From a virus: a stretch of DNA of 37,687 bases. Positions 1-37,687 of this stretch are shown here, piece after piece. The notes below the pieces were generated by a model. That model was not told the DNA's origin. It made no database searches and worked only from the letters and a program-made list of their open reading frames with translations. The number at the start of each line of letters is the position of its first letter. Within the stretch, counting starts at the first letter, position 1. The position numbers were made by a program, and so were the translations under genes. The stretch spans positions 1 to 37,687 of IMG/VR virus record IMGVR_UViG_3300009285_011564, one strand, 5' to 3'.

Positions 1-77
1 GAGCCTACTGATTTTGATACTAAATCAGCAGCACCTTTTAAATCCATACCTTTCGCAGATGCTAAATCAAGTGTTGC
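1..77. repeat. Terminal overlap, left copy
   Basis: These 77 bases are identical to 37611-37687. The identity and the in-frame tape-measure join across it show that the contig is circular; the repeat is an assembly overlap rather than a biological terminal repeat. Confidence 0.95.
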
Positions 78-479
78 ACTTGTAAGCTTATCTAGCATCT
101 CACCTTCAACACCGAAATTAGAAAGCAATTTCTGAACTCCTGTAATTGTTTCATCGCCATAAATTGTAATTTTCTGAAGCGATGATGCATATGCAAGATT
201 ATGTTTGTATGCTTGTTCTGTGAATGTGCCAGCCTGCTTCATCGCATTTGCGAGCAATCTTTCTGCGTTCTCTTGTTGTATCGCAGACTCTGTCAGATTT
301 TTAATTAAAAAAACTCCGCTGGTAGCAAATCCCAAGAGAGTAGCCCCTATAATTTTGAAACTTTTATTTATATTTTCATTTTTCTTTGCTAATTCATCAA
401 GTTTATCTATTGTTGCATTTAATCCTTCCGTATTAAATTTACTTGATATCTGAACAAATAATTCACCAATCGCTGCCAT
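1..479 (-). CDS. Tape measure protein, N-terminal part (joins 36185-37610 across the circle)
   Basis: This is the first part of the tail tape measure gene; the ATG is at 479 and the frame runs off the left edge of the window. Joined to 36185-37610 it gives one uninterrupted 634-residue frame. The N-terminus starts MAAIGELFVQISSKFNTEG, followed by a hydrophobic helix (about residues 43-60) and helical sequence, as in siphovirus tape measures. A GAGGT ribosome site lies about 10 nt upstream. It directly follows the tail-assembly chaperone frames, the usual position for this gene. By the known rule of about 0.15 nm per residue, the tail would be near 95 nm (inference). Confidence 0.9.
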   Translation of the reverse strand, partial: MAAIGELFVQISSKFNTEGLNATIDKLDELAKKNENINKSFKIIGATLLGFATSGVFLIKNLTESAIQQENAERLLANAMKQAGTFTEQAYKHNLAYASSLQKITIYGDETITGVQKLLSNFGVEGEMLDKLTSATLDLASAKGMDLKGAADLVSKSVG

Positions 480-482
480 TTT

Positions 483-760
483 TTATTTACCTCTTTTAAA
501 TCCAAAACCCAATTTTTGAAGTTTTGTCGGTGATATGATTTTATCTTTCTTATCTTTTATGTCTTTATCTTCTATACCATTTTTTGCCTGGTATTGTCGC
601 ATTGTTTCTGTATATACAATCTCTATCCACCGCATCGGTTTATTTAATAACTCATCAATTGTGTAATTTAACTCGCCCGACAAAAAAATAAGGATAGACA
701 GAAAGTCGGACTCTATTTCTTCATTGATTCTGTTATCCTTTGCACGTTTCCCAGTATTTT
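483..760 (-). CDS. Tail assembly chaperone, frameshift extension (T part)
   Basis: This frame has no ATG of its own; its only possible initiator is a TTG at 683 without a good ribosome site. It stays open upstream through the stop of the preceding chaperone gene and up to the A-rich slippery run at 758-764. A -1 shift there would append about 91 residues, ending in a Lys-rich tail. This matches the known lambda G/GT arrangement, in which the extended form recruits the tape measure protein. It ends 3 nt before the tape measure start. It should be annotated as a joined CDS with 713-1102 (product about 206 residues). Confidence 0.75.
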
Positions 761-1102
761 TTTTATATCGGTTTGTTCACATATAACCGCTATAATCTCA
801 GTCAATGTTTCTATCGGTATATTTTTAAGAAATTCAGTATCAGTTTCATTCAATAATATCCCAAGTACGCCCGCTATTTCATCCTCATTAAGAAAATCAA
901 AAAAAGTAAGCACATCCTCTATATTAGAATTACCCTCTTTTAATAATTTTTCTTTTTCTTTATTTATTTTTGAAGTGAATTTAACAATATATCTGGCAAG
1001 TTTTATGACTTGTATAGAGGTTATTTTTCCTATTAGATATTTTTTTCCTTTAATCTCTACTTGCGATATTTCTGAGACAAGATTATCTAAAATTTCACCC
1101 AT
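713..1102 (-). CDS. Tail assembly chaperone (G part)
   Basis: The protein has 128 residues; the start ATG at 1102 has AGGAGG about 4 nt upstream, which I prefer over the earlier in-frame starts. It is a helical, charged protein (MGEILDNLVSEISQVEIKG...) placed between the major tail protein and the tape measure, the standard site of tail assembly chaperones. Its 3' part carries an A AAA AAA slippery heptamer leading into the overlapping downstream frame. The family assignment rests on position and the frameshift rather than on a recognised motif. Confidence 0.78.
   Translation of the reverse strand: MGEILDNLVSEISQVEIKGKKYLIGKITSIQVIKLARYIVKFTSKINKEKEKLLKEGNSNIEDVLTFFDFLNEDEIAGVLGILLNETDTEFLKNIPIETLTEIIAVICEQTDIKKILGNVQRITESMKK
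758..764 (-). promoter_or_regulatory. Programmed -1 ribosomal frameshift site
   Basis: On the minus strand the 0-frame codons read ATA AAA AAA ATA, giving the classic X XXY YYZ heptamer A AAA AAA. Slipping by -1 enters the open frame that continues to 483, bypassing the TAG at 713-715. I see no strong downstream hairpin. Efficiency cannot be judged from the sequence. Confidence 0.72.
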
Positions 1103-1119
1103 ACACCCTCCTATTAATG

Positions 1120-1149
1120 AAAAGGGGAGCAATATGGACTCCCCTTTTT
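1120..1149 (-). terminator. Hairpin terminator after the major tail protein
   Basis: A 6-bp GGGGAG/CTCCCC stem with a 9-nt loop is extended by A4/T4 and followed by T residues on both strands. It lies between the major tail protein stop (1165) and the chaperone start (1102). This is a typical place for an attenuator that lowers expression of downstream tail genes relative to the abundant tail tube protein. Confidence 0.75.
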
Positions 1150-1164
1150 ATTTTATACACATAA

Positions 1165-2025
1165 TTATGTCGCTGAAAATTGCTCAATATTAATAGCAGC
1201 TAAACTATTGCCAGCCATATCTTTAAGTCCAGTAGTTACAATCGCTTGAAATGTATGTGCTGTTGTCCAAGCAACAGTCGGAGTAAATGTAACGGTCTTT
1301 GCAACCGCATTATATACAATCGTCCCTGCTTTTAATACCGCACTTGCAGGAGTCGTGTCATCAATTATAGAGAATGTATCACCGTAAACAATTGTATTCT
1401 CATCAATGTAATTAGTTTCAGTAATTGTCCATATAACTGAATCGGTTGTTCCCTGTGTAACTGTCCCACCGTCAACTGGAGTAGTCAATGCTACCGTCGG
1501 AGCAGTAGTATCGGTACTTGAATCAACAATCGTTCCATATCTTTCGGTTGCTGTTTTTGAAGTGTCTTCTATAACTTCAAATTCAGCTTCAATTATCGTC
1601 TTATCACCTTTTTTGTATGCGTGTGCTCCTGAACCTGTTTGCACACATTTATGCAGAGTGATTTTCCGTGTACCACTTGACGGAGCATCACCATTTATAT
1701 AAAGTGTCCTGTATGTGTTTGTTGAGTCACCACCGAATGTTAATGTTGTTGTAGCAACTGCAGTGGTCGGATAATCAAATGCAAGAGCAAGATTATCAAG
1801 TGTAGATTCTGCCATTTTACATTTGATAATCATTTTCTCACCGACTTTTATCTTTGCAACTGTCCCCAGCCAAGCATCGGCAGTGACATCGTAATACTCA
1901 CGAGGTACTTCTAACTCAACACCACCCTCTAATGTACCTACATCAACAGCACTCCCCTCTGCCACACCATATGCAGCTACTTTCAATGTTGCATTTTTAA
2001 CAATTATGTTCGCAACTGTCCCCAT
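1165..2025 (-). CDS. Major tail (tube) protein with C-terminal Ig-like domain
   Basis: The protein has 286 residues. The N-terminal ~170 residues look like a tail tube domain (MGTVANIIVKNATLKVAAYG...). After a DTTAPTVALTTPVDGGTV linker comes a ~100-residue Big_5/SbsA-type Ig-like domain ending in a TTGLKDMAGNSLA motif. Ig-like domains at the C-terminus of tail tube proteins are known in siphophages and project from the tail surface, where they may bind cell-surface glycans. A strong AAAGGAGG site precedes the ATG. The gene lies between the DUF3168 tail-completion gene and the chaperone, and a terminator follows it, consistent with high expression. Confidence 0.85.
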   Translation of the reverse strand: MGTVANIIVKNATLKVAAYGVAEGSAVDVGTLEGGVELEVPREYYDVTADAWLGTVAKIKVGEKMIIKCKMAESTLDNLALAFDYPTTAVATTTLTFGGDSTNTYRTLYINGDAPSSGTRKITLHKCVQTGSGAHAYKKGDKTIIEAEFEVIEDTSKTATERYGTIVDSSTDTTAPTVALTTPVDGGTVTQGTTDSVIWTITETNYIDENTIVYGDTFSIIDDTTPASAVLKAGTIVYNAVAKTVTFTPTVAWTTAHTFQAIVTTGLKDMAGNSLAAINIEQFSAT

Positions 2026-2035
2026 AAATCCTCCT

Positions 2036-2467
2036 TTAAACTACCTTTCTTTTATACACAAACTCAAAATTCATAGGTAAAATATAAATTTTGGTCTCCG
2101 TGTCTTTTATATAATTATCTGAACCGATATGCAATCCAGAATAAATATAGTATTCGTTACTTGAAATTTCTGTTGTTGAACTCAGATTCAATTCGTCGCT
2201 TATCGAAAGTAATTTTTTCAACCTGTCAGCAATAATTTTACAGGTAATATTATTTATAGCAAAAATATTGAACTTAAAAATATCCGTCTCAATAATGCTC
2301 TCAAATCCAATCAAATCTGTATAAACTTCCCAAACCACAAACGGTGGCACAACATCTGGATCTGCTTGAATAAGATGGAATTTATATTTATTAGTAATAT
2401 TTCCTGCTAATAATCCCATCAAGGTCGCGTCTGAAGTCAGATGTTTTATTATATCGTTTTCTATCAT
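2036..2467 (-). CDS. Tail completion protein, DUF3168-like
   Basis: The protein has 143 residues and resembles the DUF3168/gp17-like tail completion family: an N-terminal helix (IENDIIKHLTSDATLMGLL), a 'PPFVVWEV' segment and a C-terminal strand (FEFVYKRKV). Members join the tail to the head connector. Its start overlaps the end of the gp10-like gene by 4 nt, and the major tail protein follows, the conserved order in HK97-like siphophages. Confidence 0.78.
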   Translation of the reverse strand: MIENDIIKHLTSDATLMGLLAGNITNKYKFHLIQADPDVVPPFVVWEVYTDLIGFESIIETDIFKFNIFAINNITCKIIADRLKKLLSISDELNLSSTTEISSNEYYIYSGLHIGSDNYIKDTETKIYILPMNFEFVYKRKVV

Positions 2468-2925
2468 TTACACACCTCTGCAATAGCTCTTTCAAGTTTA
2501 TATTTAAATTTGATCATATTTTTAGCAAGTGCTGGTCTTAAAAATGGTCTTGGAAGATTTCCTGGGTGACGAACTGATCCTTCTCTACCAAATGCTCTGG
2601 AAATTGAATGTGGAGGGGCACCGAATTCCATAGCCACACCATATCCAACCATACTTCTAACACCTACCTTGCCTTTGATTTCTACACCTTTAATCAAATT
2701 AGCGAGTTCACTGGTCACATTCCTTCTTAAATTGCCACTTTGTACATATGGAGGTTCTCCAGGAGCAGAGTGTCGCTTTCCGCCAGCTCCTCCTTTCATC
2801 GATCCTTTAGCATCTTTTTCAACTTGGAGTGTGGTCTCATTGACAATTCTTAAAATTGCAAGATCAATTTTATCTTGAATATTTTTTATATTAGAGATTA
2901 ATTTTTCCATTCCTTCAATTTCCAT
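2464..2925 (-). CDS. HK97 gp10-like head-tail joining protein
   Basis: The protein has 153 residues with the features of the HK97_gp10 family: an N-terminal helix 'EGMEKLISNIKNIQDKID', a Gly-rich 'GAGGKRHSAPGEPPY' segment, 'SGNLRRNV', a 'GYGVAMEFGAPPH' turn and 'PRPFLRPAL' near the C-terminus. These motifs (SGxLRxS, EFG, PFLRPA) are family hallmarks. It sits between the connector and the DUF3168 gene and probably forms part of the neck. Confidence 0.85.
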   Translation of the reverse strand: MEIEGMEKLISNIKNIQDKIDLAILRIVNETTLQVEKDAKGSMKGGAGGKRHSAPGEPPYVQSGNLRRNVTSELANLIKGVEIKGKVGVRSMVGYGVAMEFGAPPHSISRAFGREGSVRHPGNLPRPFLRPALAKNMIKFKYKLERAIAEVCK

Positions 2926-2926
2926 A

Positions 2927-3793
2927 TCAAAACACTATCCTTTTAAATTCTTGAATCTGTAATTGTAAATTTTTAGGGAGAGTTTCTTTTATAACTATAG
3001 CGTTTTCTTTCCACAGACCTTGTGCCACAATCATTCGCTTTTTCGTTATTTGAAAATCAATAATGTCCATACAAAGAACTTTCAGATCTTCTGGAATAGT
3101 AGTATATCCTGCCACATATGTGACTCGGATGTTCCGAGTATCCTTTGTCCAAACACCAATTAAATTATCTAATCTTCCTGTGTTTAAATCTGCATAATAA
3201 TCTTTATCTTCTGTCATTTCATAGAGAGTCGTTGCATTGTATCGATCATAAAATGTTAAAGAAGTTATTGAGGTGATGGGATATTGTTTTAACCAGAATT
3301 TTGTCCTCCCATTTCCGTTATACTCTTCATTTGTATAGGTTGCGGAGTGAAAAGAACGGTCACATTCTCTTTCAAGAAAAGAACTTGTTGAATTAATATA
3401 AGTTTCAAGCCTTGCATTGTTTGCACCATACAAAACTTGTTGATCAGCAATTAAAAGACAAGAGGTTGACTCTTTAATTGTCAAATCTGTTGAGTCCGCA
3501 CTTGAGAGTCCCTGAGAATTGGCTACCCAACCTTTTCCCAATCCATTTATTGCTGTGACCAATTCTCCCAGAGTATCTTTGTCTGCATCTGCAAAGGTTA
3601 AAGTTGAGGTTCCTGCATTTGCACCGCCCGTAACAACTAATATAAGGGTTGTGGCTGTCACTTGGAAGGTTGCACCAGTCGCATCCGCTGAAGAATTATA
3701 CAAGGATAAAAAAGCTGTCTGTATATTTACCCCTGCTATTTCAAGGTGGTTTTTCAATTCTTCAACAGAACAGAGTGCATTTGCGTTCAACAT
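2927..3793 (-). CDS. gp6-like head-tail connector with internal insert domain
   Basis: The protein has 288 residues, roughly double the usual gp6/phage_connect length. The family pattern is split. A first helix (CSVEELKNHLEIAG, residues 8-21) is followed by about 100 residues of Ala/Thr/Gly-rich beta sequence (around 30-125). The core then resumes with 'ARLETYINSTSSFLERECDRSF', the 'YPITSITSLTFYDR' strand and the C-terminal helices. The insert resembles short beta modules found in phage structural proteins. It could decorate the head-tail joint (inference). The neighbours on either side are head and neck genes. Confidence 0.75.
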   Translation of the reverse strand: MLNANALCSVEELKNHLEIAGVNIQTAFLSLYNSSADATGATFQVTATTLILVVTGGANAGTSTLTFADADKDTLGELVTAINGLGKGWVANSQGLSSADSTDLTIKESTSCLLIADQQVLYGANNARLETYINSTSSFLERECDRSFHSATYTNEEYNGNGRTKFWLKQYPITSITSLTFYDRYNATTLYEMTEDKDYYADLNTGRLDNLIGVWTKDTRNIRVTYVAGYTTIPEDLKVLCMDIIDFQITKKRMIVAQGLWKENAIVIKETLPKNLQLQIQEFKRIVF

Positions 3794-3873
3794 TTTAACC
3801 TCTCGAAGTTTGGAAGGATAGAAGCGAAGGAGGTGAATCCGAAACTCCTACCCTCCCAAAAATTTAGCAAATT

Positions 3874-4317
3874 TTATCTATATATAAAAGTTGCATTGAC
3901 ATCGCTCTTTGTTGAAGATTTCTTTATCGCGACGTCGGTAATTCTAATCTTATAATTATAGTTAAGACCAGTTACACCGAGTGGCTGATAAAAACCAAAA
4001 GCATTATTCGGTAAAACAAACGTTGCAATTGCAGTTCCACCTAAAGTGGCTGTGGTGGAAGAACCAGCATTGTTATAGACTGTGATAGTCTGAGCAACAG
4101 TCGAATCATAGGCTGTGTTTGAAGAAACTGAAAGCATAAGTAATCCAAGGTCGATATCTCCTGCTATGTTGGGATATGCACCGAGATAATAGTTGATTGA
4201 AGAACCAACCACATCATAGGTCGTTAATGCCACGGTGTACATCTCTCCTGCAGAAACAATTTTAGGTATAAAGCCGATTGTTAAAAATAAAACCAAAACA
4301 AGTAAAATCTTTTTCAT
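3874..4317 (-). CDS. Exported protein of unknown function beside the capsid gene
   Basis: The protein has 147 residues and starts with a textbook Sec signal peptide: MKK, a hydrophobic core (ILLVLVLFLTIGFI) and a cleavage-like VSA-G near residue 23. The mature part (~124 residues) is Thr/Ser/Ala-rich and probably all-beta. It has no cysteine, with paired 'TVALTTYDV...' and 'YNYKIRITDV' strands. An AAAAGGAGGATAA site precedes the ATG. It lies between the major capsid and connector genes, where decoration proteins often lie, but a signal peptide is unexpected for a virion protein assembled in the cytoplasm. I do not recognise the family. Confidence 0.8.
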   Translation of the reverse strand: MKKILLVLVLFLTIGFIPKIVSAGEMYTVALTTYDVVGSSINYYLGAYPNIAGDIDLGLLMLSVSSNTAYDSTVAQTITVYNNAGSSTTATLGGTAIATFVLPNNAFGFYQPLGVTGLNYNYKIRITDVAIKKSSTKSDVNATFIYR

Positions 4318-4460
4318 CTTTTTATCCTCCTTTTTAATTTTTTATTTGACGGAATTTTAAGCAACATATCATCTTTTTCTTCTAACTTCTTATCACAATA
4401 TTCAGATCCCGTCTGATTTACTGAAGCATTATGATAAGAATTAGATTTTTTCTGTAACAT
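4314..4460 (-). CDS. Small basic protein, unknown
   Basis: This 48-residue frame (MLQKKSNSYHNASVNQTGS...) ends in a Lys/Arg-rich tail. Its TGA overlaps the ATG of the exported-protein gene (ATGA), and its 3' end carries that gene's ribosome site. No clear ribosome site precedes its own ATG, 9 nt after the capsid stop. It could be a real small head gene or only a leader that couples translation. Confidence 0.4.
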   Translation of the reverse strand: MLQKKSNSYHNASVNQTGSEYCDKKLEEKDDMLLKIPSNKKLKRRIKR

Positions 4461-4468
4461 ATTTTAGA

Positions 4469-5617
4469 CTATTTATAAACAGACAATCCTCTAACAAATG
4501 CTGCTGGGATTGCTATGATATAACCTTTGCGAAGATCATATCTAAAAGCTTTTTGCCTCTGTAAGAATGTATTCTGCGTCGGTGTCGGGTTAGGAGAGAG
4601 CATAGAATTAGTTTCTTCGACTGTCATATTCGGATATAGAGAATGACTGAGTAACCAAGCATTGCTCATATCGCCATAGTAAATAGAAGTTTTTGATGTT
4701 GAAGTGCCAGAACCTGAAACTTGATCAGTTAATTTAAACGGTTTCCCGAGCAACATCGTCGGAACTCCATTAACTAACGAACCAAACAAAGGCTGACCAT
4801 TGTCATCTTTCAACTTCATTAATATACCAAGACATTTACGATTGAAATACCATTTTGCATTATTATGGTATGCTTCGATTTCCTGAGAATTCTGGAGATC
4901 AATGATGTTTTCATCAGTAATCGGTTTCGTGAATGTGGTTGAATTTACACCTGAAGCCTTTTTGATACCGTTTGCAAGATCACCTGAGCCTGTATAATCT
5001 CCTTCAAGAATCATTGCATCTATTGTTTGTCCTGCTTTCAAACCAACTCTCTTCTGGTAGAAAGAAGTCAAATCAATTTGCTGATCCTGAAGCTGCTCTT
5101 GTGTGTAAACAATGATTGCGGAGATTGAACCAAGTGTAGGTGTAATTTTAGTTGTGATAGGAGCTTGCGGAGTAATCCCACCGCTTTCTGCTACCCAAGC
5201 AACTGTTACATCCGTTGACTGAGCAGGTACGTCGGTTTTGTTTGTTGCCATTGGAACTGGAGTGCAATCACCAGCAACGACACTCGAATTTAGTGCTGTT
5301 TCGAGAATCTGCTTTGAAAATGCTGTCGGAACAACAGTCGCACCTTCAGTTGCTTCACTAATTGCAGTTTTTTGACCATATGCAATCATTTTCATAAATT
5401 GCATAAAACCAAGTTGTCCTGCTTCGTTTCCGAAATTAGGAGCAACTACCTTTTTACTCTCTTCCAAAGCTGCAAATTTTGTAGAGAACTCATTAATAAC
5501 TTTCTCGAGTTCCGATTTTTTGATCCCATCGTTAGGTATTGCACTCAATGATGCTTTAATATCTTCGACGGTCTTAAACAATTTACCTACTTCTTCCTGC
5601 GTTACTAAATCTGGCAT
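4469..5617 (-). CDS. Major capsid protein, HK97 fold
   Basis: The protein has 382 residues. It starts with a predicted coiled-coil delta/scaffold region (about 1-60, 'QEEVGKLFKTVEDIKASL...'), followed by the HK97 Phage_capsid domain. Recognisable parts are 'ATEGATVVPTAFSKQILET' at the domain start, 'SSVVAGDCTPVPM', the E-loop area with 'VAWVAESGGITPQAP', and 'YYGDMSNAWLLSHS' near the C-terminus. The upstream protease probably removes the N-terminal delta region (family knowledge; the exact site is not visible). GGGAGG precedes the start at 5617. Confidence 0.92.
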   Translation of the reverse strand: MPDLVTQEEVGKLFKTVEDIKASLSAIPNDGIKKSELEKVINEFSTKFAALEESKKVVAPNFGNEAGQLGFMQFMKMIAYGQKTAISEATEGATVVPTAFSKQILETALNSSVVAGDCTPVPMATNKTDVPAQSTDVTVAWVAESGGITPQAPITTKITPTLGSISAIIVYTQEQLQDQQIDLTSFYQKRVGLKAGQTIDAMILEGDYTGSGDLANGIKKASGVNSTTFTKPITDENIIDLQNSQEIEAYHNNAKWYFNRKCLGILMKLKDDNGQPLFGSLVNGVPTMLLGKPFKLTDQVSGSGTSTSKTSIYYGDMSNAWLLSHSLYPNMTVEETNSMLSPNPTPTQNTFLQRQKAFRYDLRKGYIIAIPAAFVRGLSVYK

Positions 5618-5640
5618 AGTATTATCCTCCCTTTTTTAAT

Positions 5641-6552
5641 TTAAGTAGTTAATTTTTTAACTACTTGTTTTATTTCATCCACCTTTTTCTTTAATTCTTC
5701 TATATTTTCTCTAGTCAATACCTCAATATGTTGATAACCATTTTTGCCAACAAATAAATTCAATCCTTTACTATTCAATTCTTTCAATTGATTTTCTTCG
5801 AGCTCTGGAAGGAGAGCTTTCGCATATTCAAGAGAAGTTAAAACTTTCTCATATGCGGAACCGAGTGCATTCGGATCTGCTCCCACTCCAACAATTGATA
5901 TATCGCAAATTACTGCATAAGTTAATTGGCTCGGGTCTTCTTGATTTTCGTGATACCAAAAACCTCCAATTGAAAAAGCCTTGGCGTGTCCTTCGAGATA
6001 AACAGTTCTCGCGTGCTTGATCAAAGGAAAATCTGAATTAGAAAAAACTCCTTCAACGTAAAGTCCTTTCTCATCTTCCTTACATTTTTTGAAACTCCCA
6101 GCAATATGATCGACTGAATTTACGTGATCAATTAACATTACGGGATTTTTAATATAGTCGGTCAATTCATAAACATAGTTACGGATAGGAGTATGGACAG
6201 TGGGTGTGTCCCCATATCGGTCAACAATTCCTTTTGTATTGGCATAGCCTTTAATAACAACATTTCCTGATTCGTCTTTAGAGACTTTGACCTCAGAAAT
6301 CTCGAAGAGTTTATGCTCTACTTGGACGTTCTGATAAATTTTAGAATGGGATTCGATCCAAGTATATGCTGTTTCCATCGTCCATTTATTTTTATCAAAA
6401 AGATAGGTAATTAAAACTTTATCGTCTATACAATACAAAGCTTGAATACCTTTAGTTTCAGAAATTGAAATTGTTTTAATATTATGTCCGTCGTGTTTTC
6501 CTTCTTCTCCTTTTACAGGAATTCGGATTAAATTTTCGGTTACTTCTGGCAT
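5641..6552 (-). CDS. Prohead protease, HK97 family (peptidase S78)
   Basis: The protein has 303 residues; I place the start at the ATG at 6552, which has AAAGGAG at good spacing. The S78 core spans roughly residues 85-235: a strand 'GNVVIKGYANTKGIVDRYGD', the catalytic His143 in 'MLIDHVNSVDHIAGSF', and the catalytic Ser194 in 'KAFSIGGFW'. It matures the capsid by cutting the delta domain of the next gene product. About 85 N-terminal residues lie outside the usual family core, and the C-terminal ~60 residues are a charged helix that may act as a scaffold. Confidence 0.9.
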   Translation of the reverse strand: MPEVTENLIRIPVKGEEGKHDGHNIKTISISETKGIQALYCIDDKVLITYLFDKNKWTMETAYTWIESHSKIYQNVQVEHKLFEISEVKVSKDESGNVVIKGYANTKGIVDRYGDTPTVHTPIRNYVYELTDYIKNPVMLIDHVNSVDHIAGSFKKCKEDEKGLYVEGVFSNSDFPLIKHARTVYLEGHAKAFSIGGFWYHENQEDPSQLTYAVICDISIVGVGADPNALGSAYEKVLTSLEYAKALLPELEENQLKELNSKGLNLFVGKNGYQHIEVLTRENIEELKKKVDEIKQVVKKLTT

Positions 6553-6562
6553 AAGCTCTCCT

Positions 6563-8614
6563 TTACTTTTCAATTACTGGATATACTGTACATCTGCAAT
6601 TTATAGATTCTTCGGGAGCGTCAATTTCTCCTGGAGCTTGACCACTACCACCTTCAAGTTGAAAATCTTCGTTGAGTTCGATCGCTCCGGAGTCGTCATA
6701 TTGTTTTCCTGCTTTGATGTGGCTTTCCCTAACGGTTTCATCCCCAGCAGTCAACCAACCCTTTTTAGTAGTGACTCCCGATTGTCTGTAAACTTCAATA
6801 TTAGCTTCATTGGAAGCAGCAATGGTCTCAGTTCGAGCTATACGATCGGTACGATAGTCTCGAGCTTGATCATAAACTTCTGCTATTCTTTTTGAAAGAG
6901 CACTTGTCGATTCCCCTTGGGAAATTCCTTCTGCAAGAGTTCTCCGTAGAGCGTCTACAGTTGTCTCGTTAATCTCCTTTGCAGCATCCAATCCCCTGGT
7001 CTTTATCCAATTGATGATTGGTTTACTAGAAATATCAAAGCTTAAATCAAAATTAAAATTGTCGATCTCTTCAATTGCTTGTTGAACTATTATATTTTTA
7101 TAAATAGGAGTCAAATTCTCTACCAATTTATCTGTCTCTTTGTCAAAATTAAAAAATATATCGTCGATCTTTGCTTTATTCTTCCAAGTTTTTTGTTTCC
7201 CAAGATTAGCTTGAACGAGCTTTTCTTGAGAAGTAAAATATTTTTTCATTATAGGTTTGATTTTGCCCTCGTGTTTGTCGGTTAACTTGACAAACCTCAA
7301 CCATTTAATCTCCTTCTGTTCAGGAGTCAACTTGGTCAAAAGTTTTAATTTTTTAACTGGAACTGTCGGAGGTTCTTCCGTACCACCTATCGGATTCAGA
7401 GAAAAAGGAATATACCCCACATCCCCACCTTCAATTTCTTTTACAGGCAAATTCAAAGCCTCTGCCACCTTATTATAAGGAACGCCCATTTGAAACATCG
7501 CTGTTGCGTTTTTAATTTTATTGTCTAACGAAACCTGGAGTGCCTCAACTTGGGAGATATCAAATTCCAAAACTAAATTATCGCTTGAAGGGAACATTGG
7601 AAGGAACTTCTCATTCAATCCGCTTTCTATTTTTTTTATTCTGGGAAGAATACCGTTCTTCCAATAAAATTTTTCTTGAACTTCTGCGTTTGCATAATTT
7701 GCATATTCAAATATACCTACTAATGCGGGAGGTACTTTGAACCCAGCAAGTATTTCTTCTCGAGTTAATTTTCTTTGCTCCAAAAACTCCATATCTTTTT
7801 GAGAAATTCCAATTTTATCGTAAGAGATGCCTCCAAAAAGAAGAGCTGTTTTTTCTCCACGCTTTCCTGAATAGCGTTGATTCCAACTATCAATGGCTTC
7901 GTTCCGTTTTTCAGCATTGTTGAAAACTGGATTGTCCGATTTAAGAACTCCTTCAATAGTGCAACCGTTCTTGATTGAATTAAAATTCCATAGAACTGCT
8001 TCCCTGTCAGTTTGAACTGCATAACGAATTGCGGAAAGTGTTGACATCCCCAAAATATATCCTGTTTTGAGAGGGTTATAATATTTCAAATGCAACATAT
8101 CTTCTACCCTTACAGGAATATCTTGTCCTGCAGGAGAATAAAGATATTGTTTAATTGGTTTGGCAGCATCTGAAGAAGGTACTGGACGTATCAATGAAGG
8201 TATATAAGGAAAGAGTGTTGTTACTCCTTTTCCTTTTCCTTTTGAAACATTGCAATAGGTATTTCCCGTTAGCTCAAGAGAAGAAACCATCCATTCAATC
8301 AAGTCATAGGTCGTCATATTATTATTGACAAAGCTCAATGCATCAAGAATTGGATGGCTTTCAATCTCATCTTTTTTACCTTTACTTTTTTTATATAACT
8401 TAATAGGGAGAGATGCTATGTCTTGAGCAATTCGGGAGACACAAATATATACCCACGAACTATCCGCATATGCTTGGAGATTAGCATCCGAATTATAATT
8501 TTCATTCAAAGGTAAAGCTATATCTTTAGCATCCGTCAAATCATACATACTTTTTGCTGATTTTTGCGTGATCATCTCTTTAGTTTTATTAAACACTTTT
8601 TGAAATATATTCAT
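6563..8614 (-). CDS. Portal protein fused to a MuF-like domain
   Basis: The protein has 683 residues. Residues ~1-415 are an HK97/SPP1-type portal: 'SWVYICVSRIAQDIASLPIKLYKK' near the start, 'HLKYYNPLKTGYILGMS', 'KREEILAGFKVPPALVGI'-like helices. After a Pro-rich linker, residues ~430-683 form a Phage_Mu_F minor head domain with the hallmark 'RIARTETIAASNEANIE', 'KKGWLTAGDETVRESHIKAG' and a terminal Cys motif 'ESINCRCTVYPV'. Portal and MuF are usually separate adjacent genes; a single-polypeptide fusion is known but less common. The start follows the terminase stop by 2 nt. Confidence 0.9.
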   Translation of the reverse strand: MNIFQKVFNKTKEMITQKSAKSMYDLTDAKDIALPLNENYNSDANLQAYADSSWVYICVSRIAQDIASLPIKLYKKSKGKKDEIESHPILDALSFVNNNMTTYDLIEWMVSSLELTGNTYCNVSKGKGKGVTTLFPYIPSLIRPVPSSDAAKPIKQYLYSPAGQDIPVRVEDMLHLKYYNPLKTGYILGMSTLSAIRYAVQTDREAVLWNFNSIKNGCTIEGVLKSDNPVFNNAEKRNEAIDSWNQRYSGKRGEKTALLFGGISYDKIGISQKDMEFLEQRKLTREEILAGFKVPPALVGIFEYANYANAEVQEKFYWKNGILPRIKKIESGLNEKFLPMFPSSDNLVLEFDISQVEALQVSLDNKIKNATAMFQMGVPYNKVAEALNLPVKEIEGGDVGYIPFSLNPIGGTEEPPTVPVKKLKLLTKLTPEQKEIKWLRFVKLTDKHEGKIKPIMKKYFTSQEKLVQANLGKQKTWKNKAKIDDIFFNFDKETDKLVENLTPIYKNIIVQQAIEEIDNFNFDLSFDISSKPIINWIKTRGLDAAKEINETTVDALRRTLAEGISQGESTSALSKRIAEVYDQARDYRTDRIARTETIAASNEANIEVYRQSGVTTKKGWLTAGDETVRESHIKAGKQYDDSGAIELNEDFQLEGGSGQAPGEIDAPEESINCRCTVYPVIEK

Positions 8615-8616
8615 CT

Positions 8617-9852
8617 TTATCCCAATGCGATCCCTGCTTCATTAACACCAATTCCAAAAGTCTTGTCACAAGCATCGAGTAAATTATCTACTTGGTCATC
8701 GTATTCGTGCTGGTCGTTAGAAGTAAAACCTTCACATTCAGTTAAAAAATCTGAAAGAAACCAAGCATCTTCTGGAAGAAAAACATATCCGCTTTTGATA
8801 TATCCCAGAACATCCAAACATCTCGTATACTTATCTTTATTTCTTTGAACCGCTTCAATTGAAACGCTACCCTTCCTTTGTATTGATTGAATCAAACCAG
8901 TACCCGAAGCTTTATCCTCAATGTAGAAAGTACGGAGAAAACCATTTTTATTTGCGACGTGCTTGTTCCAGAAGGATGCTGCTTGTTTTTCAAGTTCTGG
9001 AGCTTCCCACTTTCCCCGAATTAAATCAATTAAATGGAGACGCTTTTCCATTGTTACTCCCCAACAAGCGAACACAGAGTAATCGTTGGCTTCTTTAGTC
9101 TTTTGAGCAGTGTCTCCTGTTAAAAATCTATATTCAAAAACTGGTTCTTTCTGAAAATACTTGAACCATTCAGTTCGGATAATCAAGGTTTCTGAGAGTC
9201 TGCGTGGTTCTCCGAGATAGATATGTTTGAAAAGTTCGGGTTTGTTTTCTTTACAATGATCAATTTCCGTTTTGATTTCGTCGGAGAGGAGTCCTGTTCC
9301 TTCAAGAATATTATAATTGTAAAAAGCAGAATAGGTTCTTGGCGGAGGACTTTTAATGAAACGCTCAAAAACAGGGTCGTTCTTTTTCATACGGTTAAAA
9401 GTTACCACAATTTGAGATCCTGGTTTTCTGATAGTTGGAATTAAAATATCTAAACTTTCATCACTTACTGATTGTCCTTCTTCAATCCAGACCTTGTCAA
9501 TTCCTTCAAAACTTTTTATTCCGTCTTTGTTCCCGTGTAAACCCTTGAATATAAATTCTGAGCCTGTGCGTTGATTTTTTATTGTGTCTTCGGTAATACG
9601 ATAGGAAGGTATTTCATATTTTTGGACTAAATCAGAGAGTAATTTGTGGACGGAATCTTTAATTGTATTTTGAATCTCTCGGGTACACAACATTCTCAAC
9701 CTCGCTCCGCAACCTTGTATTAAAAATGCAAGTGCAGTGTGATAAGATTTTGCTCCATACCTTCCGCCGTAGTAAACAATGTAACGCCACTTGGGATTAA
9801 AAAGTTCTTCATATTCCTTTAGAAATTTTATTTTTAACTTTTTGGTTTCCAT
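8617..9852 (-). CDS. terL: Terminase large subunit
   Basis: The protein has 411 residues of the Terminase_3 (PBSX XtmB-like) type. The ATPase has a Walker A-like 'GGRYGAKSY' (Lys35), a Walker B 'KVWIEEGQ' (about 120-127) and a coupling 'VVTFNR' segment. The RNase-H-fold nuclease has 'FLTGDTAQK', 'FYIEDKASGTG' and the terminal 'YDDQVDNLLDA'. It drives DNA packaging at the portal. Its start overlaps the small subunit gene by 44 nt and lacks a clear ribosome site, suggesting translational coupling. The circular contig fits headful packaging of permuted DNA (inference). Confidence 0.94.
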   Translation of the reverse strand: METKKLKIKFLKEYEELFNPKWRYIVYYGGRYGAKSYHTALAFLIQGCGARLRMLCTREIQNTIKDSVHKLLSDLVQKYEIPSYRITEDTIKNQRTGSEFIFKGLHGNKDGIKSFEGIDKVWIEEGQSVSDESLDILIPTIRKPGSQIVVTFNRMKKNDPVFERFIKSPPPRTYSAFYNYNILEGTGLLSDEIKTEIDHCKENKPELFKHIYLGEPRRLSETLIIRTEWFKYFQKEPVFEYRFLTGDTAQKTKEANDYSVFACWGVTMEKRLHLIDLIRGKWEAPELEKQAASFWNKHVANKNGFLRTFYIEDKASGTGLIQSIQRKGSVSIEAVQRNKDKYTRCLDVLGYIKSGYVFLPEDAWFLSDFLTECEGFTSNDQHEYDDQVDNLLDACDKTFGIGVNEAGIALG

Positions 9853-10114
9853 TTATAAACTCAACGGTGATCGCTGAAACTACATCATCATCTCCGAAGC
9901 CGAGTTTGATATCTTTTGGAAGAAGGTCTACTGCTATTCTATAAAAATCTTTTCGATTGAGTGGATTGCGTGCCCAAGTTACCATCGATTGAACACCGCC
10001 TATTTTCTGAAACACAGAGAGTATATCGTCCCGAAGTTTTGAATATTTGTTTCGTGCTCCCTTCGGACGACCGTTTGGATTTGCTATTTCACCTTTACGG
10101 AATAAATGTTTCAT
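9809..10114 (-). CDS. Terminase small subunit-like protein
   Basis: The protein has 101 residues. The N-terminal 'RKGEIANPNGRPKGARNKYSK' is the basic DUF5681-like motif found at the start of many phage small-terminase proteins, followed by helices ('LRDDILSVFQKIGGV', 'RKDFYRIAVDLLPKDI'). It is the first gene of the leftward late unit and overlaps terL. Role: recognition of the packaging site and loading of TerL (family knowledge). The gene starts about 40 nt after the predicted promoter; its ribosome site is weak. Confidence 0.8.
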   Translation of the reverse strand: MKHLFRKGEIANPNGRPKGARNKYSKLRDDILSVFQKIGGVQSMVTWARNPLNRKDFYRIAVDLLPKDIKLGFGDDDVVSAITVEFINGNQKVKNKISKGI

Positions 10115-10157
10115 ATAATTTTCTATTTTTTAAATCTAAGATTTTTTAACTACCTCC

Positions 10158-10186
10158 ATTATAACAAATTTATTTTTTAATTGCAA
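10158..10186 (-). promoter_or_regulatory. Late promoter, leftward
   Basis: On the minus strand there is a -35-like TTGCAA (10181-10186), a 17-nt spacer and a perfect -10 TATAAT (10158-10163), with TG one base upstream (extended -10). It points to the terminase genes and would drive the whole late unit. A repeat-A copy lies 6 bp upstream of the -35. Confidence 0.75.
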
Positions 10187-10192
10187 AATTCT

Positions 10193-10214
10193 TAGCTCAA
10201 CCAAAGCACCCCTT
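10193..10214 (+). repeat. Repeat A, copy 1
   Basis: TAGCTCAAccaAAGCACCCCTT, direct orientation. It lies immediately upstream of the -35 of the leftward late promoter, so it may also be a regulator-binding site. Confidence 0.7.
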
Positions 10215-10228
10215 CAAAAAAGAAATAA

Positions 10229-10242
10229 TTTTTACTCTGCAC
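10229..10242 (+). repeat. Repeat B, copy 1
   Basis: TTTTTACTCTGCAC, direct orientation, containing the 11-bp core TTTACTCTGCA shared by four sites in this control region. Confidence 0.65.
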
Positions 10243-10381
10243 ACACCTTCTCAAATTCACATTTTTCTGAAATAAACCTAAAATAATACGTTTATTCCAA
10301 AAATTTACTTCCGATTCCCCGCAATTTACTCTCTTAGCACCTTCAACAAAATGAGCGGTTAGGAATTTTGACCTATTTTTG

Positions 10382-10393
10382 TGCAGAGTAAAT
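10382..10393 (-). repeat. Repeat B, copy 2 (inverted)
   Basis: TGCAGAGTAAAT on the plus strand is the reverse complement of the repeat B core. A degenerate direct copy, ATTTACTCTCTTAGCACC, lies at about 10324-10341 and seems to blend the ends of both repeat families. Confidence 0.65.
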
Positions 10394-10419
10394 TTTTCAT
10401 CTCAGAAGACAGAACCACC

Positions 10420-10432
10420 TTTTACTCTGCAT
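10420..10432 (+). repeat. Repeat B, copy 3
   Basis: TTTTACTCTGCAT, direct orientation, 12 bp upstream of repeat A copy 2. Confidence 0.65.
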
Positions 10433-10443
10433 CGACATAGAGG

Positions 10444-10467
10444 CTAGCTCAAGAAGAGCACCCCTCC
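10444..10467 (+). repeat. Repeat A, copy 2 (left arm)
   Basis: CTAGCTCAAgaagAGCACCCC followed by TCC; direct orientation; the left arm of the candidate origin. Confidence 0.75.
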
Positions 10468-10557
10468 CCGTATATAATCTGATTTAAGGTAATATTTTAC
10501 TTTATTTAATAAAAATAAAATTATATGTTAATTAAGAAAACATACATATATATGGGT

Positions 10558-10579
10558 GGGGGGGTGTCGGTTGAGCTAG
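10558..10579 (-). repeat. Repeat A, copy 3 (inverted, right arm)
   Basis: The minus strand reads CTAGCTCAACCGACACCCCC, the inverted form of repeat A. Together with copy 2 it flanks the AT-rich core. Confidence 0.72.
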
Positions 10580-10632
10580 CCCCTACAACCTAAGAAGGTA
10601 AAGATGCTAACCTCTTCTGAGCTCTCTGCATC

Positions 10633-10667
10633 AAAAAACGTAACCGCCCAAACGGTGAGCGTTTTTG
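10633..10667. terminator. Hairpin terminator inside the control region
   Basis: AAAAACG, ta, ACCG, a 6-nt loop, CGGT, gag, CGTTTTT: a stem of 7 + 4 bp with an A run on one side and a T run on the other, so it could stop transcription in either direction. It separates the candidate origin from the early promoter and could define the end of a short untranslated RNA. Confidence 0.5.
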
Positions 10668-10753
10668 CTAGTTTACTCCTCAAAATTTTCCAACTCAATC
10701 GTTTTTTGAACCCATCCAAACACCCAAAAAAACACCCAAAAAACCTCGAAATC

Positions 10754-10776
10754 CTAGCTCAACGGAAGCACCCCTT
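10754..10776 (+). repeat. Repeat A, copy 4
   Basis: CTAGCTCAAcggAAGCACCCCTT, direct orientation, about 175 bp to the right of the inverted copy. Confidence 0.75.
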
Positions 10777-11068
10777 TAGTTATGTTTTGACCAATTTAAT
10801 TTGAGAATAATTTTTTCAAAAATCGCAAAATAAAATTTTTTTCAAATTTTTTCTCAAATTTTTTGAATTAAATCCTAAACCCTGAAACCCAAACATCTAC
10901 CAATTTAAAAATCCAAAATGGAAAATTTTTCCCTTTTTTCAAAAACCCACCCAAATTTCCAGTCCACCTCCAAACCCTGTTTTTAGAGAGTAAAAAAATC
11001 GAAATGGCTTACCTCGGGAAAAAAATCGACATTTGAAAAAATCAACCGTTTTCCCTCTCAAAATCAAA

Positions 11069-11081
11069 ATTTACTCTGCAT
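11069..11081 (+). repeat. Repeat B, copy 4
   Basis: ATTTACTCTGCAT, direct orientation, 32 bp upstream of the -10 of the rightward promoter. A degenerate inverted copy lies at 10985-10994 (AGAGAGTAAA). Confidence 0.65.
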
Positions 11082-11105
11082 AAAATAAATCCCCCAAAAC
11101 GTCTA

Positions 11106-11119
11106 AAATTTGTTATAAA
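11106..11119 (+). promoter_or_regulatory. Early promoter, rightward (extended -10)
   Basis: AAATTTGTTATAAA contains TG-T-TATAAA, an extended -10 element. I see no good -35 at 16-18 nt upstream, so it may need an activator or rely on the extended -10. The first 13 bases are identical to the -10 region of the leftward promoter. The first early gene starts about 42 nt downstream. Confidence 0.45.
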
Positions 11120-11160
11120 GTATGTATAGCAGTTTGAAACAAAAAAGGAGGTGAAATCCA

Positions 11161-11325
11161 ATGTTCAGTAAAATCGGATACAAAATTGAAGACCTCGAAA
11201 AAGAATTAAAAAGCGAAAACCTAAAATACTGTCTCCAACATTTTGAAGAATATAACAAAGAAGAACAATCCATCATTAGTGAATTGTTGGTTGTTAGTTT
11301 AAAAAATAAAAAAGGAGGTGAATAA
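11161..11325 (+). CDS. Small acidic/helical protein, first early gene
   Basis: This 54-residue protein (MFSKIGYKIEDLEKELKSE...) is charged and predicted to be helical, with one Cys. An AAAAAAGGAGGTG ribosome site lies 9 nt before the ATG. The end of the gene encodes KKGGE, which is the ribosome site of the next gene read as protein. Function unknown; as the first early product it may act on the host (inference). Confidence 0.7.
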   Translation: MFSKIGYKIEDLEKELKSENLKYCLQHFEEYNKEEQSIISELLVVSLKNKKGGE

Positions 11326-11326
11326 A

Positions 11327-11566
11327 ATGCGACGAATACAAATAAAAGATGAAAAATTAACAAGAACATTAAACGACTTTATAAAAATAAATAGCACTAT
11401 TTCTCATTATACTTTTTTTAAAAGCACTCCATTAAAAACAAGTCGTAAATTAAAAACAATTATTATACTATTAGAAAAAATTATATGGGATTGTATAAAA
11501 AAAGAATATCCTAATGTAAAAAATGTTTATTTTAAAACTGACAATACAATAGATATAGCGGTATAA
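11327..11566 (+). CDS. Small basic protein, unknown
   Basis: The protein has 79 residues, with the ATG at 11327 and AAGGAGGTG upstream; it begins 1 nt after the stop of the preceding gene. It is Lys/Ile/Thr-rich with a central helix (SRKLKTIIILLEKIIWDCIKKEY) and ends in a short beta segment. I recognise no family. It could be a small DNA-binding or host-takeover protein. Confidence 0.7.
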   Translation: MRRIQIKDEKLTRTLNDFIKINSTISHYTFFKSTPLKTSRKLKTIIILLEKIIWDCIKKEYPNVKNVYFKTDNTIDIAV

Positions 11567-11570
11567 AAAG

Positions 11571-11590
11571 ACGCACACGCACACACGCGT
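11571..11590. other. Alternating purine-pyrimidine tract
   Basis: Twenty bases made only of alternating AC/GC/GT steps (ACGCACACGCACACACGCGT), GC-rich in an AT-rich region. Such tracts can adopt Z-DNA under negative supercoiling. It lies directly after the stop of the preceding gene. Confidence 0.45.
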
Positions 11591-11598
11591 TCTCAAAC

Positions 11599-11656
11599 AT
11601 TGTGAACATCTTCCGCTTCGTTCGGGGTAGTTCACAGCCTCGAGCGAAGTGGAAAA
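11599..11656 (+). promoter_or_regulatory. Mutually exclusive hairpins upstream of an early gene
   Basis: Segment 1 TGTGAAC (11601-11607) can pair with segment 3 GTTCACA (11630-11636). Segment 2 TTCCGCTTCG (11611-11620) can pair with segment 4 CGAAGTGGAA (11645-11654, one G-U pair). The two pairings interleave, so they are alternatives or form a pseudoknot. Segment 4 ends a few bases before the TAGGAGG ribosome site of the gene at 11672. It looks like a translational or transcriptional switch, with no T run for a plain terminator. Confidence 0.5.
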
Positions 11657-11671
11657 TCTTTAGGAGGACAA

Positions 11672-11845
11672 ATGCAACAAAAATATTACTGGCTTCTGGT
11701 AACCTGCGGTTTCATCCAAGTCAAACATCAATTCCCCGACTTGAAATCCCTTCGAGCCTATTGTTCCCGACACGGCTGCATCGCCGAAAAGCAGACCCAT
11801 AAAATCTATAAGATGGTTTACGGACTTGGGAGGTTTTCCAAGTGA
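11672..11845 (+). CDS. Small protein, unknown
   Basis: This 57-residue protein (MQQKYYWLLVTCGFIQVKHQ...) has a strong TTTAGGAGG site 6 nt before the ATG. It has three Cys and several His (C12, C31, C36 with H19, H34, H43), possibly metal-binding. Its stop overlaps the GTG of the next gene. Its translation is probably controlled by the hairpins upstream. Confidence 0.68.
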   Translation: MQQKYYWLLVTCGFIQVKHQFPDLKSLRAYCSRHGCIAEKQTHKIYKMVYGLGRFSK

Positions 11846-12042
11846 GTAGAAAATTAAAATGGACTTGTTTTTTTGGTCTTCACAGAGCAATAATCGTCGA
11901 AGGCATTTTCTTCACTCAAAAAGGCTCTCGAGAATTTATTGTCCTCAAGCAGAAACATATGTTAAAATGCCTCGACTGTGGGAATTTTTTCTTTATCAAG
12001 AAAAAGTGTACGCATAAAAAAGGAGATAAAAATGAATTTTGA
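11842..12042 (+). CDS. Small zinc-finger-like protein
   Basis: The protein has 66 residues; the GTG at 11842 lies 8 nt after GGGAGG and overlaps the previous stop (GTGA). The C-terminal half has CLDC followed by a basic C-x-H (KKKCTHKKGDK), a possible half zinc ribbon. The family is not recognised. Its end overlaps the next gene by 11 nt. Confidence 0.6.
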   Translation: MSRKLKWTCFFGLHRAIIVEGIFFTQKGSREFIVLKQKHMLKCLDCGNFFFIKKKCTHKKGDKNEF

Positions 12043-12169
12043 TCCTCTCAGATTACTTAGTTGTTTAGGTATAGTATTTATGATTACAGGTCTGATCAAA
12101 GAGAATGTGGTTGGAATTGTTATAGGTTTTGCATTTATAGTGTTAGGTTGTTTTGAGGAGCAGAGATAA
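12032..12169 (+). CDS. Small membrane protein
   Basis: This 45-residue protein consists mostly of two short hydrophobic segments (LLSCLGIVFMITGLI and VGIVIGFAFIVLGCF) separated by KENV, a hairpin topology. AAGGAG lies 9 nt upstream of the ATG. It could be an early membrane factor; a small holin-like role cannot be excluded, but the dedicated lysis cassette is elsewhere. Confidence 0.62.
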   Translation: MNFDPLRLLSCLGIVFMITGLIKENVVGIVIGFAFIVLGCFEEQR

Positions 12170-12300
12170 TGAAGATAGAAATAAAACTTAAAGACAAAAC
12201 AAAAAGCGAGGTGATAGGTATGGAATTATTGGCTTGGTTGTTATTGTTTAGGTTGTTAAAGCGGGTTCGGAACATAAACAGCGGAAAGGAGCGGGTATGA
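12169..12300 (+). CDS. Small protein with hydrophobic segment and basic tail
   Basis: The protein has 43 residues; the start ATG overlaps the preceding TAA (TAATG) with GAGGAG 8 nt upstream. A hydrophobic stretch MELLAWLLLFRLL is followed by a basic tail. A second in-frame ATG at 12220 also has a ribosome-like GAGGTG, so a 26-residue form is possible. Confidence 0.5.
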   Translation: MKIEIKLKDKTKSEVIGMELLAWLLLFRLLKRVRNINSGKERV

Positions 12301-12411
12301 TAAAAGGAAAGAGGAAAATGAAAACTAAACAAAAATTAATACTCTATTTTGCATTACTTCTGGAGACCGTTATTGTTTTTGAAAAATTTATCCAAACCTT
12401 TAGGAGGAGCA

Positions 12412-12912
12412 ATGTCAACCAAACAGCAGTACGAAATCTTAAGTCTAAAAAGAGAAGAATCCGTTTATCGTTTTTATTATTTGGTTTTCTATCTTTTTAT
12501 AGCCTGTCTTTTAGCCATCCTCTTTATCAAGGATCTCAATTGGTACAAGTCCACCAGACAGCTCTACACTTCTCAACTCCAAAAGAATACTGGTCAACCG
12601 ATCCGTACATTCCTTGGAGTTTTCACCGTTACCGCTACCAATCCTCTTGTCCCAGGCTACAAATCGTCTTGGTATCAATTGAAGCAAGGAGAATGTTCTA
12701 TTTCCCGAGACCTCAATTATATCTCCCTGGACGAAACTTTATATATCCCAGGAGCAGGCTATTTTATCGTTAAAAGCCGTATGCAAGCTCATTCAAATGT
12801 CGATGGTTTTTTCGACCAAACTACCATCGACATTTTTAAACCAACTGTTCAAGATGCTCTGAACTATGGTCACAGACAACGTCGTGTTTATATATTGGAA
12901 AAAGGAGAATGA
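12412..12912 (+). CDS. Membrane-anchored 3D-domain protein (putative murein hydrolase)
   Basis: The protein has 166 residues; the ATG at 12412 has TTTAGGAGGAG upstream. A transmembrane helix at about residues 20-42 (FYYLVFYLFIACLLAILFI) is followed by a periplasmic 3D-domain-like region: 'FTVTATNPLVPGY' (the VTAY start), 'ISLDETLYIPGAGYFIV', 'VDGFFDQTTIDIFKP' and 'DALNYGHRQRRVYIL'. The 3D domain is the catalytic core of MltA-type lytic transglycosylases and related proteins and is named after three Asp residues; Asp candidates are visible here, but the usual DTGG is not kept. Location in the early unit beside a lipoprotein suggests cell-wall remodelling rather than final lysis (inference). 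Confidence 0.72.
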   Translation: MSTKQQYEILSLKREESVYRFYYLVFYLFIACLLAILFIKDLNWYKSTRQLYTSQLQKNTGQPIRTFLGVFTVTATNPLVPGYKSSWYQLKQGECSISRDLNYISLDETLYIPGAGYFIVKSRMQAHSNVDGFFDQTTIDIFKPTVQDALNYGHRQRRVYILEKGE

Positions 12913-12914
12913 AA

Positions 12915-13145
12915 ATGAAAAAATTAATTATTGTTTGTTGCATTTTGTTTTGTCAAGGATGTGTTTCAATTTCTGCGAACCGAAAAGCAAAGATGGTTGA
13001 TGCTAACCGAGAGATTATGCAATCTAAAGTTATAATCTTTCTCTCTAATCAAGCTCAAGATTTTAAAAATCGTTTAGAACGACTTGAAAAAAGCGATGCC
13101 TTCAAAGTCTCTGTTTCTACTGAGATTGAACGGAGGTCAAAATGA
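12915..13145 (+). CDS. Small lipoprotein with coiled coil
   Basis: The protein has 76 residues from the ATG at 12915 (AAAGGAG at proper spacing; an ATG at 12909 is too close). MKKLIIVCCILFCQGC is a lipoprotein signal ending in a lipobox-like CQGC. The mature part is a charged helix (KNRLERLEKSDAFKVSV) likely to form a coiled coil. It follows the 3D-domain gene and may work with it at the envelope; an o-spanin-like role is an alternative. Confidence 0.7.
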   Translation: MKKLIIVCCILFCQGCVSISANRKAKMVDANREIMQSKVIIFLSNQAQDFKNRLERLEKSDAFKVSVSTEIERRSK

Positions 13146-13273
13146 AAACAAAATGGTGGTTAGCACTCGAGAGACTTGAAGATAACTTTGATCGATTAGT
13201 TTTCGATGAAGGTGGTTGGAAATGGGTCGGAGGATTCATACTAGGAACAATCTTAGGATATTTTTTCAGATAG
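13142..13273 (+). CDS. Small membrane protein
   Basis: This 43-residue protein has a charged N-terminal half (KTKWWLALERLEDNFDRL) and a C-terminal Gly-rich hydrophobic segment (WVGGFILGTILGYFF) ending in Arg. GGAGG lies 7 nt upstream; the start overlaps the end of the lipoprotein gene by 4 nt. Topology suggests a C-terminally anchored protein. Function unknown. Confidence 0.65.
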   Translation: MKTKWWLALERLEDNFDRLVFDEGGWKWVGGFILGTILGYFFR

Positions 13274-13281
13274 GGGATAAA

Positions 13282-13545
13282 ATGTTTATTGAAAATCTTT
13301 TCAACTTCGGAAATATTAAGATTCAAAAATTCACAGAATTCCATTATGCTGTTTCAATCCCTAGGAAGTTTTATGCAGAACAAGAACTCAAAATTCTTCG
13401 TTTGTTCTTTAAAAATTTTCAAGTTATAAATATTCTTGATTGTAAAAAAGAGGTTCGTTTTTTCCATTTCATAATTCGCTGGAGACACCGTCCAAAATTC
13501 TCCTATGAAGATTTCACAGAAAAAGGAGGTGAGAACAATCAATAA
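13282..13545 (+). CDS. Hypothetical protein
   Basis: The protein has 87 residues from the ATG at 13282 (GGGGAT upstream). It is rich in Phe, Lys and Arg with alternating beta strands ('FHYAVSIPRKFYAEQELKILRLFFKNF', 'EVRFFHFIIRWRHRPKF'). Its 3' end contains AAGGAGGTGA, read as KGGE, which is the ribosome site for the next gene. Family not recognised. Confidence 0.62.
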   Translation: MFIENLFNFGNIKIQKFTEFHYAVSIPRKFYAEQELKILRLFFKNFQVINILDCKKEVRFFHFIIRWRHRPKFSYEDFTEKGGENNQ

Positions 13546-14284
13546 AAAATACCTAATCTGGCACGATGAATTAAATCCTGGAATGTTCAAGATTGTGAAC
13601 GACGAAACCGATGAAACCGTTCTTCGCAATCTTCCCAATGCTGAAGCTGCCGAGCAAACCGTAGCTAAATTTAAGGATGAATCTGTATTTAAACAAGCAA
13701 TGAATCGAAAACCTAAAGGAGGTGAATCTAAGTCTAATAATTTTGTTGGTATCCGTTCAAGATCAAAAGTCAAAGGAGGATCTATGATAAAAGAAGAAAC
13801 TGTCCCAGAGGTAGTTGAAGAAGTTACCGCGTTGGTTGAAGAAGAAGAGTTAGTAAATGAAGAGATCGAAAAAGAGCTCGAATCAAAAAAGGAAGTCAAA
13901 CCTGTCTCAAAACCCACCAAGGCTTCCAAAACAGCCGAAAAGAAGCCACTTCTCAAACCAACCAAAGAAGTAAAACCGCAAAAACCCACCAAATTAGCAA
14001 ATGCGGAGTCTAAAAGAGCTGTAGGCAAAACCACTAAATTAGGAGTTCAAGCAGCTTGGTTTTACATTCTCCAAAAAAATGAATCTTCTAAGCCTAAACT
14101 TTCCGATGAACAAATAACTGCTTGGATGTACAAAGAGTTCCCCGAAAAAAAATCTGCTTGCTTTAAGCAAGTTTCTGGAGCACGACGTAAATTCAATCTC
14201 GGACTTTTCGGAAAACTTCCGAAAGGATTTAATCTTTCTGTAAAAAAAGTTGAGAAGAAAATTTCAGCACCAAAAGGAAAATAA
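13505..14284 (+). CDS. Hypothetical protein with internal ribosome sites and basic C-terminal domain
   Basis: The frame has 259 residues from the only upstream ATG, which lacks a ribosome site and lies inside the previous gene. A perfect AAGGAGGTGA is placed 8 nt before an in-frame ATC (13538), so initiation at AUC, or at the GTG at 13529, is plausible. Regions: an N-terminal ~70-residue domain, a Glu/Lys/Pro-rich linker (about 95-170), then a compact C-terminal domain (about 175-259; 'KLGVQAAWFYILQKN', 'ITAWMYKEFPEKKSACFKQV'). Two internal AAAGGAGG motifs are present; the second (13772-13780) precedes an in-frame ATG at 13784 that could give a separate 166-residue product. Function unknown; possibly nucleic-acid binding. 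Confidence 0.65.
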   Translation: MKISQKKEVRTINKKYLIWHDELNPGMFKIVNDETDETVLRNLPNAEAAEQTVAKFKDESVFKQAMNRKPKGGESKSNNFVGIRSRSKVKGGSMIKEETVPEVVEEVTALVEEEELVNEEIEKELESKKEVKPVSKPTKASKTAEKKPLLKPTKEVKPQKPTKLANAESKRAVGKTTKLGVQAAWFYILQKNESSKPKLSDEQITAWMYKEFPEKKSACFKQVSGARRKFNLGLFGKLPKGFNLSVKKVEKKISAPKGK

Positions 14285-14285
14285 G

Positions 14286-15632
14286 GTGAAGATAAAAAAA
14301 TACCTTCCAGATCGCAACCGCCAATTACTCGACTATCAACGTAGAGCATTGGCTTGGGGATTGAGACAAAACAATCCTGCTTGGTTCATCGATATGAGAC
14401 TCGGGAAAAGTCTCCTGACGATTGAGTGGGTTTTGCGGAAGAACTTAAAACGTGTTCTTGTTCTGTGCCCGAAGACAGCAATTGTTAGTTGGGTGAATGA
14501 GCTGCGTCTAGAAGGTATTAAACCACACATCCTTGAAACTCCTCAAGACAAATTTGAAGCCTCACGTTTTGAACCAGAGACCTGGAAAGACGGTTGGTTT
14601 TTAACAAATTTTCAAACTATCTTAACCGTCCCACTCTTCAATTCTAGATGGGACTGTATCGTCATCGACGAATCAAGCAAAATGAAAAATCCAAAAGCTC
14701 TCTTAACAAAACGCCTTCTTCAATATTATAAATCTGTTCCGCACAAGATTCTTTTGAGTGGTACACCGACTCCTGAATCAATCTCTGAATCTATCACTCA
14801 ACTCATATTCAAGGACGGGAGTTGCTTGGATTGTCGGGACTATTGGACTTTTCGTTTTCGCTATATGCATTTGGAAGGCTATGACTGGATTTTGAATCCT
14901 GGGGTTTACGATCGCTTGAAAACAGCTTTGCACCACACCGCCTACTTTCTTTCCCAAAAGGCAGCAGGTTGGGACACCACTGAAAAGCGAGAAGTGATCT
15001 CTTTCACTTTAAATGAAATTCAAAAAAAGCATATCAAGGAACTTTTGAAGCATTTTGAAACCACTATTGGAACAAAGACTTTGTCTACTAAATATGTTCT
15101 CCCACAAACGCTTTGGATGTCGAGAATAGCAAGTGGCTATCTCGAAAATGCGATCTTAAATCCAGCGAAAGAATTGTGGCTGCTCAACCACTTAAAAGAA
15201 AACCCGACCAAACATTTTATAATTTGGTTTCGGTTCAATGAAGAATTGTTTCGTATTCAGAAAATTCTTGAAGGAGAAGGAATACCCCATCTCGCTCTTT
15301 GGGGAGTGAAGAATCTTCTTGAACGCATCGACGCTCAATCCCAATTTCAAGCAGGGAAAATTCGATTGCTCCTTTTACAAACCAAACTCGGACAATTTTC
15401 CTTGAATCTCTCAAAAGCGGATGCTTCAATTTATTTTTCTAACTCTTATTCCTTGGAAGAACGCATTCAATCCGAGAAAAGGATTTCCCATATGGAAAGA
15501 ACCATACCGCCGCACTATATAGATTTAATTTTTGAAAAGTCAATTGAGAAAGAGATTTTAGAGATGCTGAAAAATAAAACCTTTAGTTTCAGAATGCTCT
15601 GGGTACGTCTAAAAAGTTTAACTGAGGAGTAA
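14286..15632 (+). CDS. SNF2-like superfamily 2 helicase
   Basis: The protein has 448 residues from a GTG at 14286 (AAAAGGA upstream). It is a two-domain SF2 helicase: 'LLDYQRRALAW' (Q-motif-like), Walker A variant 'DMRLGKS' (Lys41), 'RVLVLCPKTAIVSW' (Ia), the DEAH-type box 'IDESSKMKNP' (~127-136), 'LLSGTPTPE' (III), and in the second domain 'FIIWFRFNEEL' (IV), 'LLLLQTKLGQFSLNL' (V) and 'ERIQSEKRISHME' (VI). Such compact SNF2-like helicases are common in phage replication-recombination modules, where they may act in fork remodelling or branch migration. It is followed by a RuvC-like resolvase. Confidence 0.9.
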   Translation: MKIKKYLPDRNRQLLDYQRRALAWGLRQNNPAWFIDMRLGKSLLTIEWVLRKNLKRVLVLCPKTAIVSWVNELRLEGIKPHILETPQDKFEASRFEPETWKDGWFLTNFQTILTVPLFNSRWDCIVIDESSKMKNPKALLTKRLLQYYKSVPHKILLSGTPTPESISESITQLIFKDGSCLDCRDYWTFRFRYMHLEGYDWILNPGVYDRLKTALHHTAYFLSQKAAGWDTTEKREVISFTLNEIQKKHIKELLKHFETTIGTKTLSTKYVLPQTLWMSRIASGYLENAILNPAKELWLLNHLKENPTKHFIIWFRFNEELFRIQKILEGEGIPHLALWGVKNLLERIDAQSQFQAGKIRLLLLQTKLGQFSLNLSKADASIYFSNSYSLEERIQSEKRISHMERTIPPHYIDLIFEKSIEKEILEMLKNKTFSFRMLWVRLKSLTEE

Positions 15633-15636
15633 AAAA

Positions 15637-16122
15637 ATGCAAAGAGTTTCATTGACTATCGACCCTGGTTTGACAGGTACAGGAGTTGTTGCTTGGGATG
15701 AAGAGATATCCTGGAAAGATTCACTGAAAATTTTCTATGTGGATGCGTCGCTTTTCAAAACAAATTCGACTCGTTGGGAACTTGGAGCACAGGAGATTTC
15801 TCAAAACATTCGTCAACATTATAGGATGTTTTCTGTTCAAAAAATTTACATTGAGTTCCCACAGGTTTTCCAAAGCTCTCTTGGAATGGCTGCGATCAAC
15901 CGAGGAGATATCTTCAAACTTGTTTTTTTAATTGGTTGTATTCGGGGAGCATTTTTAACCACAGATTTTGAACCAATTCTTGTTTCAAAGTGGAAAGGTC
16001 AACTCCCGAAAAAAGAAATTGAATATCGTTGTAAAAAAATAATCCCCAGAACTCTTTGGGTTAAAACTTCACATCTTTGGGATGCTGTTGGGATTGGTCT
16101 TTATCTGACAGGAAAAATTTAA
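15637..16122 (+). CDS. RuvC-like Holliday junction resolvase
   Basis: The protein has 161 residues with an RNase-H-like RuvC fold: 'LTIDPGLTGTG' carries the first catalytic Asp9, 'IYIEFPQ' gives Glu73, and 'SHLWDAVGIGLY' gives the last Asp149. It would cut branched recombination or replication intermediates before packaging. The length is close to RuvC. It lies between the helicase and the PD-(D/E)XK nuclease, with 4- and 10-nt gaps. Confidence 0.85.
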   Translation: MQRVSLTIDPGLTGTGVVAWDEEISWKDSLKIFYVDASLFKTNSTRWELGAQEISQNIRQHYRMFSVQKIYIEFPQVFQSSLGMAAINRGDIFKLVFLIGCIRGAFLTTDFEPILVSKWKGQLPKKEIEYRCKKIIPRTLWVKTSHLWDAVGIGLYLTGKI

Positions 16123-16132
16123 AGGAGGTCTT

Positions 16133-17107
16133 ATGCACAAAGAAGTAAAAAATTTTCTGTATTATGTTTCACAGTCTGGTATTTCCAGATTCCTAGAATG
16201 TAGAAAGAAGGCACGCCTGTACCAAGCAGGTTGGTTTTCCAACAAGCCGAGTCGAGCCTTGCGATATGGGAGTTTTTTCCACAAGATGCTTGAAGAGACC
16301 ACTCGGGAATCAATCCGAATAAAAAAGATTCCTTCCGAGGAGTTTGTAGATTTTACAGCCACTCAAAACTACAAAGCTTGGCAAAAGGAGAATAAAAAAC
16401 TTCCTAAAGAAAATCAACTTGAGATGTTCGTTGATTCAAAATTGATTGCGACACAGATGAAATTTTATATCAAGCAGTATCCTTCAGATTTTGACGGTAA
16501 AAAATTCTGGGTCGCAACCGAAAAGAAATTTGAAGTTCCTTATAATGGACTCAAACTCAACGGCTACATTGATAGGGTTTATATGTTCAAAAACAAGGAT
16601 TTTATTCTGGAAACCAAAACTAAATCCCGTACCTCTCAAGATATTGTTGATATGCTGCATTTGGATTTCCAAACTTTTTTTTATATCCACGGCTACTACC
16701 ATTCAACAGGAAGTTTTCCTGCTGGAACTGTCTATGACATTGTTCAAAAATTCGGTTCTAAACAAGGAGTGTCAGAAGATGTTGAAGAATATTGCGAGAG
16801 ATTTGCGGAAGATTTAAAAAAGCGTCCCGAATTTTACTACCGTCGAATCCAAACTTTGGTCTCTCACAAAGAATATGAAACCTGGGTTGAAACCAATCTT
16901 GATCCACTTCTTTCCGACTACCTGGCCTGGATTGAAGGTGAAGCACCCGATTATTGCAACACAACAAATTGCGACGGAAAATATGGAAGTTGCGAATTCT
17001 TACCAATTTGTGTGATGGGAGATTATGCAAGATTTAGCAAAAAGAATTTTAAAGACCGTGGTCGAAAACCTGAAAAAATTTCTATCGAAGAAGTTATTGA
17101 TTTATAA
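16133..17107 (+). CDS. PD-(D/E)XK exonuclease with Fe-S cysteines (RecB/Cas4-like)
   Basis: The protein has 324 residues. Nuclease motifs: His50 in 'GSFFHKMLE', Asp147 in 'GYIDRVY', Glu160-x-Lys162 in 'FILETKTKS' and Gln180 in 'LDFQTFFY'. Cys23 near the N-terminus plus Cys275, Cys280, Cys287 and Cys293 near the C-terminus match the split Cys pattern that holds a 4Fe-4S cluster in AddB/Cas4-type nucleases. It probably resects DNA ends for the neighbouring Sak4-type annealing system. An AAAGGAGG site precedes the start. No Cas genes are nearby, so Cas4 function is unlikely. Confidence 0.87.
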   Translation: MHKEVKNFLYYVSQSGISRFLECRKKARLYQAGWFSNKPSRALRYGSFFHKMLEETTRESIRIKKIPSEEFVDFTATQNYKAWQKENKKLPKENQLEMFVDSKLIATQMKFYIKQYPSDFDGKKFWVATEKKFEVPYNGLKLNGYIDRVYMFKNKDFILETKTKSRTSQDIVDMLHLDFQTFFYIHGYYHSTGSFPAGTVYDIVQKFGSKQGVSEDVEEYCERFAEDLKKRPEFYYRRIQTLVSHKEYETWVETNLDPLLSDYLAWIEGEAPDYCNTTNCDGKYGSCEFLPICVMGDYARFSKKNFKDRGRKPEKISIEEVIDL

Positions 17108-17136
17108 TTCCAGAAAAAAAGGAGGTGAAAAAATTT

Positions 17137-17886
17137 ATGATTAGTTTACCAACCAAAAAAACTGAAGTTGAGAGGGATCTTTCCAAGTACACTATTTTTA
17201 TTTATGGTCGGGAAAAGATTGGTAAAACTTCTCTTGCCGCACAATTTCCCGATGCTTGCTTTTTAATGTTTGAGCCTGGAGCGAAATCGCTTCAAATTTA
17301 TCGAGTCGATATTAACAATTGGTCAGAGTTTGTAGAAGCAATCAAACTCCTCAAGGAATCCAAACAATTCAAAACAATTGTTATTGACACAGTGGATCTC
17401 GCGTTCAAATATTGCACCGACTATGTCTGTAAGAAACTCGCTATCTTCCACCCTGCCGACGAAGATTGGGGTAAAGCTTATTCAATGGTTCGGGATGAAT
17501 TTACATTTTGGTTGAGTGTTTTAAGCAAACTCAATCGAGGAGTAATTCTGCTTTCACACGCTGAAACTCGAGAGATCAAAAAAATCGATGGTGTTTTAAA
17601 TCAATCTCAAGCCACTCTTTCCAATCAAGGTAGGAGGGTAGTTGAACCAATGGTCGATATTTGGGGATATTATTTCTATAAAGATAAATCCCGTTTTCTT
17701 CAAATTCGTGGGAATGAAGAGATTTCTGCAGGCTGTCGCTTGACGGAAAATTTTGTAGGGGTTGATAAAATTCCAATGGGAACAAATGCAAAGGACGCCT
17801 ATAAAAATTTTATGTCCGCATTTGAGAATAAAGAAGGAGGTGAAAAAGTCCCACCGAAACAAAAACTTATAATTCGTAAGAAGTAA
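17137..17886 (+). CDS. Sak4-like RecA-fold ATPase (recombinase)
   Basis: The protein has 249 residues; I choose ATG 17137 (AAGGAGGTG upstream) over a GTG at 17125. P-loop 'GREKIGKTS' (24-32), Walker B 'IVIDTVD' (Asp84) and a sensor 'ILLSHAE' match the AAA_24/Sak4 single-strand annealing ATPases. These are often encoded beside a DUF669-type ssDNA-binding protein, as here. The C-terminus has an in-frame AAGGAGGTGA (read EGGE) followed by a basic tail. It acts in homologous recombination and replication restart. Confidence 0.87.
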   Translation: MISLPTKKTEVERDLSKYTIFIYGREKIGKTSLAAQFPDACFLMFEPGAKSLQIYRVDINNWSEFVEAIKLLKESKQFKTIVIDTVDLAFKYCTDYVCKKLAIFHPADEDWGKAYSMVRDEFTFWLSVLSKLNRGVILLSHAETREIKKIDGVLNQSQATLSNQGRRVVEPMVDIWGYYFYKDKSRFLQIRGNEEISAGCRLTENFVGVDKIPMGTNAKDAYKNFMSAFENKEGGEKVPPKQKLIIRKK

Positions 17887-17910
17887 AATTAAAACAAAGG
17901 AGGAGTAAAT

Positions 17911-18561
17911 ATGAAAGCAGGAACAGTCAATTTGAAAGATTTATGGAAGAAGGCACGTGAAAAAAAATCCACAGGAACTTTTGATGAATTGGACGATGGG
18001 AGATATCTTTGTGCAATAACCGATTCAGAAGTTAACAATTCCCAAGCAACCAATCGCCTTCAAATGTTTATTGAATTCAAAATTCAAGAAGGTGAATTCA
18101 CTGGAAAAACCAAAAGAATGTATATCGGTCTCGACAATGAGATGGGCATACAAATTGCGGTCGGGACTTTGAGCCGTCTTGGACTCGATATTGAAGATCC
18201 TTCAGAACTTGAAACAGAACTCAAACAACTTAATGGTAAAATTGTTAAGATTCGTTTAAAGACAAAGCAAACTGCCAAGGGAGATTTTCAAAACGTTTTC
18301 ATTGAAAAAGTTGTTGGAAGTTCTGAACCTGCCGAAAGACCCTCTTCAACCAAAAAGGATGCAGAAGAAGTTGAAGAACCTGCAGTTGAAGCCGAGCTCG
18401 AAGATGTGGAATTAAAAGTCGGGTTGAAGGTTATCTTCACTCTTGACAAGAAAGAAGTTGAAGGAGAAGTCTCCTCTATCGAAGAAGAAGAAGGAAAAGC
18501 GATAGTAAAATACAAAGGAAAGAAGTACCGTGTTTCTTGCGACAAACTTTCTATAAAATAA
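17911..18561 (+). CDS. ssDNA-binding protein, DUF669-like, with extra C-terminal domain
   Basis: The protein has 216 residues. Residues 1-130 match the OB-fold-like DUF669 family ('DGRYLCAITDSEV', 'LQMFIEFKIQEGEFTGKTKRMYIGL', 'LNGKIVKIRLKTKQTAKGDFQNVFIEKV'), the usual partner of Sak4. An acidic linker follows (about 133-165). The final ~50 residues ('VGLKVIFTLDKKEVEGEV', 'AIVKYKGKKYRVS') look like a small SH3/Tudor-like barrel instead of ending at the acidic tail. AAAGGAGGAG precedes the start. Confidence 0.82.
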   Translation: MKAGTVNLKDLWKKAREKKSTGTFDELDDGRYLCAITDSEVNNSQATNRLQMFIEFKIQEGEFTGKTKRMYIGLDNEMGIQIAVGTLSRLGLDIEDPSELETELKQLNGKIVKIRLKTKQTAKGDFQNVFIEKVVGSSEPAERPSSTKKDAEEVEEPAVEAELEDVELKVGLKVIFTLDKKEVEGEVSSIEEEEGKAIVKYKGKKYRVSCDKLSIK

Positions 18562-18564
18562 AAA

Positions 18565-18611
18565 TTGGTAGGGGAGTCGAGGAGCAGACTACCGCTCCTC
18601 TTCCCAACCAA
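18565..18611 (+). promoter_or_regulatory. Long intercistronic hairpin
   Basis: TTGGT-GGGGA-GAGGAGC pairs with GCTCCTC-TTCCC-ACCAA (about 17 paired positions, one 3-nt bulge, 8-nt loop). No T run follows, so it is not a standard terminator. It lies 15 nt before the ATG of the deoxyribosyltransferase gene and ends just before its ribosome site. Likely roles are mRNA stability or control of the nucleotide genes downstream. Confidence 0.65.
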
Positions 18612-18626
18612 AATTAAGGAGGTTCG

Positions 18627-19055
18627 ATGCAAAAAAAAATTTACCTTGCTGGACCCTTTTTCAATCCCGAGCAAATTGAAGTTGCTGATAGAATTGAGAG
18701 TGCTTGCATAATTTTGAATATACCATTTTTTTCTCCAAGGTTGGAGTGTTTCTGCCCTCCGAATGCGACTCCGAAACAACGAGCACAGACTTTTCAAATG
18801 AACATCATCAACATTGACTGTGCTAAATTTGTTTTTGCTCGGATAGATGATTTCGATCCTGGAACAATGTGGGAACTTGGGTTTGCTTTCTCCAGAAATA
18901 TCCCTTGTTTTGGGTATACGGTTGTTCCAGATCGAGGATTGAATTTGATGCTCGCAGAAAGTGGAATGAAGCTTGTTCAAGGTTGGAAAAATATTGAAGA
19001 CTTTTTGCGTGGGAATAAATCTGTTGCTAAAAGTTGGAGAAAGGAGATTGTATGA
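18627..19055 (+). CDS. Nucleoside 2-deoxyribosyltransferase family protein
   Basis: The protein has 142 residues with the PF05014 pattern: 'IYLAGPFF' (6-12), 'DDFDPGTMWELGFA' with the putative catalytic Glu83, and 'GLNLMLAES' (104-112), which in the family contributes the substrate Asn/Glu. Members swap or hydrolyse the base on 2'-deoxynucleosides or dNMPs. It is the first gene after the strong hairpin and heads a run of nucleotide-related genes. Substrate cannot be read from the sequence; a nucleotide hydrolase (DNPH1-like) is an alternative. Confidence 0.85.
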   Translation: MQKKIYLAGPFFNPEQIEVADRIESACIILNIPFFSPRLECFCPPNATPKQRAQTFQMNIINIDCAKFVFARIDDFDPGTMWELGFAFSRNIPCFGYTVVPDRGLNLMLAESGMKLVQGWKNIEDFLRGNKSVAKSWRKEIV

Positions 19056-19654
19056 TTGATTTGAAACAAGTTTTAATTGGAGAGCCTACGCGTTTAAGGT
19101 ATGTGAAAAGATTTTCCATCTGCCCAAAGGTTCACGAAGAATCTGTTGCTGAACATTCTTACTATGTTGCTTTCATTTGTTTGATGTTGGGAGAAGATTT
19201 AATGAATCAAGGATTTGTGAAATTGAATCTGGGGATGCTTTTAAGTCGTGCTTTGATCCACGATCTTGATGAGGTTTTCTCTGGAGATTTTATTCGTATG
19301 TTCAAACACCAGAATATTATTGTTGAAGAGGCTATAAATGCAACATCAAAAATCCTCGTGGAAAGATTTACTCAAAATTATCCTGCAGGAAAAAAACTTC
19401 TTGATTATTGGGAAAATAGCAAGAGTGAAGACCTCGAAGGTTCTATCCTGGCCTTTGCGGATTTTCTCTCAGTACTCTCCTATATTTGGCAAGAGATTCA
19501 CGCAGGTAATCATATAATGTTTACACAATTAGATGAGCTTGAAAAATTTTGTGGCTTATTTTCAAGCACTAAATTTGAGCCGCTTTGGGAATATCAAATG
19601 GAGGCACAATTTATGCTGAAAGAATTAAGGAGGATAGAATGCAAGACAAAATAA
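19052..19654 (+). CDS. HD-domain 5'-deoxynucleotidase, YfbR-like
   Basis: The protein has 200 residues; ATG 19052 overlaps the previous stop (ATGA), with AAAGGAG upstream. Metal and catalytic residues line up with the YfbR/HD_3 family: His35 ('SVAEHSYY'), His70-Asp71 ('LIHDLDE'), Glu74, Asp79 ('SGDF') and Asp137 ('FADFLS'). Known members remove the 5' phosphate from dNMPs. In a phage this could drain an unwanted dNMP so that it is not built into DNA. It overlaps the kinase gene by 16 nt. Confidence 0.87.
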   Translation: MIDLKQVLIGEPTRLRYVKRFSICPKVHEESVAEHSYYVAFICLMLGEDLMNQGFVKLNLGMLLSRALIHDLDEVFSGDFIRMFKHQNIIVEEAINATSKILVERFTQNYPAGKKLLDYWENSKSEDLEGSILAFADFLSVLSYIWQEIHAGNHIMFTQLDELEKFCGLFSSTKFEPLWEYQMEAQFMLKELRRIECKTK

Positions 19655-20127
19655 AAGAAAATTGGAAATTAGAAAACCCTTTCCGTAAAAAATTGGTTTT
19701 CTTTGAAGGACTTGATAAATCTGGTAAATCAACACTTTGTCGAAGAGTTCGTTTTGAAGGAAAGCATACCATACCCTTCTATGAAAGGGGATTCGCAGGA
19801 AGATATAATTTTTACCATTTTAACAAAGAAGAAGACAATTTTCCTGTGAAGGATTGGTCGTTTTTGGAAAATATTTTAATTGAAAAAAAGATGTATGCGA
19901 TAATTTGGTTGCGTACTTCCTATGCTAATGTCATTAAACGCCATATCGAAGCAGGAGAAGTTTGCGATTTTACTGTCGATCAATTAAGGGAACAGGACTT
20001 GAATTATGCCAAGCACATCCATCATCTTCAGGATTATTATTCCATTCCTGTCCTTGAATTGAGAACCGACAAACTTTCTTCCGACCAATGCGTAGAAGAG
20101 ATCTTAAAATGGACAGGAGTGTTATGA
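19639..20127 (+). CDS. Deoxynucleoside monophosphate kinase-like protein
   Basis: The protein has 162 residues from ATG 19639 (AAGGAGG upstream). The P-loop 'FFEGLDKSGKST' (~21-32) matches thymidylate-kinase-like enzymes (EGxDGxGKST). 'PFYERGFAGRYNFYH' and 'IIWLRTS' resemble the substrate and Walker B regions, and 'DLNYAKHIHHLQDYY' the C-terminal lid helix region. It is shorter than bacterial Tmk (~210). Substrate unknown: dTMP, or a modified dNMP made by the neighbours (inference). Its stop overlaps the next start (ATGA). Confidence 0.75.
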   Translation: MQDKIKENWKLENPFRKKLVFFEGLDKSGKSTLCRRVRFEGKHTIPFYERGFAGRYNFYHFNKEEDNFPVKDWSFLENILIEKKMYAIIWLRTSYANVIKRHIEAGEVCDFTVDQLREQDLNYAKHIHHLQDYYSIPVLELRTDKLSSDQCVEEILKWTGVL

Positions 20128-21125
20128 AAGAATCTTTATTGATATACTTAAAATTTATTCAGTATGGTGTTGGCTATCTTGCAGGACAAATTGAATTGAC
20201 CTCCGCTTGCAAACAAAGATGTACTTTTTGTAAATCTTGGAAAGACCACGTCTCTGGAAAATATAGAGCAGCTTTTCGCTATGAAAAAATCTGCGACATT
20301 CTCCAACAATTGTCTGAAATTCCTTATTTTGAAAATCTTACCTTTACAGGAGGAGAGCCACAATGTTGGGAGCACCTCGAAAAATTACTCAAGGAATTCG
20401 GTAGAAAATTGCCATTTGATTTGGGAATAAATACGACTTTAGTTGAACCAATTAATTTCGATCTCTGGAGAAATTTCAATTCCATTCGAGTCTCTTTAGA
20501 TTCTTTGAATCCCAAGACATACAAAATTTTAAGGGGAGTCTCTACAAATCCTGAAATTGTTTTGAAACGTCTCGAGAAGCTCTCCCATCCGAATTGGAGT
20601 GTAATGGTTTGTGTTTCGGAGAATAATCTTGAAGAGATTCCAGAAATTATCGAGAGATTAAAGAAGATGCGTTCACTCCCAAGGAAAGTAATGTTTTTGC
20701 CTGCTTTAGGGAGAGAGAAAAATTTCTTTGATATGGAGAGATATGAAAGTCTTATAGAAAAATTCACCAATCAAATCGATCTCCCTTTTCAAACCAATTT
20801 TGCGGAGGATGTTTCTAAACTCAAGAAGCTCTATGATATATCGGAGGTGCCTTGTTCCATTGGCAGAACCACTTTCCACATTAAAGCAGATGGAGATTTG
20901 TTTCCTTGTTGTTTAATTGGTGGAGAAGCCATTGATACACATCAAGATTTTTGTTTTGGAAATGTTTATCAAAATACCCTTCAAGAAATTCAAAATTCAA
21001 ATATGAGTCTACCACTCCATTATTCTGGAAAAAATTCTCCGTGCCTTAAGGTCTGTCAATGGAAACAAATGGCAATGAATATTGCAACAAAAAATTCTTG
21101 GTCAAAAAAACTTTCTATGCCTTAA
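20124..21125 (+). CDS. Radical SAM enzyme with SPASM-like C-terminus
   Basis: The protein has 333 residues. The cluster motif CKQRCTFC (Cys29, Cys33, Cys36) and 'FTGGEPQCWE' (GGE) define a radical SAM core. The C-terminal 'VPCSIGRTTFHIKADGDLFPCC...' with later 'FCFGNV' and 'CLKVC' is a SPASM/twitch-like auxiliary Fe-S region. I see no sign of QueE, NrdG or lipoate-type enzymes. SPASM proteins typically modify peptides, but related enzymes alter other substrates. Four-nt overlap with the kinase gene and close spacing to ThyX suggest a role in nucleotide or DNA-base modification (inference). Confidence 0.85.
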   Translation: MKESLLIYLKFIQYGVGYLAGQIELTSACKQRCTFCKSWKDHVSGKYRAAFRYEKICDILQQLSEIPYFENLTFTGGEPQCWEHLEKLLKEFGRKLPFDLGINTTLVEPINFDLWRNFNSIRVSLDSLNPKTYKILRGVSTNPEIVLKRLEKLSHPNWSVMVCVSENNLEEIPEIIERLKKMRSLPRKVMFLPALGREKNFFDMERYESLIEKFTNQIDLPFQTNFAEDVSKLKKLYDISEVPCSIGRTTFHIKADGDLFPCCLIGGEAIDTHQDFCFGNVYQNTLQEIQNSNMSLPLHYSGKNSPCLKVCQWKQMAMNIATKNSWSKKLSMP

Positions 21126-21136
21126 AGGAGGCTTGG

Positions 21137-22063
21137 ATGCAAGTAAATGTTGAATTAATAAGCTGGACAAAAGATCCTATTGAAACAATTTATCTTCTTT
21201 GGGAAGCTTCTAGAAAAAAAGAAGCTATCCCAACTATCGAAGAATTGAAATTGGTACTACATACAGATCCAGAACTCGCAGACAGAGTTTTTGAGACATT
21301 CCAAAAAGTTCTAACAAGTGCTATACCAGTTTCTGAAAATATAAATTTCATCTTTCTCCTAGAAAATGTTTCTATCTCTTTTCGGGAACAGATGGTACGC
21401 CACCGAGTAGGTGTGAAAGTCGGAGAAAGAATTGGTATGGACTATTTTCCCGATGTCCACGATTCAACTTGGTGGTCTCAGAGTATGCGGGTTTTAGATA
21501 TGGGAGATTTTGCAGAGAAGACTGCTTATAATATCCCAGACAGTATTCGTGTGAATGAAGAAGCATTGAATGTCTTACAGACTCAAATGCACTGTGCCGC
21601 TCAAGCTTATCGAGAATTGATCAAACTTGGTATTGCTGCAGAGGATGCTCGAGAAGTTATTCCGCTTGCCACCCAACACAGGATTTCTTGGAGTCTCAAT
21701 CTTGCTACCTTCGCACATATCCTTTCAAAGAGAAGTTGTTGGATTCTTCAACTCGGACTTTGGGAACCTGTTTTGATGGGAATGCTTGAAGAACTTTGTG
21801 AAAAAGTGAATCCTATTTTCAGCATTCTTGCGACTCCGCCTTGTATGAAAGGAGATTTTTTCAAACGTTGCTGTTTTGATTTTGATAATGAAAAACGTTG
21901 CAAGGGAGAAGATCCTTTACCGCCTTGTTCTCTTTATCTTTCCCATACGGATGTGCAGCCAGAAAATTTGAAAGAAATTGAAGACCGTAAAGATTTCCAA
22001 AAGATGTGTTTGAAATATAAAAAATTTTGGAGGAGAGATGTTTCTACAGGAAAATTGTTTTAA
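21137..22063 (+). CDS. thyX: ThyX-like flavin-dependent thymidylate synthase, atypical signature
   Basis: The protein has 308 residues from ATG 21137 (AAAGGAGG upstream). 'NVSISFREQMVRHR' (~77-90) is the ThyX flavin-binding motif. The following SxNExSxRY part is not directly adjacent: about 20 residues (VGVKVGERIGMDYF...) intervene before 'WWSQSMRV', whose Ser116 and Arg118 can align with SxR. The C-terminal half keeps 'VIPLATQHRISWSLNLATFAHILSKR...LQLGLWE', like the second ThyX motif, and ends with a Cys-rich region ('PPCMKGDFFKRCC...RCKGEDPLPPC'). Probable reaction: methylation of dUMP with folate and NADPH. A changed substrate is possible. Confidence 0.82.
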   Translation: MQVNVELISWTKDPIETIYLLWEASRKKEAIPTIEELKLVLHTDPELADRVFETFQKVLTSAIPVSENINFIFLLENVSISFREQMVRHRVGVKVGERIGMDYFPDVHDSTWWSQSMRVLDMGDFAEKTAYNIPDSIRVNEEALNVLQTQMHCAAQAYRELIKLGIAAEDAREVIPLATQHRISWSLNLATFAHILSKRSCWILQLGLWEPVLMGMLEELCEKVNPIFSILATPPCMKGDFFKRCCFDFDNEKRCKGEDPLPPCSLYLSHTDVQPENLKEIEDRKDFQKMCLKYKKFWRRDVSTGKLF

Positions 22064-23894
22064 AGTTGCGATCGATACCGAGACTACTGGCCTAAACTCT
22101 TGGACAGGAGATCGTCCTTTTATTGTGAGTTGGTGTTGGTTCAACAAAGAAGAAACTCAAGGATTGATTCGCTGGGAGGTAGATCCTTTTACTCGAGTGG
22201 TCAGACCACTCGCTCGAGATTTGGAAATTTTAAGAGAGGTACTGGAAAATCCAACTATCGTCAAGGTTTTTCACAATGCAAAATTTGATGTGCGAATGTT
22301 AGAAACAGTAGGTCTGAAGGTTTTGGGAAGAATTGAAGATACATCTTTTATGGTTCGTTGTTTCCATAACGATCTTCCGACTTATAGTTTAAAACCTTTA
22401 TGTAAAAAAATTCTTGGAATTGGAGATGAAGAATTAATTGATCTGAAAAAAGCTTGTATGCAAGCTCGTCGGGAAGGGAAGAAGAAAAATTATTCGTTTT
22501 CCGAGAGTCTCGAAGCAGATTATTGGATGGTTGAAAACCAAAAATTAGTGGAAAAATATGCAACTCAAGATGCATTCAGAACAAAGCGACTTTTTGAATA
22601 TCTTGAAAAACAACTTGGAAAAGATAACCAAAAAAACATTTATGAAAAAGAATTAAAACTTTTTCCTATAACTTATGAAATGGAGACTCGTGGGATTGCT
22701 TTGAATCCAAAGATTTTGGATGCGGAAATTTCTTACCACGAAAAACATCTTATAGAAAGCTATAAGGAAGTTTTGAAAATTGGTGGAGTCAAAGAACTCA
22801 ATTTAAAATCTCAACCTCAAGTTGCGGAATTGCTTTACGGAAAACTCAAAATTCTCTGCAAAGATTTTACCGCCAAAGGTAAACGAGCTGTGGATGTAAA
22901 TGCGATGAAGAGAATTAATCATCCTATTATTGATCCCTTTGCTGAGTACAAAGCTTCTAAGCACGCTCTTGCAAATTTTTTTATGCTCTATAAAAAACAA
23001 TCTGCCTATCGTCCCAATGGAGAACTTTATCTTCATCCAGACTTTCAGCAAATGGGAGCAAAAACAGGACGCTTCTCTTGTCGGAAACCAAATATGCAAA
23101 ACGTCGCCAATGCTTTGACTACTCGTTCTTTAAAACCAATTCAAGCAAGACGTCCTTTCCGTCCTCCACAAGGATTTACTTGGTATACTTTTGATTATTC
23201 TCAATTGGAGGTTTGGATCTTTGCGATGTTTTCTGGAGAAAAATTAATGTTGGATGCCCTACTCTCCAACCGAGATGTTCACAATGAAACTGCAAATCAT
23301 ATCTGGGGAAAAGGCAGAGATATTGTTGCAGAAGAGAAAGTCAAAGAAGGAAAATCTAATACACGTGCTCGTGCGAAGATGATGGTTTTCGGAGTGGTCT
23401 ATGGAATGGGTGTAGGAGCGGCTCAAGCATTGATAGGATGTACTGCGACTGAAGCTCGAAACTATCTCGACGAATTCTATAAAGCATTCCCAGGCATTAA
23501 ACAATTTATGCAAACCTTCTCCAGGAAAGCTGAAAGAGACGGTTTCATTGAAAACGCCTATGGAAGACGTTATTTCATTGAACCAGGACTCTCCTACCGT
23601 TCGGTTAATTATTTGGTACAAGGCTCTGGAGCGGATCTCTTGAAAGAAAAGATGGTTGAGACTACACAATATTTAAAAAAGAAAAGAATTGATGGTGGTC
23701 TCGTTATGACAATCCACGACGAACTTATCTTTGAAATTAAAAATACTTTTGCTACTAAAAGAGTACTCCTAGATATAAAAGATATAATGGAAGACCACCA
23801 CGGTGTTTTTCCGATAGTAAAAAAATTCAAAGTAGAGATAGCAAAAATTACCTCAAACGGTTCTTGGGACAAAAAAGAGAAATTGAAACTTTAA
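22038..23894 (+). CDS. polA: DNA polymerase I (family A) with 3'-5' exonuclease domain
   Basis: The protein has 618 residues; GGAGGAG precedes the start, which overlaps thyX by 26 nt. The exonuclease domain (~1-190) has 'AIDTETTG' (Asp13, Glu15), 'VFHNAKFDVRML' and 'YATQDAFRT'. The polymerase domain has 'GRFSCRKPNMQNV', motif A 'DYSQLEVW' (Asp386), motif B 'RARAKMMVFGVVYGMG', and motif C 'TIHDELIFE' (Asp561). No 5'-3' exonuclease domain. This is the replicative polymerase of a T7/podovirus-like type adopted by many small phages. Confidence 0.95.
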   Translation: MFLQENCFKVAIDTETTGLNSWTGDRPFIVSWCWFNKEETQGLIRWEVDPFTRVVRPLARDLEILREVLENPTIVKVFHNAKFDVRMLETVGLKVLGRIEDTSFMVRCFHNDLPTYSLKPLCKKILGIGDEELIDLKKACMQARREGKKKNYSFSESLEADYWMVENQKLVEKYATQDAFRTKRLFEYLEKQLGKDNQKNIYEKELKLFPITYEMETRGIALNPKILDAEISYHEKHLIESYKEVLKIGGVKELNLKSQPQVAELLYGKLKILCKDFTAKGKRAVDVNAMKRINHPIIDPFAEYKASKHALANFFMLYKKQSAYRPNGELYLHPDFQQMGAKTGRFSCRKPNMQNVANALTTRSLKPIQARRPFRPPQGFTWYTFDYSQLEVWIFAMFSGEKLMLDALLSNRDVHNETANHIWGKGRDIVAEEKVKEGKSNTRARAKMMVFGVVYGMGVGAAQALIGCTATEARNYLDEFYKAFPGIKQFMQTFSRKAERDGFIENAYGRRYFIEPGLSYRSVNYLVQGSGADLLKEKMVETTQYLKKKRIDGGLVMTIHDELIFEIKNTFATKRVLLDIKDIMEDHHGVFPIVKKFKVEIAKITSNGSWDKKEKLKL

Positions 23895-23906
23895 ATTGGA
23901 GGATCG

Positions 23907-25952
23907 ATGGAAGTCAAGCCAAAAGATATTTTGAAGCTTTTAGAAGAACACCACAATACACCCTCAAAAGAAATAGGAGATCAATTAATTGGAGATTGTC
24001 TTTTTTGCGGAAAACCCGAACACCTCTATATGAATAAAGAAAAAGGTTTGTGGGATTGCAAAGTCTGTGGTTCAAAAGGCAATCTCGAAAACTATCTTTA
24101 TCAACTCGGAATTCACTATCATAAAAATTTATATCATCCAAAGAATATTCTGAAACTTAAAGCTCTTTCCGCAGACCGAGGACTTCCTGTAAACGCATTC
24201 AAAAATTGGTTGGTAGGTTGGGACGACATTGGTAAACGATATACAATTCCAGTTTTGGTTGGAACTAATTCTTGTTCAGATATTCGGATCTATAAAATTG
24301 GAATGAAGACAAGATCTTCTAGCGGTTCAAAGACAGGATTGATAAACATACACAAGATAGAAGACAAAAAGCCTATCTATGTTTGTGAAGGAGAATGGGA
24401 TGGAATGGCATTGGATTGGTTATTAAAAAAACTTGAACTTGAAGCGACTGTTGTTGCAGTTCCAGGAGCAAACACCTTCAAAAAAGAATGGATACCTTCT
24501 TTCAGAAATTGCAAAGTTCAACTCCTCTACGACAATGATTCCGCTGGAGAACAAGCCGAGATTAAAGTTCAACCGCTTCTTTCAGGGACTGTTCGTTCAA
24601 TTGGGTATTTAAATTGGTTGAGTGGTCTGTCGACAGGATTCGACGTTCGAGATTGGATTAAATATGGAATTAAAGTTAGCAAATTGAGAGGTTGTTGGAA
24701 AAATCTTCAGAAGATGTTTGTTGCCAATCCCCGAATCTCTAAGATAGATACATTGGTTTCTTTGGAAACCGAAGAAGAGAAACTCAAAGAGAATCTAAAA
24801 GTTGATATTGAAAAAGAGATGTTGATCTATCGAAGATGGATGCACCTTCCAGATCCATATGTTTTGGACATTATTTTTGGAACCATTTTTGCCAATCTTT
24901 TAATGAGTGGAGATCCGATATGGATGTTTTTAATTGCTCCTCCTGGAGGGAGTAAATCTGAATTGTTAATGAGTTTAATAAAGTGCCAGAGCGTGGTTTG
25001 TTTAACTTCATTGACACCCCACTCTCTAATCTCTGGATTCTCTTGGGGTACAGACAAAAAAGACCCCTCTCTGCTTCCGCAACTCGATGGAAAAGTTTTA
25101 GTGCTCAAAGATTTCACCACAATAACTTCAATGCATTTTACCGCCCGAGACGAGATCTTTGGAATTTTGAGGGACGCTTACGATGGCAAAACCGAGAAAC
25201 AATTCGGGACAGGAATCCGTCGAGAATATAAGAGCAAATTTGGAATTCTCGCAGGTACTACTCCAGTTATTGATACCTTTTCAACTATTCACCAGAGTCT
25301 TGGAGAGAGATTTTTGAAATATCGTATCGAGATAGATTCTAAAGATACTGAAGAAAAAAAGATCCTTCAAGCCATCTCTAACATCAATAACGAAGTTACT
25401 ATGCGAGGAGAACTTCAAGACGCTGCGGCGAGGATTGTTTCAAAAGAAAATTTAGAAGATTTACCAATTTTTCCTGAAAAATATTTAAAACGAGTAACAA
25501 GCTTAGCACAATTCTGTGCAAGAATGCGAGGAGTGGTCTTGAGAGATAATTATACACAACAAGTCCTCTATCGAGCTTCAACTGAAGTTGGAACACGTCT
25601 CGCAAAGCAATTGATGAAACTCGGAATTGGTATCGGAATTTTTCGAGGTAAAAAAGAACTTGGAGATTATGAATGCAATTGTGTAAGCCGAGTGGCGATG
25701 CACACGTGCCCAGAGAGGTTGGTCTCAATTGTTAAAGCGATCTATCGTTCTAGAATGGAAGACGGTATAGAAGAATTAAAAACGAAAGATATTGCAAACT
25801 ATTCTCGGCTTCCTATTTCAACAGTTTTCCGTTTGCTCGAAGACTTATATCTTTTGAAAGTCGTAAAACGACAAGGCGAGGGTTCAAAATTTTATTGGGG
25901 TTTAGAATCACATATCTTGAAATTGATAGAGACTTCCAAAATATTTGGTTGA
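23907..25952 (+). CDS. Primase-helicase
   Basis: The protein has 681 residues. An N-terminal zinc ribbon has Cys31, Cys34, Cys51 and Cys54. A TOPRIM-type primase domain has 'YVCEGEWDGMALDW' (~157-170) and 'LLYDNDSAGEQA' (Asp209). A P-loop ATPase domain starts near 'LIAPPGGSKSELL' (~340-352), which has GGSKS in place of GxGKS. The last ~70 residues form a winged-helix-like region ('TKDIANYSRLPISTVFRLLEDLYLLKVVKR'). It would prime and unwind DNA for the family A polymerase just upstream. Last gene of the early unit. Confidence 0.85.
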   Translation: MEVKPKDILKLLEEHHNTPSKEIGDQLIGDCLFCGKPEHLYMNKEKGLWDCKVCGSKGNLENYLYQLGIHYHKNLYHPKNILKLKALSADRGLPVNAFKNWLVGWDDIGKRYTIPVLVGTNSCSDIRIYKIGMKTRSSSGSKTGLINIHKIEDKKPIYVCEGEWDGMALDWLLKKLELEATVVAVPGANTFKKEWIPSFRNCKVQLLYDNDSAGEQAEIKVQPLLSGTVRSIGYLNWLSGLSTGFDVRDWIKYGIKVSKLRGCWKNLQKMFVANPRISKIDTLVSLETEEEKLKENLKVDIEKEMLIYRRWMHLPDPYVLDIIFGTIFANLLMSGDPIWMFLIAPPGGSKSELLMSLIKCQSVVCLTSLTPHSLISGFSWGTDKKDPSLLPQLDGKVLVLKDFTTITSMHFTARDEIFGILRDAYDGKTEKQFGTGIRREYKSKFGILAGTTPVIDTFSTIHQSLGERFLKYRIEIDSKDTEEKKILQAISNINNEVTMRGELQDAAARIVSKENLEDLPIFPEKYLKRVTSLAQFCARMRGVVLRDNYTQQVLYRASTEVGTRLAKQLMKLGIGIGIFRGKKELGDYECNCVSRVAMHTCPERLVSIVKAIYRSRMEDGIEELKTKDIANYSRLPISTVFRLLEDLYLLKVVKRQGEGSKFYWGLESHILKLIETSKIFG

Positions 25953-25967
25953 CTTGTCTTTAAATAG

Positions 25968-26036
25968 TTCCCAGGTTCCTGATTTGATAGGCTTTAATCA
26001 ATCAAACCATCGAACTTTGCCATCCCACCCTGGGAA
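25968..26036. other. Structured element after the primase-helicase gene
   Basis: An outer 8-bp stem (TTCCCAGG at 25968-25975 with CCTGGGAA at 26029-26036) encloses inner pairings (TTTGAT 25983-25988 with ATCAAA 26001-26006, or TGATT with AATCA). It is transcribed at the 3' end of the early unit, just before the terminator. It does not fold as a normal tRNA. It could be a 3' stability element, a small RNA or an attachment-like site. Confidence 0.45.
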
Positions 26037-26037
26037 T

Positions 26038-26083
26038 AAAAAACCACTAAAATACTAATTTACGGCGTTCCAGTGGTTTTTTT
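26038..26083. terminator. Bidirectional terminator between convergent units
   Basis: An 11-bp stem AAAAAACCACT/AGTGGTTTTTT with a 23-nt loop has T runs on both strands. It ends the rightward early unit and the leftward-converging late unit. From 26084 to 26228 only two short hairpins (AAAAGAC/GTCTTTT and GTCTT/AAGAC) and no gene are seen. Confidence 0.8.
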
Positions 26084-26228
26084 AGTTAAAAAGACGCATT
26101 TAAATGGTCTTTTAAAAGCTTTTTAAAGAGTCTTTGTTAAGACAGTGTCCTCAATTTTTTCTGTGTAAAAATTTGTTTAAACTCAATAAGATATTAAAAA
26201 GATGTATTATTAGAAGTAAATTAAATAA

Positions 26229-26606
26229 TCATCCTGCAAAGTGTGGTGCATCAAAACTAAGCATAGGTTTTCCGTTGTATTTATCTTGCCATATTTTGTG
26301 CCATAAAATTGCTTTTTCTTGTTGCCATTCATAATCTACTTTTTGCTTTTCTTTATTCCAAAGATAAATATCCATAGCTTTGCCTGACTGATGTTCTGAA
26401 AGAAAAGTTATTCCGTCTTTAAATGTTACTACTTTATTTTTATCAGTTATAACCCATATATTGTCAATTAAAGTACGTCCTTGTGCATATAATCTTTGTT
26501 GTTCTTCAGTAGACCGTAAACAAAAATCAAATATAGGTTGTTCTCCCATACTAATCATATATGCAATTAAACTTGTTATATTTTTAGTAAATTCACGTCT
26601 TGTCAT
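26229..26606 (-). CDS. Endolysin, M15-type peptidase
   Basis: The protein has 125 residues from ATG 26606, which has GAAAGGAG 7 nt upstream; an upstream extension would overlap the zinc-ribbon gene and lacks a ribosome site. It matches M15-type L-alanyl-D-glutamate peptidases: 'DFCLRSTEEQQRLYAQGRT', the zinc motif 'SEHQSGKAMDI' (His72, Asp79) and 'DAPHFAG' (His122). Last gene of the late unit, it cuts the peptide stems of peptidoglycan. It lacks a signal peptide, so it needs the holin for release. Confidence 0.9.
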   Translation of the reverse strand: MTRREFTKNITSLIAYMISMGEQPIFDFCLRSTEEQQRLYAQGRTLIDNIWVITDKNKVVTFKDGITFLSEHQSGKAMDIYLWNKEKQKVDYEWQQEKAILWHKIWQDKYNGKPMLSFDAPHFAG

Positions 26607-26676
26607 AGTATCTCCTTTCAATACCCGTTTAGCTTTGAACAAAGTATGGGGCACTGTATCCACACTATTTTTAGTT

Positions 26677-26847
26677 TTATTTTTTATAGGTTGTTGAATT
26701 GCACCCCATAACTTGCTCAGTAACTTTGATACGGCTTTCAAAACAAGATTTACATACACAATATTCATATTGTTTTTGTTCATTGTGAAATTCTAACAAG
26801 TAGATGTTCTCGTTGTTTATATCCCACTTACAGAAAAGGCATCTCAT
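26677..26847 (-). CDS. Small zinc-ribbon protein in the lysis cassette
   Basis: The protein has 56 residues; its ATG overlaps the holin stop (ATGA). MRCLFCKWD and YCVCKSCFE give CxxC...CxC-xxC, a zinc ribbon of the type found in short phage proteins. It sits between holin and endolysin. Role unknown; it could regulate late expression or be a lysis accessory. The overlap and the cysteine spacing make it credible despite its size. Confidence 0.7.
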   Translation of the reverse strand: MRCLFCKWDINNENIYLLEFHNEQKQYEYCVCKSCFESRIKVTEQVMGCNSTTYKK

Positions 26848-27023
26848 TTCTTTGCTATCCCGCTTCTAATTGTGATTGCCAAAATTGCCTCTATGATTCC
26901 CCTGATTGCTTCCGTTGTTTCAATAGAGCCATTTGACCACGCTATCAATACTGCAAGAATACCAGATACTGCTATCAAATAAGTTTTCTTACCCTGTAGC
27001 GATTCCTTAAATTTATCAAACAT
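26844..27023 (-). CDS. Holin-like small membrane protein
   Basis: The protein has 59 residues from ATG 27023 (GGGGGTGA upstream; an earlier ATG at 27095 has no site). 'MFDKFKESLQGKKTYLIAVSGILAVLIAW' is a basic N-terminus followed by one transmembrane helix, and the C-terminal 'IRGIIEAILAITIRSGIAKK' forms a second hydrophobic segment. This two-segment pattern is seen in many phage holins and it lies directly upstream of the lysis genes. Confidence 0.7.
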   Translation of the reverse strand: MFDKFKESLQGKKTYLIAVSGILAVLIAWSNGSIETTEAIRGIIEAILAITIRSGIAKK

Positions 27024-27130
27024 AACAATCACCCCCTTGTTTGCTGAAATTTTCTTTATTATCAATTTTAGTATAAATTTTTCAATTATATTCATTTGAT
27101 TTTTAAATAGTTATAAACTATTTATAAAAA

Positions 27131-27835
27131 CTATTTATATTTTAAATAGTTGCTCTGGACTTGTGCTTCACTTAACGCACTGTTATATATCTTTACTTCG
27201 TCTATAAGTCCTTTGAATCTGCCGTTAGATGACCACTGCGAGCCAATCTTTACATACGATTCGTAATTATCTATATTCCCTTCGCAATCGCACTCATTTA
27301 ACAATGTGCCGTTCATATATAACTTCATTGTCGCTCCGTCGTATGTGCCAACTATATAACACCATTTATCTATATAGTTTTCTGTTAAAGGATAGAATAG
27401 TTCAAAGGCTTCGCTTTCTATCCATATTTTAAAATATATCTTGTCTGAACAACCTAATAGATAACTTGCTTTGTCAATTATACGCCTTGTTACATTTTTG
27501 TCTTGAGTTAAACTTTGAGGTTTTACCCACGCTTCTAAGGTTAAAGTATCTTGCATATCAAATAAGGTAGTAGATGCAATGTAGACCATTTTTACCCTAC
27601 CGTCAAACGAAAGAGCCTTTCCGACTTTACCGTCAACACGTTGTGGAACATTAGTTTCTGTAACTTGTGTTATAAACGGGAATACCGCATTAACAAGAAT
27701 ACCGTCATTTTTATACTTTGAAGTATCTTTGACAATTAGTCCGCCTTCCTCTTCAAATGACCACTCCCCGATAAGTTCACAATACGACGGATTATAAACA
27801 AATAACAACGCTAACAATATTAAAGATTTTTTCAT
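27131..27835 (-). CDS. Exported LamG/concanavalin-fold protein 2
   Basis: The protein has 234 residues from ATG 27835 (AGGAG upstream). A Sec signal peptide (MKKSLILLALLFVYNPSYC) is followed by one LamG-like jelly-roll domain: 'IGEWSFEEEGGLIVKDTSKYKNDG', 'VGKALSFDGRVKMVYI', 'DTLTLEAWVKP', 'KWCYIVGTYDGATMKLYMNGTLL', 'GLIDEVKIYNSALSEAQVQ'. Such domains bind glycans. It is a paralogue of the protein at 29767-30483. After cleavage it would be in the periplasm or on the surface; a receptor-binding or masking role is an inference. Confidence 0.82.
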   Translation of the reverse strand: MKKSLILLALLFVYNPSYCELIGEWSFEEEGGLIVKDTSKYKNDGILVNAVFPFITQVTETNVPQRVDGKVGKALSFDGRVKMVYIASTTLFDMQDTLTLEAWVKPQSLTQDKNVTRRIIDKASYLLGCSDKIYFKIWIESEAFELFYPLTENYIDKWCYIVGTYDGATMKLYMNGTLLNECDCEGNIDNYESYVKIGSQWSSNGRFKGLIDEVKIYNSALSEAQVQSNYLKYK

Positions 27836-27843
27836 AAACACTC

Positions 27844-28224
27844 CTATTTATAAAATATTACCATTCTACCACAACGCTTGCAAGTAACCCTATGTCGCAT
27901 TGCGATATAAACTAAGCTTTGGCATCCCATATTAGGATAAGAATCTATATCATCGCTATATACCTTTTCTCTTTCTTTTTCTTTGGGTTCATTTGGGATA
28001 AATTCTAATATACAATGTCCACCACACGAACTGCATATTATGTCATAATCAGTTTCTATAATATTATTAAATAATAAATCTATTTTTGAAGATTCGTCTT
28101 GAGCAATTTTATGCTTATTATATCGTATATCCGCAGTGAGATGTGGAGGCTCACAATAAAACGGTTTGACATTTACTAATAAACTTACTAATAAAATACT
28201 AATAATTACTAATAATTTTCTCAT
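27844..28224 (-). CDS. Exported protein with two CxxC motifs
   Basis: The protein has 126 residues. An N-terminal signal peptide (MRKLLVIISILLVSLLVNVKPFYC) precedes a mature part with 'ICSSCGGHC' and, 40 residues later, 'VTCKRCGR', a zinc-ribbon arrangement. A zinc ribbon on an exported protein is unusual; the cysteines might instead form disulfides. The start is preceded by GGGAG and overlaps a small membrane gene. Function unknown. Confidence 0.75.
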   Translation of the reverse strand: MRKLLVIISILLVSLLVNVKPFYCEPPHLTADIRYNKHKIAQDESSKIDLLFNNIIETDYDIICSSCGGHCILEFIPNEPKEKEREKVYSDDIDSYPNMGCQSLVYIAMRHRVTCKRCGRMVIFYK

Positions 28225-28328
28225 TTTAATATTCTCCCTATAACAAAATTTATATGTATTTCTATTGTTAAAAATATTATTATTCCTAATATAATACCTA
28301 ATAAAGTGTATAATATTTTATCAATCAT
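28221..28328 (-). CDS. Very small membrane protein
   Basis: This 35-residue protein is almost wholly one hydrophobic helix (ILYTLLGIILGIIIFLTIEI) with a basic end. Its TGA overlaps the ATG of the downstream exported-protein gene. It fills an otherwise empty gap. No strong ribosome site; the overlap is the main support. Confidence 0.45.
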   Translation of the reverse strand: MIDKILYTLLGIILGIIIFLTIEIHINFVIGRILK

Positions 28329-28359
28329 TTTTCTGATGTGAATCCAACAATCTCTGTCC

Positions 28360-28629
28360 TTAAATCTGCTTTTTACCTTCTGCCACTGTGTATGATATTA
28401 AAACTTCAGATGCTAATTGTCCTTTATCGTTTTTTCTTGTTACTATAATTTCTATAGTTTCATTTTCATTTAAAACTATATTAAACGACTTGTTTATTTT
28501 AGTAGTTATTGTTTCAATATCTGAATTATATGTAACTACTTTTTGTATGTCTTCAGTAAAAACTAAACTAACCACTACACCTAAAAAGCATATAATACCT
28601 ATCCCGATAAACATAAACATTTTTTTCAT
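28360..28629 (-). CDS. Small exported or membrane-anchored protein
   Basis: This 89-residue protein has an N-terminal hydrophobic segment (MKKMFMFIGIGIICFLGVVVSLVF) that is either a signal peptide or an anchor, then a beta-rich region of about 60 residues ('FNIVLNENETIEIIVTRKN', 'SEVLISYTVAEG'). The ATG overlaps the stop of the lipoprotein gene (ATGA). Family not recognised. Confidence 0.65.
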   Translation of the reverse strand: MKKMFMFIGIGIICFLGVVVSLVFTEDIQKVVTYNSDIETITTKINKSFNIVLNENETIEIIVTRKNDKGQLASEVLISYTVAEGKKQI

Positions 28630-28880
28630 AATACGCCCCCTAATTTAATTATCTGTAATTGGATTATTTTTTTTCTTATCCATTCTTCAAACATTATTCG
28701 CTTTGCTTCATATTGATTAACATTTCTACCGTTTATAAAATAATATCTCATTTCTGAAGTTTCACCAACATAATAATTATCATCACTATAATGATTATTA
28801 TTTAGTTGTATTGGTTTAGTTTTTCTTGTAGCACAAGAAGTAAGAAACAAGATACTAATAAACACTAATAGTTTTTTCAT
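28626..28880 (-). CDS. Small lipoprotein, o-spanin candidate
   Basis: The protein has 84 residues from ATG 28880 (GGGGGA 7 nt upstream; a TTG two codons earlier is less likely). MKKLLVFISILFLTSC ends in a clear lipobox LTSC, so the mature protein starts with a lipidated Cys. The rest is polar with a C-terminal helix (EAKRIMFEEWIRKKIIQLQ). With the membrane/coiled-coil protein at 28957-29223 it could form a spanin pair that disrupts the outer membrane (inference). Confidence 0.72.
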   Translation of the reverse strand: MKKLLVFISILFLTSCATRKTKPIQLNNNHYSDDNYYVGETSEMRYYFINGRNVNQYEAKRIMFEEWIRKKIIQLQIIKLGGVL

Positions 28881-28891
28881 AACCAATCCCC

Positions 28892-28960
28892 CTAATATTT
28901 TTTATTAAAATACCATACGAACAATAATGCAATTACAACACATAGCAATATATATATCAT
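28892..28960 (-). CDS. Tiny membrane peptide
   Basis: The peptide has 22 residues (MIYILLCVVIALLFVWYFNKKY), a single transmembrane helix with a basic C-terminus. Its ATG overlaps the stop of the preceding gene (ATGA), and it lies between the putative spanin components. It may be a real micro-protein or only a coupling device. Confidence 0.35.
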   Translation of the reverse strand: MIYILLCVVIALLFVWYFNKKY

Positions 28961-29223
28961 TTTTTAAGTGTTCTTACAATATCTTTTAACATCTCTTTTT
29001 GTTCCGACATCCCTTCTTTTATATACTGTAAATCTTTCTTAAATTCAATTATAGAAACTTCGTGCTGTTCTACCTTTGGTTTTATAGTCTTAACATCATT
29101 AACGGTTGCCATAACAATTGAATAAAATAAAGTCGCTGATACAACTATTGATATTACCCAGCCAATAAGTCGCTGTATCCATTCGTTAACCAAGAAATCT
29201 TTAACCATATCTTTTTTGTCCAT
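28957..29223 (-). CDS. Membrane protein with coiled coil, i-spanin or XhlA-like
   Basis: The protein has 88 residues from ATG 29223 (AAAGGA upstream). One transmembrane helix at about 18-40 (LIGWVISIVVSATLFYSIVMA) is followed by a heptad-rich helix (VEQHEVSIIEFKKDLQYIKEGMSEQ...). This topology fits i-spanins and also XhlA-type lysis proteins or small tail-associated membrane proteins. A lipoprotein gene lies just downstream. Confidence 0.65.
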   Translation of the reverse strand: MDKKDMVKDFLVNEWIQRLIGWVISIVVSATLFYSIVMATVNDVKTIKPKVEQHEVSIIEFKKDLQYIKEGMSEQKEMLKDIVRTLKK

Positions 29224-29368
29224 AAACATATCCTTTTACATCTTTATAAATTTCTTTGGCTAAATATACATATATCTCATAGCTGCAAGCTATAAGAGTG
29301 ATTATAAGTATCATTCCCGCTAAATTTAATATTCTTAATATATGTATATAGATTGATATATTTTCCAT
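29201..29368 (-). CDS. Small membrane protein
   Basis: The protein has 55 residues from ATG 29368. It has a central hydrophobic helix (LRILNLAGMILIITLIACSYEIYVYLA) and a charged C-terminal end (KEIYKDVKGYVYGQKR). It starts 4 nt after the preceding stop and overlaps the next gene by 23 nt, consistent with coupled translation. Function unknown; a holin-type role is possible. Confidence 0.55.
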   Translation of the reverse strand: MENISIYIHILRILNLAGMILIITLIACSYEIYVYLAKEIYKDVKGYVYGQKRYG

Positions 29369-29372
29369 ATTT

Positions 29373-29774
29373 TTATTTATACAACCCAAAATCTTTTGGT
29401 CGTTTGTTTATATGCTCTATCTCTAAGTCTTCAATATATCCGCCTATCCGCTCGTCGTATTTAGTTACTAATCTCTCTTTTTGTAATAATAGTATTTTAT
29501 TAGTAGTAATTAAATTGTCTAAATAATCTTTTTCCTCTTGTGTCTGTGGCGTTATCTTTAATACTGTATATGCAGGATTTTCCATTTCAATTAAATATGT
29601 CTGTCGTAATTGACAGTCTTTCGCTGTTTTTATATCCTGTATTCCTAAACTTTTTACACAAGTCGTTTCTATAGAATCTACCTTATCGTTATAAACTAAG
29701 TATATGTATGTATCTTGTGCTGATAATATATTATAACAAAATATAATAAATAATAAAATAAATATTTTAGTCAT
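29373..29774 (-). CDS. Exported protein, unknown
   Basis: The protein has 133 residues. The signal peptide MTKIFILLFIIFCYNILSA with an LSA-Q cleavage site precedes a mostly helical mature part with two Cys (ETTCVKSLG and AKDCQLRQ) that could form a disulfide. It ends 'RPKDFGLYK'. The start overlaps the end of the LamG gene by 8 nt. Family not recognised; the gene set around it suggests an envelope or tail-tip role. Confidence 0.72.
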   Translation of the reverse strand: MTKIFILLFIIFCYNILSAQDTYIYLVYNDKVDSIETTCVKSLGIQDIKTAKDCQLRQTYLIEMENPAYTVLKITPQTQEEKDYLDNLITTNKILLLQKERLVTKYDERIGGYIEDLEIEHINKRPKDFGLYK

Positions 29775-30483
29775 TGTTGTTTGTATACCTATCTATCATT
29801 TCCTCATACATTCTTTTTATCTCACCAGCCGATAGAGCACGATTTAAAACCATACACTCCTCTACTTTGCCGTAATATGACTGCCAAGCAAAACGGAGAT
29901 TCTGTGTGCTCGGGTCTATATTACCCGTCTGCCTTGATGCAGAACATAATTCACCATTTAAATATAACAAGAAATTGTTGCCACCTGCATCTTTGTTGTA
30001 TGTAAACATAGCGAATGTCCATTTATTGACTAATGCTTGACAAGTGCCGACATATTTCTGCGAACCACCTATCCGTATCATACCCAGAACATCAACAGTG
30101 TAAGTATTTTCAGACGGGTCTAAATATAGACGGTAATTCGCTTTATCCATTATAAACGGGTATGTAGAAGCAGGCACCGTCTGTGTTGGGTATATCCAAG
30201 CACCAACGGTTACATATGAAGTCAAAGTTAAGTTATATGAAGTATTTGTTTCCATATACGCTGTCCCGTCAGAGACAAATGCTTTCCCGAATTTACCTGT
30301 TGCCCAAGCACCGCCTGAAACAAAAGTAATATTGTTTTTACTTGCTGATGAATCTATTGAGGTTGTGCCTGTTCCTTCGTTCAAATGCCACAAACCGATA
30401 AGTCCAGGATAACCAGAATACATCTGCCCTGAATAACTATAATTAAAAATAAATAGGAATACTACTAAAATTAGTTTTCTCAT
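29767..30483 (-). CDS. Exported LamG/concanavalin-fold protein 1
   Basis: The protein has 238 residues. A signal peptide (MRKLILVVFLFIFNYSYS-G) precedes a LamG-like domain: 'GLIGLWHLNEGTGTTSIDSSASKN', 'GKFGKAFVSDGTAYME', 'YVTVGAWIYPT', 'KWTFAMFTYNKDAGGNN', 'LLYLNGELCSASR', 'GKVEECMVLNRALSAGEIKRMYEEM'. It is coupled by an ATGA overlap to the fibre-like gene upstream, so the two products are probably made together. A glycan-binding role is likely from the fold; the location of action is an inference. Confidence 0.82.
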   Translation of the reverse strand: MRKLILVVFLFIFNYSYSGQMYSGYPGLIGLWHLNEGTGTTSIDSSASKNNITFVSGGAWATGKFGKAFVSDGTAYMETNTSYNLTLTSYVTVGAWIYPTQTVPASTYPFIMDKANYRLYLDPSENTYTVDVLGMIRIGGSQKYVGTCQALVNKWTFAMFTYNKDAGGNNFLLYLNGELCSASRQTGNIDPSTQNLRFAWQSYYGKVEECMVLNRALSAGEIKRMYEEMIDRYTNNND

Positions 30484-33179
30484 TTTGGCTCTTGAATATA
30501 TCCGTATACTTTAACTCCATACTCCGACGGTAATGTGCCGCCTGTCGTGTTGTTCTGCACTCTGTTAACTTGTAAGGATATTGTATCGCCTGGTTTGAAT
30601 GTCTTGTAATTTAAATCTGTTAACCAAGTGCCAACTTGCACCGATGATGAGACATATAGAGCAGATGATGAGGTTGTTGTTGATGCACAGAAGCGTAAAG
30701 TATTACTGCCCTGGTCTGCCCAGTTAACATTTAAAAAGGTTGTGAATGTAGAAACATTAAGACAGAATCCTTTCATCTGTGTGGCATAGAATGTATTGCC
30801 TTCTATTAAAAATTCGTATATCCCGCTTCGTGTTCCCGACGATAAGAATGCATCACCACTACCGCCTCGTAGTTCTATGGTTTTTGAAGTTGTTATAACT
30901 GTTGCTGTTATTATTTTATTGTTCATTGAAATTGATGTTCCGACTGAATTGGTTATGCCTGCCGAAACATCTACATAACCATTAAATATACCGTTCCCGT
31001 CAACATCTAATGCTTGTGCGGGATTTATTTTACCGACAGATAAATTACCGTTCTCATCTAATTCCATTTGATTGGTTCCGTTAGTTTGAAATAATATACT
31101 ACCATTTTCTTTATTACCTATAAAAAATGTATCATCAATCCAAGAATTATTCCAATCTGTTAATCCAATTATAGTTCCGTCAGTATTACCATTGCCTGTA
31201 AGTGAATTTGCAAAGTGCATTCTTGCCCTTGCTTTTGTACTACCATATATTTCAAACCCACCAACACCCGAGTTATTATCTGTATAAACCAATAAAGGAA
31301 TATTGCCATTATAATAAGTTGTGCCTACTGTTACTGCACCGCTAACTATTTGCGATGATGTAAATACTTCCCCATTCGCTGTCATGGAACCGCCCATAAC
31401 AACATATTTAAAAGTTTTATTACCCGTTGTTATAGTTTGGTTAGTGGTTAAGTCAACAAAAGCAGTAGAATCAAGTCCGTCAAGTAAATTAGAATCTGAT
31501 GCTTTTCCATTAATTTGTAGATATGTTAATGTAGCAGAAGATTTATCAAGTTTGTTAGTTTCAAGTGTATTTGTATCTGTATATACCTCTGTTCTTGTTG
31601 AATAGTAATATGCGGATTGGTTGTTTAACTTACTGCTATCAGATGCGACACCGTTTTTTTGTAAGTAAGTAGCATTGGCGGAAGTTTTATCAAGTAGTGT
31701 TCCTGTTGATATTTCTAAGTTTGTTATATCAGTAATATTTGTATCAATTAAACCTTGTAGTGTGTTTGTATCAACACTAACCTCTGAATCTAAAGAGTCT
31801 AATTGTCTTTGTATGTTGCCAGACGATACACGACAATCATCATCTATAGAAGCAGGTGCAACCGTAGACGGGAATACACCGCCATTTATATATCCTGCTA
31901 TCGTTAAATTACCGTTTACATTAACGGAAGAATTAAAAACAAAATTATCGCCAATTGCCGTCATTGAAGAACCACCAATAAAAGGTTGTCCATTCATATC
32001 TATTGTAGTTGTTGCAACACCTTGAGCAAATGAAGATGATGCTCCACCTGATACTATACCCGTCAAGGAAGAACCGTCTCCATATAACTTTGCATTCGTA
32101 TCGCCCATCGTAGATGCTAAAACTGTATAACCGTTTGCGTCAATGTTGCCTGTGTGTTTTGTATCAGTAGTTATATGTATCTTATCAACGGTAGTATTTA
32201 TTGAAGATGTATATATACCCTTATTTATACTCATTGTTCCGTTTATTACTCCATAACCCGATGCTGTAAATGTTGATAAATAAGAATTATTTTGAACAGT
32301 TAAATTACCAAGTATGTTTGTATTTTCAGAAATAACTGCACCAGAACCTAAAACAATAGATATATACCCTGCATAACTACTTATTATTGTTCCAGTTGCA
32401 GATAATTGAATATAACCATAAGAATCATTATTGTCTTTTGTTTTTATTATCAATCCTCTCGTATCACTATCAATCCCAAAGTTTTTAATTACTGAACTAT
32501 AATTATTATCAGGTGTATAAGTGTCATATCTTGTTAAATATAAGTTACCGTCTACTTCTATTCTTGAAGGGTAATTTATTCTATCTAACGAATCAACCCT
32601 TATATATGCCCCTGATATATCATTTAATAATAAATTGCAAGAACTAAAAGAACTTTCGCCATATCTACTTTTCATTATCAATTTATTTGACGATGATTGA
32701 TATAGCATATATTTATTATCAGTCCCTGCTATGCCTGTAGATGCTTTTATATCACCAAAAACATAAGCATTTGAAGATATATATATTCCACCATTTTGTA
32801 ATTGTGTTCCAGACGTAATATAAATAAGATTTTCTATTTTGAATATTTTCGCTCTTGAAATTCCATTAACATAAGTGTGAGTAGAAAAATAAAAACCACC
32901 TTCTTGTGATTGAGTAGTAGAAGTTATATAAACATTATTTTTTATTTCATATTGATTCGCTTCAATAGTTCCAGTATCCCTTAATCTGATATACACAGGA
33001 CAAGATGCAGTTAATACTGTATAAGAACTTCTAACAATTATTAAATCACCCCTCTGATACCAATCGTTGCGAACTGTCATAGTGTCTTTGACAACCAAAT
33101 TTTGTTGAACATCGTAATAACCTGCATATGTTATCGTAGGTAATAATAATAATAATAATAATAAAAGTATCTTTTTCAT
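30480..33179 (-). CDS. Large exported fibre-like protein
   Basis: The protein has 899 residues. It starts with a signal peptide whose core is nine Leu, ending TYA-G at ~19. The body is Ser/Thr/Asn/Gly-rich beta sequence typical of trimeric tail fibres, with 'KLYGDGSSLTGI' and two copies of a repeat around residues 500-580 ('ATYLQKNGVASDSSKLNNQSA', 'LTYLQINGKASDSNLLDGLDS'), a fibre-type 'LLDGLDSTAF' motif. The C-terminus has small beta modules ('YKTFKPGDTISLQV'). Position after the collar gene fits a tail fibre, but a Sec signal on a virion protein is not expected. Alternatively it is a surface protein of the infected cell. Confidence 0.8.
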   Translation of the reverse strand: MKKILLLLLLLLLPTITYAGYYDVQQNLVVKDTMTVRNDWYQRGDLIIVRSSYTVLTASCPVYIRLRDTGTIEANQYEIKNNVYITSTTQSQEGGFYFSTHTYVNGISRAKIFKIENLIYITSGTQLQNGGIYISSNAYVFGDIKASTGIAGTDNKYMLYQSSSNKLIMKSRYGESSFSSCNLLLNDISGAYIRVDSLDRINYPSRIEVDGNLYLTRYDTYTPDNNYSSVIKNFGIDSDTRGLIIKTKDNNDSYGYIQLSATGTIISSYAGYISIVLGSGAVISENTNILGNLTVQNNSYLSTFTASGYGVINGTMSINKGIYTSSINTTVDKIHITTDTKHTGNIDANGYTVLASTMGDTNAKLYGDGSSLTGIVSGGASSSFAQGVATTTIDMNGQPFIGGSSMTAIGDNFVFNSSVNVNGNLTIAGYINGGVFPSTVAPASIDDDCRVSSGNIQRQLDSLDSEVSVDTNTLQGLIDTNITDITNLEISTGTLLDKTSANATYLQKNGVASDSSKLNNQSAYYYSTRTEVYTDTNTLETNKLDKSSATLTYLQINGKASDSNLLDGLDSTAFVDLTTNQTITTGNKTFKYVVMGGSMTANGEVFTSSQIVSGAVTVGTTYYNGNIPLLVYTDNNSGVGGFEIYGSTKARARMHFANSLTGNGNTDGTIIGLTDWNNSWIDDTFFIGNKENGSILFQTNGTNQMELDENGNLSVGKINPAQALDVDGNGIFNGYVDVSAGITNSVGTSISMNNKIITATVITTSKTIELRGGSGDAFLSSGTRSGIYEFLIEGNTFYATQMKGFCLNVSTFTTFLNVNWADQGSNTLRFCASTTTSSSALYVSSSVQVGTWLTDLNYKTFKPGDTISLQVNRVQNNTTGGTLPSEYGVKVYGYIQEPK
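33141..33164. repeat. TAA/TTA trinucleotide microsatellite
   Basis: Eight perfect TAA units on the plus strand read as eight TTA (Leu) codons in the signal peptide of the fibre-like protein. Slippage by whole units would keep the frame but change the length of the hydrophobic core. Confidence 0.85.
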
Positions 33180-33191
33180 TTTTATCCTCTT

Positions 33192-33785
33192 TTAAATTTT
33201 TATGATATAATTTAATGCTAAATAAGGCGGATTATAATCAGTTCCTGCACCTGTTCCACCGTCTGTTGTTCCACTATGTGTATGTGTTGCTGATTCTGTG
33301 CTTGAATTTAATCCAGACGGTGTCCCGCCTGATTCTCCAACACGATGTACTGCTAATTCTGGATCTTGTTTTGCATAATATACGGTTGCATAGATTGGGT
33401 CGTGATTATGCGTTGCAGATTCAGTGCCTGTCGTAATATTATGTGTATGTGAAGGTAAATTGGCAGAATTTATTGTATTAGAACCACCTGTTGAACCTAA
33501 TGCTTTTGTGCCTGATTTCCCAATTGCAAACTTATCTCTTAAATCTGGTAAATTAAATGTAGCACCAGCACCACCGAATGTATAACCAATACTTGCGAAT
33601 AAACTTGCATAGGTTGTGGTATCTATTCCTGAACCGTCACAAATAAGCCAACCAGTCGGAGCAGAAGTACCGCTATATAAATTTATAACACCCGACGGTG
33701 TGTTTTCTAAAACATCTAATCTTAAATTATTATATTGTGATGCAAGAATATCATCTCCACCTGCTACATCAGAACTATTTGACAT
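33192..33785 (-). CDS. Tail collar-domain protein
   Basis: The protein has 197 residues. After an N-terminal ~35-residue segment, 'INLYSGTSAPTGWLICDGSGID' begins a Phage_Tail_Collar domain continuing 'YASLFASIGYTFGGAGATFNLPDLRDKFAIGKSG'. It then has a His-Thr rich tip ('LPSHTHNITTGTESATHNHD', 'ESATHTHSGTT') of the metal-binding type seen in short and long fibres, and ends with 'YNPPYLALNYIIKI'. It is not preceded by a signal peptide, unlike the next gene. Probable role: distal tail or fibre tip. Confidence 0.88.
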   Translation of the reverse strand: MSNSSDVAGGDDILASQYNNLRLDVLENTPSGVINLYSGTSAPTGWLICDGSGIDTTTYASLFASIGYTFGGAGATFNLPDLRDKFAIGKSGTKALGSTGGSNTINSANLPSHTHNITTGTESATHNHDPIYATVYYAKQDPELAVHRVGESGGTPSGLNSSTESATHTHSGTTDGGTGAGTDYNPPYLALNYIIKI

Positions 33786-33930
33786 TTTCTTTCTCCTTAT
33801 TTAATAAATATTCAAGTATATCCCTTGACCCTATTTTTAAATTTTCTAAATACCATTTTTCAAAATTATCTTTTTTAAATGTTTTTAAATTTTTTATTAA
33901 TATTATTGCTTGCTCGGAATATTTAATCAT
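33775..33930 (-). CDS. Small basic protein in the tail module
   Basis: The protein has 51 residues (MIKYSEQAIILIKNLKTFKK...). Its ATG overlaps the previous stop (ATGA) and its own end overlaps the collar gene start by 11 nt, where AAGGAGAAAG serves the next gene. Helical and charged; function unknown, possibly a fibre-assembly factor. Confidence 0.6.
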   Translation of the reverse strand: MIKYSEQAIILIKNLKTFKKDNFEKWYLENLKIGSRDILEYLLNKEKENVK

Positions 33931-34430
33931 AATATAGTTATTTCTGTTTCTATAGTTAAAGTTATAGCAGTGGTTTTAACTTTATCAATAATCACTCTCT
34001 CAAATAATGTTCCACTATCTGTTGTAGTTGTTGCATCTTCGCCGAACAATCCATATTCCTTTAATGTACCGTTTGCATCTGTTGTTGCGAAAAATGTTCT
34101 TATTGTTGCAACATTATCAGTATTATATCTTTGTGCTACTAATTTTCTTTTTATTTCTGTAACTAATTTTATATCATTTTCAGTCGGTGTTGTATCGCCC
34201 GTACCAACAGCCCCGTAAGTTATTATTCCTTCATTACTTTTAGATGCAATATTGCACAATCTTCTTGCAAGAGCAGTATGCCCTGTTAGGGGAATTATAT
34301 TTTTATACCAGTGTGATATTTTCGCATCTCCATTCTTTATCGCAGTATCAACATCTTCAAAATTAGGATATTTCTTACCATCGCATTCTATCAATCTCAC
34401 CATTCCAATAATTAAACTCTTATCTTTCAT
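33927..34430 (-). CDS. Tail-tip or fibre-attachment protein
   Basis: The protein has 167 residues from ATG 34430 (three codons after the previous stop). The sequence has a pattern common in phage tail proteins: 'ITYGAVGTGDTTPTENDIKLVTEIKRKLV', 'NVATIRTFFATTDANGTLKEYGLFG', 'GTLFERVIIDKVKTTAITLTIETEITI'. Such proteins lie between the tail hub and the fibres. Exact role not known; I place it in the distal tail by position and strand pattern. Confidence 0.65.
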   Translation of the reverse strand: MKDKSLIIGMVRLIECDGKKYPNFEDVDTAIKNGDAKISHWYKNIIPLTGHTALARRLCNIASKSNEGIITYGAVGTGDTTPTENDIKLVTEIKRKLVAQRYNTDNVATIRTFFATTDANGTLKEYGLFGEDATTTTDSGTLFERVIIDKVKTTAITLTIETEITIL

Positions 34431-34432
34431 AT

Positions 34433-34639
34433 TTATGACCACATTGCTTCATTCCAAACACAACCATCGTCCCACTTATATAAACTACCAATATGTTCAG
34501 AAAATGTCGCAGCACCGTCTGATAAATTTATTTCTTCCTCTAATACATCAAAATCATTAAGTATCTCATCATCTCGTAATTGTATTTTTTCTGTTTTATC
34601 AATAAGTTTGGTAAATAATCCGACTAATTTTCTTATCAT
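34433..34639 (-). CDS. Small protein between tail hub and tip genes
   Basis: The protein has 68 residues (MIRKLVGLFTKLIDKTEKIQ...), with an N-terminal amphipathic helix and an acidic C-terminal half ending 'YKWDDGCVWNEAMWS'. Its ATG overlaps the hub gene stop (ATGA). Family not recognised; position suggests a distal tail component or chaperone. Confidence 0.6.
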   Translation of the reverse strand: MIRKLVGLFTKLIDKTEKIQLRDDEILNDFDVLEEEINLSDGAATFSEHIGSLYKWDDGCVWNEAMWS

Positions 34640-36033
34640 ACCTCATCCGTTGAAAATTCTACTTTATATTCATAATTACCTAATCCTAAACTCTGCGTCG
34701 TAACCTGTTGTATTATAACCTGTGTATCAATTTCTCTTGTTGGAATATTTATTGTCAATAATTGCCCTGCTTTGTACCCTGATTGTGTAGTTATAAATGA
34801 CCCTGATAAATGCGGGAAAGCAAATTTTGATAATTCAGAATTAGCCCTCTGCACTGCCTCATCTACTGTTGCTATTGTATCATCAATAATTAAATATTCG
34901 TGTATGCCTGTTCCACCTTCAATTGCTTTCAGTTCATTTATACTATTTTTGTCATATTTACGAACAAGGATAGGGATTTTATATTTATATGTTATTGTAA
35001 CAATATCACCATAATTAAGTTTCGGTAAATCAAGATTTTTTATTATTTTCTCGGTAAAATTTAATACAAAATCATAACCTGATGTTGTTATATTATCTAT
35101 ACTTACTGTTTTTGCTACACTATTAACACTCACTGTTATAGGAGCATATGGTGCATATGCTAACAAAAACTCTTCCTGCTGTCCGTCGGCAACTATGTTT
35201 TGAGTATAAACATCTGATAAATAATATCCGCCTTGCACAGTTATATAATTTCTTAATTGCGAAATATCTATTTCTAATAATAAATTTCTATATTGTCCAC
35301 TTGACGAAGTTTCGTTTAATTCATATGGTGCAGCATTTGAACTTCTTGAAAAAAAATGTATTATATTATCATAATCAACATACCATTCGTAATTAGTTTC
35401 AATTGCTAATTTTTCTATACATTGAAATATTGTTTTATAATTAAATCTTATTGATTCTATTGTTAAACCGTTTTCTACTTCTGCAGTAGAAAAACTCGGC
35501 ATATATTTATTTATTATGTATTCAATTATATATTTACAATTTTTATTTTCAAAATTCTCTACAACCAATCTATTATTTAATTTCCAAGAATAATCAAGAC
35601 AATTTATGCTATAATTATATTTATCAAGAGATAATTTTACTTGAGGTGCAGATACCAAAACCCCGCCAAATATTTTAGTCGGTAAACCTTCTGAAATATC
35701 ACCTGAATATATTGTTACATCACAACCTTCAAGTGGTTTATTCTCGCCAGTAGTATCCTGTAATATCATTTCAGCAGTATCAACCTGTGATGTTATTATA
35801 TTTTCTATTTTTATACTTTGCTTTTTTATAAATTGCGAAACTTCTTTATTGTTTATATATATTGCAGGATTCGGGATAGCATAACCTACTCCGCCTTGAC
35901 TTCCACTTATTATAGGATACCAATCATTATTCATACGAATCCATAATTGCCCAGTATTTGTATTTATCCACATCTTTCCACTGTCTGAACTTGTAGGTTC
36001 TATATCAGTAACTGAAAATAATAATTCTGCCAT
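34636..36033 (-). CDS. Tail hub (baseplate/Tal-like) protein
   Basis: The protein has 465 residues from ATG 36033 ('MAELLFSVTDIEP'; an in-frame upstream start would overlap the small gene before it). The first ~40 residues hold a Gly/Trp motif ('SGKMWINTNTGQLWIRMNNDWYPI'). The rest resembles tail hub proteins of the gp27/Dit-Tal type: 'AEMILQDTTGENKP', 'INCLDYSWKLNNRLV', 'RNYITVQGGYYLSDVY', 'AVQRANSELSKF', 'YKAGQLLTINIPTREI', 'YEYKVEFST'. It follows the tape measure gene, where the tail-tip hub is encoded. Confidence 0.7.
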   Translation of the reverse strand: MAELLFSVTDIEPTSSDSGKMWINTNTGQLWIRMNNDWYPIISGSQGGVGYAIPNPAIYINNKEVSQFIKKQSIKIENIITSQVDTAEMILQDTTGENKPLEGCDVTIYSGDISEGLPTKIFGGVLVSAPQVKLSLDKYNYSINCLDYSWKLNNRLVVENFENKNCKYIIEYIINKYMPSFSTAEVENGLTIESIRFNYKTIFQCIEKLAIETNYEWYVDYDNIIHFFSRSSNAAPYELNETSSSGQYRNLLLEIDISQLRNYITVQGGYYLSDVYTQNIVADGQQEEFLLAYAPYAPITVSVNSVAKTVSIDNITTSGYDFVLNFTEKIIKNLDLPKLNYGDIVTITYKYKIPILVRKYDKNSINELKAIEGGTGIHEYLIIDDTIATVDEAVQRANSELSKFAFPHLSGSFITTQSGYKAGQLLTINIPTREIDTQVIIQQVTTQSLGLGNYEYKVEFSTDEV

Positions 36034-36038
36034 AAATT

Positions 36039-36182
36039 TTATCCAAATGGTGACCAAGTATTGCCTATATAAATATATGCCTGTATATCATTATTTGAGG
36101 AATCAATTTTTATCCAAATTTGCCCTGATTGAGGTGATGCAGGTTCATTCTCTTGACGAATTACAATATAAATATATTCCAT
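36039..36182 (-). CDS. Small Trp-motif protein between tape measure and hub
   Basis: The protein has 47 residues (MEYIYIVIRQENEPASPQSG...). It repeats the SGQIWIKIDS...YIGNTWSPFG motif that also begins the hub protein. It starts 2 nt after the tape measure stop and ends 5 nt before the hub start, so it fills the gap exactly. It may be a duplicated domain of the hub N-terminus or a small tail-tip component. Confidence 0.65.
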   Translation of the reverse strand: MEYIYIVIRQENEPASPQSGQIWIKIDSSNNDIQAYIYIGNTWSPFG

Positions 36183-36184
36183 TT

Positions 36185-37687
36185 TTAAATATGTCTCTCA
36201 TTTTTTACACTTTTTAATATTTTATCTGAAATTGTATTCGTTAAATTATCTAAATCTATATTATCACTTATAGTATTACCTGTTACCGAAACATTTATAA
36301 TTGTAGAACTTTGATTATTACCTCTAATCATTTGATTAGTTTCACCCGCAGTCATTACACTACTACCACGAGGCAATAAAACGGTTTCGGGACCCTGTTC
36401 ACCAACCCGTACCAATCCACCCGAAAAATTATTTACACCCGTTGCAAAACTCAGTAATTTAGTAAAACCACCACCGAATGCAAGTGTTAATGCTTTAAAT
36501 ACAAGCCATTTCACTATCATTCTTGTTACTTCGGCGATAAACATATCCGCCATATTTTGAAATAAAGACTTGAATATTGCATTTGCCGATTTTGTTCCTT
36601 TGATAAATTCTTGAAACATTGTTGAAAATGCATTTGTCATTGAATCATATAATGCAGTTACTAATTCTATTTTAGTTTTGTTTTGTGCTTTTTGGAATTC
36701 AATTTCTTGTTTCCCTTGTTCCGCTAATACCGATAATCTGTAAAGTTCAGCTTCTTGTCGTTGTCTTTCGGTTTCAATTAATGCTTGTTTATCAGCAATC
36801 TGCATCGCAGTTAATTTCTTCTGCTGTATGTTCTGCTCAGTCTTTGCTGTTTGTTGTGCATCTGCTATTTTTTTATTTTTTAACTCTTCTGATTTTTGTT
36901 TTACTGCTTCTATACCAACCGTATATGAACTTACTACATTATCAACTGCAGTTTTAACATTATTTTTCCATTCTTCAAAATGTTCTTTTGCCTTAAACGG
37001 ATTGGCTAATATTTTACCCAAAGTTGCGAATGTAGAGGCTAAAGAATACAATAAAGCAACTGCTGAATCCATTAAAACCCTAAAAAATCCAGTTATTGCA
37101 GCTACTACAATAGCCGTCCGTTCCCTAATATTACCCCAATTTGTAGCCCAAGCAACTGCAAAAGTGCCTATCGCTACGGTTAATAATGTTATGACTATGG
37201 TTAATGGATTGATAGCACCTATTACTAAAGTTATACCAGCTGCAAGTTGAGGCAAGAACCCAATAAGTAATGCAAGTGTTCCGAGTAAACCTGATACTGC
37301 AGTCCCAATCAATAAAAACTTTGCGATTAAATTTATCTGTTGTGGTGTAAGTTTTTCAAATAAATTTATTATTTTTTCTATATAGCCAGTAAAATATTTC
37401 AATGTTGGAATCAATGCAAAACCAATACCCTCTTTCAAATCATCCATTCTATTTTTCAGTATTATAATTTGTCCAGAAAAGGTTTGTGCTTGTGCCTGTG
37501 CTGAACCGCCAAATAGTTTAGTTATATTCTCTACGGCAGTTTGCATACGCTGTGTTGAACCAACCGCACCAGTAACTTCTATACCATACCTTGAAAGAGC
37601 ATTTGTAGAAGAGCCTACTGATTTTGATACTAAATCAGCAGCACCTTTTAAATCCATACCTTTCGCAGATGCTAAATCAAGTGTTGC
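36185..37687 (-). CDS. Tape measure protein, C-terminal part (joins 1-479 across the circle)
   Basis: This frame is open to the right edge of the window and continues at 479 to 1. It includes hydrophobic helices ('INLIAKFLLIGTAVSGLLGTLALLIGFL', 'LTIVITLLTVAIGTFAVAWATNW'), a long coiled coil ('AQQTAKTEQNIQQKKLTAMQIADKQAL...') and the C-terminal 'VRVGEQGPETVLLPRGSSVM' motif typical of lambda/HK97-type tape measures. The protein sets tail length and probably helps DNA entry. Full gene: 634 residues. Confidence 0.9.
   Translation of the reverse strand, partial: ATLDLASAKGMDLKGAADLVSKSVGSSTNALSRYGIEVTGAVGSTQRMQTAVENITKLFGGSAQAQAQTFSGQIIILKNRMDDLKEGIGFALIPTLKYFTGYIEKIINLFEKLTPQQINLIAKFLLIGTAVSGLLGTLALLIGFLPQLAAGITLVIGAINPLTIVITLLTVAIGTFAVAWATNWGNIRERTAIVVAAITGFFRVLMDSAVALLYSLASTFATLGKILANPFKAKEHFEEWKNNVKTAVDNVVSSYTVGIEAVKQKSEELKNKKIADAQQTAKTEQNIQQKKLTAMQIADKQALIETERQRQEAELYRLSVLAEQGKQEIEFQKAQNKTKIELVTALYDSMTNAFSTMFQEFIKGTKSANAIFKSLFQNMADMFIAEVTRMIVKWLVFKALTLAFGGGFTKLLSFATGVNNFSGGLVRVGEQGPETVLLPRGSSVMTAGETNQMIRGNNQSSTIINVSVTGNTISDNIDLDNLTNTISDKILKSVKNERHI
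37611..37687. repeat. Terminal overlap, right copy
   Basis: Identical to bases 1-77; it marks the circular closure of a 37,610-bp genome. A 77-base overlap is a common k-mer length of short-read assemblers, so the repeat is most simply an assembly product. Confidence 0.95.

Follow-up and report, generated by a model that had tools for sequence, protein, structure and literature searches.

An inverted repeat with an A/T-rich core at phage operon starts as a candidate replication origin

The window analysed here is the whole of a 37,687-bp IMG/VR virus record (IMGVR_UViG_3300009285_011564), which bears a 77-bp direct terminal repeat and so probably represents a phage genome in circularised form. 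On the minus strand, the late genes (terminase, portal, protease) point leftward from ~10.1 kb. Rightward from 11.2 kb, on the plus strand, lie genes for SNF2 helicase, RuvC-like, Cas4-like, Sak4, SSB-like, PolA and primase proteins, the first early gene starting at 11161. The two transcription units therefore diverge, as the initial annotation had stated, and the stretch between them is gene-free as described there: an ORF scan of the window found no ORF of at least 70 aa in 10115-11102. Positions 10001-11000, largely non-coding, have a strong GC skew of -0.30 and no AT skew, the + strand being C-rich and including CACCCAAAAAAACACCC at ~10720. The window also carries a nucleotide-metabolism block at 18627-22063 (nucleoside deoxyribosyltransferase, YfbR-like HD hydrolase, radical SAM/SPASM protein and ThyX).

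Within the gene-free stretch, two 39-nt arms with 72% ungapped complementarity face each other across 70 nt (Table 1); when small gaps are allowed, the stem becomes almost continuous. Facing arms and a core of ~70 bp had been described before; the arms, then put at ~36 bp, are slightly longer, and the core, then called almost pure A/T, is A/T-rich at 87% (61/70). The gapped inverted-repeat score of 23.5 is the highest in the window (runner-up, 17.7). It was reached in none of 20 shuffles in a smaller set, in none of 200 whole-window dinucleotide shuffles (maximum 20.4) and in none of 500 local dinucleotide shuffles (maximum 18.7), confirming that the inverted repeat around 10.5 kb is a real, non-chance feature. 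Immediately to its right, at 10643-10661, the minus strand carries a terminator-like hairpin, ACCGTTTGGGCGGT with a T-run after it. A second contig with the element matches the window at 99.99% identity across 13,233 bp and so does not count as independent.

The arm motif CTAGCTCAANNNNANCACCCC, allowing at most three mismatches, occurs at 10192 (+), 10444 (+), 10559 (-) and 10754 (+) and nowhere else in the window. The chance mean is 0.11 and none of 100 shuffles held four copies, so that the two extra direct copies reported in the initial annotation (there at 10193 and 10754) are real. In all three + strand copies the distance from AGCTCAA to AGCACCCC, measured by eye, is 11 bp, and the same spacing is found in several relatives' arms, for example AAACGCTATAAAAACGCTATA. 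As in iteron origins, the four binding-site-like copies are clustered, all within 10192-10774 in one non-coding region, and an unstable A/T-rich stretch lies beside the repeats: 0.44% of the genome's windows of the same length are less stable than 10477-10546. A second binding-site-like family, TTTACTCTGCA, is absent from the initial annotation; it has four exact copies (expected, 0.045), one of them inverted, confined to the same intergenic region. The sequence TAGCTCAANNNNAGCACC recalls a tRNA D-arm, and ARAGORN gave no tRNA in the window.

Table 1. Features of the window and of related loci, and assignment of the compared contigs by operon layout
Feature	Position	Strand	Sequence or remark
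Left arm	10438..10476	+	GGCTAGCTCAA, CACCCC, C-rich, TATATA at inner end
A/T-rich core, candidate DNA-unwinding element	10477..10546		61/70 A/T
Right arm	10547..10585	-	Inverted copy of left arm
Single direct arm-motif copy	10192..10212	+	TTAGCTCAACCAAAGCACCCC
Single direct arm-motif copy	10754..10774	+	CTAGCTCAACGGAAGCACCCC
Second repeat family, copy 1	10231..10241	+	TTTACTCTGCA
Second repeat family, copy 2	10382..10392	-	TTTACTCTGCA, inverted
Second repeat family, copy 3	10421..10431	+	TTTACTCTGCA
Second repeat family, copy 4	11070..11080	+	TTTACTCTGCA
Large terminase subunit, late-module marker	8617..9852	-	With 9809-10114, on the opposite side of the element from the replication genes
SNF2-type helicase, early-module marker for mapping	14250..15632	+	
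Family A DNA polymerase, early-module marker	22038..23894	+	
Primase-helicase, proposed initiator	23907..25952	+	C-terminal winged helix 25653-25949
Actinophage repeat loci (Sparcetus, Hager, Wollypog)	L221:33168-33297; L223 upstream of 3099; L222 upstream of 3045		
Divergent operons, one element			Window, G012, G016, G017, G031, G039, G047
Tandem, element before each operon (12)			G004, G006, G010, G020, G026, G027, G028, G035, G038, G041, G043, G044
Tandem, one full element or one junction only (5)			G003, G007, G021, G034, G036
Contig cut or second junction unclear (5)			G008, G025, G033, G042, G045
Element none or uncertain (9)			G009, G013, G018, G019, G023, G030, G032, G040, G048

Related phages were collected by several routes. 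The terminase retrieved few relatives, and two of them (L003 and L004, both fragments) held no inverted repeat scoring at least 16 in the loci examined. A single-sequence search with the primase gave 13 loci; with an alignment it gave 155 encoding stretches, 80 of them retained, and the comparison set comprised 37 contigs plus the window, 38 in all. A fixed criterion (intergenic, score at least 19, spacer 38-110 bp, core A/T above that of the genome plus 0.08) was passed by 22 of the 38 primase contigs versus 1 of 13 controls. The count is 19 of 35 when G043, G044 and G045 are left out, contigs subject to selection bias in that they were fetched after the inverted repeat had already been seen in them. 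The sole passing control, Microbacterium phage Sparcetus, encodes a distant relative of the primase. Some elements score below the fixed criterion and came to light by inspection of the places where they were expected: several second elements, and those of G016, G017 and G039. Nine contigs, several of them short, have no clear element. C-run/G-run pairs, a weak but independent detector, occur in 12 of the 38 contigs against 6.0 expected from shuffles, and in 0 of 13 controls against 0.7.

What recurs is the anatomy, not the sequence. The inverted-repeat scan found long intergenic arms around an A/T-rich core, mostly 50-80 bp long, in most contigs; read inward, the arms have first a repeat (AAAACGC or CGTAGATC, for example), then in many cases a C or G run, and in many cases TATATA. 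G003 (53% primase identity) has GAGCTAGC and the C-run in common with the window, and the nearest relative, G016 (65%), has arms AAACGTAGATCA...GGGGGGG around 93 bp at a divergent junction like the window's. The search of related phages for the motif, proposed in the initial annotation, thus bore out the design and not the motif, which at up to two mismatches is absent from all 14 other relatives' records (a fifteenth record is the same phage). An exact search of IMG/VR with the arm motif returned eight stretches: one (L006) is the same phage population, and the other seven have a single exact match each, that in L005 lying inside a gene. When the window's element was used directly as a DNA query against 40 records, it gave short matches only, in five records. 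Within a genome the copies resemble each other (G004, G006, G020, G028, G041, G043, G044), and do so more closely than they resemble those of most other genomes, which is what a single trans-acting reader would lead one to expect. Genome-wide arm searches in 25 genomes (G016 and G017 not among them) found hardly any other sites in most, with weak scattered matches in G026, G034 and G044. Across 33 elements, a median of 0.14% of equal-length windows are less stable than the core (exceptions, G033 at 30% and G035 at 28%), a result that is partly circular because A/T-richness helped to choose the elements.

Beyond the main set, inverted CACAATC-type repeats, ~11 bp apart, lie directly upstream of the primase/helicase gene in Sparcetus and Hager, both cultured Krampusvirus phages; those of Wollypog are looser. 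Further observations concern individual relatives. In L139, binned as Candidatus Falkowbacteria (possibly a host hint, possibly a binning artefact), an A/T-rich core of 164 bp separates the arms of a long inverted repeat at 13638-13882, beside a primase relative of 35% identity. In L159/L160 (G025, 21,397 bp) the 105-bp terminal repeat and the inverted-repeat element are one and the same, and the apparent circle may therefore stem from a contig that breaks off at two identical copies, one on each side of the replication module. L198 and L159 (G035 and G025) encode GTP cyclohydrolase, QueE, QueC, a queuine tRNA-ribosyltransferase-like protein, presumably DpdA-like, and uracil-DNA glycosylase, a gene set likely to indicate 7-deazaguanine DNA modification; no such modification genes were seen among the window proteins scanned.

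The elements sit at the starts of the early and late operons, one where these diverge and usually two where they are in tandem. By layout classes assigned by hand and not blind, 7 of 7 contigs with divergent operons have one element at the start-start junction, and 12 of the 17 tandem contigs judged to hold both junctions have one before each operon (in G010, G035 and G038 the second is weak); G003 has a single arm at its other junction. Some elements end ~20 bp or less from a start codon or its ribosome-binding site. Because copy number follows operon layout, a serious rival to an origin is an element controlling early and late transcription, in which a phage regulator bound to the arms would turn promoters within or next to the core on and off, divergent operons sharing one element and tandem operons having one each; we give this explanation appreciable but clearly minority weight. 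It gains nothing from a promoter test covering sigma-70-type hexamers (-35/-10): in 32 tandem elements such promoters do not exceed shuffles (p 0.24) and favour neither strand (the operon strand scores better in 15, the opposite one in 15, and 2 are tied; p 0.42), and the window scores 6.4 and 6.2 against a shuffle mean of 6.36. Moreover, full arm symmetry is retained in tandem genomes, where transcription is needed in one direction only, and a late operon would not be expected to switch on with the early one via the same site. Nor is a recognised regulator family broadly common to the relatives. Among the seven broadest protein families in the 38 contigs, six belong to replication or recombination and one has no Pfam or PHROG match; none is a recognised transcription factor. 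In phage phi29, inverted binding sites for a promoter-bound regulator likewise lie between divergent early and late operons; the phi29 sites are tied to promoters, whereas no enrichment of sigma-70-like promoters accompanies the elements here.

Position also bears on a packaging site (cos or pac) beside the terminase genes. The window gene adjoining the terminase starts 324 bp from the element, and in several relatives the late-operon element lies 0.6-2.4 kb upstream of terL; however, elements precede the early operon too, many genomes carry two, and the G003 element is 18 kb from terL, which makes packaging very improbable. We hold it equally improbable that the repeat acts at the RNA level, as a transcribed hairpin serving as attenuator, processing site or small RNA. 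The + strand of the window element does fold strongly (-56.8 kcal/mol, z -6.1), yet any DNA inverted repeat folds as RNA, and 9801-11300 contains no Rfam family at gathering score. On the operon strand, arm mismatches number 31 of G-U type versus 27 of A-C type (p 0.69, with sequences too diverged to align); with no excess of G-U, the symmetry looks like a property of the DNA. The outer ends, TAGRGGCTAGC, look as though flanked by TA and would suit a miniature transposable element with terminal inverted repeats and a TA target duplication. Such an element is hardly credible given the fixed site at module junctions of divergent phages, the single direct arm copies nearby and the few or no scattered copies.

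The primase gene encodes a candidate for the protein that reads the arms. Its 681-aa product has an N-terminal zinc-ribbon and Toprim primase. The predicted fold of its AAA+ domain matches MCM helicase in Foldseek (E 6e-11), and structure comparison gave MCM at Z 19.5 (rmsd 4.2 over 294 residues), with MCM-family chains making up all 50 of the matches listed. The C-terminal 99 aa are modelled as a winged helix (pLDDT 90) with ArsR/MarR/TubR-like structure matches and profile matches to IclR/ArsR-type regulators near E 0.001. On these models, the domain plan is that of self-loading initiator helicases. Among the papers listed by our literature searches, neither the element nor a Toprim-MCM fusion is described for these phages.

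Several known replicons offer comparison. The alpha protein of satellite phage P4 combines primase, helicase and origin binding and acts with two cis sites, ori and crr; the window protein would likewise unite the three activities, origin binding being our proposal, although its primase family and helicase type are unlike those of alpha. In SaPIs, iterons flank an AT-rich region, and the helicases of SaPI and SCCmec elements are MCM-like. The self-loading initiators of these elements (Rep, Cch, Cch2) recognise iterons, short origin repeats, through a C-terminal domain and apparently bind as two hexamers (PMC7581432). The window protein resembles them in its MCM-like AAA+ helicase domain, seen in the predicted fold, and in a C-terminal DNA-binding domain, predicted by model and profile as a winged helix; short repeats at the proposed origin are a further likeness. 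It differs in also having a Toprim primase, and a Pfam scan of 23907-25952 found no DUF927 or Primase_Cterm and only a sub-threshold Toprim_2, so that it may work like a SaPI-type system and is not called a member of one. Further differences are the one or two copies per genome, the strictly inverted arms and the position: where a SaPI-type origin directly follows its rep gene, the element (10438-10585) lies 13 kb from the primase-helicase gene (23907-25952). Bacillus phage SPP1 has two origins, oriL and oriR, with repeats and an AT-rich unwinding element and one of them in the late region, a precedent for two origins per phage (PMC6316719). Unlike the window arms, the SPP1 repeats are described as direct, and SPP1 uses an initiator (gp38), a loader (gp39) and a DnaB-type helicase (gp40), a set not recognised among the window genes scanned.

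We propose that the element is the phage's replication origin, of the iteron and unwinding-element type. A phage protein would bind the inverted arms flanking the A/T-rich core, the core would melt, and two helicase rings would be set up facing away from each other; replication would then start at the element. For the binder, the phage's own primase-helicase is the likeliest candidate: the arms would be recognised by its C-terminal winged helix, and its MCM-like AAA+ ring would be self-loading, needing no separate initiator or loader. Since the element sits at operon starts, the same binding may also steer early and late transcription. We put the chance that the element is an origin bound by this primase-helicase, perhaps with operon control as a second role, at about even.

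Support for an origin comes from the non-chance repeat and motif, the same design in relatives, the unstable cores and the modelled primase. It comes also from the symmetry kept in tandem genomes, the likeness of copies within a genome, the replicative character of the broad families and the inverted repeats directly upstream of the primase/helicase gene in Sparcetus and Hager. Counting against it are the distance to the primase gene, the contigs with no clear element, the absence of the window's motif from relatives and the copy number, one where operons diverge and usually two in tandem, which a plain origin does not need. Arm similarity also does not track the winged helix above other proteins: over 21 genomes rho is 0.195 versus 0.379 for the SNF2 helicase, a co-variation analysis that we regard as uninformative. 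Nor does skew help. GC skew in the window tracks gene strand, and in seven genomes with genes mostly on one strand the third-position skew does not switch at the element. The GC-skew check proposed in the initial annotation therefore lends an origin no support, and skew was dropped as uninformative; unidirectional or mixed replication would likewise leave no switch. The origin reading of that annotation is thus supported in part, by origin-like anatomy, recurrence in relatives, a melting-prone core and a candidate partner in the winged-helix primase-helicase, while skew gives it nothing and the tie to operon starts keeps a purely regulatory element alive.

Anatomy, recurrence and placement of the element are solid; its function as an origin is inferred. 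A bolder and rather unlikely generalisation is that these phages represent a widespread replicon type, in which a Toprim primase, an MCM-like AAA+ ring and a winged helix in one protein would serve as primase, helicase and initiator, assembling a head-to-head double ring on inverted arms, with the same sites acting as the early/late operon switch, which would account for their number following operon layout. The length of most cores is close to what an MCM double hexamer holds. Origins of uncultivated phages are rarely known. Here an element of constant anatomy and divergent sequence is predictable in dozens of contigs, and with it comes a candidate initiator. The DNA-binding domain of the latter is of a size that permits direct assay. 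If the proposal is true, phages would possess an MCM-like, self-loading primase-helicase replicon, and a single cis site would tie replication to the early/late layout of the genome.

Follow-up and report, generated by a model that had tools for sequence, protein, structure and literature searches.

Virus particles form inside the cell, and by the usual view those of tailed phages are completed in the cytoplasm; export tags on outer parts of a particle are therefore odd. Why, then, do fibre-like and lectin-like proteins of one uncultured tailed phage begin with Sec signal peptides? The question is raised by the window (the whole stretch of DNA that was analysed, 37,687 nucleotides of IMG/VR virus record IMGVR_UViG_3300009285_011564), in which a preliminary description had placed a run of exported proteins at 27131-33179. 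The genes of these proteins do lie where it had put them (Table 1).

Table 1. Genes of the exported-protein cassette, the neighbouring lysis and collar genes, and the capsid region (positions in the window).
Feature	Position	Strand	Evidence
147-aa protein	3874..4317	-	Sec signal peptide; directly after major capsid gene
Major capsid protein	4469..5617	-	PHROG 10, E=1.9e-40; 66% identity to L005 and L009
Endolysin, VanY-type peptidase	26229..26783	-	PF02557, 25.7 bits (cut-off 25); PHROG 465 endolysin, E=6e-8; no signal peptide
83-aa membrane protein, holin candidate	26844..27095	-	Weak PHROG 526 holin match, E=0.21
236-aa LamG protein	27131..27841	-	PF13385, 81.6 bits (cut-off 27.6); Sec signal peptide, ATG start at 27835
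126-aa protein	27844..28224	-	Probable signal peptide, weak cleavage site
89-aa protein	28360..28629	-	N-terminal membrane segment
84/86-aa lipoprotein	28626..28886	-	Lipobox LTSC; PHROG 1275 Rz-like spanin, E=0.009, N-terminal part only (weak)
90-aa coiled-coil membrane protein	28957..29229	-	One membrane segment; PHROG 739 Rz-like spanin, E=3.7e-4 (weak)
133-aa protein	29373..29774	-	Sec signal peptide; no Pfam family
238-aa LamG protein	29767..30483	-	PF13385, 56.6 bits (cut-off 27.6); Sec signal peptide
899-aa fibre-like protein	30480..33179	-	Sec signal peptide, predicted cleavage after residue 19
Collar protein	33192..33785	-	PF07484, 69 bits; no signal peptide; just upstream of fibre

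Protein starts were judged by a three-region rule, which asks for a positive n-region, a hydrophobic core and, at -3/-1, small residues close to the N-terminus. Calibrated on two annotated stretches of E. coli K-12, the rule recognised 10 of the 21 genes treated as exported and 0 of the 56 others, and is thus conservative. As sequence features, signal peptides were found on the 899-, 238-, 133-, 236- and 147-aa proteins; the 89 overlapping non-gene ORFs of the window gave none. The window and its two capsid-level relatives together have 12 passing ORFs out of 66, versus 19 of 1723 in the other loci, where the secretory genes of L048, L054 and L067 count as background (Fisher p = 2e-10, the ORFs of one genome not being fully independent). 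The run of signal peptides is not due to chance. Wrong start sites as the source of the signals were dropped for the 899- and 147-aa genes, in which ribosome-binding sites (AGAGGA in the 899-aa gene) precede the start codon of the signal peptide. In Lambda, HK97, T7 and PHS3, read at ATG starts, only Lom, RexB, the Rz-type spanins, Bor and one small hypothetical protein were positive, and no fibre. The preliminary description had proposed signal peptide prediction on the late proteins as a check; among the other late proteins compared here, none apart from the 90-aa membrane protein has a signal-peptide-like start (12-residue mean <=1.8).

Within the cassette, convincing Sec starts are found on the 899-aa protein (score 57.9, MKKILLLLLLLLLPTITYA/G), the 238-aa LamG protein (MRKLILVVFLFIFNYSYS/G), the 133-aa protein (MTKIFILLFIIFCYNILSA/Q) and the second LamG protein (234/236 aa, MKKSLILLALLFVYNPSYC/E). 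The gene of the 899-aa protein directly follows the collar gene, and part of its product (residues 552-766) matches PHROG 972, tail fiber proximal subunit (E=1.3e-5); a Pfam profile search found no family for it. The 238-aa LamG gene and the fibre stop codon overlap by 4 bases, and the two LamG proteins are paralogues (27% identity, E=4e-16). The N-terminus of the 126-aa protein is very hydrophobic (12-residue mean 3.31), and its signal peptide is graded as probable only, since the cleavage site is poor (FYC/E) and the protein, failing that part of the rule, received no score; beyond the N-terminus it has six cysteines, including CxxC pairs, with sub-threshold zinc-finger matches in Pfam. The 89-aa protein, which the preliminary description had named as a further possible one, does exceed the score; however, its hydrophobic stretch is long and has no AXA site, and it is therefore probably a membrane anchor rather than a cleaved signal.

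The cassette had been described as a run between the tail-tip genes and the lysis cassette; it is mixed into the lysis genes, with holin, endolysin and spanin-like genes interleaved, and is interrupted by the 90-aa protein. This protein and the lipoprotein, which is positive by the rule (MKKLLVFISILFLTSC), look like inner- and outer-membrane spanin candidates, respectively. As such they would be ordinary exported or membrane lysis proteins, to be set apart from the unusual members of the cassette, a separation that the preliminary description had not made. The search for the same cassette in related phages, also suggested there, found no relative of the 238-aa LamG protein in the phage collection and none of the fibre in that collection, the viral contigs or five related records. 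A scan with the hub protein matched solely a contig that is nearly identical but stops short of the cassette, a scan of genome contigs for the host found no relative, promoter and terminator signals in 26000-37687 were at chance level, and no tRNA genes were found in the window.

The highest signal-peptide score in the genome belongs to the 147-aa protein encoded after the major capsid gene, so the export pattern extends beyond 27131-33179; the preliminary description had missed this head-module protein. Homologues with signal peptides occupy the same position in two divergent relatives, L005 and L009, and identity across the three phages (65-76%) is as strong as that of the capsid protein (66%). 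The protein has no Pfam or PHROG family; the structure predicted for its mature form was too poor for a structure search (pLDDT 43), and a search of solved structures with its alignment gave a borderline lectin match (1fx5, E=0.019), to which no weight is given. With its gene beside the capsid gene and its sequence conserved along with the capsid, it is a probable head-decoration protein.

Further secretory proteins are encoded by the relatives. One of the L005/L009 pair has two between portal and protease, and the more distant L021, whose head module is different, has a 451-aa one directly after its apparent capsid gene and a 283-aa one beside its tail-tip genes, that is, in the same slots as in the window, but unrelated in sequence (there is no detectable homology between the 899- and 283-aa proteins). 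Three of these proteins (283, 451 and 319 aa) have domains that elsewhere are found in virion or head-slot proteins lacking a signal peptide. The 283-aa protein, which also matches tail fibres, resembles the Tunturi_4 tail assembly protein gp112 immediately behind its signal peptide (51% over 35 aa); the 451-aa protein matches the Eden minor tail protein gp17 (E=1e-4); and the 319-aa protein of L009, with no detectable homology to the 451-aa one, matches a small protein of ct2G2228, encoded two genes beyond that of the capsid (E=2e-4). Tunturi_4 gp112, Eden gp17, ct2G2228 UOF81786 and CB5 gp52 have domains or slots in common with the L009 and L021 proteins; unlike these, they have no signal peptide.

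We propose, tentatively and at somewhat less than even confidence, that Sec-exported external accessories of the virion join the particles at lysis. The outer, non-core proteins (the long fibre, both LamG lectin-like proteins and the small protein encoded after the capsid gene, probably joined by those of 133 and 126 residues) would be made as Sec preproteins, exported late in infection and matured in the periplasm, while core proteins without signal peptides would assemble DNA-filled particles in the cytoplasm. Once holin, endolysin and spanins had opened the cell, the particles would meet the accessories, which would attach to the outer face of heads and tails. Export of these proteins, their cleavage and their post-lysis attachment are what we infer. 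The observations themselves are signal peptides at the level of sequence, retained in homologues of the post-capsid protein; gene slots in both head and tail modules; and virion-type domains in comparable proteins of relatives. This proposal is favoured because the post-capsid protein is conserved, with its signal peptide, as strongly as the capsid in three phages; because L021 too has such proteins after the capsid gene and beside the tail-tip genes; because the domains of the relatives' secretory proteins recur in virion-type proteins without a signal; and because the fibre of the window matches a tail-fibre PHROG. Against it, particles assembled in the cytoplasm would need a post-lysis attachment step, and we know of none described for such accessories; the cassette itself has no found relative, the 147-aa protein has no predictable fold, and the phage already has a collar protein without a signal peptide for its tail. 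The bolder version, that in this lineage much of the outer virion shell, meaning head decoration and fibres, leaves through the host Sec system and is put onto the particles only at lysis, in a second, extracytoplasmic assembly step, we hold to be unlikely.

In the main alternative, the exported fibre-like and LamG proteins never enter virions and act as receptor masks, either within the periplasm or at the outer cell surface. By occupying receptors of the phage itself, or surface glycans, they would exclude superinfecting phages and keep progeny from being lost to debris after lysis. We regard this as possible but rather doubtful. The T5 lipoprotein Llp blocks its receptor FhuA to this end, and Llp and Cor are small exported or lipid-anchored superinfection-exclusion proteins acting on the envelope (PMC9586334). 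LamG domains are typical of ligand binding, and BcepC6B gp19 and PBR31 orf35, which combine a signal peptide with a C-terminal fibre domain and are encoded between fibre and holin, resemble a secreted receptor-binding part. However, receptor masking leaves unexplained the conserved secretory proteins beside the capsid gene or between portal and protease, as well as the fibre-type N-terminal motif, otherwise free of a signal peptide, that the 283-aa protein retains behind its own. The window set is also larger than Llp or Cor, takes in LamG and fibre-like proteins as well as one from the head module, and has no significant match to a known exclusion family (the 86-aa lipoprotein against PHROG 1119 Cor gave E=0.12, in the N-terminal part only). 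Of the two functions first suggested for the cassette, a structure on the infected cell or virion parts attached after lysis, both stand, and the head-module protein and the virion-type domains of the relatives shift some weight to the second.

It is improbable that the hydrophobic starts serve as an inner-membrane tether or in assembly, the proteins entering virions from the cytoplasmic side. This would account for virion-type proteins in virion-gene slots with no post-lysis assembly, the 89-aa protein is anchor-like, and sequence cannot show cleavage; several starts, however, have an AXA-like site after a short hydrophobic core, which is the form of a classical signal peptide and not of an anchor, and this form is common to unrelated proteins of the lineage. 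About equally improbable is an extended lysis and dispersal set, in which lectin-like and fibre-like proteins would loosen the envelope or extracellular matrix and aid the escape of progeny, as the interleaving with lysis genes might suggest, because no enzyme domain was found by Pfam search in any exported protein and the head-module proteins would be left unexplained.

The set of export-tagged fibre-like, LamG and post-capsid proteins differs in several respects from the nearest known exported phage proteins. Secreted endolysins (Lys44 of fOg44, SAR endolysins) and spanins are late proteins that use the host system (PMC6116005), but they are lysis enzymes or membrane proteins, whereas the window endolysin has no signal peptide and none of the unusual exported proteins is a lysis enzyme. 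Lambda Lom and Bor are exported as well, and the Lom gene lies in the tail-fibre region; they are, however, outer-membrane proteins of a temperate phage, lack fibre or LamG domains and are not encoded beside the capsid gene. Comparable in arrangement are the cultured phages BcepC6B and PBR31, in which gp19 and orf35 (annotated as a tail fiber protein and a putative structural protein, respectively) have a signal-peptide-like start, that of PBR31 being below the strict threshold, and are encoded between the tail fibre or spike and the holin-endolysin-spanin genes. Both are homologous to the 283-aa protein of L021, not detectably to the 899-aa fibre, and one such protein was seen in each phage, against five or six in the window.

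The export tags on fibre-like, lectin-like and probable head-decoration proteins suggest that outer parts either join the particles as the cell bursts or end up on the surface of the dying cell. If several outer proteins are indeed made with Sec signals, this would imply that assembly has a late step outside the cytoplasm or that the phage releases fibre-like receptor blockers. Both consequences are directly testable, cultured phages with a comparable arrangement exist, and the annotation of 'tail fibre' genes bearing signal peptides would change.

Signal peptides were detected with a self-written three-region rule, not with SignalP. On two annotated stretches of Escherichia coli K-12 it recognised 10 of the 21 genes treated as exported and none of the 56 others, and is therefore strict. 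The genes named in the preliminary description are all present at their positions, and of its run of six exported proteins the rule accepts those of 899, 238, 133 and 236 residues and the lipoprotein at 28626; the 126-residue protein is only probably exported, judging by its sequence, and an 89-residue protein, also accepted, is read as a membrane anchor. The zinc-finger-like CxxC pairs of the 126-residue protein are unusual for a place outside the cytoplasm. None of the 89 non-gene ORFs of the window passes, and signal-peptide-like starts are absent from the other listed late proteins, the 90-residue membrane protein excepted. The window and its two capsid-level relatives (L005 and L009) have 12 positive ORFs out of 66, versus 19 of 1723 in the other loci, with neighbouring genes treated as independent and the comparison loci gathered non-randomly, mostly for their similarity in polymerase, portal, terminase or capsid. 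The ribosome-binding sites of the fibre and 147-residue genes are positioned for the signal-peptide start codon, and the genes for the 238- and 133-residue proteins both overlap the stop codon of the gene before, so that these starts are likely real. No relatives spanning the cassette itself were found.

Features of the window and of other viral contigs
Record	Feature	Position	Strand	Remark
Window	Terminal repeat, about 77 bases	1-77 and 37611-37687		Bridged by a near-identical contig
Window	147-residue signal-peptide protein	3874-4317		Gene immediately follows that of the major capsid protein; its signal peptide scores highest in the genome
Window	Membrane protein	12412-12912	+	Sub-threshold 3D-domain match; overlaps the next gene
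Window	78-residue lipoprotein-like protein	12909-13145	+	ILFCQGC
Window	Nucleoside deoxyribosyltransferase, YfbR-like HD, radical SAM/SPASM and ThyX-like proteins, in a row	18627-22063	+	
Window	126-residue protein, probably exported	27844-28224	-	Zinc-finger-like CxxC pairs (Pfam matches below threshold)
L021	LamG protein without signal peptide	7142-8101	-	Far end of the lysis region
L067	Three small signal-peptide genes in a row	18744-20396		Serine/glycine-rich proteins

The 147-residue protein of the head module had escaped the preliminary description. The capsid proteins of L005 and L009 share 66% identity with that of the window, and both relatives have a homologue of the 147-residue protein in the same place (65% and 76% identity, respectively), with a signal peptide of the same form but partly different letters. 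The protein is conserved as much as the capsid protein, which a casual passenger gene would not be. Between its portal and protease genes, L009 encodes two further signal-peptide proteins, of 121 and 319 residues.

The more distant relative L021, with its continuation L105, shares with the window the polymerase (38%), the primase (44%) and a ThyX-like protein (51%), the latter kept beside the polymerase in L021; this record yielded no capsid or portal match. The pattern recurs here in other proteins: a 451-residue signal-peptide protein comes after the apparent capsid gene, assigned from weak matches, and a 283-residue one lies in the tail module.

Several of these proteins have virion-type domains. 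In the 283-residue protein, the signal peptide is followed by a stretch matching the start of Tunturi_4 gp112 (51% over 35 residues), a signal-peptide-less protein annotated as tail assembly protein. Its C-terminal domain recurs in the Mulvp2 tail fibre, BcepC6B gp19 and PBR31 orf35; that of BcepC6B gp19 is common to annotated tail fibres of Klebsiella, Pectobacterium, Dickeya and Enterobacter phages, and the four such fibres checked all lack a signal peptide. BcepC6B gp19 and PBR31 orf35, both encoded between a tail fibre or spike and the holin, have signal-peptide-like starts, that of orf35 under the strict threshold; a word search of the PBR31 genome paper found no mention of the orf35 signal (PMC10975493). 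The 451-residue protein has 107 residues in common with the Eden minor tail protein gp17 (E=1e-4), and the C-terminus of the 319-residue protein matches a small ct2G2228 protein whose gene is the second after that of the capsid (E=2e-4), in a stretch where the scan detected no signal peptide. The fibre protein of the window has a match among the tail-fibre PHROGs (E=1.3e-5).

Unusual exported-protein genes are interspersed among the window lysis genes. The 90-residue protein at 28957 has a membrane segment and a coiled-coil-like tail (Rz-like spanin PHROG, E=3.7e-4), and with the lipoprotein at 28626 looks like a spanin pair, which with a holin candidate and a VanY endolysin makes a normal lysis set. 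This lipoprotein and the spanin-like protein suggest that the host has an outer membrane. The membrane and lipoprotein-like genes overlapping on the early strand are possibly a second envelope-acting pair, distant from the main lysis genes. The L021 LamG protein contrasts with the two signal-peptide-bearing ones of the window.

Contig L011 (99.9% identical) spans both ends of the 37,687-base record with a 77-base overlap, which makes the window a genome of about 37.6 kb, closed into a circle and complete or almost so; the record carries a linear classification. The minus strand encodes terminase, portal, protease, capsid protein, connectors, tape measure, hub and collar, and the plus strand a replication set (polymerase, primase-helicase, Sak4-like annealing protein, radical SAM protein and a protein that we read from its motifs as ThyX-like). 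The tabulated genes at 18627-22063 suggest nucleotide or DNA-base modification. No integrase was found among the window proteins searched.

Lom and Bor are well-known exported phage proteins. In some model phages, fibres and decoration proteins can attach in vitro to particles that are already complete. We infer the export, cleavage and location of the signal-peptide proteins, and tentatively favour, as the best explanation, external virion accessories made via Sec, which would attach once lysis lets the particles meet the periplasm. The main rival, somewhat less probable, is receptor masking by the exported fibre and lectin domains, comparable to the masking of FhuA by the T5 lipoprotein Llp (PMC9586334); this reading fits the head-module proteins poorly. 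Uncleaved tethers and lysis factors rank below both and are improbable. Secreted endolysins and spanins are well known (PMC6116005). No description of signal-peptide-bearing virion accessories in tailed phages was found in the literature, which is weak evidence of absence, most subscription journals lying outside the search. The domain matches mean that virion-type proteins in virion-gene slots bear Sec signals repeatedly within this lineage and, at least occasionally, outside it.
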